In this document: in pieces, positions 1 to 64,000 of the stretch | Numbering within the stretch: position 1 is the stretch's first letter | How the letters are laid out: every line of letters begins with the position of its first letter | Origin: Alitta virens | Lineage: Eukaryota > Annelida > Polychaeta > Phyllodocida > Nereididae | NCBI GenBank assembly: GCA_932294295.1 | Contig: OW028575.1 | Location: 39,620,253-39,684,252 of the forward strand | Direction of reading: 5' to 3' | DNA: 64,000 bases | The notes under the pieces: model-generated | Seen by the model: the letters and a program-made list of their open reading frames with translations, nothing else | Told to the model about the DNA's origin: nothing | The model's database searches: none | Made by a program: the position numbers and the translations under genes

Positions 1-584
1 CTAAGTTGGATGGCTGTTTCCTCCTTCATCTCATTGCCATGGTCTCTGCCTGTCCTAATTAGCCCAACTGGTGCAGAAATACAGGACAGAAAGCCCTAAA
101 TCCACCCACCCACCCATAATTCAACTCACAAGTCTTTTTTGCACAAGTATGTCTCCATGAGTCTGTCTGTCTGTACCTAGCCACTTATAAATATCCAACT
201 TGGTTGACTATGTCAACTCAGAGGAAGGAAGTGTCCCATGGCAAGGTGATATGATTTGATAAGCCTGTAAGATTTCACAAAACGACCCGCCTGCGCGCTC
301 TTGGGAGGATTTGGTGGCCTTGAAAAGGGCCATACATTTTTTTGGAGTTTTCTTGTCTTTTCTACTGGAACATCTTCTGGAACAGGAACAGGGTAAAAGG
401 TGATTACTTCTTGGGAGACATCTGAGTCATATTAAGGAAGGACACCTTCATCAGGCTGCTCATGTTGAGCGGAGTCGAACTGGCAGGAAGGTTGTCACTG
501 CCAGACAAAACAAGGATCCGACTGAATGAGGGTTCAAGGAAGAGGAACCAGGCACCACTGGAGAAGGTACAGCAGAGAAGACAC

Positions 585-1738
585 TCAATGAAGATGAAGG
601 CCCAGGTCCAGAAGATGGTAGGTACCTGCAGGCTGGAACATGGCAACTGAAGAAGCTCCAGGCTGTAAAGAAGCTGAAGCAGACGGCTGTGTAGACATCG
701 TCTGCAAGGTAGTCCATTTTTTCTCAGGAGTAGCCTGCTGGAACTGGATGATTGTCGGCTGAAACATCTAGGCCTGCTGCTGATTGAGCTGCTGCTGCTG
801 CTGAATAATCAACTGCTGCTGTTGCTGCTGTTGCTGCTGCTGCTTTTTCCTCCTGACTTGTGCCTTCAGCTGCAGGAAGAACGACATCAGCTGGGCTTCG
901 ACGTCGTCATACGTATCCAAGTCCAACTGAAGACACTCAGAATATATGTAGTCAGTCATTGAGCGGATTCTCTGGGTCTTCGGGTTTTCAGATCTGCAGG
1001 AGGAGGAAGAGAAGGAGGAGGCTGTGTGATGGCTCTGATGTGCTGGTCAATCCTTGCAGCTGTCTGCTGAGCAGTCTGGACTATACTGGAAGGGCCCTGC
1101 TTGATGAGCTTCCCAGCACTGATTCTGATAGACTCAAGCCAGGTCTTCAACTGTAGCCCAGTACAGGGGACACTGAGGGTCTGTGCCTTGTCATCGATGA
1201 GCCTCATCTTCCTCTGATGATCCTTGTAGTCACGTCTGGTCCTGTCATAGAATATATCATTCTCCCGGTACCAGTCAGCGATGTCTTGCTGATCATTGGG
1301 AGGTAGAAAAAGCTTCTCAGTCTTTCTTCTTGGCTTCTTCTGAGATGTAGCAGGAGCAGTAACGGAGGAGGCCTGGGTGGCAGGAAATTGACTGGCATCA
1401 TTATCATCATCTTTATCTTGGGTGTCTTTCTTCTCCTTCTCTACTTCAAAGTCTGGATCTATGTTGCTGTCATCCATGTCAACATCAGAAGACTTGGCAG
1501 TGGACTTGGCAGAAGACTTGGCAGGATACTTGCCAGAAGACTTGGCAGAAGACCTGGCAGGAGATGTGGCAGGAGACCTGGCAGGAGACTTGGCAGGAGA
1601 CCTGGCAGGAGACTTGGCAGGAGACTTGGCAGGAGACCTGGAAGGAGACTTGGCAGGAGTGTAATCTTCCAACTCAAACAAATTCTTGCCCAGAGGCAAG
1701 TGCAGAAGGCTCTTCTTCTGTGACTTGTTTCTTTCCAA
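585..1738 (-). pseudogene. Broken MADF-like DNA-binding protein gene with Gln-rich tail
   Basis: The main open part, 1738 to 956, encodes 260 residues: a basic start, a Ser-Pro-Ala-Lys repeat region (about residues 28-85), an acidic stretch, then a segment around DIADWYRENDIFYDRTRRDY (about 150-210) that resembles a MADF/Myb-SANT-like domain. The frame ends at a TGA inside CAATGACTG at 956; the next frame opens at the overlapping ATG (959) and continues with a BESS-like helical segment and a poly-Gln run, then meets an in-frame TAG (768-770) before a further 60 open residues to 585. One frame change and one nonsense codon indicate a decayed gene, or an unrecognised intron. The family call rests on the spacing of aromatic and charged residues only; transposon-derived MADF genes are a possible source. 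Confidence 0.4.
1495..1662. repeat. Minisatellite coding Ser-Pro-Ala-Lys/Arg repeats
   Basis: Units of about 12-15 bp (GGCAGGAGACTT/CTT variants) are repeated through this stretch. Read on the minus strand they give SPAKSPAR-type repeats inside the MADF-like ORF; the unit has clearly expanded and degenerated at its upper end. Confidence 0.8.
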
Positions 1739-2224
1739 GATTGTGTCTCTTCTTTGGTCCCATGGTGAAAAGGTAAAGTTGAAACAGCCAACAGGAACAG
1801 CAACGAGGTCGAACAGTTTCTATCAAAGGCAGAGTTTGCCTCACTGCGAATGATTATATACTGCTGGCCGAAGTCTAGTGACAAGCCAACCGGCCCTGCA
1901 ACCATCCTGCACCCGTTGTTAACGTAGCAGCCGGTGACTTACTCGTGGCACACTTGAGTCACACGTAGCGTACGAAGGTATTGATTTTTCTATGCGTAGA
2001 AACTGGTGACTTATCTGTGGTACACGTGGGTGCACACGTAGAAGCCGACAGTTTGGTAGCAGGTCGTTTCGGCCTTGAGCCTGTTCGGCCCTGCCAAAAC
2101 AAGACTATTCGTCCTGCCAGCTGAGTCAGTTCGGCTTTTTAGCTGAGTCCATTCGGCTCCCTATTTATTTGTATGGGGGCCGAATCGACCACAAAACGAG
2201 ACGGTTCGGCCCCCGTAATTGAGA

Positions 2225-2461
2225 CGTTTCAGCTTCCTGGTTGAAGTGCAATCAGTTTTTAATTATAATGAAATAATATCCATTGCTAATGTTTAAGTGC
2301 AATCCTAAATGAAAGGAATCAGTTTTTTGGCAATTATTGATGTTTAAGTGCAATCTTTAATGAAAGGAATCGGTTTTTAATGTATAATGAAATAATTAAT
2401 ATCCATTGCTAATGTTTAGGTGCAATCCTAAAGTAAAGAAATGGGTTTTTTTCAATTATTG
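2225..2461. repeat. AT-rich tandem repeat next to duplicated segment
   Basis: A unit of about 55-115 bp containing AAGTGCAATC, CAGTTTTT and AATATCCATTGCTAATG recurs three to four times, ending where the duplicated host segment begins at 2462. No coding potential seen. The part before it (1906-2224) holds GC-richer sequence with repeated TTCGGC motifs and nothing recognisable. Confidence 0.6.
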
Positions 2462-3116
2462 ATGTTTTGATGCACTGGATAAAGGAATAAAGAAAGAACT
2501 GAATGCAATTGGAAATGCTTTGTGATATTACTTGAAAGAATGAGATGATGCAAGTGTAAAAATTAAAACACATATTAACAAATAAAACTCACATTTATGT
2601 TTGTTTTATTATATTATATACTAATAAATTTGAAACCTATTTAGATAAAAATCTAAATCTAAATACAATTCAAATGTGCTGCTGTTGGAATTACCATATT
2701 GTATAGGCTAAGATGACCAGGTACCAGTGTGCCAAGTATAGCCGACTAAATTATATAAAATGTTGCTATGTCATTGAATTGTTTTTTTTTTTAAATTGGA
2801 CATTGAGTGAATGCAGTGCTTTGAATAAAATTGCAGAAAAAAAGTATTTTATTTTAAAAGGGCTCGATACTGCAAACAAGTAGGTGTAAATCGACTAGCA
2901 TTCGATGGTTTAATGGCACACGTACCTCTCCCGCCGGGTTATGACACCCACATGCACAATGATTAACCCGACGTGTGACATGACCTATATAGATCAGAGG
3001 TCTAAACAAACAACACCTTTTTTATATTATATAAAAGACGCGAAACGCAATATTAAGATTTAGTTTTAAATGTATTTTAATAAAAAAAAATAGGTACACA
3101 ATAATTTCAAACTTAC

Positions 3117-3233
3117 CAATATGATCACAAGGAAGTTAACCAGGACGACAGCATATATCAAAGAGATGAATGTAGCTTTTTCTGTCTGGCGTAGCTGACC
3201 AAGACATGTGGTCAGTATCTTCACCTTCGCCAT
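3117..3233 (-). CDS. Duplicate first coding exon of STELLO-like gene (orphan copy)
   Basis: The exon opens at the first ATG (3233) and runs 39 codons to a consensus donor (ATTG then GTAAGT at 3116). It encodes a short basic/polar N-terminus then a hydrophobic segment (about residues 23-39), as in the cytosolic tail and signal anchor of a type II membrane enzyme. It matches the exon at 43227-43343, where further exons follow in phase. Here the sequence below 2462 differs, and I see no matching second exon, so this copy is probably not part of a complete gene in this window. Confidence 0.45.
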
Positions 3234-4142
3234 ACTTTTGCAAATCGTGCTGAAACCCAAACTTCTAGCTATCTTTCATAGTTGGCTGTGCAACGCAATA
3301 GCAAAACATTTGAAGCATGTAAAGTATATAGTTGAATATAGTTATAATGAGGAAATCCTGGTAGGTCTACGTGTTCAACTCTCAAAGGTCACCGTGGCTG
3401 GGTGATTTTGTGATCAACAAAAAAAAAAATCAGTTTTGAATGAGTGAAATGAACAACCGCTTATGCTACGCATTAATAGAGCAAACAGGTTTCCTGCACT
3501 TAACTGTCGGAGATAGGCACTAGAGCATTCAGAAGAGTAACAGCCTAACTTAATGTAGTAATGCATATGCTTGTAGTTTGAAAGATACACATTGGACCTT
3601 TTTTTACCCTCAGTGAACGAAGTTCAAAATAACTTTCTGTAATCATCAATGTTCGTCTGACCTGGGGCTCTCCACTGGCTGGATCAGCTTGTGACTTCCT
3701 ATTCTGGTGCCCTTTTGGATCTATACGTTTTGGTATGTGTAGAATGTGAATTTGGATGAGCTTGTGAAGAAACATCTGATATACATTTTTATGTTTATCT
3801 GCCAGCCCAAAACTAAAGTTACCATATGCCAGCCATCCTTAGGATTTCAACTGCCAGCGGCAAAATTTTTGCAAGCTCCACTGTATTTTTCTGCCAGTTG
3901 GCAGTTATTAGCAACCATCAAGTTTAGAAAATACTACAAGCAGCAATAAGTTGAAAAATATTCCAGGTTATGACTTAATTACATAATAATGAACAGTATG
4001 TAATACAGAGGCTACAGAGGCCCGATCCTAGGGCAACGCAAGCAAAGCAGATGCGTTGGTGCACTGCACCTGAACAGGCCCTACATATTGATGCCTAAAA
4101 AAAAAGGAAAGAGAAGGTCTTGAAACATAATCCCTGCAAACA

Positions 4143-4148
4143 CCAATA
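4143..4148. other. Empty target site (CCAATA) equivalent to Polinton B insertion
   Basis: In copy 1 of the duplicated segment the bases CCAATA occur once between sequences that flank Polinton B in copy 2. In copy 2 the same six bases occur on both sides of the element (44253-44258 and 63743-63748). This is a pre-integration site and fixes the element boundaries. Confidence 0.95.
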
Positions 4149-4836
4149 GGTTGTAACATTCAAGCCACAATATTTGACTAATGTTGTCATGATATCAAAG
4201 TGTGGACCCTAAATAACCTGCCAGGCATGTTTTCAAGCAAAATTCACAAAAATGGTTGCCATTACATCTTGACAACATTTAATATTGCAGAACACATTGT
4301 CAAAAGGTCATCACATGGACTCCTGAAACATTTCAGCAATATTTGCAATAATATTTTCCACATATATTACCAAAATATTTGCACAACATTTAAATTATCG
4401 TGTTAACTAGTATTATGTCAATATATGAAGAAAATGTTACATTATAAAAGTGTAGACCCTAGAAAAGCCTGCAGAAATATTATAAATTATGTTATGCAAT
4501 AAACTTGTCAAAATAATTTCACCATGTGAAATTGATTATTAAAGATTGCAGCAAGTTTCCTACAATCATTTAAGGTACATTTTTTAATAAATAATTTCAC
4601 AACATGCCCTGTGCTAGGGATACAGGTACAATAACGCAGGCCATCTCCACATCAACACAGTGTTAGTATATTCAATTACTAATTTGACACAATTCCTAAA
4701 AAATATGCATGAACCTCCAAAAAAAATCTGATCAAGGTTTAACACCTCAAGTTCAACATTCTCTGCCCTGTCCCCATGCAGGAGCTGGAATAACAAAATC
4801 TAATTCTCAATTATTATAAATATAATTATTGGCAAT

Positions 4837-4970
4837 GGAGGGCAGCATTGTCCACTTGACAGGAGAGGGCAGCAGTGTCCACTTGGCAGCTGAGGGCAGC
4901 AGTGTCCACTTGACAGCAGAGGGCAGCAGTGTCCACTTTACAGCAGAGGGCAGCAGTGTCCACTTGACCA
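4837..4970. repeat. 27-bp minisatellite
   Basis: About five copies of a unit like GAGGGCAGCAGTGTCCACTT plus seven bases. The open frame across it is a by-product of the repeat and has no start context or homology that I recognise. Confidence 0.85.
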
Positions 4971-6359
4971 TTATCACCATCTCCCACAGTTTCCTAATCT
5001 GTATTTCTTTTACTTCTTAACACTGAGAACTTTGATGATTGAAGAAGTTCTAAAGAAAAACTTAATATAATAGGTTTTTGTTTTATTGCATGCACTATTC
5101 ATAAATTTATGTTTTCATAATTATTTAATTGATTAAATTTCCAACTTGTATACTCTCTATAAACATGAAGTGTATAACTCTTAATATCATTTGCTCTTTT
5201 ATATTATGCTCTATTTTTGCCCCTTTATATTGCACCTTTACATTGCATCTTTACTTGTCCGATATATCTTGTGGAGGTAGGGGCACCCAATATTTGGAAA
5301 AATAAAAAATCATAACAATATATACAATGAAACCATATTGACATTTATATCAGATATGTAACCAAAAACAAAATGCACAAAAAAAAAACAACGACAAGAG
5401 AACATTGCCATATAAACCAGCTTCGGCTTTCAAACATTGTAGTCATAAGCATGAATCCATACTCAAAATGATGTAAGTCAGTCACATTCTTCATGTTTTT
5501 GGGGTAAAAATTCCAGTGGGTCAATATTCACAATCTAGCTTGGTCAGTCTCTGGGCGTGCTGGGCGCTGTTGGCGCTGGAATTATGTGGCATTCACTAAT
5601 AGTGATACCAAAGCTGTCTAAAACAAAAAATTTTAAAACCTTGTGACTTTGGAATTTAGGGAGTTAATTCCTGCTGATGTTTATTACTTTCAAGTGTCTA
5701 ATTCTCTAGTTCACCCAAGGTGGAAGGTACCATTGTATAGCAGAAATTGCCTAGCTTTCTCTATGTTCAATTTGAAAGGCTTTTAATCAAACTAACTGTT
5801 AGGGCTTTTCTCCATATACCATTTGTACTGATACAATGAATACGATATATATGGGTATTGATAATCACATAATGATAGATGTAAACGATATGAAGAACAG
5901 GGTTTTTTGGGAAAAACGTGCTACCCAGATGTTTTGAAGGAAGACTTTCTCTGACTCTAATTACTTAAGCATGTTATACAAGGGACTTGAGTTATGATAA
6001 AGATTTTGCTTTTTAAATGCACTAGTCCCTTTCCATTATATTAGGTTTCATAATAAACTTTATTCATTTGACTCGCCTAGTGTAACAATATGTATCATGA
6101 TACATATTGTATTGGTTTTACTGTATCATGATACATATTGTAACGTTTTGAAGTTCAATGTGTATAGCCCTATATACTAACTTTATATGTATAAGTTGTT
6201 TATGTGTAAAATTTAATCTTATTAGGAAATCAGAACTAACCTTTTACCTAACCTAACCTTAGCTTGTTAAAAGGCGGAAAGTAGTTGTGTGAAACGTTTT
6301 ATATCTTTTTGAGTTCCTCCAAAAACCCAATTGTAAAAATGAAATATGTAAAAGCAATT
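4971..6359. other. Non-coding AT-rich stretch with a near-palindromic repeat
   Basis: No gene recognised. At about 6085-6145 the palindromic core GTATCATGATAC, inside ATATGTATCATGATACATAT, occurs twice some 40 bp apart. The rest is AT-rich with several A-runs. Confidence 0.5.
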
Positions 6360-6665
6360 TAAGAAGGGGGGGGGGGGGTGGGGAGTTCAATGAAGGCCGC
6401 ATCCCAGCTACCAGGCAAATTCTGACAGGCTAGCCAAGTAACCCAGAATTTGATGGGACCACCTAACTGATTGACTGACTGACTGACTGACTGACTTGAG
6501 TATCTTGAAGACAGTAGGCCCTACATAGATACAAACTGATTGCTTGACTGACTGACTGACTGACTGACTGACTGTGACTGACTGACTGACTGACTGACGT
6601 GCTGCCCGACTGACTGACTGACTTGAATATCTTTGAAAGACAGTAGGCCCTACACAGATACTAAC

Positions 6666-6724
<59 letters not shown>

Positions 6725-7375
6725 CTGACTGACTGACGTGCTGACTGACTGACGTGGTGACTGACTGACTGACTGACTTGAATATCTTTGAAAGACAGTA
6801 GGCCCTACACAGATATTATTGGACAGATTGACTGACTGACTGACTGATGTGCTGACTGACTGACTGACTGACTTAGATATCTTTGAAAGACAGTAGGCCC
6901 TACACAGATACTAACTGATTGATTGACTGATTGACTGATTGACTGACTGACGTGCTGACTGACTGACTGACTGATGTGCTGACTGACTGACTGACTGACT
7001 GACTGACTGACTTAGATATCTTTGAAAGACAGTAGGCCCTACACAGATACTGATTGATTGATTGATTGACTGATTGCCGTGCTGACTGACTGACTGACTG
7101 ATATGCACTAACTGACTGATTGACTGACTGACTGACTGATGTGCTGACATGCTGGCTGACTGACTGACTGACTGCCCGACTGACTGACTGACTTGAATAT
7201 CTTTGAAAGACAGTAAGCCCTACACAGATACTAACTGATTGATTGATTGATTGATGATTGATTGATTGGTTGATTGATTGACTGACTGACTGACTGACTG
7301 ATTTGCTGACTGACTGACTGACTGACTGACTGACTTGAATATCTTTGAAAGACAGTAGGCCCTACACAGATATTA
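6360..7375. repeat. TGAC/TGAT microsatellite with higher-order unit
   Basis: After a poly-G run at about 6367, arrays of GACT and GATT tetranucleotides are interrupted seven times by a nearly identical spacer containing ATCTTTGAAAGACAGTAGGC and CCTACACAGATA (starts near 6496, 6622, 6778, 6872, 7011, 7192 and 7335). The unit is therefore a composite of roughly 95-180 bp. Open frames such as the Ser-Gln-rich one at 6911-7150 are repeat artefacts. Confidence 0.9.
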
Positions 7376-8682
7376 CTATTTAGTTTATAGGTATCAGCTG
7401 CACAACAACCTATGGCTGAGCAGGAGGGTGAGCGAAAAACCTGCAGCAAGCATCAGCAGCAGCAAAAGATCTTTATCAGGTTTTCAGTTTACATTGGGTC
7501 TTCCAATACTTTAAAATGGTTCTCAAAAAAGCTTATATTGGGCCAATGACAATGCTTGCAGTACAAACCTTCTTTAAGCAACATAATGCATGAAAGTTTG
7601 GCCAAAAAAGCTTTTGTAGAGCTTTTGAAATGTACTATTTCCTTATTAAGTGAGTCACATTTATCATTATCAAGATATGTGGACATTAATCAAATAGCAA
7701 AAGTAACAAAACTAATTGAAATCTGGGTTTTAGTTATACTCGACAATTCAGTTATGTTTGCATTGGAAAGAGGACAAATCTCAACTCTTTAAAATGTAAT
7801 GGGCATACAACAAAGACAAGCTTGTAGAGGGAAAGAAAACATTTACAAGGCCCTACACTAGTGGAAAAGCAAAATATGAGTCCATTACACCCCTCAAGCA
7901 GTCTCAACCGACTTTACAGTTATATACTCTTGGCAGGCCTAAAAATTGAGTAACACCAGGAGGGGGCACTAAGGTACTTCAAAGGTAAAATCACTGTCAC
8001 GCCAGAAGCTTAATGACCAGAGGGCCTGCCGCTAATTGAGGGGCAATTGTGCAACAAAATGGTTGAAATATACAAATTTATCAGTTTTCACATTTATTTG
8101 CATTGCATGAGTATAATTAGGTGGACATAAGTCGTATGAATAATGCAAAAGTTTTATTGAATCAGATGGACAGTTGTAGAGAAATTGCTGTTTTGATGCC
8201 ACTTGAAGTGTGTGCTGCTTATCTTAATATTTAGCAGACAAGCCACAGCAAGCTGTGAATATATTTTACTGGCCATACTATTTACTATCATCTAAGCCTA
8301 ATGTGATTGTATTTGTGAGTTTTACAATGACAGTGTAAAAGACACATTCTTAAATCAGTAATCTTTGATTTTCTTATAGTCAAATCTCTGTCAACAATGG
8401 TTTGAATTTAATTGGAGACGTTTCTAATTGTAGACCACAAAACTGGGTTTAACAACCTAATAAGATAAATACATTATTGTGCAAATAACCGTTTCTGCAT
8501 GAGCCAGTTCCAGGCAATGAGCAAGACAGGCGGACGTGCGGGAGAGCAGGCGGGCGGGCGGACAGGCGGGTGTAACGCTTTTGTTTTGATGAGACAACAA
8601 TTATATTTGATTTTCTGTGCTTGTTTAAAAAATAACTAACAAAAACATAGGCTGCTGCAGCAGCATACCCTCAGCATGGTAT
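7376..8682. other. No gene recognised
   Basis: Unique-looking AT-rich sequence. A short GC-rich array of GGCGG/GGCGGAC units lies at about 8528-8575. The open frame at 7556-7792 has no family resemblance I can name and no clear splice or promoter context. Confidence 0.4.
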
Positions 8683-9912
8683 CAGGTCGAAACGTCCGAA
8701 AACCGAAACGTCCGAGTCGAAATCTCCGCCTCCCTAAACGTCCGATTACCTAAACGTACGAAAAGTGTCCGAAACGTCCGAAATTAAATCTTTTGGTTTT
8801 TTATGTACTTTTAAGCAATAGTTTGTTATAAATTCATTTAATTTCTTTTATATACAAGTTCTCTCTGTAGTTTAAAATGATATTTGACGAGCAAGACTCT
8901 TTTTAGTGCTTTTAATTAAAGTTAAAGCTGACCGCACCAATCGGACGTTTCGGTGGCCGGCAATGCACCTGGGCCCCCCCGCCGTCCGTCGGCCGTACCC
9001 CCGTTGATGAAATGAAAAAATTAATAACTCCACTTCTAGTTAACATTTCTGGACAATTGAGACAGATTCTGAATGCTAAGAATCTAAGGAATTGGTATAT
9101 ATATAAATATAAATATAGACTTTAGCAATTAATTAATGAAATAATATAATAATAAAAATAAAACTCCCGATTACAATTAATAAAACAGTTTTGTGTTTAA
9201 AGAATATATTGACTTTAATCAACTGAAAAATAATGAAATATAATCCCCATCAATTGAACATAACAGGAGTGGAATATCCAATTGTGGTGGATTAGGGAAT
9301 AAGAGAATAATAAAAAAAAACTTCCGATTACAATTAATAAAACAATTTTGTGTTTAAGAGTTTAAAGAAAATATAGACTTTAATCAACTGCTAATTAATG
9401 AAATATAATCCCCATCAATTGCACTTAACAGGGGTGGGAATATCCAATTGTGGTGGATTAGGGAATAAGGGAATATATAATTAAAAAACTCCTGATTGCA
9501 ATTAATATAACGGTTTTGTGTTTAAATAAATGTGCAATATGATTGGTCAGTCTCTGGAATTTTGTTGCATTTTAGTTAATATTTCTAAGTATAAAGAGAC
9601 CATGATGGATTCCACTTTGACCTGCTGGAGATGATTTATTTATATATTTATTTATTGTTACTTAAGTGTTTCAGTACTCAATGTTGTCTAATAAAAAATA
9701 GCTGTACATTAAAATACCTCATTGTTATTTTTGTGTATGTTTTATTCATCTGACACACTCAGCCAAGAAAACATTAGCAAAATAAAAAAATTCAGACGTT
9801 TCGGACATATTTCGGCCGTTTTCGGGAATCAGGCGTTTCGGTTTTCGGACGTTTCGGAAAATTTTCGGAGATTTGGGACTTGGACGTTTCGGATTTCGGA
9901 CGTTTCAACCTG
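8683..9912. mobile_element. Non-autonomous DNA transposon with CCGAAACGTCCG-rich TIRs
   Basis: The two ends are inverted copies: the left begins CAGGTCGAAACGTCCGAAAA and the right end, reversed, CAGGTTGAAACGTCCGAAAT. Each TIR is about 100-115 bp and is itself built from repeated CGAAACGTCCGAAA words. TAT occurs on both sides (8680-8682 and 9913-9915) as a possible 3-bp target duplication. The interior is AT-rich with no transposase; an approximately 180-bp unit with GATTACAATTAATAAAAC and CCCCATCAATTG is repeated two to three times at about 9150-9530. The superfamily is not clear to me. Confidence 0.7.
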
Positions 9913-9915
9913 TAT

Positions 9916-12084
9916 TTCTCAGCAAACAGTGAAATAGCCTATCAGTAAATATTGACCATAGACATGTGAATTTCATGTGTGCATGTCTTTATTGCAATAT
10001 AATTTATTGCAATGTAATTGTGCAGTGTGCCATTGCAAATATATTAGTGGGTGAAGTGATATAGATAGTAGCAACAGGGGCAAATTGTCATATTTTTGCC
10101 AATTTTTTAGTATATTTTTCATAAATATAATGTGTTATGTACAAAAGATTAAGACAATAAAGTTTAAAACATTTACACATGTGCACTTCAATTCTCCCAA
10201 GTCTTATAGATACCATTGTAAACCTACAGTACTAGGGTTTAGGGCATGTAGCAAACAACATAATTTGAGCAATCTTTTCTTATTTTCCATTATTATGAAT
10301 TAGTGTGAAATAAAAGTCAAAATGAAGCTTTCAAAGTGAAAGTATGATTATGAATTTTTTAGTTAAAAAACATGTAAGCAGGTTACAGCAGGTACATATG
10401 TATTCACTTGTATCTTGGATGAACTAGAGACTCTAGTTCATCAAAGCTTGTATTGATTATTTTTGTGTTGGTCATATGATCAGTCAATCTGTAACAAATA
10501 TTTATTGAACCCATCTAACGCAGTCCACTTATGTTGAATGTTACAGTTCACGTTTTGTTGTTGAACTTGATGAGAATATCAGTAACAATACCAAAACTCC
10601 ATAGCATGGCATAAGGCCTTAATGACCACAATGTTTGATGTTTTCTGACTCTATACATTGATTTGACAACAAGATTGACAATAGCGAATACAACATTGAA
10701 GTGCGGGCCGAATCTTTTCTATTGTTCATGAAAAACATTTTATCATATTTTAAAACATGCAATATATATATGGACAACTTTTCACTGAAGTGACTCAATA
10801 CCTGTGACAAAGAAAAAAGATTTGCCATGGGCAAAACCATCTAAGCTATAAGCCACACCTCTATACATTTACCAAAGTTATGAAAAGATAAGCTAACTTG
10901 TATTTCTGTTACTGCGATGATATGATCACATTTGGATAGTCTTATTGATGATTTTTTTCTTCAGCTATATCTCAGCTGAATGTTGGTTGCATATGAGACA
11001 TTAAATTGGTGCTTGTAACTTGGATGATCCAACGTATGGTGTCCTATGATAGTCAGGTTTTTGTTTAATAGAGCTATCAATAAAATTCTTGCACACTTAG
11101 CATGTTCCTAATAACTCTATTAGTAAGTATATATTTTTTACTTTACAAAATCATTAAAAACAGTGAAACATTTCTTAAACATGAAAACATACAGCCTGAT
11201 AGAAAAAGTAACCTCATTTGCATACTGATGATATTAGGACACCAATGATATTATGATCACCAAAGATGCCTTATTATGGTCACCTTGATATATGTGTGAT
11301 TTGTATTGAAACAAATAACTTCTCCCCAGTAAAATAGCATCTGATGTGAAATAGATGAACTAAACTCTCAAAAGAAAGCATGTTCGAGTAAATCATATGC
11401 ATGACTCGCGACATGGTACACCATAGGCCTACCTCTTCTCTTCAGAAATGTTTTTGTGATGAAGGTCTGTGTGAACTTGTCCTGCTTATGCTTAAACATT
11501 TTCAGTTACTGTTCAACTTAAACTTTTATTGCTATAAAATGTTATTATCATAATCAAATTTTCCTGTTGTTTTTCTAAGTGTAGGTATGATGTCTGTCAG
11601 GGAACGGAAAGAACATCAAACAAAAGTCAGTTCAGATAATTGTCTCAACCTTCAGAATTATTAGAATTACCTGGATATTCAGGGTCAATGCGAAACAAAC
11701 CATGTCATAATATATTTATTCTATGTTTGATCCTCCCCCCCCCCAAAAAAAAAAAAGAAAAAGTTACAGGTTAATGTAAATAAAAGATTGCATTAGGCAC
11801 ACTGCTTGCGCTGAAAAGTCTGACAAATGCTCTGCCTGATGACGTAACAATTATATGATGTCACTAACAATGACTTGTTTAGTATAAGTTGTTGGCAACA
11901 AGCCACACCCACTCTCTGGTTGCTTAGCAGAGTCATAATTCCCTTAGGAAAATATGAGTTTTGAGGGAGAATATGAGTTTTGAAGGAAAATAACTTTTGA
12001 CATACTTAATGCTTCATTGAGAAAAACAGCTCATATCTCCCAGGGAGATTCTAGGGTTATATTAGGGATGATACAGGGACAAAC
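9916..12084. other. No gene recognised
   Basis: AT-rich sequence between the small transposon and the satellite. It has one perfect 12-bp inverted repeat (GATGAACTAGAG / CTCTAGTTCATC, 1-nt loop, 10418-10442). It may be intron of the minus-strand host gene whose exons lie at 38.8-43.3 kb, but I found no further exon of it here. Confidence 0.4.
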
Positions 12085-12345
12085 ACAGAATAACACTCCA
12101 TATACCACACCACATATCACATTGCATGATATATCACACCACATAATCACATCAAATATCACACCCCATATCGCTTCACATCACATCATACATTAATGTC
12201 ACTTCATACATCACATCACGTATCACACCACATATTATATCGCATGAGATATCACACCACATATCAATCACATCACATATCACACCACATATCAATTACA
12301 TCACATATCATTCCCCATATCAAAATCACATATCACAGTCACCCT
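12085..12345. repeat. CACATATCA-type satellite
   Basis: Degenerate tandem array of ATATCACACCACAT and CACATCACATAT words directly next to the left end of Polinton A. Confidence 0.85.
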
Positions 12346-12366
12346 TCATATAGGGGGGTGCTGATG

Positions 12367-12629
12367 AGTAGTTAGAATGCTACTATAAAACGTAGCTTCT
12401 GGTGGCCCCCGACAGGCGGTGCTAGTGGTTCCTATGACGGTGGCCGCTAGGTGGCGCTTCGACGATATGTATGGATGTCATGCCTCGAATGGGTGCCCGA
12501 GGGTCTAACCCGTCCTCTTTGCATGACCGATGAACCAGTGGAACCCCGCGGGCTATAGTGTGATTACTATAGAAGATGCGGAATGCCGTGGGCTATAGTT
12601 TGATTACTGTAGAGGACGTGAGAAGTGTG
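12367..12629. repeat. Left TIR of Polinton A
   Basis: Inverted match to 38513-38775 over 263 bp with one mismatch seen. It contains GACAGGCGGTGCTAGTGG and GGCCGCTAGGTGGCGC words and two ATAG-rich inverted words near its inner end. Confidence 0.95.
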
Positions 12630-12880
12630 GTTAGAATGCTGCTATAAAAAGTAGCTTCTGATGGCCTCCGACAGGCGGTGCTAGTGGTACCTATGACGGT
12701 GGCCGCTAGGTGGCGCTTCGGTGACGCTTCGACGTATGTATGGATATCATGCCTCAACCCATCCGTTTTGCATGACCAATGGAACCAGTGGAACGCCACA
12801 GGCTATAGTGTGATAGCTATAGAAGATGTGGAATGCCATGGGCTATAGTTTGATTGCTGTAGACGACGTGAGAAGTGTGC
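12630..12880. repeat. Second, diverged tandem copy of the left TIR
   Basis: The sequence after the TIR restarts at TTAGAATGCTGCTATAAAAA and follows the TIR again in the same direction, with many substitutions and small indels, ending at GAGAAGTGTGCCAATCCT. The right end has only one copy. The copy-2 inner end is followed by a CCAATCCT word like the one next to the right TIR. Confidence 0.9.
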
Positions 12881-13001
12881 CAATCCTCAGAGATTACTAT
12901 ATAGGACATGAGCAGTGTGACTAATGACCCTCCATATACTCTAGTACAATGAGGTGGGGTACGTGAGATGTATATGAGTGTGGAGCTATTGTTTTGTTCT
13001 G

Positions 13002-13009
13002 TATAAAAG
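13002..13009 (+). promoter_or_regulatory. TATA box of polymerase gene
   Basis: TATAAAAG lies 100 bp upstream of the polymerase ATG, in otherwise non-coding sequence. Confidence 0.6.
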
Positions 13010-13109
13010 TGCACAAATGAAGTATCTAATACCTTATGTGGAATAATACAACAAGAGTGCTATGTAGATGGATATTATGGTCTAACAGGTTACATATTGC
13101 AATATATTA

Positions 13110-16100
13110 ATGGCTGACACACCAGCAAAAAGGAGTAGGACAGAGGGGGGTAATAATGATGTAAAACCATACATTATTCACCCAGTGAGGGAACGAGTAT
13201 CCAGGAAATATGGTATTGAAGAAGTAACATATAAAGCAAAATTCAACAATGACTTGCAAGGAGAACAATTGATTGGTATGCAAGACGAATTGCACAGTAT
13301 GTTTACTGACATCATGGAAATGGTTAAAGATAAGCACCCCAATAAGGAGGATAAAGCACGTGTTACAATCAATCACTCAGGATTAGAGAGGGAGGTCTTC
13401 ATACACTGCCAACCTCAGCATAACATCACAGCCAATGTTATAATGGACAGGTAAGATATATAACATATGCCTACACACAAGTCTACAGTTTAACACCAAT
13501 GTGTATGTATATTATATGTATTCAGTATTAATTACCGAATAATACTTAATGTATTAGTTACCAAATGTGTCCACATATATTATAATGTTTGACATGCAGC
13601 ATTACAGACAATAATGGTTATATGTATTATATTGCAGAATAAACGCAGTTCTCCAATCGAACAAATCCTTAAATGTCGATGATACCTTTGAAGTTAACAT
13701 TGGTATAATGAGCGCCGATGACCAAGGGGGAGGATGCAGTAGAACCATCGTTGATACAGATCCTTTGTCTCCTAACTGCACTATTAGGAAAAAACGTTCA
13801 ATGGTATTCATTCCAGTAGTACGCAATGAACATTTATGTGCCGCCAGAGCTATTGTAACATGTAAAGCGAAGTTAGATAACATGCCTGCAGCAACGTTTG
13901 CAAAGCTTATTAGAAAAGACAGAGTGTTGAGTAAAGATTATGAATCACAACGTAGCTGTGCCATCAGACTTCATAGACAGGCTAATGTACCCACAAATAG
14001 GCCAGTTAAGGTTAATGAGCTACATAAATTCGAGACAGCGTTAGATATACAAATTGTAGTTATATCTGGGGATACAGGAAATGAAGTTAATTACAAAGGT
14101 TTGATCTCTAGGCCTCGCAAGATATTTTTATATCTGAAAGATGAGCACTATCACAGTATCACAGGAATCAAAGGCTTTTATGTAAATAGAAAGATATGTG
14201 TCCATTGTTTCGAAGTGTACAGTAAGAACCACAAACATGGGTGCGATGATGTATGCAGCACATGCTGTTCAGAATATTGTATGTTCGACAATAACTCATT
14301 AGATTGTTCAGATTGCAATATGACATGTCGTAATGCAGTATGTTATCAGAGGCATAAAGAACAACGACAGTATAGCACAGGTACACTTAAGGGTACAGAT
14401 CAACCATCCCTCTGTACACAGTACTTTAGGTGTAAAACATGTTTCATAATATTAGATACATTAAAAAGGGCCAAACATCTACACACATGCGGTGAATGGC
14501 TTTGTACATGCTGTCATGAGTATGTCCTAGGAGATCATCTGTGTTATTACAGAATAAAGAAACCTAAGATGTCATCAGGACGGTTCCTTTATTACGATTT
14601 TGAAACATGTCAAAACACTATTATTACTTGTGATCTCGGTTACAAGAATAAACCACGCAGCGGTTGTGATAAGTGTACTCTAACATATCTGTGTACACTA
14701 TGTCGTAAATGTATAAAATGCAAGAGATCGTATTGCGGGTTACAAAGACATGTTCCTAATTTTTTAGTTTGTCAAACCGTTTGCGATGTCTGCAAAGATC
14801 ACGCCTCAAAGTTCACGCCTCAATCTAAATGTGCTAACTGCGGTGATAGATGTAGCACATGTTCTGTTAAGGACAATGTAACTAAAAACGTTGCAAGAGA
14901 ACTGTGTCAGCGTGACACATGCAGTATGAGGGAAAACATATTTAAGGGGCCAAATACGACAGAGAACTTTTGTAAATGGCTGCTAACGCCTCAACATAAA
15001 GACGTAACAGTAATAGCTCATAACGCTAAGGCTTTTGATGCTCATTTCATACTTGGATATTGTGTTGACAACGGTATTTTCCCTGAAATTATATTCACCG
15101 GCACCAAGATCATGCTGATGAGCATAAACCAAGGTGTGAGCATTAGATTTATAGATAGTTTGAATTTCCTCCCAATGCGTTTGAAGAGCTTACCTAAAGC
15201 GTTAGATTTACGCGGTGAACTCAAAAAGGGAGAATTCCCACATTTAGCAAACACGCTAGACAATCAAACGTATGTTGGGCCAATGTTTGCCCCATACTAT
15301 TATGGTGTTGATTTCATGTCCACAGCAGACCGAACTGATTTCTTCACATGGTACAATGAACAAAATGGTAAGACGTTTAATTTTCAGCAAGAAATGTTAG
15401 ACTACACACGCTCTGATGTTACAATCCTTAGAGAGGCATGCACTAATTTTAGGGCACTTATACAAACTGTTACAACTATACCAAACTCAAGTGTACCAGG
15501 TATCGATCCGTTTGCCCATGCAACATTGGCATCTTGTGCTATGCAGGTGATCAGACAACTGATGTTGTATGAGGTTTATAATGTAACTTTGATAGATGGC
15601 AGATCAGGGGAAGCAGTGTTGAGACGTAATACATGATATTTCGATGGTAGCATCATTAATCATGACTTCATAGCTACATCAACATTTATTAAGTCACCCA
15701 TACCACAGATACCTGCACAAGGGTATGGTAAACATCATAATGCCAGCCAAAAGTCGTCATTATGGTTAGAATGGATAAGTCACTCTGAATGTAGACTTAT
15801 ACAACATGCCAGGAATGGCGGTGAATTCCGCATACCTGGAACAAGGTACTTTGTTGATGGTATACATATAGAGAGTAATACAGTTTATGAATACCTAGGA
15901 TGCCGTTTTCATGGTCATATCTGTTTACAAGACAGACACATAAGAGACCCTCGCACGCGTATGACATTGAAGGCGCTCTATGACAGAACATTAGAACGGC
16001 TTGCTGAAATCAGAAACCTAGGCTATAAGGTTATCTCAATATGGGAGTGCCACTATGATAAAGAATTACAAACTAATTCGCTCATGAGACAATTCGTTAA

Positions 16101-17466
16101 CACGTGTGATACTGTAAAACCTTTACAAATCCGCGATAGTTTTGCAGGAGGGCGGGTTGAACCCACAACTCTATACTATGATGTACAGGATGGTGAGAGG
16201 ATACGTTACTATGACGTCACTTCGTTATATCCTTATATCACGATGTCTGGAGTTTTCCCTACTTGTCATGCTACAGTGCTTAAAGATCCAGCTACCTTTG
16301 ATTACACACTACAATCCTATTATGGTCTAGCCCAGGTGCGAATCCTACCACCTCGAGGTTTATACATACCTGTACTACCAGTTCGATGTAAAGGTAAACT
16401 GAAGTTTCCTTTATGTGGCACGTGTTCCTCACGAGAAACACAGGCTGTATGTACATGCAATGATACAAAGAGAGCTCTTTTTGGTACATGGACAACACCA
16501 GAGTTAAAAGAAGCTATTAAGCAAGGTTACATACTGTTGAAGATATATGAGGTATATCATTTCCCTACCACAACACAAGATGATGTTTTTGGTAGTATTT
16601 TCACAGATTATGTGAAAATGTTTCTGAAACAAAAGCAACAAGCATCAGGTTACCCTCAATGGGCAACTACAGATGCAGATAAAGATCGTTACATAGAGTA
16701 TTACAACAGAGAGCAAGGTATCATGCTTGATAAAGACTCCATAGCGTATAATCCTTCCTTGAGGACAATCTGTAAACTGTTTCTCAATAGTGTGTGGGGT
16801 AAATAACAAAACCTACCTAAGTCTATTTACATGAAGTCTGTTACAGAGTACACACAAATGAAGAATGATCCAACGAAATGTATAATGAATTTCCATTTAA
16901 TCTCTGATGATTATGTCGTGGTAGATGTTACAAATGCTGAAACCTTTGAAGAGGAATCAACATTCACCAATGAAGTTATTGGTATATTTACAACATCGCT
17001 GGCGAGGCTACATTTACTACAAGTTTTAAATAAAACAGGGCGCAACACCTTATATTATGACACTGACTCAGTCATATTTGTTGAACGCAATGGCGAAACA
17101 GTTGTCGAGACAGGTGATCTGTTAGGAGACTTAACTGATGAGTTACAAACAGGCACTTATATTAAAACGTTTCTATCAACAGGGCCTAAGAGCTACTCTT
17201 ACAAATTAAACACTGATGTAACTGTACGAAAAATCAAAGGAATCACATTTAACTACACAAATGACGCTATTATAGACTTTGAATGTATGAAACAGATAGT
17301 GTTTGGGCAGGTAACATCGGTTAGACTTCCTCAGAGCAATCAGATATCCCGTGTTAAACACCGAGGTATAGTGTACAATAAATCCGTAAGTAAGGTATTC
17401 AGAAAAGTATTTGACAAACGAGTTATAGGCAGAGATACATACAATACATTACCGTATGGTTACTAG
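13110..17466 (+). pseudogene. POLB: Protein-primed DNA polymerase B, spliced, two nonsense codons
   Basis: Would copy the linear element using a protein primer. Exon 1 is 13110-13450; the intron 13451-13637 (GTAAGA...TTGCAG) joins in phase to 13638-17466. The protein has a conserved N-terminal segment, an OTU-like Cys/His module (Cys near 13838, His near 14150), several CxxC zinc-binding clusters, exonuclease motifs YYDFET, AHNAKAFD and YTRSD, then polymerase motifs YDVTSLYP, LNSVWGK and YYDTDS, and a complete thumb. TGA at 15634-15636 and TAA at 16804-16806 (directly after WGK) interrupt it without any frame change. I read this as a recently inactivated gene; stop-codon readthrough or sequencing error are alternatives. 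The last 63 bp lie inside the tandem duplication. Confidence 0.9.
13451..13637 (+). other. Intron in polymerase gene
   Basis: Donor CAG/GTAAGA and acceptor TATTGCAG. Removing it joins the 114-codon upstream frame to the main frame in phase 2; without splicing the upstream frame ends at TAA in the donor. Confidence 0.85.
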
Positions 17467-17714
17467 TGTGTAATTAATTATGTGTACGTTATAGCTCATT
17501 ATAGTTAACATATGTACACATCTATCACAATAGTTACAATTCGCCGACAGTTCTATATTACGACCTTGTTAAAAGGCAAACTGTATGATGTTCTATATGT
17601 TAACCTCGGCATGTGACCGCCAACTATCATGTGACCTCAAATGTAACACACACTGCAATCTAGAGTATGACTCCCCCTTAATATAGACAATAGTTCAAGT
17701 TTGAGATATATATA

Positions 17715-18620
17715 ATGTTGTTCTATGCTGCATTTCTCTATATACCACTTATTGTTAGTGGTAATATATTGTGTGGACTCTATAAGCCCTTGGAGCGTTT
17801 TGGTGTATGTACATGTACAACATTGGATGACAGACCACCCTCTCAAGCAGATTGTACCAAATATTCATGGCTTCAGCAACTTCCCTCGTTTTCAATGCAT
17901 ATTCTACACCATATAAGACTGATCGACATGTCTGGCACTGTGTTCTGTCATACTACATCTTTAAAGACAACAGCGTATAATAAAACAGTCCTATGTATGG
18001 ACAGCACTACAGGTACGTAACATCTTATACTATATCATACATTCAGAGAGGTATCTATCAAGTGTATGAGCAACACATTATCTGTAAACGCACGTGTACA
18101 TATCCTGATAATACTGCATTTCAGGGGTATCTACCAATAACCTTATGAGCAACACATCGATTGTGCACAGTACTTCAGAGGCTACAGTGCACAGTACTTC
18201 AGGGGCTACGATGTCCACGCAGAATGCTTACGATGTATCAACGATAGTATATACATCTAATTCTGAACCTAACCAGTATAGCGACACACAGTATTGGTCT
18301 AGCACGACCATGAATGCCTTTAATATCTTTCAACTTAATGTATCATGCATAGTGTTGGTATACATTATACTCAAGGTATGTATGCATAATGTATGCATAA
18401 TGTCTAACTATATATGACTATTATATACATACATAATGTATGCATAATGTCTAACTATATATGACTACTATGTGGTCATACCTTTTCATTAAGTTTACAA
18501 CTGTTCCCTTCATTACAGGTTGTTATAACAACAGTTACAATGGTGCGGAGTCTTAGGAGATCCAGACTGCAGATCACGTTAGATACATCATTAACTGCCT
18601 CGCAAGAAGAACTAGTGTAA
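17715..18620 (+). CDS. Type I membrane protein 1, unit 1 (three exons)
   Basis: Exons 17715-18012, 18125-18375 and 18519-18620 join in frame through introns with GT-AG ends (GTACGT...TTTCAG, GTATGT...TTACAG) to give 216 residues. It has a signal peptide, a Cys-rich domain (CTCTT..., ADCTK, DMSGTVFCH), a Ser/Thr-rich stalk, one membrane span (about residues 160-180) and a short tail starting with basic MVRSLRRSR. The Cys pattern is shared with the second membrane protein downstream and with that of Polinton B, and recalls an LRR N-terminal cap. A virion envelope or cell-surface role is inference. TATATATA lies only about 10 bp upstream of the ATG, so the transcription start is unclear. Confidence 0.75.
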
Positions 18621-19488
18621 ACCTACACAAGCATGCATTATAGTGTATAATATATTCTCTCAAACACGTGTTAATTGTACCAATGTCTGAAAGCCGTTGT
18701 TATACTGCACAATAATATATAACTTAATCAGATGTCTGAATGCTGTTGATAACGGTACACTATATGCGTAGATGTTATATATTACATAGATGTGTTACCT
18801 AAGTCTACAATCTTGTACATTAGCCCACATAATAGCACGAGTGTAATTGTTTCGATATCCGACAGGTGGCGCTGGCGGCACCTACGATTTAATGTATATA
18901 TACTCACACACTAGAGAGTGCAACTGTCTCAACATATGTACTGTTACACATACGTATATAAAGATTATTTGACCATGATTACACCTTGTCATCTGTTTAT
19001 TATTGATATTCACCACCTATATAGTCATACCTCTCAGACAGGCAGCTAATCAATTAATAGGGACGTTCCAAGTAGTAGTTACCACGAGGATGGTGGTCTC
19101 GCAATAACACATGTATAATAACTAAGAATCTATTTTGACAATACCCGAGATATGTATATAGCCATGATATAATTAATAATGAGTACACATAAACAGTCTC
19201 ATTGTGTTGTCATGTGAGACAGCTAGGCTATTGTTCATGAACAATGTACTATTATAATAGAGGGGGTTTAAGCAGTTAGCATCTCTCCGTTTACAACAAT
19301 CACTATTACCCCAAGTAGTTGACACCATCCTGCTAATTACCTAATAGTGCTTGACACCCGGGTTAAAGAAGTTGTGAGGGGGTGCTAATTACATAATAAA
19401 GTCACAAAGAGGGGGGCAATTACATAATGAACCTTCACAGTTTAGAACTTACATTCAGTTCGTTCAAAGCAGGCCAAGAGTCAACACG
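18621..19488. other. Spacer with TIR-like motif and short direct repeats
   Basis: GACAGGTGGCGCTGGCGG at 18861-18878 resembles a word of the TIR (GACAGGCGGTGCTAGTGG). A word TGTCTGAAAGCCGTTG/TGTCTGAATGCTGTTG is repeated near 18683 and 18732. TATAATAG near 19253 may belong to the promoter of the next gene. The same spacer recurs at 26720-27587. Confidence 0.5.
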
Positions 19489-20808
19489 ATGGAGAATTTA
19501 CAGAGGCTTACATGTTACTTGTTAATCTTAACTATTACGTTAGCATCGTGCGATAGTTATCGTTACATTTGCGCAAATCGGCTATGTCTGTGCAAAGTTG
19601 TGAATGATGGGAAGAGCATCAGAGCTGACTGCACCAAATCGCCACAGCTTGACCATGTACCTATTGAAGAATTTTCAGCCATGGAATATAGCATGTTGTC
19701 ATTCGTCGACATGACTGGAACACACTACTGTCATTCGCGCACGCCACCTACACATGATGTTGCAGCCCACATCGTATGCAAACGAATCAGCAATAGTGAG
19801 ATGCAGAATCCCGGTTTAGGAACCCTCAACCTCGGACACTATGACACAGTAGTTAGTCACCCTAGCACTACTACAGTAGTCGTATCGACAGTCTCTGTCC
19901 TGTTGTTAGTAATTATATCAACTGGAGCTGGTATCTGGATTTATAAGGTGCGTTATTGTTAAATATATAATCTTTACGTAATGAGGGCCATATGCATTAT
20001 GTGCATCTGATCATAACCGTGCTCTCTGAACACTATTTACATATATTATATATCTGCCCGTCTGTAGGATTGTATATATTACGCTACATTGGCCTACCTA
20101 TTGCTAAGCGATGATAATATATTGTTATAATAATAATGATTACTCGGTTCTATCCTACAGAGGGATCCAGTGGCTGGTACAGCTGTTCTAACAGGGGTTG
20201 TTAGCATGGCTCGACAAACGCTTGTCGGTGCGCGCAATAAAATCAGGCGGACTAGCACGACATCCGATAGCAGCAGCAGGTATGGTACATACATGTATTA
20301 TATTAGCACAATGTCTGATAACAACAGGTATACATTGGTAATATTATTTATATAGCACAGCCTGAGTAGTATGTATATAATATGTATGGCACATATTCTC
20401 CCTATTCATGAACTTACTGCATATATAGATATATTGCAGGTCATATTATATATGTTCACTCTCTCGTGTTGTAGTACAGATGACGACTCCGCCCCTGGTG
20501 GCAGTACTACTTGCCCCATCAACACAGCTTCAGAACACGCCCCCCTTCAGCAAACAGCATCTGCGTATGATCACACTGTATGTCACGTGAGCAGCACCCC
20601 TGCAACGACCACACCTCTTACCAACGCATCAACTGACGGATCCGCCACTGACGTGAAGGCGAGACTGACCTGCACCAATACAATGGACGATGGATCGCCG
20701 CGACTATCCACCGCTGACGTGAAGGCAAGGCTAACCTACACCAATGCAATGGACGATGGATATAAGTCCAAACTACGCAACTACAGCGGGAAAGTTACGC
20801 CTGTGTAG
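19489..20808 (+). CDS. Type I membrane protein 2, unit 1 (three exons)
   Basis: Exons 19489-19947, 20161-20279 and 20475-20808 join in frame (donors GTGCGT and GTATGG, acceptors CCTACAG and TTGTAG; phases 0 and 2) to give 303 residues. It shows a signal peptide, a Cys-rich ectodomain (CLCKVV, ADCTK, DMTGTHYCH, VCKR), one membrane span (about 134-152), and a long cytosolic tail with an internal repeat, DVKARLTCTNTMDDG then DVKARLTYTNAMDDG. The ectodomain is paralogous to membrane protein 1. A second possible donor after AACAACAG near 20327 could give an alternative tail. The function is unknown; exposure on a particle or infected cell is inference. Confidence 0.75.
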
Positions 20809-21519
20809 ACATGTAAACACGCACAAACACTCCTGCTATTACTTAACTTCTATATATATGTATACTGCTGTCCACCTACGCTTATATTAATACCCCCCTG
20901 ATAGATGTATGTACATATTATATTATGAATAGTTATCACATGATTATACTGTAATGTTTAGCATAGTGTACGAGCTGTGCACACACAACTGTTCTTTAAA
21001 TGGATTAAGATATGTACAGAGACTACGTATATATTACACCGTGGTGTGCATACTACGTTATTAATTGTAGTGTTTGAAATGTTAGCGTAGATGTTCATTG
21101 TGTAATATATATATATATATATATATTGCATTATAATCTCTTATATTAACATTGTTGTTAATACCGTCCATCAACGTTTTATATTAATCTGACAGCTAGG
21201 CCCATATTATATTGTAAATAAACAGTGTGCTACATTGTTTGATGGTTATACTGTACATATATGTGTAGTAGTATTACAACTGTATTAAACGTTATGAGTA
21301 GTGGACTTAACATTTGTTAATACCGTCCATCAACGTTTTAGATTAATCTGACAGCTAGGCTCATATTATATTGTAATGTTATATAAACCGTGTGCTACAT
21401 TGTTTGATAGTTATACTGTACATATATATGCGTAGTAGTATTACAAAGGCATTAAACGTTATGAAAAAAAGAACAGACAAACGTGTTATTATATATATAT
21501 CATTTATTACAGTATATAA
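20809..21519. repeat. Convergent spacer with 145-bp direct repeat
   Basis: Two copies (about 21157-21300 and 21317-21463) of a unit containing AATACCGTCCATCAACGTTT, GACAGCTAGGC and TATTAAACGTTATGA. It lies between convergent genes and could hold 3' ends. A short AT repeat is at 21108-21125. Repeated in unit 2 at 28908-29618. Confidence 0.7.
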
Positions 21520-21856
21520 CTATATGTAGCAGAAGTAAGGCGTTAGAAGAGCCATTTCTGGAACAGCATGTTCAACATGTTCTAGCAAAATATCAATAGT
21601 CTCCAAATCCTTAACTTTTAAGGACACACTTTCATCCTTAACAGTATTAGCAGTAATCTTGCATACTACTGTGATACATCCTTCTTTAACCAGGTAGTAA
21701 AAACACCCTAGATGTACAGTTGCATCGATATCGGAATTCGATAAAGTGTGTATGTAGTACACCATATTCACGAATTGCTGTAAGGGCAATGATACTGTCA
21801 AATCCTCCTTCAGGACATCATCCTGAACAAAATGAGAACACGGTTATTACTAACAG

Positions 21857-21940
<84 letters not shown>

Positions 21941-22316
21941 GTGTGTGTATGTTATATCTTACCTGATCATCAGTCAGTTGAATCGTCACATCACCGTCTG
22001 TACACATAACGCTGAGCGTCACCGATGTATTAATGGCAAGACTTGTACGACTGCCTCCTGTGAGCTCTGGAATAGTGCTAATGACATCTCCGTAGTCTCT
22101 TTGCAAATACTTAAACAATAATGCTGTGCCTTTGTAGCTCTTCCCTACATACAGTATTTGTAACAACAGTTTTGTTTTATCGAATCGTGTGTTTTTAGAT
22201 CTGATAACAAGTAGATCAGAATCTTTAAGTAAACCTTCGCAACGTAGTATTATACATATCTCATTTGTATTAACCTTATTGGTCAATACATCTGCGTAAT
22301 CTCTTAATATCTCCAT
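21520..22316 (-). CDS. CARD-domain protein with PC4-like C-terminal part, unit 1 (two exons)
   Basis: Exon 1 (22316-21963) and exon 2 (21822-21520) join in phase 0 across GTAAGA...TTCAG, giving 218 residues. Residues 1-85 fit the six-helix pattern of a CARD death fold: MEILRDYADVL, ICIILRCEGLL, DSDLLVIRSK, KTKLLLQILYVG, TALLFKYLQRD, DVISTI. The rest has two beta-rich segments each followed by a helix (after TSVTLSVM and after FYYLVKEGCITVVC), resembling PC4-like folds. CARD domains mediate contacts in apoptosis and innate signalling, so a host-modulating role is inferred. The intron holds an (AT)n tract of about 78 bp. Polinton B has separate CARD and PC4-like ORFs. Confidence 0.65.
21858..21937. 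repeat. (AT)n microsatellite in CARD-gene intron
   Basis: Almost pure AT dinucleotides. The copy in unit 2 (29957-30043) differs in length, and this accounts for most of the length difference between units. Open frames of Tyr-Ile repeats across it are artefacts. Confidence 0.9.
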
Positions 22317-22875
22317 TGTGAGCTGCGTAACAGTACTGAAGATAATCTGCTTAAACGTGGCTATGGCTGTTGCATATATGCCTAAGGAAGTAATAAAAAT
22401 TGCTTACTCTTGCTACAAGTAGGCCATATTGTGTATACCTTCAGGGGGCAGTTTAATCGTTAGGGGGCAGTATAATCGTTAGTATTGCCATTATAGAAAA
22501 GCTGTGTATGATCTTACTCTCGTTAACACAGACCATATTGTGTATAACCATAACAACGTACTTGAGTGATGGAGAGATATAACACACTGAATGTAACGGT
22601 GTAGATATATATTTATTGTAATATAAGTGTATATATGGTAGGTATACATAGATACAATAGTCGATAGAGTATAACATGTCAGTAAAACGCTGTAATGTCA
22701 GGTACATATGATATAACAGTAGTATAACGTATCAGTAAATGCTGTAAATGCCAGGTACATATGGTATAACAGTAGAGCATGACTGTTAATATGATATAAG
22801 TGATCTAACCATGTTCTATTATACTGGTACTATATATTGTAACGTATTACATATATTGGTTATATCAACATATAT
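22317..22875. other. Spacer with short tandem repeats
   Basis: AGGGGGCAGT..AATCGTTAG is duplicated at 22441-22481, and a unit of about 55 bp with GGTACATATG(A/G)TATAACAGTAG is duplicated at about 22680-22785. The 84-residue minus-strand frame here (22453-22707) covers these repeats and shows no family signal. Recurs at 30424-30982. Confidence 0.5.
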
Positions 22876-23763
22876 TTATTGAATCATTGATCCCTCATCA
22901 ATTGTTGCAGCTGTTGAAGTTGTGACATTAGGATCTTGCATATCGGAACTTGTGCTGCAACGGTTGTGTAGGGGCCTAGGTGGTGAAGGTTTAGGGGTGC
23001 AGTGGTGACAAGCCTGAAGGTTATCGAGCGTGGTGTGCGTGGTGTAGCAGGCTGCTAAACCAGCCAATCCACTCCATTTCGTTTCCAATTGTGGAAGAAA
23101 CCCCAGCAGTTTGGTGAACTCGTATTTTGTCATCTTAATCCCCCTCTGGGTCGGGTGCTCTGACGTTGTGGACATGTTACGAAAAAAACTGTGGCGTATG
23201 TCCACTGTATTAGAAGCTTTCTTCGCTCTACAGTGGGCATTTTTGCCGACGTGCACTTTGTAAATGTTCTGCGAGTACTCATCGACATCTGAATTATCCG
23301 CAAACATGTCTCTACCATCGGCACACCACTCGACGTCATCAACCATGGCATCATTTGCGAGGGTTCCATCAGCGGCATCGTCTGTAGGGTCTGTCTGGCT
23401 GCCTGGTGTAATCTGCAGGATAATAAGATATAATTATCATTACATATATTATATATGTACAGCTTCTTATTACAGATAATATTAAACATTACTTACGACT
23501 CCTATAAATGCAGCTAGGTTATGCATTGCAGCCATTAAATCACGGGTCTGCTGTTTGTCCAGCATTACGCCTTTCTTTGTAGGGATAAGGCAGTAGTCCT
23601 GATCGTCGACCGTGTACACCCTAAGATGTAGAGATACTCGTCCTCTGTATCTCTGCAGAGTTAGGAACTTCCTAGAGCTGATCTCTCTGAACCATAGGAA
23701 CTGGCCCTTTACCTGTGTGCCACCCAGGTTGTAGTATTTGCGAGTTAAGGCCGTAGTCGCCAT
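22876..23763 (-). CDS. Double PC4-like ssDNA-binding protein, unit 1 (two exons)
   Basis: Exon 1 (23763-23497) and exon 2 (23412-22876) join in phase 0 (GTAAGT...CTGCAG) to give 267 residues. Residues about 25-85 show the PC4 pattern of paired strands (KFLTLQRYRGRVSLHLRVYT), then PTKKGVMLDKQQTRDLMAAM. Exon 2 repeats the pattern less strictly (NTVDIRHSF, then TQRGIKMTKYEFTKLLGFLP). PC4 proteins bind single-stranded DNA and act in transcription and replication; a role as the element's ssDNA-binding protein is inferred. The C-terminus is Thr/Ser/Pro-rich with several Cys and His. TATAAAAG lies 94 bp upstream. Polinton B encodes a similar double-PC4 protein. Confidence 0.65.
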
Positions 23764-23856
23764 GATGTCGAATAGTTAAAAACAGGCTGTGATGATCTGA
23801 TAATCCACTGGAGAACTCTCGGGCAAGTGAGTGTAAATTGTATGGGAGTACTACGT

Positions 23857-23864
23857 CTTTTATA
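23857..23864 (-). promoter_or_regulatory. TATA box of the PC4-like gene
   Basis: TATAAAAG on the minus strand, 94 bp before the start codon; also at 31966-31973 in unit 2. Confidence 0.55.
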
Positions 23865-24018
23865 CTCTGCTCAAGTTCAGTATAAGTTAATATGTATGGC
23901 ATACACATATATATATATCAGCTACAAATACCATCACATCTATATAACAGTATCATAGGACTACTGATTATGCCCCTAAATAACCGTCCATTGTTCTACC
24001 AACCCTAATGTATGCATA

Positions 24019-24429
24019 TCATTTAGAAACACTGATCCAGTTGGCTTTAAGTCTGGACTTTCTGGCACGAGATTTAAGTGGTACAGTCTTACGTTTCGTA
24101 GGAGTTTTCAGTTTTGTAATGTTTCTAGAGCTATTGTTTGTAGTGAACTTTTTCATAAATATGTCTATATCGTTATGTTTAAGACCTGGAGGATGATGGG
24201 TCTCTTTAAGAACAATATCATCTTTTGATCTTAGCGTATGTGTAACGTGTTCAGTATCTGCTGGCTGTGTTACATGTTCAGCAGACCTAATGTCAGTAGT
24301 GTTATCTTCTTGTTGTGTTAGTTTATTTTCTTTACTACCTTTGAACTCTTTACTATTTCTGAGCTGTTCCAACATTCTGTTGTACTTGTCTCTAGGTATA
24401 ACAACATTTTCCTCAGCCATGACCAACAC
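24019..24429 (-). CDS. Conserved small Polinton ORF (PPGxxxFxxxF type), unit 1
   Basis: A 136-residue basic, polar protein. The start shared with the upstream gene overlaps it by 17 nt; an internal Met (MAEENV, 24420) is an alternative start. Around residues 80-95 HHPPGLKHNDIDIFMKKF matches in position and pattern the NPPGYDQFREAL segment of the Polinton B ORF at 46822-47232, which has the same length and the same neighbour order. The tail is Lys/Arg-rich. The function is not known to me; a virion or DNA-associated role is possible. Confidence 0.65.
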   Translation of the reverse strand: MLVMAEENVVIPRDKYNRMLEQLRNSKEFKGSKENKLTQQEDNTTDIRSAEHVTQPADTEHVTHTLRSKDDIVLKETHHPPGLKHNDIDIFMKKFTTNNSSRNITKLKTPTKRKTVPLKSRARKSRLKANWISVSK

Positions 24430-24739
24430 CTGTTACAAGTTTAGAAAGTACGCTTTTGATCAACAGGGATACAACGTCAGATTTACTATGTATTAAATAA
24501 CGCCTAGAACTAAGTGTTGCGTCGTTGTTAGATAATTCTCTAATGATACGTTTGTACAGTTTGAGGGATCTTTTATACTCACGAGGGAGTGCTACAACAC
24601 CATTAAGTATATTTCTAGCTATTTCTGCTACAACCAGAATCTGATTCTTGTTTACATGTGACAAGAGAGCTTTAACTTGGTCCTTGTTAAGCGATGCTAC
24701 AACCTTTAAGAATGTTATGTTCTCTTTAATCAGTTTCAT
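24413..24739 (-). CDS. Conserved small Polinton ORF (QxKALL type), unit 1
   Basis: A 108-residue, helix-rich, basic protein. Its pattern DQVKALLSHVNKNQILVVAE followed by KLYKRIIREL matches the Polinton B ORF at 46517-46825 (RNQAKALLETATKDQVLTIV). Its ATG overlaps the ATPase stop as ATGA. The function is unknown to me; the family is recurrent in Polintons and hydrophobic near its C-terminus. Confidence 0.7.
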   Translation of the reverse strand: MKLIKENITFLKVVASLNKDQVKALLSHVNKNQILVVAEIARNILNGVVALPREYKRSLKLYKRIIRELSNNDATLSSRRYLIHSKSDVVSLLIKSVLSKLVTGVGHG

Positions 24740-25449
24740 GACTGCGGGAGAAACACAACTGTTTCCTCACCTGGAAAGATATTAGAACGTAATTTATACC
24801 TGCCATCAGCATTAGGTGATAGATCAATTATTAAATAACCATAGTTGCGCTTAGTAGCTCGTTCATAACTATCCATAAAATATTTTGTTTGACCAGGTAA
24901 AATTTGGCTTGCCAGCGCTGACACCTGTCTACCATTCCTATGATTGCGAAAAAGACAGATACAGTGTGAGTTTCTACTTATTAATCTAGCAGCTTTACTT
25001 TCATAAAACATATCCTGTAAAGTTATAATACATGAAACATTACAATGATGACTGAGGACACACACTATTTCAGCCACATGTGCACCCTGGCGGCTGTCAC
25101 TTAAATTACTCATTTGATCATCAAGAACAAGTAAAGTGTGTGCTCTGGTTTTCTCCCACAAGCCTGTTAAATACTCTTTGGATGGTATATCTTTTCTGAA
25201 CTCTATTATATCGCCTAAGGTACTTTCCAAATGATCGAACTTGTCCTGCCATACAGAATACACATATATAACCTTATTAACCTGAGTTGTGAACATTGTC
25301 TTATAATTTAGGAGTAAACGTTTGACAAATTCCGTTTTTCCTGCTTGTGTAGATCCTTGCACTGTTATATGTTGAGGGAGTTTAAAAGGTATTAAGCATG
25401 CATTCTCTAGTTCCGTCATGATGTTACGCCAGTAGCAATGTTGTATCAA
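24736..25449 (-). CDS. ATP: DNA-packaging ATPase (FtsK/HerA type), unit 1
   Basis: A 237-residue ATPase of the family that drives DNA into capsids. Walker A is GSTQAGKT (residues 32-39) and Walker B is TLLVLDDQ (about 110-117); a C-terminal FPGEETVVF motif matches the FPSDNTIVY end of the Polinton B enzyme. It is immediately downstream of a capsid-gene tail, as in unit 2 where the full capsid gene is present. It differs from the unit 2 copy by a few residues (for example His versus Asn before the Walker A loop). Confidence 0.9.
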   Translation of the reverse strand: MIQHCYWRNIMTELENACLIPFKLPQHITVQGSTQAGKTEFVKRLLLNYKTMFTTQVNKVIYVYSVWQDKFDHLESTLGDIIEFRKDIPSKEYLTGLWEKTRAHTLLVLDDQMSNLSDSRQGAHVAEIVCVLSHHCNVSCIITLQDMFYESKAARLISRNSHCICLFRNHRNGRQVSALASQILPGQTKYFMDSYERATKRNYGYLIIDLSPNADGRYKLRSNIFPGEETVVFLPQS

Positions 25450-25453
25450 CTAA

Positions 25454-25565
25454 CTATATGTCGGTAACACCTCGATATTTATCAATCTTAACTGATGCAG
25501 GGAAAGTATTTGACAAACGAGTTATAGGCAGAGATACATACAATACATTACCGTATGGTTACTAG
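25454..25565. pseudogene. Duplication junction: capsid-gene tail and polymerase-gene tail fragments
   Basis: 25454-25502 repeats the last 16 codons of the capsid gene (minus strand) and 25503-25565 repeats the last 21 codons of the polymerase gene (plus strand). Neither fragment is functional; they mark the breakpoint. Confidence 0.95.
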
Positions 25566-25813
25566 TGTGTAATTAATTATGTGTACGTTATAGCTCATTA
25601 TAGTTAACATATGTACACATCTATCACAATAGTTACAATTCGCCGACAGTTCTATATTACGACCTTGTTAAAAGGCAAACTGTATGATGTTCTATATGTT
25701 AACCTCGGCATGTGACCGCCAACTATCATGTGACCTCAAATGTAACACACACTGCAATCTAGAGTATGACTCCCCCTTAATATAGACAATAGTTCAAGTT
25801 TGAGATATATATA

Positions 25814-26719
25814 ATGTTGTTCTATGCTGCATTTCTCTATATACCACTTATTGTTAGTGGTAATATATTGTGTGGACTCTATAAGCCCTTGGAGCGTTTT
25901 GGTGTATGTACATGTACAACATTGGATGACAGACCACCCTCTCAAGCAGATTGTACCAAATATTCATGGCTTCAGCAACTTCCCTCGTTTTCAATGCATA
26001 TTCTACACCATATAAGACTGATCGACATGTCTGGCACTGTGTTCTGTCATACTACATCTTTAAAGACAACAGCGTATAATAAAACAGTCCTATGTATGGA
26101 CAGCACTACAGGTACGTAACATCTTATACTATATCATACATTCAGAGAGGTATCTATCAAGTGTATGAGCAACACATTATCTGTAAACGCACGTGTACAT
26201 ATCCTGATAATACTGCATTTCAGGGGTATCTACCAATAACCTTATGAGCAACACATCGATTGTGCACAGTACTTCAGAGGCTACAGTGCACAGTACTTCA
26301 GGGGCTACGATGTCCACGCAGAATGCTTACGATGTATCAACGATAGTATATACATCTAATTCTGAACCTAACCAGTATAGCGACACACAGTATTGGTCTA
26401 GCACGACCATGAATGCCTTTAATATCTTTCAACTTAATGTATCATGCATAGTGTTGGTATACATTATACTCAAGGTATGTATGCATAATGTATGCATAAT
26501 GTCTAACTATATATGACTATTATATACATACATAATGTATGCATAATGTCTAACTATATATGACTACTATGTGGTCATACCTTTTCATTAAGTTTACAAC
26601 TGTTCCCTTCATTACAGGTTGTTATAACAACAGTTACAATGGTGCGGAGTCTTAGGAGATCCAGACTGCAGATCACGTTAGATACATCATTAACTGCCTC
26701 GCAAGAAGAACTAGTGTAA
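25814..26719 (+). CDS. Type I membrane protein 1, unit 2
   Basis: Exons 25814-26111, 26224-26474 and 26618-26719. No coding difference from the unit 1 copy was noticed; same splice sites and domains. Confidence 0.75.
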
Positions 26720-27587
26720 ACCTACACAAGCATGCATTATAGTGTATAATATATTCTCTCAAACACGTGTTAATTGTACCAATGTCTGAAAGCCGTTGTT
26801 ATACTGCACAATAATATATAACTTAATCAGATGTCTGAATGCTGTTGATAACGGTACACTATATGCGTAGATGTTATATATTACATAGATGTGTTACCTA
26901 AGTCTACAATCTTGTACATTAGCCCACATAATAGCACGAGTGTAATTGTTTCGATATCCGACAGGTGGCGCTGGCGGCACCTACGATTTAATGTATATAT
27001 ACTCACACACTAGAGAGTGCAACTGTCTCAACATATGTACTGTTACACATACGTATATAAAGATTATTTGACCATGATTACACCTTGTCATCTGTTTATT
27101 ATTGATATTCACCACCTATATAGTCATACCTCTCAGACAGGCAGCTAATCAATTAATAGGGACGTTCCAAGTAGTAGTTACCACGAGGATGGTGGTCTCG
27201 CAATAACACATGTATAATAACTAAGAATCTATTTTGACAATACCCGAGATATGTATATAGCCATGATATAATTAATAATGAGTGCACATAAACAGTCTCA
27301 TTGTGTTGTCATGTGAGACAGCTAGGCTATTGTTCATGAACAATGTACTATTATAATAGAGGGGGTTTAAGCAGTTAGCATCTCTCCGTTTACAACAATC
27401 ACTATTACCCCAAGTAGTTGACACCATCCTGCTAATTACCTAATAGTGCTTGACACCCGGGTTAAAGAAGTTGTGAGGGGGTGCTAATTACATAATAAAG
27501 TCACAAAGAGGGGGGCAATTACATAATGAACCTTCACAGTTTAGAACTTACATTCAGTTCGTTCAAAGCAGGCCAAGAGTCAACACG

Positions 27588-28907
27588 ATGGAGAATTTAC
27601 AGAGGCTTACATGTTACTTGTTAATCTTAACTATTACGTTAGCATCGTGCGATAGTTATCGTTACATTTGTGCAAATCGGCTATGTCTGTGCAAAGTTGT
27701 GAATGATGGGAAGAGCATCAGAGCTGACTGCACCAAATCGCCACAGCTTGACCATGTACCTATTGAAGAATTTTCAGCCATGGAATATAGCATGTTGTCA
27801 TTCGTCGACATGACTGGAACACACTACTGTCATTCGCGCACGCCACCTACACATGATGTTGCAGCCCACATCGTATGCAAACGAATCAGCAATAGTGAGA
27901 TGCAGAATCCCGGTTTAGGAACCCTCAACCTCGGACACTATGACACAGTAGTTAGTCACCCTAGCACTACTACAGTAGTCGTATCGACAGTCTCTGTCCT
28001 GTTGTTAGTAATTATATCAACTGGAGCTGGTATCTGGATTTATAAGGTGCGTTATTGCTAAATATATAATCTTTACGTAATGAGGGCCATATGCATTATG
28101 TGCATCTGATCATAACCGTGCTCTCTGAACACTATTTACATATATTATATATCTGCCCGTCTGTAGGATTGTATATATTACGCTACATTGGCCTACCTAT
28201 TGCTAAGCGATGATAATATATTGTTATAATAATAATGATTACTCGGTTCTATCCTACAGAGGGATCCAGTGGCTGGTACAGCTGTTCTAACAGGGGTTGT
28301 TAGCATGGCTCGACAAACGCTTGTCGGTGCGCGCAATAAAATCAGGCGGACTAGCACGACATCCGATAGCAGCAGCAGGTATGGTACATACATGTATTAT
28401 ATTAGCACAATGTCTGATAACAACAGGTATACATTGGTAATATTATTTATATAGCACAGCCTGAGTAGTATGTATATAATATGTATGGCACATATTCTCC
28501 TTATTCATGAACTTACTGCATATATAGATATATTGCAGGTCATATTATATATGTTCACTCTCTCGTGTTGTAGTACAGATGACGACTCCGCCCCTGGTGG
28601 CAGTACTACTTGCCCCATCAACACAGCTTCAGAACACGCCCCCCTTCAGCAAACAGCATCTGCATATGATCACACTGTATGTCACATGAGCAGCACCCCT
28701 GCAACGACCACACCTCTTACCAATGCATCAACTGACGGATCCGCCACTGACGTGAAGGCGAGACTGACCTGCACCAATACAATGGACGATGGATCGCCGC
28801 GACTATCCACCGCTGACGTGAAGGCAAGGCTAACCTACACCAATGCAATGGACGATGGATATAAGTCCAAACTACGCAACTACAGCGGGAAAGTTACGCC
28901 TGTGTAG
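27588..28907 (+). CDS. Type I membrane protein 2, unit 2
   Basis: Exons 27588-28046, 28260-28378 and 28574-28907. Differs from unit 1 by a synonymous change in exon 1 and a Val-to-Met change in the tail (TVCHV versus TVCHM). Confidence 0.75.
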
Positions 28908-29618
28908 ACATGTAAACACGCACAAACACTCCTGCTATTACTTAACTTCTATATATATGTATACTGCTGTCCACCTACGCTTATATTAATACCCCCCTGA
29001 TAGATGTATGTACATATTATATTATGAATAGTTATCACATGATTATACTGTAATGTTTAGCATAGTGTACGAGCTGTGCACACACAACTGTTCTTTAAAT
29101 GGATTAAGATATGTACAGAGACTACGTATATATTACACCGTGGTGTGCATACTACGTTATTAATTGTAGTGTTTGAAATGTTAGCGTAGATGTTCATTGT
29201 GTAATATATATATATATATATATATTGCATTATAATCTCTTATATTAACATTGTTGTTAATACCGTCCATCAACGTTTTATATTAATCTGACAGCTAGGC
29301 CCATATTATATTGTAAATAAACAGTGTGCTACATTGTTTGATGGTTATACTGTACATATATGTGTAGTAGTATTACAACTGTATTAAACGTTATGAGTAG
29401 TGGACTTAACATTTGTTAATACCGTCCATCAACGTTTTAGATTAATCTGACAGCTAGGCTCATATTATATTGTAATGTTATATAAACCGTGTGCTACATT
29501 GTTTGATAGTTATACTGTACATATATATGCGTAGTAGTATTACAAAGGCATTAAACGTTATGAAAAAAAGAACAGACAAACGTGTTATTATATATATATC
29601 ATTTATTACAGTATATAA

Positions 29619-29970
29619 CTATATGTAGCAGAAGTAAGGCGTTAGAAGAGCCATTTCTGGAACAGCATGTTCAACATGTTCTAGCAAAATATCAATAGTC
29701 TCCAAATCCTTAACTTTTAAGGACACACTTTCATCCTTAACAGTATTAGCAGTAATCTTGCATACTGCTGTGATACATCCTTCTTTAACCAGGTAGTAAA
29801 AACACCCTAGATGTACAGTTGCATCGATATCGGAATTCGATAAAGTGTGTATGTAGTACACCATATTCACGAATTGCTGTAAGGGCAATGATACTGTCAA
29901 ATCCTCCTTCAGGACATCATCCTGAACAAAATGAGAACACGGTTATTACTAACAGATATATATATATATG

Positions 29971-30047
<77 letters not shown>

Positions 30048-30423
30048 GTGTGTGTATGTTATATCTTACCTGATCATCAGTCAGTTGAATCGTCACATCA
30101 CCGTCTGTACACATAACGCTGAGCGTCACCGATGTATTAATGGCAAGACTTGTACGACTGCCTCCTGTGAGCTCTGGAATAGTGCTAACGACATCTCCGT
30201 AGTCTCTTTGCAAATACTTAAACAATAATGCTGTGCCTTTGTAGCTCTTCCCTACATACAGTATTTGTAACAACAGTTTTGTTTTATCGAATCGTGTGTT
30301 TTTAGATCTGATAACAAGTAGATCAGAATCTTTAAGTAAACCTTCGCAACGTAGTATTATACATATCTCATTTGTATTAACCTTATTGGTCAATACATCT
30401 GCGTAATCTCTTAATATCTCCAT
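29619..30423 (-). CDS. CARD-domain protein with PC4-like C-terminal part, unit 2
   Basis: Exon 1 30423-30070 and exon 2 29921-29619, phase 0. Two substitutions from unit 1 are visible in the coding part (Ile to Val after YGDV, Val to Ala in GCITAVC); the intron AT tract is longer. Confidence 0.65.
29957..30043. repeat. (AT)n microsatellite in CARD-gene intron, unit 2
   Basis: Same tract as in unit 1 but longer and with an additional GT interruption. Confidence 0.9.
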
Positions 30424-30982
30424 TGTGAGCTGCGTAACAGTACTGAAGATAATCTGCTTAAACGTGGCTATGGCTGTTGCATATATGCCTAAGGAAGTAA
30501 TAAAAATTGCTTACTCTTGCTACAAGTAGGCCATATTGTGTATACCTTCAGGGGGCAGTTTAATCGTTAGGGGGCAGTATAATCGTTAGTATTGCCATTA
30601 TAGAAAAGCTGTGTATGATCTTACTCTCGTTAACACAGACCATATTGTGTATAACCATAACAACGTACTTGAGTGATGGAGAGATATAACACACTGTATG
30701 TAACGGTGTAGATATATATTTATTGTAATATAAGTGTATATATGGTAGGTATACATAGATACAATAGTCGATAGAGTATAACATGTCAGTAAAACGCTGT
30801 AATGTCAGGTACATATGATATAACAGTAGTATAACGTATCAGTAAATGCTGTAAATGCCAGGTACATATGGTATAACAGTAGAGCATGACTGTTAATATG
30901 ATATAAGTGATCTAACCATGTTCTATTATACTGGTACTATATATTGTAACGTATTACATATATTGGTTATATCAACATATAT

Positions 30983-31872
30983 TTATTGAATCATTGATCC
31001 CTCATCAATTGTTGCAGCTGTTGAAGTTGTGACATTAGGATCTTGCATATCGGAACTTGTGCTGCAACGGTTGTGTAGGGGCCTAGGTGGTGAAGGTTTA
31101 GGGGTGCAGTGGTGACAAGCCTGAAGGTTATCGAGCGTGGTGTGCGTGGTGTAGCAGGCTGCTAAACCAGCCAATCCACTCCATTTCGTTTCCAATTGTG
31201 GAAGAAACCCCAGCAGTTTGGTGAACTCGTATTTTGTCATCTTAATCCCCCTCTGGGTCGGGTGCTCTGACGTTGTGGACATGTTACGAAAAAAACTGTG
31301 GCGTATGTCCACTGTATTAGAAGCTTTCTTCGCTCTACAGTGGGCATTTTTGCCGACGTGCACTTTGTAAATGTTCTGCGAGTACTCATCGACATCTGAA
31401 TTATCCGCAAACATGTCTCTACCATCGGCACACCACTCGACGTCATCAACCATGGCATCATTTGCGAGGGTTCCATCAGCGGCATCGTCTGTAGGGTCTG
31501 TCTGGCTGCCTGGTGTAATCTGCAGGATAATAAGATATATAATTATCATTACATATATTATATATGTACAGCTTCTTATTACAGATAATATTAAACATTA
31601 CTTACGACTCCTATAAATGCAGCTAGGTTATGCATTGCAGCCATTAAATCACGGGTCTGCTGTTTGTCCAGCATTACGCCTTTCTTTGTAGGGATAAGGC
31701 AGTAGTCCTGATCGTCGACCGTGTACACCCTAAGATGTAGAGATACTCGTCCTCTGTATCTCTGCAGAGTTAGGAACTTCCTAGAGCTGATCTCTCTGAA
31801 CCATAGGAACTGGCCCTTTACCTGTGTGCCACCCAGGTTGTAGTATTTGCGAGTTAAGGCCGTAGTCGCCAT
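30983..31872 (-). CDS. Double PC4-like ssDNA-binding protein, unit 2
   Basis: Exon 1 31872-31606, exon 2 31519-30983, same protein as unit 1. The intron is 2 bp longer (extra AT), which makes the exon 2 frame extend upstream; splicing restores the same join. Confidence 0.65.
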
Positions 31873-32127
31873 GATGTCGAATAGTTAAAAACAGGCTGTG
31901 ATGATCTGATAATCCACTGGAGAACTCTCAGGCAAGTGAGTGTAAATTGTATGGGAGTACTACGTCTTTTATACTCTGCTCAAGTTCAGTATAAGTTAAT
32001 ATGTATGGCATACACATATATATATATCAGCTACAAATACCATCACATCTATATAACAGTATCATAGGACTACTGATTATGCCCCTAAATAACCGTCCAT
32101 TGTTCTACCAACCCTAATGTATGCATA

Positions 32128-32538
32128 TCATTTAGAAACACTGATCCAGTTGGCTTTAAGTCTGGACTTTCTGGCACGAGATTTAAGTGGTACAGTCTTA
32201 CGTTTCGTAGGAGTTTTCAGTTTTGTAATGTTTCTAGAGCTATTGTTTGTAGTGAACTTTTTCATAAATATGTCTATATCGTTATGTTTAAGACCTGGAG
32301 GATGATGGGTCTCTTTAAGAACAATATCATCTTTTGATCTTAGCGTATGTGTAACGTGTTCAGTATCTGCTGGCTGTGTTACATGTTCAGCAGACCTAAT
32401 GTCAGTAGTGTTATCTTCTTGTTGTGTTAGTTTATTTTCTTTACTACCTTTGAACTCTTTACTATTTCTGAGCTGTTCCAACATTCTGTTGTACTTGTCT
32501 CTAGGTATAACAACATTTTCCTCAGCCATGACCAACAC
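32128..32538 (-). CDS. Conserved small Polinton ORF (PPG type), unit 2
   Basis: Identical in protein sequence to the unit 1 copy at 24019-24429. Confidence 0.65.
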   Translation of the reverse strand: MLVMAEENVVIPRDKYNRMLEQLRNSKEFKGSKENKLTQQEDNTTDIRSAEHVTQPADTEHVTHTLRSKDDIVLKETHHPPGLKHNDIDIFMKKFTTNNSSRNITKLKTPTKRKTVPLKSRARKSRLKANWISVSK

Positions 32539-32848
32539 CTGTTACAAGTTTAGAAAGTACGCTTTTGATCAACAGGGATACAACGTCAGATTTACTATGT
32601 ATTAAATAACGCCTAGAACTAAGTGTTGCGTCGTTGTTAGATAATTCTCTAATGATACGTTTGTACAGTTTGAGGGATCTTTTATACTCACGAGGGAGTG
32701 CTACAACACCATTAAGTATATTTCTAGCTATTTCTGCTACAACCAGAATCTGATTCTTGTTTACATGTGACAAGAGAGCTTTAACTTGGTCCTTGTTAAG
32801 CGATGCTACAGCCTTTAAGAATGTTATGTTCTCTTTAATCAGTTTCAT
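32522..32848 (-). CDS. Conserved small Polinton ORF (QxKALL type), unit 2
   Basis: Same as 24413-24739 except one Val-to-Ala change near the start (FLKVVAS versus FLKAVAS). ATGA overlap with the ATPase stop is kept. Confidence 0.7.
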   Translation of the reverse strand: MKLIKENITFLKAVASLNKDQVKALLSHVNKNQILVVAEIARNILNGVVALPREYKRSLKLYKRIIRELSNNDATLSSRRYLIHSKSDVVSLLIKSVLSKLVTGVGHG

Positions 32849-33558
32849 GACTGCGGGAGAAACACAACTGTTTCCTCACCTGGAAAGATATTAGAACGTA
32901 ATTTATACCTGCCATCAGCATTAGGTGATAGATCAATTATTAAATAACCATAGTTGCGCTTAGTAGCTCGTTCATAACTATCCATAAAATATTTTGTTTG
33001 ACCAGGTAAAATTTGGCTTGCCAGCGCTGACACCTGTCTACCATTCCTATGATTGCGAAAAAGACAGATACAGTGTGAGTTTCTACTTATTAATCTAGTA
33101 GCTTTACTTTCATAAAACATATCCTGTAAAGTTATAATACATGAAACATTACAATGATGACTGAGGACACACACTATTTCAGCCACATGTGCACCCTGGC
33201 GGCTGTCACTTAAATTACTCATTTGATCATCAAGAACAAGTAAAGTGTGTGCTCTGGTTTTCTCCCACAAGCCTGTTAAATACTCTTTGGATGGTATATC
33301 TTTTCTGAACTCTATTATATCGCCTAAGGTACTTTCCAAATGATCGAACTTGTCCTGCCATACAGAATACACATATATAACCTTATTAACCTGAGTTGTG
33401 AACATTGTCTTATAATTTAGGAGTAAACGTTTGACAAATTCCGTTTTTCCTGCTTGTGTAGATCCTTGCACTGTTATATTTTGAGGGAGTTTAAAAGGTA
33501 TTAAGCATGCATTCTCTAGTTCCGTCATGATGTTACGCCAGTAGCAATGTTGTATCAA
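32845..33558 (-). CDS. ATP: DNA-packaging ATPase, unit 2
   Basis: Copy of 24736-25449 with the same Walker A and B motifs. It starts 4 bp after the stop of the full major capsid gene, so this unit keeps the ancestral gene order and may be the original expression context. Confidence 0.9.
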   Translation of the reverse strand: MIQHCYWRNIMTELENACLIPFKLPQNITVQGSTQAGKTEFVKRLLLNYKTMFTTQVNKVIYVYSVWQDKFDHLESTLGDIIEFRKDIPSKEYLTGLWEKTRAHTLLVLDDQMSNLSDSRQGAHVAEIVCVLSHHCNVSCIITLQDMFYESKATRLISRNSHCICLFRNHRNGRQVSALASQILPGQTKYFMDSYERATKRNYGYLIIDLSPNADGRYKLRSNIFPGEETVVFLPQS

Positions 33559-33562
33559 CTAA

Positions 33563-34987
33563 CTATATGTCGGTAACACCTCGATATTTATCAATCTTAA
33601 CTGATGCAGGGAACTTTGCAAACACAATTAGTGTTGTTGGCTCAGGCAAAGCATTAGAAAACCTTAAACTTATGCGTAAGTTGCCTGAACGTTTTAAAGG
33701 GAGTATATCATCATTATTAGAATCACATTGTGACCCGGCAACAAATCTATAAGATGTGTAACCTTGCATATATTCCTCGCGAGAGGGAGGATTAAAGTGG
33801 TCACTGTACTCGATACCACAAAGAGTTTTGTATGCATCAATGTATGAACTTGTCTCGAGTTTGCTTTTATATATAGGCACGATAGGCCCCTGACCTAAAT
33901 CATGACCATCTACCGTGACTTGAATAAAGTTGAGAGATGTATGCTCAAACATAAAAGGATTGGTAAACAGTGTACCATGGTTACTCACATCTGTAACAAG
34001 GCCACAAACCAATTCACAAGGTACACGACCGGTAAATGGATCATTAACAGTGCATGAAAATTGTCCTTTACCTAGTGTAAATTTTTTAACTTCGGTTTTA
34101 ATGTAGGGGAATATGGCAGGTTTATTTTGCATTATTTCTGCATGCGAAACCAATATTTCAGGAATCACCTCTACCATTGAAACACTAAGAGAAGCTTTAG
34201 TAATCTGCACTTTGTAGGCACCTACTGTTACCTCTGGAGCCATTAAACAAAACTCTGGTGTGCTAGGATATAAGGTGATACCTAAACTCACACCATTTGG
34301 AACAAACTTATATATGTCTAGAACATCACAATAAAGATTGCCAGACATATCAACCTCATGAGAGTTAGCAAAGAAACTGGATCGTTTGTTCAAACCTTTG
34401 TTATCACCCAGCTGCCAATTAGGATCTTCTAATTCGCCTGGTGTATCTTTGTAAAACATTCCCATTTGTAGTGTAGTTTCTTTTAACTCCTTGTTTGTAT
34501 GTAGTAAAGCTTTGAAATAAGCTAAATAGGGGTATGACTCATCCGAGTGTGTTAACACTTTGTTCTGTAGGGATACATCAATACGACTGAACATTGAATG
34601 CATAAAGTTGTTAACAACTCCAACCGAAGCCTTGTTATCTGGTGTTGTAGTTGCAGCAGTGCTAGCCGTAGTGCTTGTGTCTTCTGTATCTTTTGATCTC
34701 TTACCTCTACCACTTGCTACAGTCACAGGTTCAATCTTATCCCCATTCTGCCTCACTATTTTACATGTAATATTAAGTCTTGTTCTACGTAAATCTAGGT
34801 AGTTACTACTATTATTGTTCACATGGAACTGGATAACACCTTGTGTTGAAAAGTCGTTTACAGGATAGAATGTTGTTACATGTGTATTCTTGATACCGAC
34901 ATTATGGATAGGTTTCTGGAAAATAGCTAATTCCTCAGAATAACCTATATAGGCATCCTCTAACACTTCCTGACTCATAGTTATCAA
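33563..34987 (-). CDS. MCP: Major capsid protein, double jelly-roll
   Basis: A 474-residue protein that would form the hexameric capsid building block. The N-terminal SSNYLDLRRTRLNITCKI segment, the VNNFMHSMFSRIDVSLQN segment and the final RFSNALPEPTTLIVFAKF align by eye with equivalent parts of the Polinton B capsid protein (51257-52570). It lies 3 bp after the stop of the basic core-like gene and 4 bp before the ATPase. The frame is intact. Only one full copy exists, since the tandem duplication breaks at its 3' end. Confidence 0.88.
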   Translation of the reverse strand: MITMSQEVLEDAYIGYSEELAIFQKPIHNVGIKNTHVTTFYPVNDFSTQGVIQFHVNNNSSNYLDLRRTRLNITCKIVRQNGDKIEPVTVASGRGKRSKDTEDTSTTASTAATTTPDNKASVGVVNNFMHSMFSRIDVSLQNKVLTHSDESYPYLAYFKALLHTNKELKETTLQMGMFYKDTPGELEDPNWQLGDNKGLNKRSSFFANSHEVDMSGNLYCDVLDIYKFVPNGVSLGITLYPSTPEFCLMAPEVTVGAYKVQITKASLSVSMVEVIPEILVSHAEIMQNKPAIFPYIKTEVKKFTLGKGQFSCTVNDPFTGRVPCELVCGLVTDVSNHGTLFTNPFMFEHTSLNFIQVTVDGHDLGQGPIVPIYKSKLETSSYIDAYKTLCGIEYSDHFNPPSREEYMQGYTSYRFVAGSQCDSNNDDILPLKRSGNLRISLRFSNALPEPTTLIVFAKFPASVKIDKYRGVTDI

Positions 34988-34990
34988 TTA

Positions 34991-35437
34991 TTAATCAAAC
35001 ACGTCCTTGGCACGTTGTATAACCTTATCAACAGTCTTCTTCAACTTCTTTCTCTTTTCTGCAGATGTCTTATGTATTGTGTGTCTCTTACTGTTAGCTC
35101 TACTCATGACAGAATGAGCAGGGTGCGTCTTTTGTTCAGTAGTTATATTAGTAGCTGCAACTTCTAAATCGTTCAAGGCCCTAAGACGTTGCGCCTCTGT
35201 AGGATCAATAACATCGATAGCACTTATATCTGTATAGTTTGTAGTCTTAGTATTTCTCGGCTTATTAACAATAATTATGCGGTGTGTGTGTGAATTAGCG
35301 TAAGTCCTTTTGTTATGAAAACGTGAACTGGTAAGATACGGTGCTGTTGCACCCTCTGCCTGACCCTTGAAATGTTTCAGTAAAATGTCATAATCTACAC
35401 CCTTATTAATAGAGTGATATTTTATATTATCGGTCAT
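34991..35437 (-). CDS. Basic core-like virion protein (candidate)
   Basis: A 148-residue protein, strongly basic toward the C-terminus (EKRKKLKKTVDKVIQRAK). It lies between minor and major capsid genes, the same place as the basic 103-residue ORF of Polinton B (50944-51255). Composition and position suggest a DNA-binding or core protein comparable to small adenovirus core proteins; no sequence motif proves it. Confidence 0.55.
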   Translation of the reverse strand: MTDNIKYHSINKGVDYDILLKHFKGQAEGATAPYLTSSRFHNKRTYANSHTHRIIIVNKPRNTKTTNYTDISAIDVIDPTEAQRLRALNDLEVAATNITTEQKTHPAHSVMSRANSKRHTIHKTSAEKRKKLKKTVDKVIQRAKDVFD

Positions 35438-35470
35438 AATGTAGCTGTAATTCGTAAACTATCCACACAC

Positions 35471-35896
35471 CTAAGGTATTAGCCTGAGGTGTAGTGTTCC
35501 GTTGACCTTCCCTTGTTTGAATGATGGATATATACCATTGTTGTCTGTTAAATATATATCTATAATGTCTAAACTGTCAACGTATAGAGGTACATAGCGA
35601 GGATTATCAAAAAATACAGGTGCGCCTCTGTTAATTTGGTTGAAGTACACTCTGTTTAAAATAGGCGACAGTGTAGCATTAACGGGGCTAGGTTTACATA
35701 TAGACGAGTTAATAGTTATATATATAGCATTATACTTATCGACAGGTCTAGGTAAATCTATGTCTAACAAAGCAACTTCCCATTTCCCCTGGGGTATGAA
35801 TGTTACCCTACCAGGTAGTTTAACTCTGAATGATGTTGGTATATTACCAGGAAAGTAGTTCTCCTTATCGACATCAGATGATATGTACACAAACAT
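35471..35896 (-). CDS. mCP: Minor capsid (penton) protein, single jelly-roll
   Basis: A 141-residue beta-rich protein starting with a SDVDKENYFPGNIPTSF segment and WEVALLDIDLP, typical of the N-terminal half of Polinton penton proteins. Its ATG shares a base with the integrase stop (TAATG). The Polinton B equivalent at 48441-48875 has the same position after the integrase and a similar opening (SNIPSDFFVEF). Confidence 0.7.
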   Translation of the reverse strand: MFVYISSDVDKENYFPGNIPTSFRVKLPGRVTFIPQGKWEVALLDIDLPRPVDKYNAIYITINSSICKPSPVNATLSPILNRVYFNQINRGAPVFFDNPRYVPLYVDSLDIIDIYLTDNNGIYPSFKQGKVNGTLHLRLIP

Positions 35897-37026
35897 TATA
35901 TTTTACCTTTGTAATGACGAATAGATGCTGTGGGTATATAAGTGTTAAACTTGTCAGAATAACCATACCATTTAACAAGACTGAGTTTGTGACCTCTAAC
36001 AGTTTTAGTCTTTAGAACTCTGTCAATTTTATATGTTATATCATTTATGTTTTGAACAGATTCTACTAGTAACTCCTCTGTGTAGAAGGACCCTTTGATA
36101 CTGTCACCATTGAGATCCTGTACTTTATATCTAGGGGGGTGTGATGGAATTTGATTACAGACTGTAAATAGTTCCTCAGTCCACTTCTCATGATAGCCTC
36201 GTGAAAAGGGTGCAGTGTATAAGCTCAGTCTAACCAAACTACCTAGAGCTATAGTGAACTTGACTGGTGTGTTAGCCCATCTGTTAAGTATGGGTATGTA
36301 CACTTGTTCATATATAGTATGAGCATTTGCTGTGTTAACAGTAGCAGGCGCCATGTTAATAGAGTGATGGATTGTGTTATTATAGCTAAACATGACATCA
36401 TCCAGAATGTCTATGTACATTGCTGTCTGCTGTTCATAAAAATACTTAAACAGTTTGTTTTCTAATGTGCGATTAAAGCGTTCACTGTAAGACGCTTTGT
36501 GGCGTCCATACGCTATCATGTGATTAATACCTTTGTTGTGCAACATTCTTTGAAAGGAGGCCCCAGTATACTCTCCACCTTGATCAGTACGTATAGTCTT
36601 GCATATCCTACCAGACATCTTAACAATATCTGTAAATGCTATCGTAACATCTGTCGACTTTTTAAACTTAAGCGGACGTGCCCATGCATAGCGTGAAAAA
36701 ATATCTATACATATTAAGATGTATTTGTATCCTCTATTATATTGGGCTAATTGATCCATCTGGATGATATCGCTATCCCATTGTTCAACAATATGTTCCA
36801 CTATTATATGTTCAGTACTAAATATTGTCTTGGGTGTGCTATGTATAGTATGCATCGTCTGCTCCTTCAACCATTTACTCACAACTGTTAAAGTGATGCC
36901 TCGAGGCTTAGATTGTCTCTTCTTTACTTCACTCCATAATTTTCTTACACCTGAATAACTACTAGGTTGACCTATTGTGTAATAGATACCACTCAAAAAC
37001 TGATCTATTGATGCGGTTTGTGCCAT
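35896..37026 (-). CDS. INT: Retroviral-type integrase with chromodomain
   Basis: A 376-residue integrase that would insert the element and create the 6-bp target duplications. The N-terminal helical region is followed by the RNase-H-like core with acidic residues in IIQMDQL, IRTDQGGEY and SYSERFNRTLE (D, D, E), and a C-terminal chromodomain-like segment ending in LVKWYGYSDKFNTY. The frame is intact. Confidence 0.92.
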   Translation of the reverse strand: MAQTASIDQFLSGIYYTIGQPSSYSGVRKLWSEVKKRQSKPRGITLTVVSKWLKEQTMHTIHSTPKTIFSTEHIIVEHIVEQWDSDIIQMDQLAQYNRGYKYILICIDIFSRYAWARPLKFKKSTDVTIAFTDIVKMSGRICKTIRTDQGGEYTGASFQRMLHNKGINHMIAYGRHKASYSERFNRTLENKLFKYFYEQQTAMYIDILDDVMFSYNNTIHHSINMAPATVNTANAHTIYEQVYIPILNRWANTPVKFTIALGSLVRLSLYTAPFSRGYHEKWTEELFTVCNQIPSHPPRYKVQDLNGDSIKGSFYTEELLVESVQNINDITYKIDRVLKTKTVRGHKLSLVKWYGYSDKFNTYIPTASIRHYKGKI

Positions 37027-37287
37027 AATCTACATGTAGACAATCTGTGTTATTATATCCTTACTGCTTGTTATGTTAACAATACCAAAGACAGTTATGA
37101 CAAATAGAAGCCTATTACAGCCTTAATAACACATTCTAAGCGATGGCTCCTGTGATGTACTACTCGCACACTGACATCTCAGTATACCTGTAGATATATG
37201 TGTAACAACACAGAGTAGTGTGTACGATTGGTGCTCTTTATTAACATTAGTGTACAGTGCATAATATGATTTGGTGACGTTGTCTTG

Positions 37288-37322
<35 letters not shown>

Positions 37323-37472
37323 CCCTCCGTGGTGTGTCCCACGAGTAGTAGTTCTGAAACAATAGTAGTAGTGGTGGTAGTAGTACCATAACATAGCAGA
37401 TTGGTAGATAATATCATAACAATATATATAACTAACCTTATATGTTGATAACATGTCGTAACCGCTGGTTCC
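37027..37472. other. Spacer with AT microsatellite
   Basis: Contains an (AT)n tract at about 37291-37319. Open frames through it are Tyr-Ile artefacts. No feature otherwise recognised. Confidence 0.5.
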
Positions 37473-37901
37473 TTAATAATGATTATGACGACTAACTTCA
37501 ACATTAACAACAGTTTTATGTATAGGATCATATTTATCAATATTAAGGTTGTCATGATAGTTCTTTAAACATATAATAAGATCAGTAAAGGATTCGTTAC
37601 TCCTTACTACCTCTATGTAATGTTCTTCAGCACACATTAAACATGGTACAATGTTATATGCAACCCATGTGAGATTATATGTCTCTGTTGGGGCACGTTT
37701 GCAATCACCTAAGGCATAAAATTTAACAACCCAGTCTGAACATTGTTCCATACATTTAGCTGGCGCGCCTGATAGATAATAATCACTTATACACTCATTT
37801 AAAGATGTGAACACATTCTCTGAGTTGTACAATAGTGTTAAACATTTAGGATCCTCACAATCAGGATACGAAAAAACGTACCATCCTATTGTGTATGACA
37901 T
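37473..37901 (-). CDS. Cys-rich accessory ORF, unknown
   Basis: A 142-residue frame with 11 cysteines, including PDCEDPKC, AKCMEQC and PCLMCAEEHY, and several acidic residues; no signal peptide or membrane span. It is the gene nearest the right TIR. I do not recognise the family. The regular Cys spacing and normal amino-acid content argue that it is real. Confidence 0.5.
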   Translation of the reverse strand: MSYTIGWYVFSYPDCEDPKCLTLLYNSENVFTSLNECISDYYLSGAPAKCMEQCSDWVVKFYALGDCKRAPTETYNLTWVAYNIVPCLMCAEEHYIEVVRSNESFTDLIICLKNYHDNLNIDKYDPIHKTVVNVEVSRHNHY

Positions 37902-38512
37902 GTTAATCTTAGACTGGTTGTCTGTATTATTCTACGGTGCATCTATTGTCTTGACTGTTCTCAACTGATGCATGTAGTGCGACATCAGCGTATTATTCAT
38001 CCTGTTATGCTTGAAAGCAAGGGTCTTATTCTTGAACTATGAAGGGGGGCGCCACCTGTTGCTGTTATAATCTGCAACCATAACTGCCATCTAGTGGTCA
38101 TTAAATCATGTTAACAGTCTATACAGAGAGAGGTTCACAAGAAGCCCCCACTCGTTCACTTATATATCAGTCAATAGTATGTTGTATTCTGAACACTCTT
38201 ACTACATCTGAATTAACCTTTATTACTACTATGTTTTAAGAAACAGGACGGAATTGTGCAAATTGTGCAAAGTTGTTCTATTGGTACATATATCACTCTT
38301 GCAGTATTATTCTTCAACATGAGTGAAAGATGATTCATTCTTCAACCTTTCACATACAAACCGAAACAATAGTTCTACACATTGTTATACCTATCACGTA
38401 CTATGTAACATCAGGCCACTAGCACCACCTGTCGTCAACTTAGGAAGCTCAAGAATGGCACAAAATAAGTGCCAGATAGATCATTACTCGAAAACAATAA
38501 TTCCAGGATTGT
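37902..38512. other. Subterminal non-coding region with TIR-like words
   Basis: CCACTAGCACCACCTGTCG at 38416-38434 is the inverse of a TIR word (GACAGGCGGTGCTAGTGG with differences), and GGCGCCACCTGTTGC near 38047 is related. No gene seen. Confidence 0.45.
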
Positions 38513-38775
38513 CACACTTCTCACGTCCTCTACAGTAATCAAACTATAGCCCACGGCATTCCGCATCTTCTATAGTAATCACACTATAGCCCGCGGGGTT
38601 CCACTGGTTCATCGGTCATGCAAAGAGGACGGGTTAGACCCTCGGGCACCCATTCGAGGCATGACATCCATACATATCGTCGAAGCGCCACCTAGCGGCC
38701 ACCGTCATAGGTACCACTAGCACCGCCTGTCGGGGGCCACCAGAAGCTACGTTTTATAGTAGCATTCTAACTACT
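38513..38775. repeat. Right TIR of Polinton A
   Basis: Inverse complement of 12367-12629, ending CTAACTACT, followed by target duplication CTGATG. Confidence 0.95.
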
Positions 38776-38858
38776 CTGATGTTCTAGACTGTCCATACCA
38801 ATAAATCCCCTTCTCATCGTAGAGCTACTACAGATTGAAATATTAAGATGATCCTCAC

Positions 38859-38970
38859 CTTTATTGCAAAAAGACATGCCCTTAACATGGGCATGTATTT
38901 CATTTTGGAAACATCTGGCATGAACGCCTGTGTAATCTTCTTTGGTATACCATCTTTACAAAAAAGCATG
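38859..38970 (-). CDS. Predicted third exon of host STELLO/DUF288-like gene
   Basis: Acceptor TTTATTTCAG and donor AAG/GTGAGG frame 112 nt. Entered in phase 2 from the exon at 39362-39525 it is open and encodes a segment ending MLRACLFAIK, where I would expect the GYLFAIQ-like motif of STELLO/DUF288 glycosyltransferase-like proteins. Polinton A begins 82 bp after the donor, so later exons, if any, would lie beyond it at lower coordinates. Confidence 0.45.
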
Positions 38971-39361
38971 CTGAAATAAAACATAAAGCTTTGATCACTA
39001 GACGGAATGAATAACCAGGGCTTCAAAATCAGAACTATAGTAATCAGTATTTCTTCATTGCAGACCCTCCAATTTACCACTCATAGCATCATATCAATCT
39101 GACCCTCTCTTTATTATATATAATTTCTGGAAAAAGATCACGAAAGAAAAAAAGTTTGCTTTGTATTAGTCATGAACCAAAAACTAATTTGTCTGGTTCA
39201 ATTGGCAAACCGACTTGTAGATAGTTTCTTTTATGTGAGATCTACTTTCTTGAGGAACTGTAAAGGAACTATGAGAAGGAACTGTGTTCAGAAAGAATTG
39301 GAGAGAAGGAACTGGTTTCACCTATCTTATAATCTATATTAAAATCCAACATTTAACCTAC

Positions 39362-39525
39362 CTTTTCCCGTTGTCTGTCAATACTAAAACTTTCCAATCT
39401 TGGTACTTCTCGGAAGCATTTTTGCAGAGGTCAGTAACTGAATGATTACGCTCATTCGTAATGATCCATTTTCTGGCAGGTTTTGGAGAAGAATGTGTCG
39501 GGTAAACATTTTGCTTTTCCAATAC
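39362..39525 (-). CDS. Predicted second exon of host STELLO/DUF288-like gene
   Basis: Acceptor TTATTGCAG and donor AAAAG/GTAGGT enclose 164 nt, entered in phase 0 as left by exon 1. The peptide contains KWIITNERNHS and YQDWKVLVLTDN, similar to the start of the STELLO/DUF288 domain (a KWIV..T segment, then W..VVVGD). Together with the membrane-anchor exon upstream this suggests a Golgi type II protein. The family call is from memory of the motif pattern. Confidence 0.5.
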
Positions 39526-39729
39526 CTGCAATAAACATGAAACTCCAAGTTGACCCATAATGAAATATAAATAGATAATATTAGTTAGTTAGAGGGTATG
39601 TAAGATATGAGGCATATTATTTATATTTTTTGCAATCTGAATAATGATGTTATAGTTGACTTACATGCACCACCCCAACCCTCTGTGCAGTACGATAGAT
39701 TAGGATAAATGAAGGAGTAATATAATGTC

Positions 39730-40760
39730 ACTAAAACGGAGTTATGTAAACACGTTCGTGCTTTGCCGATTTAATATGAAGCATATATTTTTTTTCTAGT
39801 TCAAAGTGGAATCTAACAAAATGCCTGAGAATTTTTTCCAACACTCTCCAGTAATTATTATCCAGTTGAATTTCTGGGGTTTGTCTTACTTTCTTTATCG
39901 GGTGTGGTAAACAGCATAAAATATGTCTTATCAACACTAAGTGAAAGTTTATTACTGTCTACCCATAATTTAATTCTTTGTAAATTCACAGTTTAAATTG
40001 TTCCCCATTTCATCAAAATGATTTCCCTCCATAAATAAACTACTATCATCAGTGAAAAGTATAGGCATTACAATGGTTGATACATTGGCTAAATCATTTA
40101 TATATAAAAGGAACAACAAGTGTCCCAAAATGGACCCTTGGGGAACACCACAAGATATCAGCTGATCACCAGACCTAACATTATTGAATGCACAAACTGA
40201 TATCTGTTAGACAAGTAGCTTGTAATCCATTCCACGTATACCATATTGTTGTAGCTTATTCAGGAGGATGCCGTAGTTGACAGTATCAAATTTTTTACTA
40301 AAATCCAAGAATACACCTTAGTAGTAATAACCTCGGTCTAGGGCTGTTAATATGTGATTTGTTAATATCTTTAATATCATGAGTGCCATTGCTGTACTAT
40401 GTTTCTCTCTAACCCCGATAGCATTCCAAATTGGGCCAGCATCGTTTCTATATCGGCCACCATCGGTACAACATCATTTCAACATCGCTAACATTGTGCT
40501 GACGTCAATACACTTTGGAATGCCATCTGGGAAATCCAAACTGATTTCGATACAATGAATTGTATTTATCAATCAATTTTATAAGCATTATACCCTCAAA
40601 TATTTTCGCAAATAGATTTAACACAGAAACAGGTCGGAAGTTTTTGACCCTCATTGAATTGCCTGATTTAAAACAGGAATCACTTTAGCTCTTTTTATTT
40701 CATGAGGAACAACACCTTGCTGTAATGATAAATAAACAACTAAATGAGCCAATGAATCTA
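39730..40760 (-). pseudogene. Non-LTR retrotransposon reverse transcriptase relic
   Basis: Minus-strand frames give, in order, HEIKRAKVIPV and NFRPVSVLNLFAKIFE (near 40730-40590), [20 protein letters not shown] (near 40320), a GVPQGS-like block (near 40140), the FTDD catalytic box (near 40045) and LSLSVDKTYFMLF (near 39940). These are the successive blocks of a Jockey/CR1-like reverse transcriptase, broken by frameshifts, stops and a probable insertion at about 40380-40550. Confidence 0.75.
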
Positions 40761-40989
40761 CAAAACATATGTTTTGAAAAAGCAAGAATATTTCATATTT
40801 TTGCCATATTATTTAAATTTCATAAATATTTGTGGGTATGAGACCCCTAAAGGTGCAACTACACTATCTTAGACATAATAATCATATAATAATCATATGA
40901 TAGTGATACAGAGCAAATAGTGGCACACGCATCTCAAACTGCCATAAAGACAGAGACACAGTTAATTTATTTCATATTTTCTAAATTTA

Positions 40990-41480
40990 GATTATTTCAA
41001 CCAAATCAGTCAATTTTCGGCACTTAAACTGTTCGAGATAGGCACCAGAGCATGTAGAAGAGTGACAGCCTAACTTAATGTTTTTGTTACTGGAGCAGAA
41101 CTCTAACACTAATGCACTTACCCTAACAAACTTTTGTACAGTTATACTCTATTTTGCTTAGTGGTGCCTTTTAAAAGTCACATTGACATATATTGGCTAT
41201 AATTTACAAAATTTGGAAAAATAGAAAACAATATTTTGTTGTCTGCTCCGAAATATTATATTTTAACCAGTGGACCACTAAATGTGTGTGATATTGGAAA
41301 AAAAATATGGAAGTGGCATTCCCTGCAAAAATCAACATTAAAAGTCAACAGAATGAAAGTATGTGACAAAAACAAAAATTAGATTTGTATGGGTGAAATG
41401 TCAGAACAAACACTTATGCTGTGCATTAGAGCAAACAGATTTTCTGCACTTAAACTGTCCGAAATAGACACAAAAAGTAC
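40990..41480. repeat. Diverged dispersed repeat related to the host segment
   Basis: Two stretches (41020-41085 and 41390-41475) with words such as GATAGGCACCAGAGCAT, ACAGCCTAACTTAATG and AGAGCAAACAG match 3450-3560 imperfectly. Confidence 0.6.
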
Positions 41481-41525
41481 GGGTCAGCCTTATCCTCCTA
41501 AATTAGTTTTAAATAAAGTGTTGTA

Positions 41526-42417
41526 ACGCCATATATTGGTTATCAAATAGATTTGGATACAGCTCATATACCACAGTACGATAAAGATAATTCTGGATAT
41601 ATCTACATCTTAGCTGGTATAGATTGCTTCAGTAAAGTCGCTCATACAGTAGCTTTGAAAAGTTTGAAATCGCAAGAATTTGTCCCAGCTTTAAAAAGCT
41701 TGTTGTTAAAATTAGGAACTATAACCAACTGTCGTTCTGATAGAGGTCCCGAGTTCAGATCCCATGCGACACAGAATTTATTCAAGAAACTGAGAATAAA
41801 TCATTTTTTTACCAATAATACAGAAACAAAGGCCAACATAGTTGAGAGATTTTTCAAGACTTTAAAAAAGTTATTGTTTACCTATATGCTTGCTCAAAAT
41901 ACACACAAATGGGTGGATCAGTTGCAAAAAGCAACAAATTCGTACAATCACACTTATCATAGCAGTATTAAACAGACTTCTGCTTCGGTTAAAGTATCAG
42001 ACGAATACAAAATATGGAAACAGTTATACGAAACGGAGCGTCATGATAGGATACAAACCAATTTTCGTTTTAATATACACGATACAGTTACGATAAGTGT
42101 ACTCAGACATCCATTCATGAGAGCATTTGACGAATCGTGGACAAGAGAGCATTTCTTTGTAGCTGAGCGAGAAATGCGAGATATTAATCCGATATGTATA
42201 TTAAAAGACATAAAAAATGAACTCTTAAACGGATATTTCCAGGAAAACAAGTTACAGAAAGTTATAGTTGATGATAATCAAACTAATCTCATAGAAAAAA
42301 TACTTAGAAAAAAAAGAGATAAAGTTTTGGTTAAATGGTTGGGGTGGCCTTAGAAACATTCGACCTGGATGAAAAAAAGTGAGATAGAACATTTGAAAAA
42401 ATCAACAAACCTTTGAG
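41526..42417 (+). pseudogene. INT: Solo Polinton integrase relic (third element)
   Basis: The frame starts within an integrase core (LDTAHIPQYDK) and contains the acidic residues in CRSDRGPEF and KANIVERFFKTLK and a chromodomain-like end (LVKWLGWP). It clearly resembles the Polinton B integrase but is a different copy. It lacks the N-terminal region, has TAG at 42351-42353, and then continues open to TGA near 42415. No TIR or other Polinton gene lies next to it, so it is a fragment of a third, older element. Confidence 0.88.
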
Positions 42418-42571
42418 TTAATGTTAAAAGGTAATATATTTTTCCCTGAGTGTTCTCAACCTACCTGGTGACCTGGTGACCTGGTGGTTTGATGACCTAG
42501 GGTGAGCTTCAGAGAGTATATTAGGCTGTGATGCATGAAGAGATTACATTCTGAACTATGTCATCGATGTC

Positions 42572-44258
42572 ATGTTTTGATGCACTGGATAAAGGAATAA
42601 AGAAAGAACTGAATGCAATTGGAAATGCTTTGTGATATTACTTGAAAGAATGAGATGATGCAAGTGTAAAAATTAAAACACATACTAACAAATAAAACTC
42701 ACATTTATGTTTGTTTTATTATATTATATACTAATAAATTTGAAACCTATTTAGATTAAAATCTAAATCTAAATACAATTCAAATGTGCTGCTGTTGGAA
42801 TTACCATATTGTATAGGCTAAGATGACCAGGTACCAGTGTGCCAAGTATAGCCGACTAAATTATATAAAATGTTGCTATGTCATTGAATTGTTTTTTTTT
42901 TTAAATTGGACATTGAGTGAATGCAGTGCTTTGAATAAAATTGCAGAAAAAAAGTGTTTTATTTTAAAAGGGCTCGATACTGCAAACAAGTAGGTGTAAA
43001 TCGACTAGCATTCGATGGTTTAATGGCACACGTACCTCTCCCGCCGGGTTATGACACCCACATGCACAATGGTTAACCCGACGTGTGACATGACCTAGAT
43101 AGATCAGAGGTCTAAACAAACAACACCTTTTTTATATTATATAAAAGACGCGAAACGCAATATTAAGATTTAGTTTTAAATGTATTTTAATAAAAAAAAA
43201 TAGGTACACAATAATTTCAAACTTACCAATATGATCACAAGGAAGTTAACCAGGACGACAGCATATATCAAAGAGATGAATGTAGCTTTTTCTGTCTGGC
43301 GTAGCTGACCAAGACATGTGGTCAGTATCTTCACCTTCGCCATACTTTTGCAAATCGTGCTGAAACCCAAACTTCTAGCTATCTTTCATAGTTGGCTGTG
43401 CAACGCAATAGCAAAACATTTGAAGCATGTAAAGTATATAGTTGAATATAGTTATAATGAGGAAGTCCTGTTAGGTCTATGTGTTCAACTCTCAAAGGTC
43501 ACCGTGGCTGGGTGATTTTGTGATCAACAAAAAAAAAAATCAGTTTTGAATGAGTGAAATGAACAACCGCTTATGCTACGCATTAATAGAGCAAACAGGT
43601 TTCCTGCACTTAACTGTCGGAGATAGGCACTAGAGCATTCAGAAGAGTAACAGCCTAACTTAATGTAGTAATGCATATGCTTGTAGTTTGAAAGATACAC
43701 ATTGGACCTTTTTTTACCCTCAGTGAACGAAGTTCAAAATAACTTTCTGTAATCATCAATGTTCGTCTGACCAGGGGCTCTCCACTGGCTGGATCAGCTT
43801 GTGACTTCCTATTCTGGTGCCCTTTTGGATCTATACGTTTTGGTATGTGTAGAATGTGAATTTGGATGAGCTTGTGAAGAAACATCTGATATACATTTTT
43901 ATGTTTATCTGCCAGCCCAAAACTAAAGTTACCATATGCCAGCCATCCTTAGGATTTCAACTGCCAGCGGCAAAATTTTTGCAAGCTCCACTGTATTTTT
44001 CTGCCAGCTGGCAGTAATTAGCAACCATCAAGTTTAGAAAATTCTACAAGCAGCAATAAGTTGAAAAATATTCCAGGTTATGACTTAATTACATAATAAT
44101 GAACAGTATGTAATACAGAGGCTACAGAGGCCCGATCCTAGGGCAACGCAAGCAAAGCAGATGCGTTGGTGCACTGCACCTGAACAGGCCCTACATATTG
44201 ATGCCTAAAAAAAAAGGAAAGAGAAGGTCTTGAAACATAATCCCTGCAAACACCAATA
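42572..44258. repeat. Duplicated host segment, copy 2 left part
   Basis: Matches 2462-4148 without net length change and with few substitutions; it ends at the target duplication CCAATA and resumes at 63743. Confidence 0.95.
43227..43343 (-). CDS. Predicted first coding exon of host STELLO/DUF288-like gene
   Basis: 39 codons from the first ATG to donor ATTG/GTAAGT, phase 0, with a hydrophobic anchor (FISLIYAVVLVNFLVIIL). Exons at 39362-39525 and 38859-38970 follow on the same strand with compatible phases. A duplicate exon lies at 3117-3233. Polinton B is inserted about 0.9 kb upstream of this ATG, in the likely promoter region. Confidence 0.5.
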
Positions 44259-44425
44259 AGTAGTATCGTTTGTTCACTCTAATACTGCTGCTTTTGAAAA
44301 ATAATTATTCGCGGTGGGTGGCGAAAACATGATCATTCGCTAATTGCTTTTGGGGTGAAATGGGGTAAATTGGGACTGCTTTTGTGTTGATTGCTTTTGG
44401 GGTGAATTGGGGTGAATTGAAAACA
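44259..44425. repeat. Left TIR of Polinton B
   Basis: The first 69 bp are identical to the inverse right end; after a short mismatch the match continues through TAATTGCTTTTGGGGTGAA and then degenerate GGGGTGAATT units. Confidence 0.95.
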
Positions 44426-44535
44426 ATTCAATGGATACAATGACAAACACAATTCTTTGTGGACACAATTCTTTGAAGTAATTCTAAACTACAGGAGAGT
44501 TTGCACGTGGCTAATTGCTATCGAAAGGGGGTGCA

Positions 44536-44543
44536 TATAAAAA
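44536..44543 (+). promoter_or_regulatory. TATA box of the PC4-like gene of Polinton B
   Basis: TATAAAAA lies 61-68 bp upstream of the ATG at 44604, just inside the TIR. Confidence 0.6.
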
Positions 44544-44603
44544 CTGCCCAAGCCATAGACAGTCATTCTCTTCATAGCACTCACAAGCTCTACATATTCT
44601 GCA

Positions 44604-45110
44604 ATGACTGACCAACCTAAGTTTGACCATCAGTGCGTGGAGATTGGAGATAAGAGGAGTACAGTAGCTTCTGTTACAACCAATGGGTTCTCTCTTACAC
44701 AATTCCACCTTCAACCTGGTGGCAAACTGAAACCGAAGTCAATTGCTATGAATGTCAGAGCTACCAAGGTTCTTGATCAAAACCTTGATGAAATAAGACG
44801 CACAATTTGCGATTTGAAGAACGGAGAACTGAAAGATGCGTACTCTCTACCTCTTGGTCAATTGTTATTCTTATCAATTGATCCTGGAGTGAGATGTGTT
44901 AGCATAAGGAAGTTCTTCCGTCCAAAATTCGATAGAAAAAGACTCTTCCCAGGATCACAGGGTCTTGGTCTAACAATAGAAGAGTTTGAACGACTCTTTT
45001 CAGAATGGCATGAACTGATGGAAACAGTTCCATTGGATCAAGCTGAAACATGTGAACATGAAAAAGATGATCAAAGCTGTGTTTATTGTTTCGGATTAAT
45101 TAGTCCCTAA
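44604..45110 (+). CDS. Double PC4-like protein, Polinton B
   Basis: 168 residues. The second half (about 95-145) has the PC4 pattern: CVSIRKFFRPKF strands, then PGSQGLGLTIEEFERLFSEW. The first half has a weaker version (GFSLTQFHLQPGG then KPKSIAMNVRATKVLDQNLD). The C-terminus has CEHEKDDQSCVYC, which may bind a metal. It parallels the two-PC4 protein of Polinton A. A role in single-stranded DNA binding during protein-primed replication or in late transcription is inference. Confidence 0.6.
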   Translation: MTDQPKFDHQCVEIGDKRSTVASVTTNGFSLTQFHLQPGGKLKPKSIAMNVRATKVLDQNLDEIRRTICDLKNGELKDAYSLPLGQLLFLSIDPGVRCVSIRKFFRPKFDRKRLFPGSQGLGLTIEEFERLFSEWHELMETVPLDQAETCEHEKDDQSCVYCFGLISP

Positions 45111-45563
45111 CATACTCAATATAATAAATACAGGTATTCCATCATATCAATGAGAGTTTGTAAAATATAAAAAAAATATATAATATAAATACCCTCCCAA
45201 AAAAAAAAAAAAAAAGCAGTGGAATAACTGCACAAAATTATGACTTCATGAGCTGGCCTGCGCGTGGCGAAGTTGCTATCAAAAACCAACAGCTCCATAC
45301 AGCTTAAATATATTTACCTCATAGTATATTCCGTGACTTGTGATGCATTCAACTCCTTTTAAGACATAATTGATAAATATTTAAGGAAGGACGGAGGGCA
45401 TAGTCAAACTATTTCAATAATAAAGTTTGATCCACATACTCCGCCTTCCCCTATAAAGGGGATCGTCCTTCGTAGACTTATCCAGTCACTGCGGGGAGAT
45501 ATATTAAAATAAACATTCCACAATTCATTTTTTCATTCGTAGATTTTCTTTTCACGCATAAAG
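45111..45563. promoter_or_regulatory. Spacer with promoter of ATPase gene
   Basis: Contains a poly-A run (45199-45214) and CTATAAAGGGG, TATA box at 45452-45457, about 107 bp before the ATPase ATG. Confidence 0.5.
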
Positions 45564-46211
45564 ATGTTCCCTTTCGAAGCAGGATGTACACACATTACAA
45601 TCGGTCAGAGCGGTTCTGGTAAGACTCAGTTTATTTATAAAGTATTAGAAAATAAAAATGTCATGTTTGGTAGCAATCCCCCGCAAAAAATACGGTATTA
45701 TTACGGAATTTGGCAGGAATTATTCGCAGAAATGTTAAAAGTTATTGACGGACTTTCATTCCATGAAGGACTACCAACAGAAGAAGAATTACTAGCTTTT
45801 ACTGATCCAAATACCCACTCACTAATAATTTTAGATGATGTTATGCATCTAGCTGCTAATAGTCAGGTTGTGGAATTGATTTTTACGAGGATATCGCACC
45901 ACAGATGTTGTAGTTGTTTTTATCTTCAACAGAATGCTTTTATCAAAGGAAAAAACCAAATAACGATTGCAATGAACACTAAATACATCGAAGTCTTTCG
46001 CTCTCCCCGCAGCTTGATGCAGTTGCAATATTTAAATAGTCAAATATTTCCTAACGATAAAAATATATTATCTAAATCTTATAAAGATATCATGGCAGAA
46101 CATAAATTTGGATATCTAGTTATTGATCTAACAGCTCATTGCATAGATAAATTAAGAATAAGATCCCAAATTTTTCCTTCAGACAACACAATCGTATATA
46201 TCAATGAATAA
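45564..46211 (+). CDS. ATP: DNA-packaging ATPase (FtsK/HerA type), Polinton B
   Basis: 215 residues. Walker A GQSGSGKT (14-21), Walker B SLIILDDVM (about 87-95), and C-terminal FPSDNTIVYINE. It aligns by eye with the Polinton A ATPase over its whole length. It would power genome packaging. It starts the main plus-strand gene cluster. Confidence 0.92.
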   Translation: MFPFEAGCTHITIGQSGSGKTQFIYKVLENKNVMFGSNPPQKIRYYYGIWQELFAEMLKVIDGLSFHEGLPTEEELLAFTDPNTHSLIILDDVMHLAANSQVVELIFTRISHHRCCSCFYLQQNAFIKGKNQITIAMNTKYIEVFRSPRSLMQLQYLNSQIFPNDKNILSKSYKDIMAEHKFGYLVIDLTAHCIDKLRIRSQIFPSDNTIVYINE

Positions 46212-46241
46212 TGTTATAATAACGTCATTCATCTGTAAGCT

Positions 46242-46493
46242 ATGGAGCAGCAAACATCTCGGCAGAGTGAGTGGTTCGTATTAAACAGATATATTCCTAA
46301 AACTCAGGTTACATTTTTCTGCCAAATTATTATTATATATATAATTATTATTACTTCTGTGATTAATTTATCAATTAATAACGGAGATAAAACATTGTGG
46401 TGTACATTATTAGCTTCCGCATTGGGCTATTGTCTCCCCGCGCCATCAATCAGAGCATCGAAATACCCTAAAAAATCCGTTGCTATACCATAA
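46242..46493 (+). CDS. Small two-TM membrane protein
   Basis: 83 residues: SEWFVLNRYIPKTQ, then a hydrophobic span FFCQIIIIYIIIITSVI, a short polar loop, a second hydrophobic segment (LWCTLLASALGYCLP) and a basic tail. Similar small membrane proteins recur in Polintons as I remember them; the function is unknown and a membrane-linked step of assembly or entry is possible. No equivalent was found in Polinton A. Confidence 0.6.
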   Translation: MEQQTSRQSEWFVLNRYIPKTQVTFFCQIIIIYIIIITSVINLSINNGDKTLWCTLLASALGYCLPAPSIRASKYPKKSVAIP

Positions 46494-46516
46494 ATCACAA
46501 TATAAAAATAATTAAT

Positions 46517-46825
46517 ATGAAAAATTCACACTTTTTTCATTTAATACTATTAACAACAAGAAACCAAGCCAAAGCACTGCTAGAAACAGCTACTAAAGAT
46601 CAAGTTTTAACAATTGTAAAAATAATATATAACTTAAATCAAAATCAATCCATGCTAATACCTAAAACTAAATCTTTATTAAATAAACATAAGAAACTTG
46701 TATCAAAAATAACCAATAAAAAAAACACAGATAAAAAGAACTATACATTAATCACCAAAAACTGGAGTAAAATTCTAAATTTAATTTCATCTTCTAAAAA
46801 TATTCTACTGAAAGTTATAACATGA
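46517..46825 (+). CDS. Conserved small Polinton ORF (QxKALL type), Polinton B
   Basis: 102 residues, basic and helix-rich, matching the Polinton A ORF at 24413-24739 in pattern and neighbourhood. Its stop overlaps the next ATG as ATGA. Confidence 0.65.
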   Translation: MKNSHFFHLILLTTRNQAKALLETATKDQVLTIVKIIYNLNQNQSMLIPKTKSLLNKHKKLVSKITNKKNTDKKNYTLITKNWSKILNLISSSKNILLKVIT

Positions 46826-47232
46826 AGAAATACGTTTTAGTATCTTATGACGAATTCCATGGTACCGCTAATATCGATAAAAAACAAAATAAAGATTTTA
46901 TACTAGCTTCTATTCCTAAAAACATTCAAACTAAAGCCAGAGCAATTTTGGAGCATATTTCTAAAGATAGAAATTTAGATTGGAATGAAAAGGGTGAATT
47001 AATTATTAATGGCGAAATAATTAACAACAGTCACATAACAGATCTTATCAAATGCGCTTTGTATTCATATAAGAATTTTAACCCCCCTGGATATGATCAA
47101 TTTAGAGAAGCTTTACAAATATCTAATTTACCACAGAGTTTACTTCAACGAGGCGAAGGTCTACCCCCTCCAGGCATTCCTAACAAAACAACAAAATCTG
47201 ACAAACAGGAATGGGTCTGGCACCAGATATAA
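46822..47232 (+). CDS. Conserved small Polinton ORF (PPG type), Polinton B
   Basis: 136 residues with NPPGYDQFREALQI in its second half, as in the Polinton A ORF of the same length. It opens with VLVSYDEFHG and has a segment IPKNIQTKARAILEHISKD. It overlaps the upstream ORF by 4 nt (ATGA) and the integrase by 22 nt. Function unknown. Confidence 0.7.
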   Translation: MKKYVLVSYDEFHGTANIDKKQNKDFILASIPKNIQTKARAILEHISKDRNLDWNEKGELIINGEIINNSHITDLIKCALYSYKNFNPPGYDQFREALQISNLPQSLLQRGEGLPPPGIPNKTTKSDKQEWVWHQI

Positions 47233-48317
47233 AGAAATATTTACAAAAGAAACATCAAGATATTTCAAAATCAGGTGCTTACTACGGAATAGATAAATTT
47301 TATAGGTCTATTATAAAAGATGGGAAGTATTCAATTTCGAGAAAAGACATTCAACTCTTTTTACAAAGCCAGGAGTACTACACACTTCAACAACAAGTTA
47401 ATAGAAAATTTAAACGTCCTAAAGTTATTGTGCCTTACAAGGGATATCAATTAGATATTGATACAGCGCATTTAACAGAATACAGGGATAAAAACGACGG
47501 TTACTCCTATATTTTAGGAGCAATAGATTGTTTCAGTAAAGAAGCACACGCAATCCCACTGAAATCTTTGAAATCTAAAGATGTCGTTCCTGAACTGAAA
47601 AATCTGATAGCAAAATTCGATAAAGTTGAGAGAATAAGGACAGATATGGGTTCAGAATTCAAATCAGCTCGTGCTCAATCACTTTTTAAACAATTAAAAA
47701 TCAAACATTTCTATGCTAAAAACACCGAAATTAAAGCTAATATAATTGAACGTTTCTTCAAGACTCTGAAAACTTTAATTTTTCGCTTCATGGTTTCAAA
47801 AAATACGCATAGATGGGTTGATGAACTGTCTAACATCGTCAAAACGTATAACCTATCATTCCATAACTCCATTAAACAATCTCCAGCATCAGTTAAAGAA
47901 GCTGATGAATACAAAATATGGAAAGAGTTGTATTATAAAAAAAGTTATGGTCCTGAACATAATTTTACATTTAATTTTAATATTCATGATACTGTAAGGA
48001 TAAGCATAATTAAAGCACCATTTGAACGTATTTTCGATGAAAAGTGGACGAGGGAATATTTCATTGTTTCTGACAGATTTTATAAAGAGAGCATACCTGT
48101 CTATGAATTAAAGGACATTCAAAACGATGCTGTAGGAGGTGTTTTTTATAATAATGAATTACAGAAAATTGATGTTAAGGATAGTGATGATACTTATATC
48201 ATAGAAAAAATTTTGAAAAAATCTAAGGGTAAAAGCTTGATTTTGTGGTTAGGATGGCCTAAAAAATTTGCTACATGGTTGAGAAATACCGAAATAAAAA
48301 ATCTACAATTAAAATAA
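47211..48317 (+). CDS. INT: Retroviral-type integrase with chromodomain, Polinton B
   Basis: 368 residues. The core acidic triad is in QLDIDTAHL, IRTDMGSEF and KANIIERFFKTLK; the chromodomain-like end is LILWLGWPKKFATW. The N-terminal region (YRSIIKDGKYSISRKDIQLF) is the usual Polinton helical segment. Intact frame; the solo relic at 41526-42417 is a relative. Confidence 0.94.
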   Translation: MGLAPDIKKYLQKKHQDISKSGAYYGIDKFYRSIIKDGKYSISRKDIQLFLQSQEYYTLQQQVNRKFKRPKVIVPYKGYQLDIDTAHLTEYRDKNDGYSYILGAIDCFSKEAHAIPLKSLKSKDVVPELKNLIAKFDKVERIRTDMGSEFKSARAQSLFKQLKIKHFYAKNTEIKANIIERFFKTLKTLIFRFMVSKNTHRWVDELSNIVKTYNLSFHNSIKQSPASVKEADEYKIWKELYYKKSYGPEHNFTFNFNIHDTVRISIIKAPFERIFDEKWTREYFIVSDRFYKESIPVYELKDIQNDAVGGVFYNNELQKIDVKDSDDTYIIEKILKKSKGKSLILWLGWPKKFATWLRNTEIKNLQLK

Positions 48318-48440
48318 AACAAAAAAATAACCATGTTATTATGCGCACCGCTAGGTGTTGTTTAGGTGAGTTGCAACTTATTTATAGCAATGCGAATTAA
48401 TCATTTATCCAGTCCTATGGATAGTTATTGAAGCGTAAAA

Positions 48441-48875
48441 ATGTCCTCTGCTATTATCTATACGTCCTGCAATGATTCTAAACATTTATATGAATCTAAT
48501 ATTCCAAGCGATTTTTTTGTTGAATTTGATAAGATCATTGAAACCAATGAAAATTCAACTGTTGAGTTACTGGAATTCAGATGTCATTTAAATGATAAAA
48601 GCAAAAAGGATATTTGCGTGATGTGTGACATTTGCGATAATTCTTTTATGTTTGGGGATAAAAAACCAATACTTAGAATGATCACATTACCAGGATTAAA
48701 AAATGTTTCTTTCATATTTAACGAACCAATCAAAATCAACATTATTGATAGATACATTAAGAAGTTTAAAATCTATTTAAGAAGTGTCGAATCGACATCT
48801 ACTTCATTAGTGTTTTTGGATAGCCAGATCACACTTCGCATTAAAGGTCATGGGCAATCAAAATCATACTTTTAG
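48441..48875 (+). CDS. mCP: Minor capsid (penton) protein, end altered by insertion
   Basis: 144 residues, beta-rich, opening with a SKHLYESNIPSDFFVEF segment comparable to the Polinton A penton protein. The transposon insertion at TTAA 48841-48844 falls in its final codons, so the last ten residues are encoded by the transposon end. The uninterrupted gene would have ended a few codons further and overlapped the next ORF. TATTTATAG lies about 55 bp upstream. Confidence 0.6.
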   Translation: MSSAIIYTSCNDSKHLYESNIPSDFFVEFDKIIETNENSTVELLEFRCHLNDKSKKDICVMCDICDNSFMFGDKKPILRMITLPGLKNVSFIFNEPIKINIIDRYIKKFKIYLRSVESTSTSLVFLDSQITLRIKGHGQSKSYF

Positions 48876-50937
48876 CGAAAATGTTCTTATCTGATAGCTA
48901 TAAGTTCATTTATAAGGTCTGCAGTGAAAAAACTGACTTTAGCATAAATTTTACCAACAAAAAACGAAGTTTGCCGCACTCCCGCTCTTTTCGCAAATGT
49001 AAGGATCCAAAAACTGTAGTTCCAGTAACTGCCACCAGGGCCGTCCGTGTGACGTCAGAGTTGCTGCTGTTGAATGGCACACAGCATGGATAACCCTGGC
49101 AGCTTGGATGAGTTAAATGAATTTGATGCTATTATGACACCCAAATTATTAAGTATAACTTGGATCATATATTCATGAAGGACAAGGGCTAGCTTACATA
49201 ATTTTACTGGTTATAAATATAATTATTATTATTTTTTTTTCATGTATTTTTTCATGATGTCATTTGTGCATGACTCATAGTTATATATGTTTAAAATACA
49301 ATAATTATTAATTCATATGCATTTCAGTAGATTATAGCAGTACTAATAATACTTATACAATGTGCAACTTTTTAAAATATTTTTTTGGTTACCAGGGTTC
49401 ATTATAAGAAAATGAGAATATATTTATCAATCAGCTGATACCCTTCTAAATAATTGTGCGTATATATATATTCTTACAATTGATCTACATACATTCGAAA
49501 TGTGGTTGTGTTAACCTTTTCCCTACTGTTACCTGATTTCGTAGTAATATTCGTAATATAAATCAGCTTAAATTTTGAAATTTGGCAATTCTAGGAAGTT
49601 TTGTTTTAAATTTTGGACTTGGGGGGGGGGGGGGGGGGGTTGGCTACTGTTATTGATATACTGACTGTGCTGGTTCTTAGTTGCTGATAATACACAATGG
49701 TGTCCTATTTCTAGACAGTTAATAAACAATGCCCCTCTAAGAAGCAGTTATGATTACATCATCATAATATTTCAAAGACAAGCTGTTCATTCCAGTTCAA
49801 AGTTTTGGGCAGACCACTGAGGCATGTCAAATTCTTAATTGGTAATTGCCTTGCAGACCCCCAAAGATGATTATATAAACAATTATAAAGATAATCATCT
49901 ACATTCTAATTAAATGCCAGCATGTTATAGAGATAGATAAGAATAAAATACAAATATCACCAAAGTAAAATAAAAGCTTTATCAGGGTTGTGTTGCCTAT
50001 GAAAATACTGATCATAATTTAAACTGTAAATAATTAATAGGAGATAATGATTTTGCATTCTGATATCAATAGACATTACTTTTTATTTCACGTATATATA
50101 CAAATTTATGTGAAACCATGTTGAATCACTTATCTATGAAATACTATTTAGGTCATATGACCTAAATTCTAAAAGACTGCCATAGAATCAGGCTTGCTTA
50201 CTCAAAATGAAAGTGACTGACTTTATTATGTTGTTTCATGATAAATAGGTTGTTGCAGGATCAGACTCTCTTATTCATCTCCTTTCATGCCATCCAGTTA
50301 ATTATGATCTTTATTTACATTTTACATGCTTGAAACATCATAAAATGTCTAAATTTATGTGGTTGTGCTTTTTTGGGGTTTCATGGCCATAAATAATATA
50401 GAATTATAGTAGGCTACTAAGTAAGAGAAAAACGTGAACAATTATCACATTTTCCAAAACAATATCTCATCTACTATTACCTACATGCATGAGAAAGAAA
50501 GAAGCCTAAATTAACCCTTGGTGCTTGCACTTCAATAATTTCCACTGTTAATTCATACTTTTCTTTCATAATTATCAGTATTAAACTTATTTTCTCCCTG
50601 GAATAATTGATAAACCAGTAGGCCTACAAACTTATTATTCCGTTAACATCACTAAACAATGTGATAATGACTATAATCCACAAATGTGTCACTTCCCATA
50701 TATTCAGTATACTATTTCCACAGTGGATGGAGCCTGCAGCAGCAACTCTGACGTCACTGCCTCAGTTGACCCAGTTACGCTTCAGTGATCGCACCCAAAA
50801 TGCCGTTGTGTGAATTGGCGTAAATAAACGCTAATATCTTTTTACACCAAAGTCAGAATTATGTGAAATTCGGAATTCAAGTTTCTAGTATTCTATGTCG
50901 CATACTGGTAAAGTTTGATTTTGATTGCCCATGACCT
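48845..50937. mobile_element. Non-autonomous TTAA-flanked DNA transposon
   Basis: 2093 bp with inverted ends AGGTCATGGGCAATCAAAAT identical over 22 bp, and further inverted words inside (GACGTCAGAGTTGCTGCTG near 49051 against CAGCAGCAACTCTGACGTC near 50733). TTAA is on both sides (48841-48844 and 50938-50941), as for piggyBac-type elements. The interior is AT-rich with a 20-base G run at 49621-49640 and no transposase. Confidence 0.85.
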
Positions 50938-50943
50938 TTAATA

Positions 50944-51255
50944 ATGTCTCTAATACCTGATTATGATAAGTGGCGCAGTCATTACATTGGAATGATCAAT
51001 GGTAAAGTGTTACCAAACCAGAACATTTTTATTGTTGATGATAAGAATAGACAAACAGGAAAGGGACTATCTTTAATAACGCAAGCCGAACAAACGGATG
51101 GAATGGCAAGAGGATTAGTTAATAAAAGATCTATAAAAAAGAAACCTCGCACAAAAAGAAATCATTCACCAACTAAACAACGAACAAGGCAGAAGTCAAA
51201 GCCTAAAAAGAAGACTAAAAAGTCTAATAAGAAGATTGTGAAAAGAAAAAGATAA
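50944..51255 (+). CDS. Basic core-like virion protein (candidate), Polinton B
   Basis: 103 residues; the C-terminal half is dominated by Lys/Arg (SKPKKKTKKSNKKIVKRKR). It lies between minor and major capsid genes and ends 1 nt before the capsid ATG. Likely a DNA-condensing or core protein by position and composition. The ATG lies 3 bp beyond the TTAA target duplication of the transposon insertion, which therefore separates it from any upstream leader it had. Confidence 0.55.
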   Translation: MSLIPDYDKWRSHYIGMINGKVLPNQNIFIVDDKNRQTGKGLSLITQAEQTDGMARGLVNKRSIKKKPRTKRNHSPTKQRTRQKSKPKKKTKKSNKKIVKRKR

Positions 51256-51256
51256 C

Positions 51257-52570
51257 ATGGATGGACATAATGATTCATTATCATTATTCACGACTCCACC
51301 AGTCAACAAAGGTGTTATTAATTCTCAAATTGTAGAATATCTTCCTATTTCGTTAATAGGAACAGGGGGGTTTGTTGAATTTAATGTTCTTGCACAAAAT
51401 TTCATAGATTTAACTCGCTCTAAATTATATTTGAAGTGTAAAGTTGTAAGGGGAGATAATAATGATATCGCGGAAATTGAAAGCAAGGAAAAGTATGATG
51501 CAAATGGTGATGTTGTACCATCTAATTGTTTAATGGGTAGTTTATTTCAGAAAGTGGATCTCAGCATTCAACAACAAAACACAACAACAAATATTCCAGC
51601 ACACATGCATGCTTACAAATACATGATAGACACATTGCTCTCAGGATCCAAAGGAGATGCTTCCATTTTATTTATTAAAGATGATAGTGCTACGTTAAAT
51701 GCCTGCAGTAATTTTAAAGCCGTAGCAGGAAATACAGACAACGTTAAAGGTAATACTGCATTAACAAAAAGAGCGAAGTTTATAACAAAAAGCCAGGAAT
51801 TCGAACTTATTGGAGGCTTAGGTGTGGATTTTATGACACAAGAAAGATTGTTGCTACACAACGTTAATATAGGTGTGAAACTCTGGCAGACTAGACCTGA
51901 GTTTTCTCTTTTATCAGGAGAATCGGAAAAAAAATTTAACATTAAAATATTGGATGCCAAGTTGAAGTTGTGTCATGTTGTTTTGGATCCAGCAGTGAGT
52001 GTTGCTATTAGTGATGGGCTTAATTTAAAACCTATTCAGTATCCATTCGTTTCATCTAATATCAAAACTCATACAATAGCCAGTGGTGCTCAATCAGCTA
52101 CAATAAATGACGTGTTTTCAAGTAAATGCCCCGATAAACTTTTTGTATGTCTTGTTAGTTCAGAGTCAATGAATGGTTCTTTCAGTCAAAATCCGTATTT
52201 CTTTCAACATTTTGATCTTTGTGAAATCGGTTTTTACATAAATAATTCATCGTTCCCTGGAAAACCACTACAATTAAAATTCGAGGATAGCGCATTTCAA
52301 TCTCACTATATGGAAGCTTGGCAGAGATTATTAGAGATTAACCCTAATATTGATATAACTTTTGAAGAATTCCATAGAGGATATTCAATTTTCGCATTTG
52401 ACTTAACGAATAAAGAGGGAAAAGATTTGATTCCCACAACTCGAATAGGCGAAACAAAACTTGAATTAAGATTTAGCAAAGCACTTCCAAAATCGATTAC
52501 AGCAATACTATATGGAAAATTTAAATCAGTTCTAACAATTGATTCGGCAAGAAACGTCATAATACAATGA
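51257..52570 (+). CDS. MCP: Major capsid protein, double jelly-roll, Polinton B
   Basis: 437 residues. FIDLTRSKLYLKCKVV, LMGSLFQKVDLSIQQ, YFFQHFDLCEIGFYI and RFSKALPKSITAILYGKF correspond in order to blocks of the Polinton A capsid protein. Its stop overlaps the protease ATG as ATGA. Frame intact. Confidence 0.9.
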   Translation: MDGHNDSLSLFTTPPVNKGVINSQIVEYLPISLIGTGGFVEFNVLAQNFIDLTRSKLYLKCKVVRGDNNDIAEIESKEKYDANGDVVPSNCLMGSLFQKVDLSIQQQNTTTNIPAHMHAYKYMIDTLLSGSKGDASILFIKDDSATLNACSNFKAVAGNTDNVKGNTALTKRAKFITKSQEFELIGGLGVDFMTQERLLLHNVNIGVKLWQTRPEFSLLSGESEKKFNIKILDAKLKLCHVVLDPAVSVAISDGLNLKPIQYPFVSSNIKTHTIASGAQSATINDVFSSKCPDKLFVCLVSSESMNGSFSQNPYFFQHFDLCEIGFYINNSSFPGKPLQLKFEDSAFQSHYMEAWQRLLEINPNIDITFEEFHRGYSIFAFDLTNKEGKDLIPTTRIGETKLELRFSKALPKSITAILYGKFKSVLTIDSARNVIIQ

Positions 52571-53025
52571 ATTCCTTGGAGATTATAAACATTCTAAATT
52601 CTAATTGTGCTAAGTTTGGAGGTGTGTATGCCGCTAATAAACTTAGGTTAATTAAAACACCTTCCTTTAATATTTTGAACACAGATGAATTTGGAAAGGA
52701 AGGCAAACATTGGATAGCTATGTATATCAATACAGATACATGTGAGTTTTTTGATTCATTGGGACAAAATCCAAAGCATTATCATAAATACTGGCATGAT
52801 TTTCTTATTGAAAAGACAGGAAAATATTACTACAACGACGAGCAATTACAACACCCCGATTCAGATTTATGCGGAAAGTATTGCATTTACTATATTATGA
52901 TGCGAAGCAAAGGTGTAAGTTTTGAAAATGTTATTGAAATGTTGTATAGCATTGATATAGAAAAATTTATCAGAGATTTATGTCTTCCATGTTCAATCAC
53001 TGGCACGATACGAAAGTATCTGTAA
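52567..53025 (+). CDS. PRO: Adenain-like cysteine protease
   Basis: 152 residues, close to half the size range of adenovirus proteases and normal for Polintons. The catalytic set is visible: His48 (GKHWIAMY), Asp63 (FFDSLG), Gln95 (LQHPDSD) and Cys102 (CGKYC). It would mature virion proteins. No counterpart was found in Polinton A. Confidence 0.92.
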   Translation: MNSLEIINILNSNCAKFGGVYAANKLRLIKTPSFNILNTDEFGKEGKHWIAMYINTDTCEFFDSLGQNPKHYHKYWHDFLIEKTGKYYYNDEQLQHPDSDLCGKYCIYYIMMRSKGVSFENVIEMLYSIDIEKFIRDLCLPCSITGTIRKYL

Positions 53026-53859
53026 ATTGAACAGACTAGAATAATTCACTTTTGTTTAATTACTGACACGATATATTGAAATGTTTAATAAATTTATAAG
53101 AGATTTATGCGTTCCATGTTCAATCACTGGCGCGATACGAAAGTATCTGTAAATTGAACACGCTATAGAATAATTAACTGTTGTTCAATCACTGGCACGA
53201 TATGAAAATATCTGTAAATTGAACAGACTAGAACAATTATGACTAGAATTAGAAATATTATGAAAGTTTCATATGCATATACATAATTTGATGTAAAAAT
53301 GTACATGTATGTTTGTCAATACAAATAAAAACCAAAAAAAAAAAAAAAAAAAAAAAAAACCCACAACAACAAAAAAAACCCCCCAAAAACCAAAAAAAAG
53401 AAAAAAAAACATGAACTAACCTTCTCCATGCGGAGTTAGAGGTCATAGAAAGGTCATAGTAGCCTCTGTAAAACGCGGAACCGAATGGTGAAAGGCAGAC
53501 CAGGGAAAATTGCAGAATTGTATATAGATAGATAGATAGATAGATACATTCACTGTATCTCATGACAATGAAGTATATGTTCTGGTGATGCACCCGATTG
53601 ACGTTTATGTATGTGTGTGGTTAACCTCGAATTACTTTGAAGTCTCTCAGAACCATGAAATCGTAAATTTGATGTCCAAATGGTGTGGTCAGCCACATAC
53701 CAGTTTGGGGTAAAGACGTGAACTTATGAAAGCTTGCATTGTACACAAGTGGTAATTCCATATCCTGCATTTTCATTCAGTTCCGCGTTTTATAGACGGA
53801 TGTGTGGTAGTCGCGCTGGAGTTTAGCTGTTTATAATCAAATAAACGAAAAGCTAGGAT
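53026..53859. repeat. Repeats of the protease 3' end, A-rich tract and GATA repeat
   Basis: The last bases of the protease gene recur: AATCACTGGCACGATACGAA and GTATCTGTAAATTGAAC are found at the gene end and again near 53120 and 53190, the middle copy including the final codons. An A/C-rich tract covers 53334-53410, and (GATA)5 lies near 53526. No gene recognised. Confidence 0.7.
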
Positions 53860-54240
53860 TCATCCCAACCAATTAACCCACATTTCCCCATTGCTTAAGT
53901 CGACTTCAGCATTAGGAATTGTATCAAACTCCAACACAACTACTCCATGGTCATCCATGAATAAGTTGATATGTGGTTCCTCTCCCAAGTCGTCAACTAA
54001 ATCCGTATCAAACGCATTTTCTATTTGTTCTGGCCGCTCCATGGTATACGCTGTTATTTCTTCAAAAGGTACTCCAAACCAATCCTTCCTGCAGTTAGGA
54101 CATTTAGGACACCTCCCTTCATTTAATGAATTCTCAATTAAATTCACTATACAAGGAAAATGCATGCATCCAGAACAACAGGGCAGTGGAGCCGAAGTTT
54201 CCTCCAAGCAAATTAAACACGGTCTTAATTCACTGAACAT
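53860..54240 (-). CDS. RING-finger protein (atypical)
   Basis: 126 residues. The N-terminal Cys/His set is C8-x2-C11, C22-x2-C25-x-H27-x2-C30 and C47-x2-C50-R-K-D-W, a RING pattern in which one usual ligand position is Asn33. The acidic C-terminal half is unlike known domains. RING proteins usually act as ubiquitin ligases; viral ones often target host proteins, so a host-interaction role is inferred. It is on the opposite strand to its neighbours. Confidence 0.75.
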   Translation of the reverse strand: MFSELRPCLICLEETSAPLPCCSGCMHFPCIVNLIENSLNEGRCPKCPNCRKDWFGVPFEEITAYTMERPEQIENAFDTDLVDDLGEEPHINLFMDDHGVVVLEFDTIPNAEVDLSNGEMWVNWLG

Positions 54241-54641
54241 GTTTCTTATTGAACGATCAACGCAAAACTAACAGTTGACTTTACAAAGTCTATAGCCAGC
54301 AAAAAAAAAAAAAACACCTGGAGTGCAGTTCAATGGAATAGAAAAGTTTCATTGTAATTTGACATGATTAATATCTACTTAAACAAGGGTGCCGTTGGTT
54401 TATAGGGGCTTAACTAATCGATATGCTCTGCTTCAAGGTGGCATAGTGCCCCTTTGTATATACGGGGTTTACAATTTCAATGTAATGGGGTTTTTGGAGA
54501 CAGGGTCAAGTGGGTCAAAAGAACTCAATGAATGGGTAAATAGGGTCATAGGTCACGTGATCGTAATTAACCAATGAGAAGTATTCTCCTTACATAAAGA
54601 TTCATCACTTTCTAGAAAGATTCATCACTCTCTTAGACATA
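54241..54641. other. Divergent spacer between RING and membrane-protein genes
   Basis: Holds a poly-A run at 54301-54314 and ATTCATCACT direct repeats near 54601 and 54621. No gene recognised; it must contain both promoters. Confidence 0.4.
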
Positions 54642-56677
54642 TTGAGAAAGATGGCCGCTTCAGTGATTTTGCTGTGTTTTGTTTTAATGCCCATGACATT
54701 CGGATACTTGATCTGCGGTTTCGAAAACCAATGCAAATGCGGAACCACCTATGTAACCTGCAAGGGATCTATTGCAGGAGTACCTGCAGAAGCTAGAAAT
54801 GGGAAAGTTTTGCTCATATCGAACTTTGATCTTTCATTGAGGCTGGTGGATATTGTGAATGATTTGGATGGCTACAGCTATATTGAAATTTACGGCACTG
54901 ATGTTTGCAAAAGAAAAGATCTACAAGCCCTAGTCAATTTGAGGGATTGCCCTTCGAAGATCGAGGAAAAACGTATCAAACACAGAGAATCCACGGAAAA
55001 CGACAAACATCAAGATAAAGAAGATCCCGAATTACATAAGGACATAAGGAAAGGAGTCATAAAATACTTCGTTGGCGTGACGATGACATCATTAGCTGTA
55101 GGTACAATGACCTGCATTACTCTTTCATGTATAATGATAGGTTTATTCAAAACTTATCAAAGAATAAACAATTTACATATGCATACGGAAAAACCACCTT
55201 GCATTATTAAATGGACCCTCTTTAACTTGAGAATTGTTTACTGGTTGCTGCGTCTCCTCTGCTGTTGCAAGGAATGTAAAAACCTAGAAACTCCTACTTT
55301 GGAAGGTAAACTATTCATTATTGTTTTCAGCATGATGTCTGTGTAAGTGTATGTATGCGTTTGTATTTTATCTTAATCGGAGTGATATATTGATATAACG
55401 AGCTATGTATTGATGATATTGCCACGCATCGCTTTATCGCTTAATTCTTGGAGGAATTAGAGCTTAATTTAAATCGTGTTAAGATAATTATCAATTATCT
55501 TAATTAGATCGCTATATTGCTATTACACGCTATTTTATGTATTAATTACATTGTTGCGCCTTAGTTTAACGCTTAATTGAAATTATGATAAAATAATTAT
55601 CAATTATATTAATCAGAGTGCTATATTGCTATAACACGCTATTTTATGTGCTAATAACATTGCTGTGCATCAGTTTAACGCTTAATTGAAAACACGATCA
55701 GATAATTATCAATAACATTTTTCACGCTCAATTGATTGTGAATGGATATTATCATATAAGTATATACCCGCTAGAATACATTTAACACAAAAACAATTCA
55801 TTTTCAATCGCTTTTCCTTGCTTTTGATTTTGTATTGCTATCATGTGACAACCTTGATGACCTTAACCCGCACGATGTCCAGTCATCATTGTATTTCGTT
55901 TTAGGATATGCTTTTGTGAAAATACTCAGCAAAATTAGCTATTATTTATAAAACGAGGGTTGTGCTTCAATGTATGAGCATGGTGTGAGTGGTATGCCTA
56001 GGGGTTGAAAGTGAAGTATCAAAGTACTTGACGTTTTTATTGCTTGCAGCTGTCCTTAGATATTTAACCTCGCATTCTAGCATCAGATCAGTTTCTGCTT
56101 AATTCTTTTTATGTGTTGCTTAATGACTTTAAGCTTTTGAAGTGTGCTATTCTAGAAATCAACCATGAACTTCACCTAAAAATATTCAATATATGTTGTA
56201 TTATGATTGTAATAGGGAGTGTATTTAAGAACGTAATTGAATTATTAAAATAAATATAATCATATATAAAAACAATATTTATATCAATGTGTTATTCCAA
56301 GACTTATATTTCTCACTCAAACAATAAGTATCAAAGTAGAAATTCAAATATTATCAAAAGTAAAATCTATTTTCTCCGTAAAATTTTATGATATAATTAA
56401 TTATATAATTATAGATTCTTGTTTAATAGTATTGATATTATTTTTTTAGTGCATTCTACTCAAACTGATCGCAGCGTTGAGGGGTTTGTTGGGACGACGT
56501 CTATTTAATAGAGCAGTCAGAGAAGCATTGGTCTTGGCGGAACAAGAAGAAAATAACCAGGAAATGCAAGAAGAATTACAACCAGAACATCAACCACCAA
56601 GAAGAATGAGAAGACCCAGAGATAATGGCCTGGATATCAACAACATACTTAACAATAGAATGAGGAGGAGGGAGTGA
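54642..56677 (+). CDS. Type I membrane protein of Polinton B (probably two exons)
   Basis: The main frame 54642-55346 has a signal peptide, a Cys-rich ectodomain (CGFENQCKCGTT, VTCKGSIAGVP, EIYGTDVCKR), a charged stalk, a membrane span near residues 145-175 and a Cys-rich tail (RLLCCCKECKN). The Cys pattern parallels the two Polinton A membrane proteins. An acceptor TTTTTTTAG before 56450 opens a frame to 56677 (GRRLFNRAVREALVLAEQEE, then Arg-rich). A donor at 55341 (GTGTAAGT) joins it in phase; GTAAAC at 55306 is an alternative that gives a shorter, different tail. The gene may also be unspliced. Confidence 0.6.
55347..56449. other. Probable intron of the membrane-protein gene
   Basis: AT-rich. 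Includes three degenerate repeats near 55430-55690 with CGCTATATTGCTAT(A/T)ACACGCT and TAATTATCAAT words. Confidence 0.45.
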
Positions 56678-56704
56678 AGACTTTTTTTTTTTTTTTTTTT
56701 TGTG

Positions 56705-56773
<69 letters not shown>

Positions 56774-57762
56774 GTTGGAATGAACGAATTGTAATTTTAA
56801 CTTGTAACTGTTAGATTCTTTATGTACATAGTCAGATTGTTCCTCTTGTATATATTTGTATATAGTTTTGCTGTGTGGAAGTTTTTTTGTGAGAATGATT
56901 TTTTTTTTTTCGATTTTTTACTTAGTAACCCTGTTTTTTATAATTGTATGAACTTGTGACTGTCAGGACCTTTATAGACTAAAGGTGCAGATCACTCATG
57001 TTGTAAATATTTGTATATATTATTGATGTGTAGAATTTTTTTGAGTTATTGTTATATCCATGCATTAGTAGTGTTTTTGAGTACTTGTTTTTATAATTGT
57101 ATGAACTTGTGACTGTCAGGACCTTTATAGATTAAAGGTGCAGATCACTCATGTTGTAAATATTTGTATATGTTATTGATGTGTAAAAAAATTTTTTTGA
57201 GTTATTGTTATATCGATGCATTAGTAGTATTTTTTGTTAATGATTGTATTGGACTTGTTGTTATTGTTATGTGCTGCGCGAATGAAGTGTGAACGTTGCA
57301 TAGTATTATATATTTTAGTACTTAATTATGTTACGTTGCGTTACGTTACTCTATAGTTACTATATATTCGTATAGAATAAACTATGATAAAAAAGTTTAT
57401 CGTTTTATAACTTTTATGTTTTTTGTTATATTATAGAAAAGTATTGTAGAACTCAGTTATGAAGGGAGTTATTGAAACTCCCTTCACATCCACCCAGACC
57501 ACGAGGAGGTGTCTACAATCCTGGGCATAATTTTGAATTATTATTATTATTTATTTTTTATTTTTTTTTTAAATGTTTTTTTATAACGCAATTCGATACG
57601 AACGATGCGAATGAAATGCATGAAAATAATGAATATTTACAGGATGAGAACACGGCAGGGATTAAGACCTTCAAACCATGTTGATGATATAATGAAATGG
57701 AAGCTTGTTAAAGCTAGAAACTTGGCGGAGTTTCAGATCCTTAAACCAAGTTGTTATGTATT
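56678..57762. repeat. Poly-T, GT microsatellite and 150-bp direct repeat
   Basis: A T run (56681-56700) is followed by (GT)n to about 56771. A unit with GTATGAACTTGTGACTGTCA and AAAGGTGCAGATCACTCATG occurs at about 56947 and 57098. The frame at 57472-57684 has no support. The stretch lies between convergent genes. Confidence 0.7.
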
Positions 57763-58017
57763 TCATATCGAATTGCAATGATCTACAATTTGTTGAGAAA
57801 ATTTGTTGAGTGATTCCATGTCACTGACTACACTTAATGACAAATTAATACATTGAATTAATTTAGTCCATTCTTCTAGAGAAAACTGGATTTTATCATA
57901 TCCAAAAAGAATGAAAGTTTTTTTGTTTTTCCTGAGAATTTCTATAATGAAGTTATCTCTAAAAGGAAATACGCAACTATCAAAATAATTAGCTATATCT
58001 AATTGTTTTTGGGTCAT
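57763..58017 (-). CDS. Small PC4-like ORF downstream of CARD ORF
   Basis: 84 residues: two predicted strands (NFIIEILRKN, KTFILFGYD) followed by IQFSLEEWTKLIQCI, which fits the end of a PC4-like fold. Its ATG overlaps the CARD stop (ATGA), suggesting translation coupled to the CARD ORF. In Polinton A the two functions appear fused in one spliced protein. The fold assignment is tentative. Confidence 0.45.
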   Translation of the reverse strand: MTQKQLDIANYFDSCVFPFRDNFIIEILRKNKKTFILFGYDKIQFSLEEWTKLIQCINLSLSVVSDMESLNKFSQQIVDHCNSI

Positions 58018-58334
58018 ATTGATAATTGTGAAAATGAGTTTTCAAAGGATATCAGTGAAGCTGCTAGATCCTCTCTGTTTGCATACTTTAGTGCTCGTAT
58101 GAGTGATTGAAAAGCTCTTGGGCCTCTCCTCTGGAGTAGCATTAAAAGATGATATGATCTTTGGGTTGGTTGAAATTCCAATATTTCACATAACATATTA
58201 CTACTTATAACACCATCTTGATATAAATACGAGGAAACTTTGTCGCATGGAAGTTCTTCAACTAAAGAAACAAAGTTTCTTCTTATACTCTCTCTCTCAG
58301 ACTTCAACATGTTCAAATGAATGCAATAGCGCAT
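58014..58334 (-). CDS. CARD-domain protein, Polinton B
   Basis: 106 residues. From the second Met (residue 9) on it follows the CARD pattern: ESIRRNFVSLVEEL, SSYLYQDGVISSNML, then YHLLMLLQRRGPRAFQSLIR, where LLxLLxRRGPxAFxxL is a hallmark of caspase-2/9-type CARDs. Such a single-domain CARD could block or recruit host death or inflammatory complexes; that role is inferred. It sits between the polymerase and the PC4-like ORF on the same strand. Confidence 0.8.
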   Translation of the reverse strand: MRYCIHLNMLKSERESIRRNFVSLVEELPCDKVSSYLYQDGVISSNMLCEILEFQPTQRSYHLLMLLQRRGPRAFQSLIRALKYANREDLAASLISFENSFSQLSI

Positions 58335-58425
58335 GTCAATGCTATTTCAAGCAATTATGTCTTCATTTAACATTTGCTCCCGTCGTGTCGCCACTGCACA
58401 GCCTAATTGAGAATACTAAGTGTCA

Positions 58426-61400
58426 CTAATCGCGCTTGAAGTCCCCGAGGGTCAATAAGTGTACTTGAGGGCACGCGTGCCAATCAAGTGTGTCTGAGTT
58501 CAGGGAGGGGAGGGGGATTCCTCCACCCCTCTCAAGGACATGACCCCCCTCCACCCCCCTCATATCATATTGGGTATGATTTGAGCAGCAGTTTCTTGGT
58601 AACCAATGTATATCATTATCTGCCTTAACTTCATTCGGAGAGCAAAACCCGTTTAATCCGTGAAGGAATCTGGATTTGTATTCTGGTTTGACTATTTCAT
58701 CTAACGATTCCCCTGATATAGACAAGTAACAACTATCGGTATCCATTTGAAGAATTTCAAAATCATCACGTGAAATGTATTTATCTAAAAAATCATAATA
58801 AAATTCCAAAACACGTAATTTTGCGTATTGAAGAATAAAGTATCCTATTTGTATTGGTAAATCGAGGTTTATACGTTTCTTCATCATTTGTATTTCAAAA
58901 TATTCAAAGTTCGGACATAATTGAAACATGGATTTGAATCTGTTATCATTTGCTTTGATGCAAGCGGTTCTTTCACTATCTACATACTCGATTTGCGTGT
59001 GATTTAGTTTGTTCATAATTGTTGATCCGTAAGCAGAGTTTCCAATTAGTTTGTTGAGATCTGCAATTATAGATAGGTCTTTATCTTTATCTCCTGTGCG
59101 TCTTGCATTACTTACTTCATCAACGAATTTTTGAAAACACTTCATTCTGTTATATTCCACTACTTGATAAACTTTGGTTACTTCCAAACCGTGTTCAAGA
59201 TACCACTTTAATAAAGGAGTTGCAAACATGATCTTTCTAGCTTTCATCCCACCGATTAATAATTTTCTCGGGGTTGTACTCATTCCAAAACGTCTAGCGT
59301 GATTTTGCATATGTTCTCCTATGTCCTCGAATTTTACTTCGCTTGTACAAAAAATTGGGGACATTTCCGAGAAGTATTCCTCCGGAGAAATATCTTTCTT
59401 GAAATCGTCGCTCCATTCTTTTGGGACGCTGATATCGACTTCTACAATACCAAAAAGGGAATTATCTTTAACTCCTTGTATGATCTCTTCCTCGCTGAGA
59501 CTTTTCTTGTTTTTTTTGAAAAAATTGAATGTTCTTTCTTCAATGAATTTTCTAAGTTCGTCAGAGTCTTTTATCATCTGTAAAAATTGACATTCCCATA
59601 TCTCTTCAACATTATAACCCAATTTTCTGTAATAATTATTTCTTTGCAATCTCCTTTTATTTCCAGCAGGAGCTTTATCTTTCCAATCTTGAGACTTCAT
59701 GTTATAAGTCAATGGACAGTTATCTGTGTGGAAATGGTAATAGCATCCGTCATATTGGAAAATAGAATTCGTTTCTGGAGAGTAACCATCCGCTAAGAAG
59801 CGTCCATCTCTTTTCTCTTTCCCTTCATTTCTCTTGTGGAATATTTTAATATTTCTTTTCTGACTTATATAATCCATCCAGTGAAACATGTTATCGTATT
59901 TATCTCTCAAATCAGGTTTAAATTGCGATTCTCTATCTCTTTTAACAAACGATCCAACAGGAAACTCTTGATCGAATGCCCATAAATAGAGGGCATTTGC
60001 ATCATAGCCCACAATCTTCTTACAAAGTTTTGTTTTATTCCTAATTTTACTAATATCACGCTCAGAATATCTAGAAAACACGATGGAAGGCCCTCCAACT
60101 AAATTAGATAGCAGTGAGAAGTAAATTTCGGAGCTATTTTTGTCAAACAAAGAAAAGTATGCACCTTCATCCCTAGCACTCTTAAAAACAAGTTGTCTAG
60201 CAATACCTGGCACAGAAATAGTTGATTTAAAAATATCGATGTTTTTATCTTGGTAGAATTTTTGTAATTTTACTACAGCTTTTACAAATGGTGTTACATC
60301 TAGATTATTGTACCACACAAGAAAATCTTTAAAACATTTCATATCGTTTTCATACCATATTTTCTTGAGGTTATCATATTCTTCTTGAGAATCGAGTACA
60401 TTGCGACCTAAAAGAGTGGAATAGAAGGCTTCAAAGGGAGGGAGAGAAGTATGACTAAGTTTATCCACACCATCAAAAAATTCATATGGAAAATATCCTT
60501 TTTGTTCTTGTATTTTAAAAGCTTTAAGAAAAGATGAATAACTACTTCCTGGAACTAGATAATTCAAAACATCTAAAAACTTAAAATTTTCATTTGCTAA
60601 ACAACTATACAAATTATTTTTCTTTACAACAAAAACATTTTGTGATTCGTGTAAGTCAAGGTGTTTAGCAATGCTGCTTTTGATTAAATTTAAGTCGTAT
60701 TTAGAAGAATTAAATCCTAAGACAGGGATTTGCGAACAATAAACTTCAAATTTATTGATAATTGATTGAATTTTTTTTCGCATTATAGAAGTGAATGACT
60801 CTTCCTTTTCTACATCTTTTATTCCATTGTTCCATTGATTGAGAAGACAATCTAATCTCTCTATAACATAAGAACACTTTTCCTCTGTTAACGCTTGCGC
60901 ATGCGATTGAATGCATGTCATATATTCTATCATGTCTGCAACAAGTTTTTCTTTATCATCGCAAACAATGCAGTGAGCGTTAAGAAATCCTTCTACATTT
61001 GAACAAATCGATACAGAAATAGGGATATGTTGAGCTGTAGTAATAGTTTTATCAGTATTTTCATTGTTGCCCTCAATTTTCTGTAAATACGCTTCAAAGT
61101 CAAAAACTATGAAATGATCATAAAACCGATGATTTTCTTCTACTGTTATGCCATATTCTTCTAATTCTTCGAATATTGAACTTTTTGCATTATAAAACCC
61201 TCCTGTGAATTTGTAAGCAGTTGATTTATTACATGTCTTTATATGTCGTATGCAGTTATATCTCTTTGTGAATAATTTATGACACGACGGGCATTCGTAT
61301 TTTTTTGAATATCGCTCCATGTTTGATATGTATGAAAGATGTTTATTGCATAAGTTTACATTCATTGTATCACTATATCTGAGAGTTGATTTACAAACGG

Positions 61401-63480
61401 GTATAGCGATGCTGTTTTCATTTAGAGAAAAAATGTTAATATTTATTTCAAAACATTTTTCAAAATCTGGTATGTGCTTGAGATCTATGCCCTTATAATG
61501 ATGTTCACCAGAATATTTTACGAATTTTTCATAATATTCTTCAACGATAGCCTCGAAATCTGCGTGTGATTTGTATGTATTGACACCATGATAATGATAC
61601 GCAAGACATCTGAATAAACATAGATTATCTCCATAGATAATATTTTTATGGAAATTTTGTTCTAACGAAATTATTGATCGTGAGTATTTTATATAATTTG
61701 GTAATGTTCCTTGACCAAGGAGGAATCCTGTGGACGTAACATAATATCGAACATTAGTTACCATAACAAATTTCCAAGCGGAATTTGGACGTGAAGTTAT
61801 AACGTATTTTGATATATCGAGAGAAAGTAAGCGCTCCTTTAATCTTTTTAAATGTTTCTTTTTAGAAATATGTAGTGGTCTTTCGAAAAGAGGCGAGTTG
61901 CTGTAAGCCTTGTAGTATCTGTAATCTTCAGTTTGTATGTTCTGAAGAATGAGTCCGAACGACATGTTTATTTTAAAAGATTGCGATTGATCATTGTAAA
62001 TTTGTTCCGCATGATTCATTAAATCATCAATGATAATGTCATTCGCTGTTGCCCAGTTATAAAATGATTGCGGCTGACCAAGTTCGTGTTTGTCATGTAT
62101 AAAGGATAAATATTTATCATAAAATGCTTTGATTTCAGGATTTTCAATTTCAACTTGAACTTTTTCTCCTGTACCTCGTTGCAAATGAACTTCTCGAATG
62201 TGTAAATTCAATTCGTGTCTTTTGGAACAAGCTGCATTACATCTGCTACACACAACATGAGAAGTTTTTTTTTTATTTTTACATATATGTTTTCCAAACG
62301 CTTTGTGCGTTTTGAACGATTTGTTGCATAGCTGGCACGTAAACTGAAGTATACATTCGTGTTTTGCTTTGTCTGCAGCTTTGACAAACACTTCCTGACA
62401 TTTTTGACATTTTAATTTACAAGGATGACAATCAAGAGCTAGCTGGTTAGTATAGCGTTTTTTACATGACAAACATCTGAACTGACCTTCGCACATTGAC
62501 TTGTGATTGTGTAAAGCTCTTTTGCTATTGAAATTACGTTTACAAGTAGAGCATTCAATTGCACTAGTAGCACAACAATGCCTATCTAGCTTTATTTGAC
62601 TTATAAAAGTCCTAGAACATTTTTCACATGGAAAACATTTGAGTGCATGCTGTATTTCCTTTTTCTTTGTATTGAATTGTTTTTTGCATTTTTCACAAGA
62701 ATTTATTTCAGGTTTTTGCTTGCGTTTGGAATATGAACATTTTTGTTCGTGTATCTTTTTTCCTTGTTTGGATTTCAATTTTTTCTTGCATATCTCGCAT
62801 GCAAAGGATGTTTGATCTGTGCACCTATGTCTTGCGAAAGCTTGTGAATTGATAAAATGTTTCTTACATTGGATACACGTCATTCCACCATCGCATGATT
62901 TTTGATGATTATCTCTCACATCCTTTCTTTTAAAGTGTTTTCCGCATGAAGAACAATCGATCGATTTGTTGAGAATGACTTTGGATAAGTTCATTGGGGT
63001 AGATTTTCGTTTTGTTTCACATTTGTGTTTTATTCCTATAAGGAATGTTTTGAAGCAATGAGAGCAACAAGTCAAACCCTGACAGTTGCTTTCATGGATT
63101 TCGCGATATCTCTTTCTGTATAAATGTTTGGCACATTTCGAACATTGAAGTTGAGATGTTAATTCCGATATTCTTTTGGATACACAACTATTTTCTGAGA
63201 GATTATTTCGGGTAACAAACTGTAGAAGTTCGTGTAGATCAGAAAAATTTTCTAGCATTTCTTGAAACATTTGTTCTGCTTCGCTATCATAGTTGGATGT
63301 TAGCTCAGATATTCTCTTTGTTACATTTACGTTTTCTGAGAGATTATTTCTGATAGCAAATTGTTGTACTTCATTTGGATCAGAAAAGTTTTCTAACATT
63401 TCTTGAAGCATGTTTTCCGCTTCTCTATCATAGCCATGCCGACTGCAACCAGCATCGATGCGTTCACTTGAGGATTCCAT
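58426..63480 (-). CDS. POLB: Protein-primed DNA polymerase B with zinc-finger array, C-terminus lost
   Basis: 1684 residues. Residues about 110-435 hold roughly ten CxxC...H/C zinc modules. An OTU-like Cys/His module follows (DNLCLFRCLA and NKHLSYIS, about 618-715), then exonuclease motifs FIVFDFEAY (about 790), LGFNSSKYDLN (about 925) and YNNLDVTPF (about 1055), then polymerase motifs GYDANALYLWA (about 1160), LIGNSAYGS (about 1480) and MDTDSCYLSI (about 1580). After HTQYDMR near 58565 the sequence becomes GC-rich and unrelated, and the frame stops at 58426, so most of the thumb that follows motif C is missing. The copy is therefore probably inactive. N-terminal residues 20-60 and 66-106 form a duplicated helical motif. 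Confidence 0.9.
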   Translation of the reverse strand: MESSSERIDAGCSRHGYDREAENMLQEMLENFSDPNEVQQFAIRNNLSENVNVTKRISELTSNYDSEAEQMFQEMLENFSDLHELLQFVTRNNLSENSCVSKRISELTSQLQCSKCAKHLYRKRYREIHESNCQGLTCCSHCFKTFLIGIKHKCETKRKSTPMNLSKVILNKSIDCSSCGKHFKRKDVRDNHQKSCDGGMTCIQCKKHFINSQAFARHRCTDQTSFACEICKKKLKSKQGKKIHEQKCSYSKRKQKPEINSCEKCKKQFNTKKKEIQHALKCFPCEKCSRTFISQIKLDRHCCATSAIECSTCKRNFNSKRALHNHKSMCEGQFRCLSCKKRYTNQLALDCHPCKLKCQKCQEVFVKAADKAKHECILQFTCQLCNKSFKTHKAFGKHICKNKKKTSHVVCSRCNAACSKRHELNLHIREVHLQRGTGEKVQVEIENPEIKAFYDKYLSFIHDKHELGQPQSFYNWATANDIIIDDLMNHAEQIYNDQSQSFKINMSFGLILQNIQTEDYRYYKAYSNSPLFERPLHISKKKHLKRLKERLLSLDISKYVITSRPNSAWKFVMVTNVRYYVTSTGFLLGQGTLPNYIKYSRSIISLEQNFHKNIIYGDNLCLFRCLAYHYHGVNTYKSHADFEAIVEEYYEKFVKYSGEHHYKGIDLKHIPDFEKCFEININIFSLNENSIAIPVCKSTLRYSDTMNVNLCNKHLSYISNMERYSKKYECPSCHKLFTKRYNCIRHIKTCNKSTAYKFTGGFYNAKSSIFEELEEYGITVEENHRFYDHFIVFDFEAYLQKIEGNNENTDKTITTAQHIPISVSICSNVEGFLNAHCIVCDDKEKLVADMIEYMTCIQSHAQALTEEKCSYVIERLDCLLNQWNNGIKDVEKEESFTSIMRKKIQSIINKFEVYCSQIPVLGFNSSKYDLNLIKSSIAKHLDLHESQNVFVVKKNNLYSCLANENFKFLDVLNYLVPGSSYSSFLKAFKIQEQKGYFPYEFFDGVDKLSHTSLPPFEAFYSTLLGRNVLDSQEEYDNLKKIWYENDMKCFKDFLVWYNNLDVTPFVKAVVKLQKFYQDKNIDIFKSTISVPGIARQLVFKSARDEGAYFSLFDKNSSEIYFSLLSNLVGGPSIVFSRYSERDISKIRNKTKLCKKIVGYDANALYLWAFDQEFPVGSFVKRDRESQFKPDLRDKYDNMFHWMDYISQKRNIKIFHKRNEGKEKRDGRFLADGYSPETNSIFQYDGCYYHFHTDNCPLTYNMKSQDWKDKAPAGNKRRLQRNNYYRKLGYNVEEIWECQFLQMIKDSDELRKFIEERTFNFFKKNKKSLSEEEIIQGVKDNSLFGIVEVDISVPKEWSDDFKKDISPEEYFSEMSPIFCTSEVKFEDIGEHMQNHARRFGMSTTPRKLLIGGMKARKIMFATPLLKWYLEHGLEVTKVYQVVEYNRMKCFQKFVDEVSNARRTGDKDKDLSIIADLNKLIGNSAYGSTIMNKLNHTQIEYVDSERTACIKANDNRFKSMFQLCPNFEYFEIQMMKKRINLDLPIQIGYFILQYAKLRVLEFYYDFLDKYISRDDFEILQMDTDSCYLSISGESLDEIVKPEYKSRFLHGLNGFCSPNEVKADNDIHWLPRNCCSNHTQYDMRGVEGGHVLERGGGIPLPSLNSDTLDWHACPQVHLLTLGDFKRD

Positions 63481-63618
63481 TGCAAACTGAATAATAATTA
63501 CAAGGTATCACCCCTTTTTACACCCCTTCCTTCTGCCCGGGGTTTCACCACGATCACATTTCAACCTATTGTCATATAGAGTTTCATTTCTAACAGATTA
63601 TCTGTTTTGATTGATTAT

Positions 63619-63742
63619 CAATTCACCCCAATTCACCCCAATTCACCCCAAAAGCAATTAGCGAATGTTCGCATTTTCGCCACCCACCGCGAATAATTAT
63701 TTTTCAAAAGCAGCAGTATTAGAGTGAACAAACGATACTACT
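63619..63742. repeat. Right TIR of Polinton B
   Basis: Inverse complement of the left end, with three perfect AATTCACCCC units at its inner side (63620-63650), ending CGATACTACT before target duplication CCAATA. Confidence 0.95.
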
Positions 63743-64000
63743 CCAATAGGTTGTAACATTCAAGCCACAATATTTGACTAATGTTGTCATGATATCAAAG
63801 TGTGGACCCTAAAAAACCTGCCAGGCATGTTTTCAAGCAAAATTCACAAAAATGGTTGCCATTACATCTTGACAACATTTAATATTGCAGAACACATTGT
63901 CAAAAGGTCATCACATGGACTCCTGAAACATTTCAGCAATATTTGCAATAATATTTTCCACATATATTACCAAAATATTTGCACAACATTTAAATTATCG
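63743..64000. repeat. Duplicated host segment, copy 2 right part
   Basis: Matches 4143-4400 with offset 59600 to the end of the window; the repeat may continue outside. Confidence 0.95.

What the first reader, a model, noticed from the sequence alone, without database searches (positions are those of the whole stretch)
58014..58334. A second, differently built CARD protein in Polinton B
The 106-residue ORF carries the clear hallmark LLQRRGPRAF. Two different Polintons in the same window both have CARD genes, which points to a recurrent accessory function rather than a chance capture. Sequence identity between the two CARDs is low, so capture may have been independent or ancient.
Basis: partly seen in the sequence, partly recalled or inferred. 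Interest (0 to 1): 0.85.

Follow-up and report, generated by a model that had tools for sequence, protein, structure and literature searches.

The report
Polinton gene encoding a CARD decoy
A virus-like jumping element in this animal genome carries a small gene that copies the adhesive domain cells use to switch on cell-death enzymes, and related elements keep the same gene just after their DNA polymerase, so it looks like a standing tool, probably for blocking host cell death, rather than an accident.

Summary
The minus-strand ORF 58014-58334 is a true CARD (PF00619 E=7.5e-9; six-helix model resembling Apaf-1 and caspase-9 CARDs). Its conserved start is the ninth codon, so the protein is CARD-only, 98 residues. 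It lies in a TIR-bounded Polinton (44259-63742, 6-bp target duplication, empty site also in the window), just downstream of PolB.

The genome search went further. CARD-only ORFs of five types (two of them 92% alike) recur across this 671-Mb genome. Of 20 places that I chose and read, 18 encode relatives (51-97% identical); 13 of these 18 have PolB upstream on the same strand. The element CARDs tested form one clade apart from nine CARDs taken as host genes, their groups match those of PolB, and dN/dS to the nearest kin is 0.06-0.07: an old, selected element gene.

Polinton A's CARD is weaker but probably real and looks separately acquired. Sequence-profile matches (RAIDD, Dronc, caspase-9, CED-3, Apaf-1) point to initiator-caspase assembly; I infer a dominant-negative decoy, untested. 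Viral CARDs are known in iridoviruses and a herpesvirus; I found none reported for Polintons in the papers searched. This copy's PolB has lost its end.

The parts
58014..58310 (-).
   Evidence: PF00619 E=7.5e-9; six-helix model, pLDDT 75; start conserved in 17 of 18 relatives; dN/dS 0.06-0.07
57763..58017 (-). 84-aa ORF downstream of the CARD, start overlapping the CARD stop (ATGA); no family found
   Evidence: 73-79% identical relatives directly after the CARD in L020, L021, L023, in two pieces in L023
58426..63480 (-). zinc-finger-bearing PolB, assigned by motifs; end lost after the DTDS motif
   Evidence: motifs read by eye (names recalled); C2H2 fingers in Pfam; in 10 of 12 relatives the frame runs 123-124 codons past the last residue shared with the window
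58400..58570 (.). GC-rich stretch (53% against 33% for the element) where the end of PolB should be
44259..44374 (.). left terminal inverted repeat of Polinton B
   Evidence: 116 nt, 95%
63627..63742 (.). right terminal inverted repeat of Polinton B
44253..44258 (.). target-site duplication CCAATA, left copy
63743..63748 (.). target-site duplication CCAATA, right copy
4143..4148 (.). empty target site of Polinton B in a second copy of the flank (2462-4400; 99.3% and 99.6% identical on the two sides)
53860..54240 (-). RING-like protein, same strand as the CARD
   Evidence: PF13639 E=0.015, below cut-off; TRIM56 RING E=0.02; 83% relative in L020, 28-35% in L009 and L015-L017
54651..55346 (+). 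putative membrane protein with Cys-rich start, converging on the CARD
   Evidence: read from sequence; 23-57% relatives in 11 of the 13 PolB-bearing loci
51257..52570 (+). major capsid protein (double jelly-roll)
   Evidence: PF21738 E=5.5e-5, below cut-off; of 23 homologues, 18 at 48-62%, one 94% over part, four at 26-32%
52567..53025 (+). adenain/Ulp1-type protease
   Evidence: PF00770 3.5e-4 (below cut-off), PF02902 4.1e-4 (at cut-off)
47211..48317 (+). retroviral-type integrase
   Evidence: PF00665 5.5e-12
45564..46211 (+). packaging ATPase, named by position and similarity to the ORF of element A
   Evidence: 31% identity; no Pfam match over cut-off
48441..48875 (+). putative minor capsid gene (named by position, not tested)
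   Evidence: 41% relative near MCP in L019
21810..22316 (-). CARD-A of Polinton A (first copy)
29917..30423 (-). CARD-A of Polinton A (second copy, in the 8.1-kb internal duplication)
12366..12629 (.). left TIR of Polinton A
38513..38776 (.). right TIR of Polinton A

Best explanation
CARD-B is a long-standing accessory gene of a Polinton (Maverick) lineage, inherited with PolB and kept by purifying selection. It encodes a bare CARD of the initiator-caspase/adaptor class. Most likely it is made when the element replicates, docks by CARD-CARD contact on the host adaptor or initiator caspase (the Apaf-1, RAIDD and caspase-2/9 or Dronc type of platform), and, having no protease or oligomerisation domain of its own, caps the assembly. 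Initiator caspase is then not activated and the cell survives long enough for replication and virion formation. Shown here: CARD sequence and predicted fold, CARD-only architecture, place inside the element, multi-copy spread, matching groups of CARD and PolB, selection. Inferred: expression, binding partner, direction of effect (block rather than trigger).
Confidence: 0.6

Rival explanations
1. The CARD is a signalling activator: it nucleates a host CARD platform (as E10 of equine herpesvirus 2 is recalled to do for Bcl10/NF-kB) and drives transcription or survival rather than blocking caspases.
For: EHV2 E10 is the top viral structural match, though at E=0.09. A bare CARD can seed filaments (general knowledge).
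Against: Sequence-profile matches are to caspase-assembly CARDs, none to Bcl10, CARD9 or CARMA chains at E<=0.1, though CARMA1 is among the structural matches.
Confidence: 0.2
2. The CARD works inside the element's own cycle, for example as an assembly or partner-binding domain for the small ORF next to it, with no role in host cell death.
For: The CARD is followed directly by a small ORF, overlapping at ATGA in the window, in L020, L021 and L023, and in the L015 type.
Against: The small ORF differs between types (84 aa against 110-134 aa) while the CARD is kept. CARDs pair with CARDs in known cases (general knowledge).
Confidence: 0.1
3. The gene is mainly useful to the host: copies are kept and expressed by the animal as regulators of its own death or immune pathways.
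For: Animals use CARD-only regulators (ICEBERG, INCA and COP, described in PMC4457926). More than a hundred copies may exist.
Against: CARD groups match PolB groups, so most divergence arose in replicating elements. Within types dN/dS is not clearly low, so selection on settled copies is not shown.
Confidence: 0.06
4. A chance capture or fragment of a host CARD gene without function.
For: None beyond the fact that this genome has many CARD genes.
Against: dN/dS 0.06-0.07 to the nearest kin, 37 of 90 positions invariant across five types, same place after PolB in 13 loci.
Confidence: 0.02

Closest known systems
Iridovirus vCARD (for example GIV-CARD, PMC4457926; abstract and passages seen)
   Same: CARD-only protein of about 90-98 residues in a double-stranded DNA virus or virus-like element; structural matches to cod iridovirus and LCDV CARDs (E=0.12-0.16, probability 1.00)
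   Different: Different virus class; GIV-CARD is described as similar to ICEBERG and caspase-1-type CARDs, whereas this one is nearest RAIDD, Dronc and caspase-9 by profile. Effect on apoptosis not tested here.
Equine herpesvirus 2 E10
   Same: Viral CARD; top BFVD match, probability 1.00, TM 0.69 on the query, E=0.09
   Different: 311 residues, so with a long further part; known as a Bcl10-like activator (recalled)
Cellular CARD-only regulators (ICEBERG, INCA, COP)
   Same: Bare CARD acting as non-enzymatic decoy (described in PMC4457926)
   Different: Host genes; ICEBERG is a weak match here (E=0.095)
RAIDD, Dronc and caspase-9 CARDs
   Same: Nearest solved sequences
   Different: Those are parts of proteins with a death domain or a protease; none is present here
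Adintoviruses carrying anti-apoptotic genes
   Different: That text holds neither 'CARD' nor 'caspase' (word search); I found no CARD described in this class

Membership tests
CARD domain (PF00619) | Profile score above the curated cut-off | tested here: met
   35.9 against 23.9 bits
CARD domain (PF00619) | Six-helix death-fold bundle | tested here: met
CARD-only protein | No other domain in the ORF | tested here: met
   98 aa, with an in-frame stop a few codons upstream of the longer ORF; Pfam finds only CARD above cut-off
CARD-only protein | Interferes with CARD-CARD recruitment | not testable with these tools
   needs binding and caspase assays
RAIDD/CRADD | CARD followed by a death domain | tested here: not met
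   ORF ends after the CARD; downstream ORF has no family
Initiator caspase | CARD followed by a caspase protease | tested here: not met
   no protease in the ORF
Polinton/Maverick (element B) | Terminal inverted repeats and 6-bp target duplication | tested here: met
Polinton/Maverick (element B) | Integrase, protease, double jelly-roll capsid | tested here: met
   PF00665 5.5e-12 above cut-off; PF02902 4.1e-4 at its cut-off and PF00770 3.5e-4 just below; PF21738 5.5e-5 below cut-off; capsid 29% and integrase 30% identical to those of element A
Polinton/Maverick (element B) | Protein-primed PolB | tested here: inconclusive
   Pfam DNA_pol_B_2 not matched; motifs read by eye; weak link to element A PolB (tblastn 1.7e-5 in L021), which matches PF03175
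Iridovirus vCARD | Common descent with vCARD | tested here: inconclusive
   structural similarity only, no match at E<=0.001

The most novel reading that the evidence does not exclude
A Polinton lineage in this animal has made a caspase-assembly CARD one of its standing genes, kept next to PolB and present in perhaps a hundred or more genomic copies, so that a virus-like transposon family, not only large DNA viruses, fights host cell death with bare CARDs; Polintons took up CARDs at least twice.
Probability: 0.6. Interest if true: 0.8.

Novelty: new variant of a known kind. Interest (0 to 1): 0.74.

Why it matters
It is often asked whether animal Polintons are transposons or viruses. A conserved, selected gene aimed at the cell-death machinery is what an infecting virus would need, and it makes that question testable with one small protein. 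It also gives a natural collection of bare CARDs, in five types of which two are close, to probe how apoptosome-like CARDs choose partners in this animal host.

Tried and rejected
Viral contigs: 8 scans with CARD-B, MCP-B, a PolB-B piece, CARD-A, MCP-A, ATPase, integrase and an MCP alignment gave no confirmed relative. Prokaryote genome contigs: 2 scans, none. Rfam at gathering threshold and tRNA scans of the window: none. PHROGs and NCBIfam: nothing convincing. Sigma-70-type promoter scan around the CARD: 3 sites against a mean of 3.3 in shuffles, and not apt for an animal.

Considered and rejected: P0001's longer C-terminus is not a real difference; the same DNA in L020 gives it if TGA is read as W (my reading). 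Homology of CARD-A and CARD-B was not found by shuffles or profiles. CARD-A's model is poor (pLDDT 54.5), so I did not search with it. The idea that the 84-aa ORF is PC4-like gained no support. Families not listed are not excluded by it.

Not done: a phylogeny with named caspase, Apaf-1 and RAIDD CARDs; a count over all CARD places; DNA context for the metagenome relatives (P0001-P0031); identification of the host species.

Full report

Setting. Polinton B runs from 44259 to 63742, with 116-nt terminal inverted repeats (95% complementary) and the 6-bp duplication CCAATA. A second copy of the flank at 2462-4400, 99.3% and 99.6% identical on the two sides, has the site empty; whether that copy is a duplication or two haplotypes assembled in a row I cannot tell. 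The element carries integrase, protease and capsid genes, an ATPase 31% identical to that of Polinton A, and a PolB-like protein with zinc fingers. Pfam does not match this PolB; I assign it by motifs read by eye and by weak similarity to Polinton A's PolB, which Pfam does match. The CARD lies 3' of PolB on the same strand. An 84-aa ORF of no known family starts within the CARD stop codon. The window's PolB leaves its family after the DTDS motif: in 10 of 12 relatives the frame continues 123-124 codons past the last shared residue (L020 0, L025 101), while here a GC-rich stretch follows. This copy is therefore probably unable to replicate by itself, although its CARD frame is open.

The gene is not a singleton. 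The one whole-genome search that was answered placed the window in a 671-Mb assembly of 23 contigs and scored 150 of 272 candidate CARD places, all above the cut-off; the count is a lower bound, and the window's own CARD is not among the 150. Many are CARD-only ORFs of 93, 103, 108 or about 110 codons with repeated scores. Counted by script from that table, 113 of the 150 share both frame length and score range with one of five types that I then read (20, 20, 6, 59 and 8); sharing these is not proof, and I verified only a sample. Of 20 places chosen by me, mostly from these classes, and read at 8 kb each, 18 encode a CARD-B relative, 51-97% identical; the other two (L027, L028) are different CARD genes without Polinton genes nearby. 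In 13 of the 18, PolB lies upstream on the same strand, its last matched residue 0.6-2.2 kb from the CARD; in 11 of these 13 the membrane-protein gene converges from the other side, and in the other two (L018, L019) the protease and capsid genes do. PolB is in pieces in L020, L022 and L025. In the remaining five (the 93-aa type: L012, L013, L014, L024, L026) there is no PolB within the stretch read, but an ORF similar to one at the end of Polinton A follows the CARD. The choice of places favoured the repeated classes, so 18 of 20 is not a genome-wide rate.

Selection and descent. Between the window CARD and L020 there are 18 synonymous and 5 replacement changes over 63 and 231 sites: dN/dS 0.06; L021 gives 0.06 and L023 0.07 (Fisher p 1.5e-9 for L020). 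These three comparisons are not independent. Closer pairs within types have few changes and ratios from 0 to 0.81, so selection after insertion is not shown; distant pairs give 0.14-0.19 with saturated synonymous sites. Across five types (two of them 92% alike) 37 of 90 positions never vary. In a tree of 22 CARDs, the ten element-B CARDs are one clade (98/99) apart from nine CARDs that I take as host genes because no Polinton gene was found in their stretches; one of these, L027, has a very long branch. CARD-A's three rows are another clade (100/100) on a branch of 2.7. The supposed host rows do not form one side of a branch, and deep forks are weak. A 271-residue PolB piece gives the same three groups as the CARDs: window/L020/L021/L023, L015/L016/L017/L025, and L009/L010/L011/L018/L019 (L010, L011, L016, L017, L019 and L021 were left out of the CARD tree as copies whose CARDs equal or nearly equal others). 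Third-position GC of the CARD (0.255) is like that of capsid (0.245), integrase (0.255) and PolB (0.275); I have no host coding value to compare. Together: an old resident gene, inherited with PolB.

CARD-A. Polinton A (12366-38776) has two near-identical copies because of an 8.1-kb internal duplication. Alone it scores below the CARD cut-off, yet 8 of 9 family members match CARD, best E=1e-4, while no other family matches more than two; ICEBERG is its weak best PDB match (E=0.41). Its model is poor. It carries a conserved C-terminal stretch absent from CARD-B. I take it as a probable, diverged CARD, likely of separate origin.

How it likely works. A profile of six element CARDs finds RAIDD (9.8e-10), Dronc (2.9e-7), caspase-9 (1.3e-4 and weaker), CED-3 (1.2e-3), Apaf-1 (0.012) and ICEBERG (0.095), and no NOD, MAVS or CARD9-type chain at E<=0.1. 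By structure alone Apaf-1, NLRC4, CARMA1, CARD8, RIG-I and MAVS CARDs all match well, so only sequence speaks for the caspase-assembly class. A bare CARD of this class would most simply cap the host's CARD platform and hold back initiator caspases. This is inference. The nearest tested precedent is the 91-aa CARD of grouper iridovirus, which inhibited apoptosis in HeLa cells and lowered caspase-8 and -9 activity (PMC4457926, abstract and passages). The partner cannot be named from charges: two basic residues of caspase-9 that I recall as binding Apaf-1 are not kept (alignment).

Known or new. Viral CARDs are known (EHV2 E10, iridovirus CARDs). Searches of the held open-access papers for Polinton with 'CARD domain' (0 papers), adintovir with caspase (0) and Polinton with caspase (4, unrelated by title and abstract start) found no CARD in Polintons; the looser searches showed none by the titles listed. 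Word searches in the main texts of PMC11071296, PMC11071308 and PMC8363768 found no 'caspase'; [quoted passage not shown] The 2021 adintovirus paper (recalled) is not held, so an earlier mention is possible. I therefore rate it a new variant of a known kind: a CARD-only gene as a conserved gene of a Polinton lineage.

Noticed in passing
48840-50942: About 2.1 kb stretch between the putative minor capsid gene and the next gene, with 33-nt inverted ends (97%): perhaps a nested small transposon in Polinton B.
   Followed up: partly
2462-4400 and 42572-44258 plus 63743-64000: The flank of Polinton B occurs twice, 40 kb apart, over 99% identical, once without the element: recent duplication or two haplotypes assembled in a row.
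   Followed up: partly
17404-33560: Polinton A has an internal 8.1-kb direct duplication of nearly identical copies, doubling CARD-A, ATPase and several small genes.
   Followed up: no
17715-18020, 19489-19962, 54651-55346: Small secreted or membrane-like proteins with a Cys-rich start in both elements (read by eye); relatives of the Polinton B one recur near the CARD in 11 loci.
   Followed up: partly
53860-54240: RING-like protein in Polinton B, with relatives in L009, L015-L017, L020 and, cut by the end of the stretch, L023: a possible second host-directed gene.
   Followed up: partly
L009:3915-4319, L015:4263-4595, L018:4295-4699: A small ORF of 110-134 aa follows the CARD in other types where the window has the 84-aa ORF; no Pfam family above cut-off.
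   Followed up: partly
L012, L013, L014, L024, L026: The 93-aa CARD type has no PolB within the stretch read; its host element is unknown.
   Followed up: partly
58429-60600: Weak match of a PolB segment to Vsr-type endonuclease (E=0.26).
   Followed up: no
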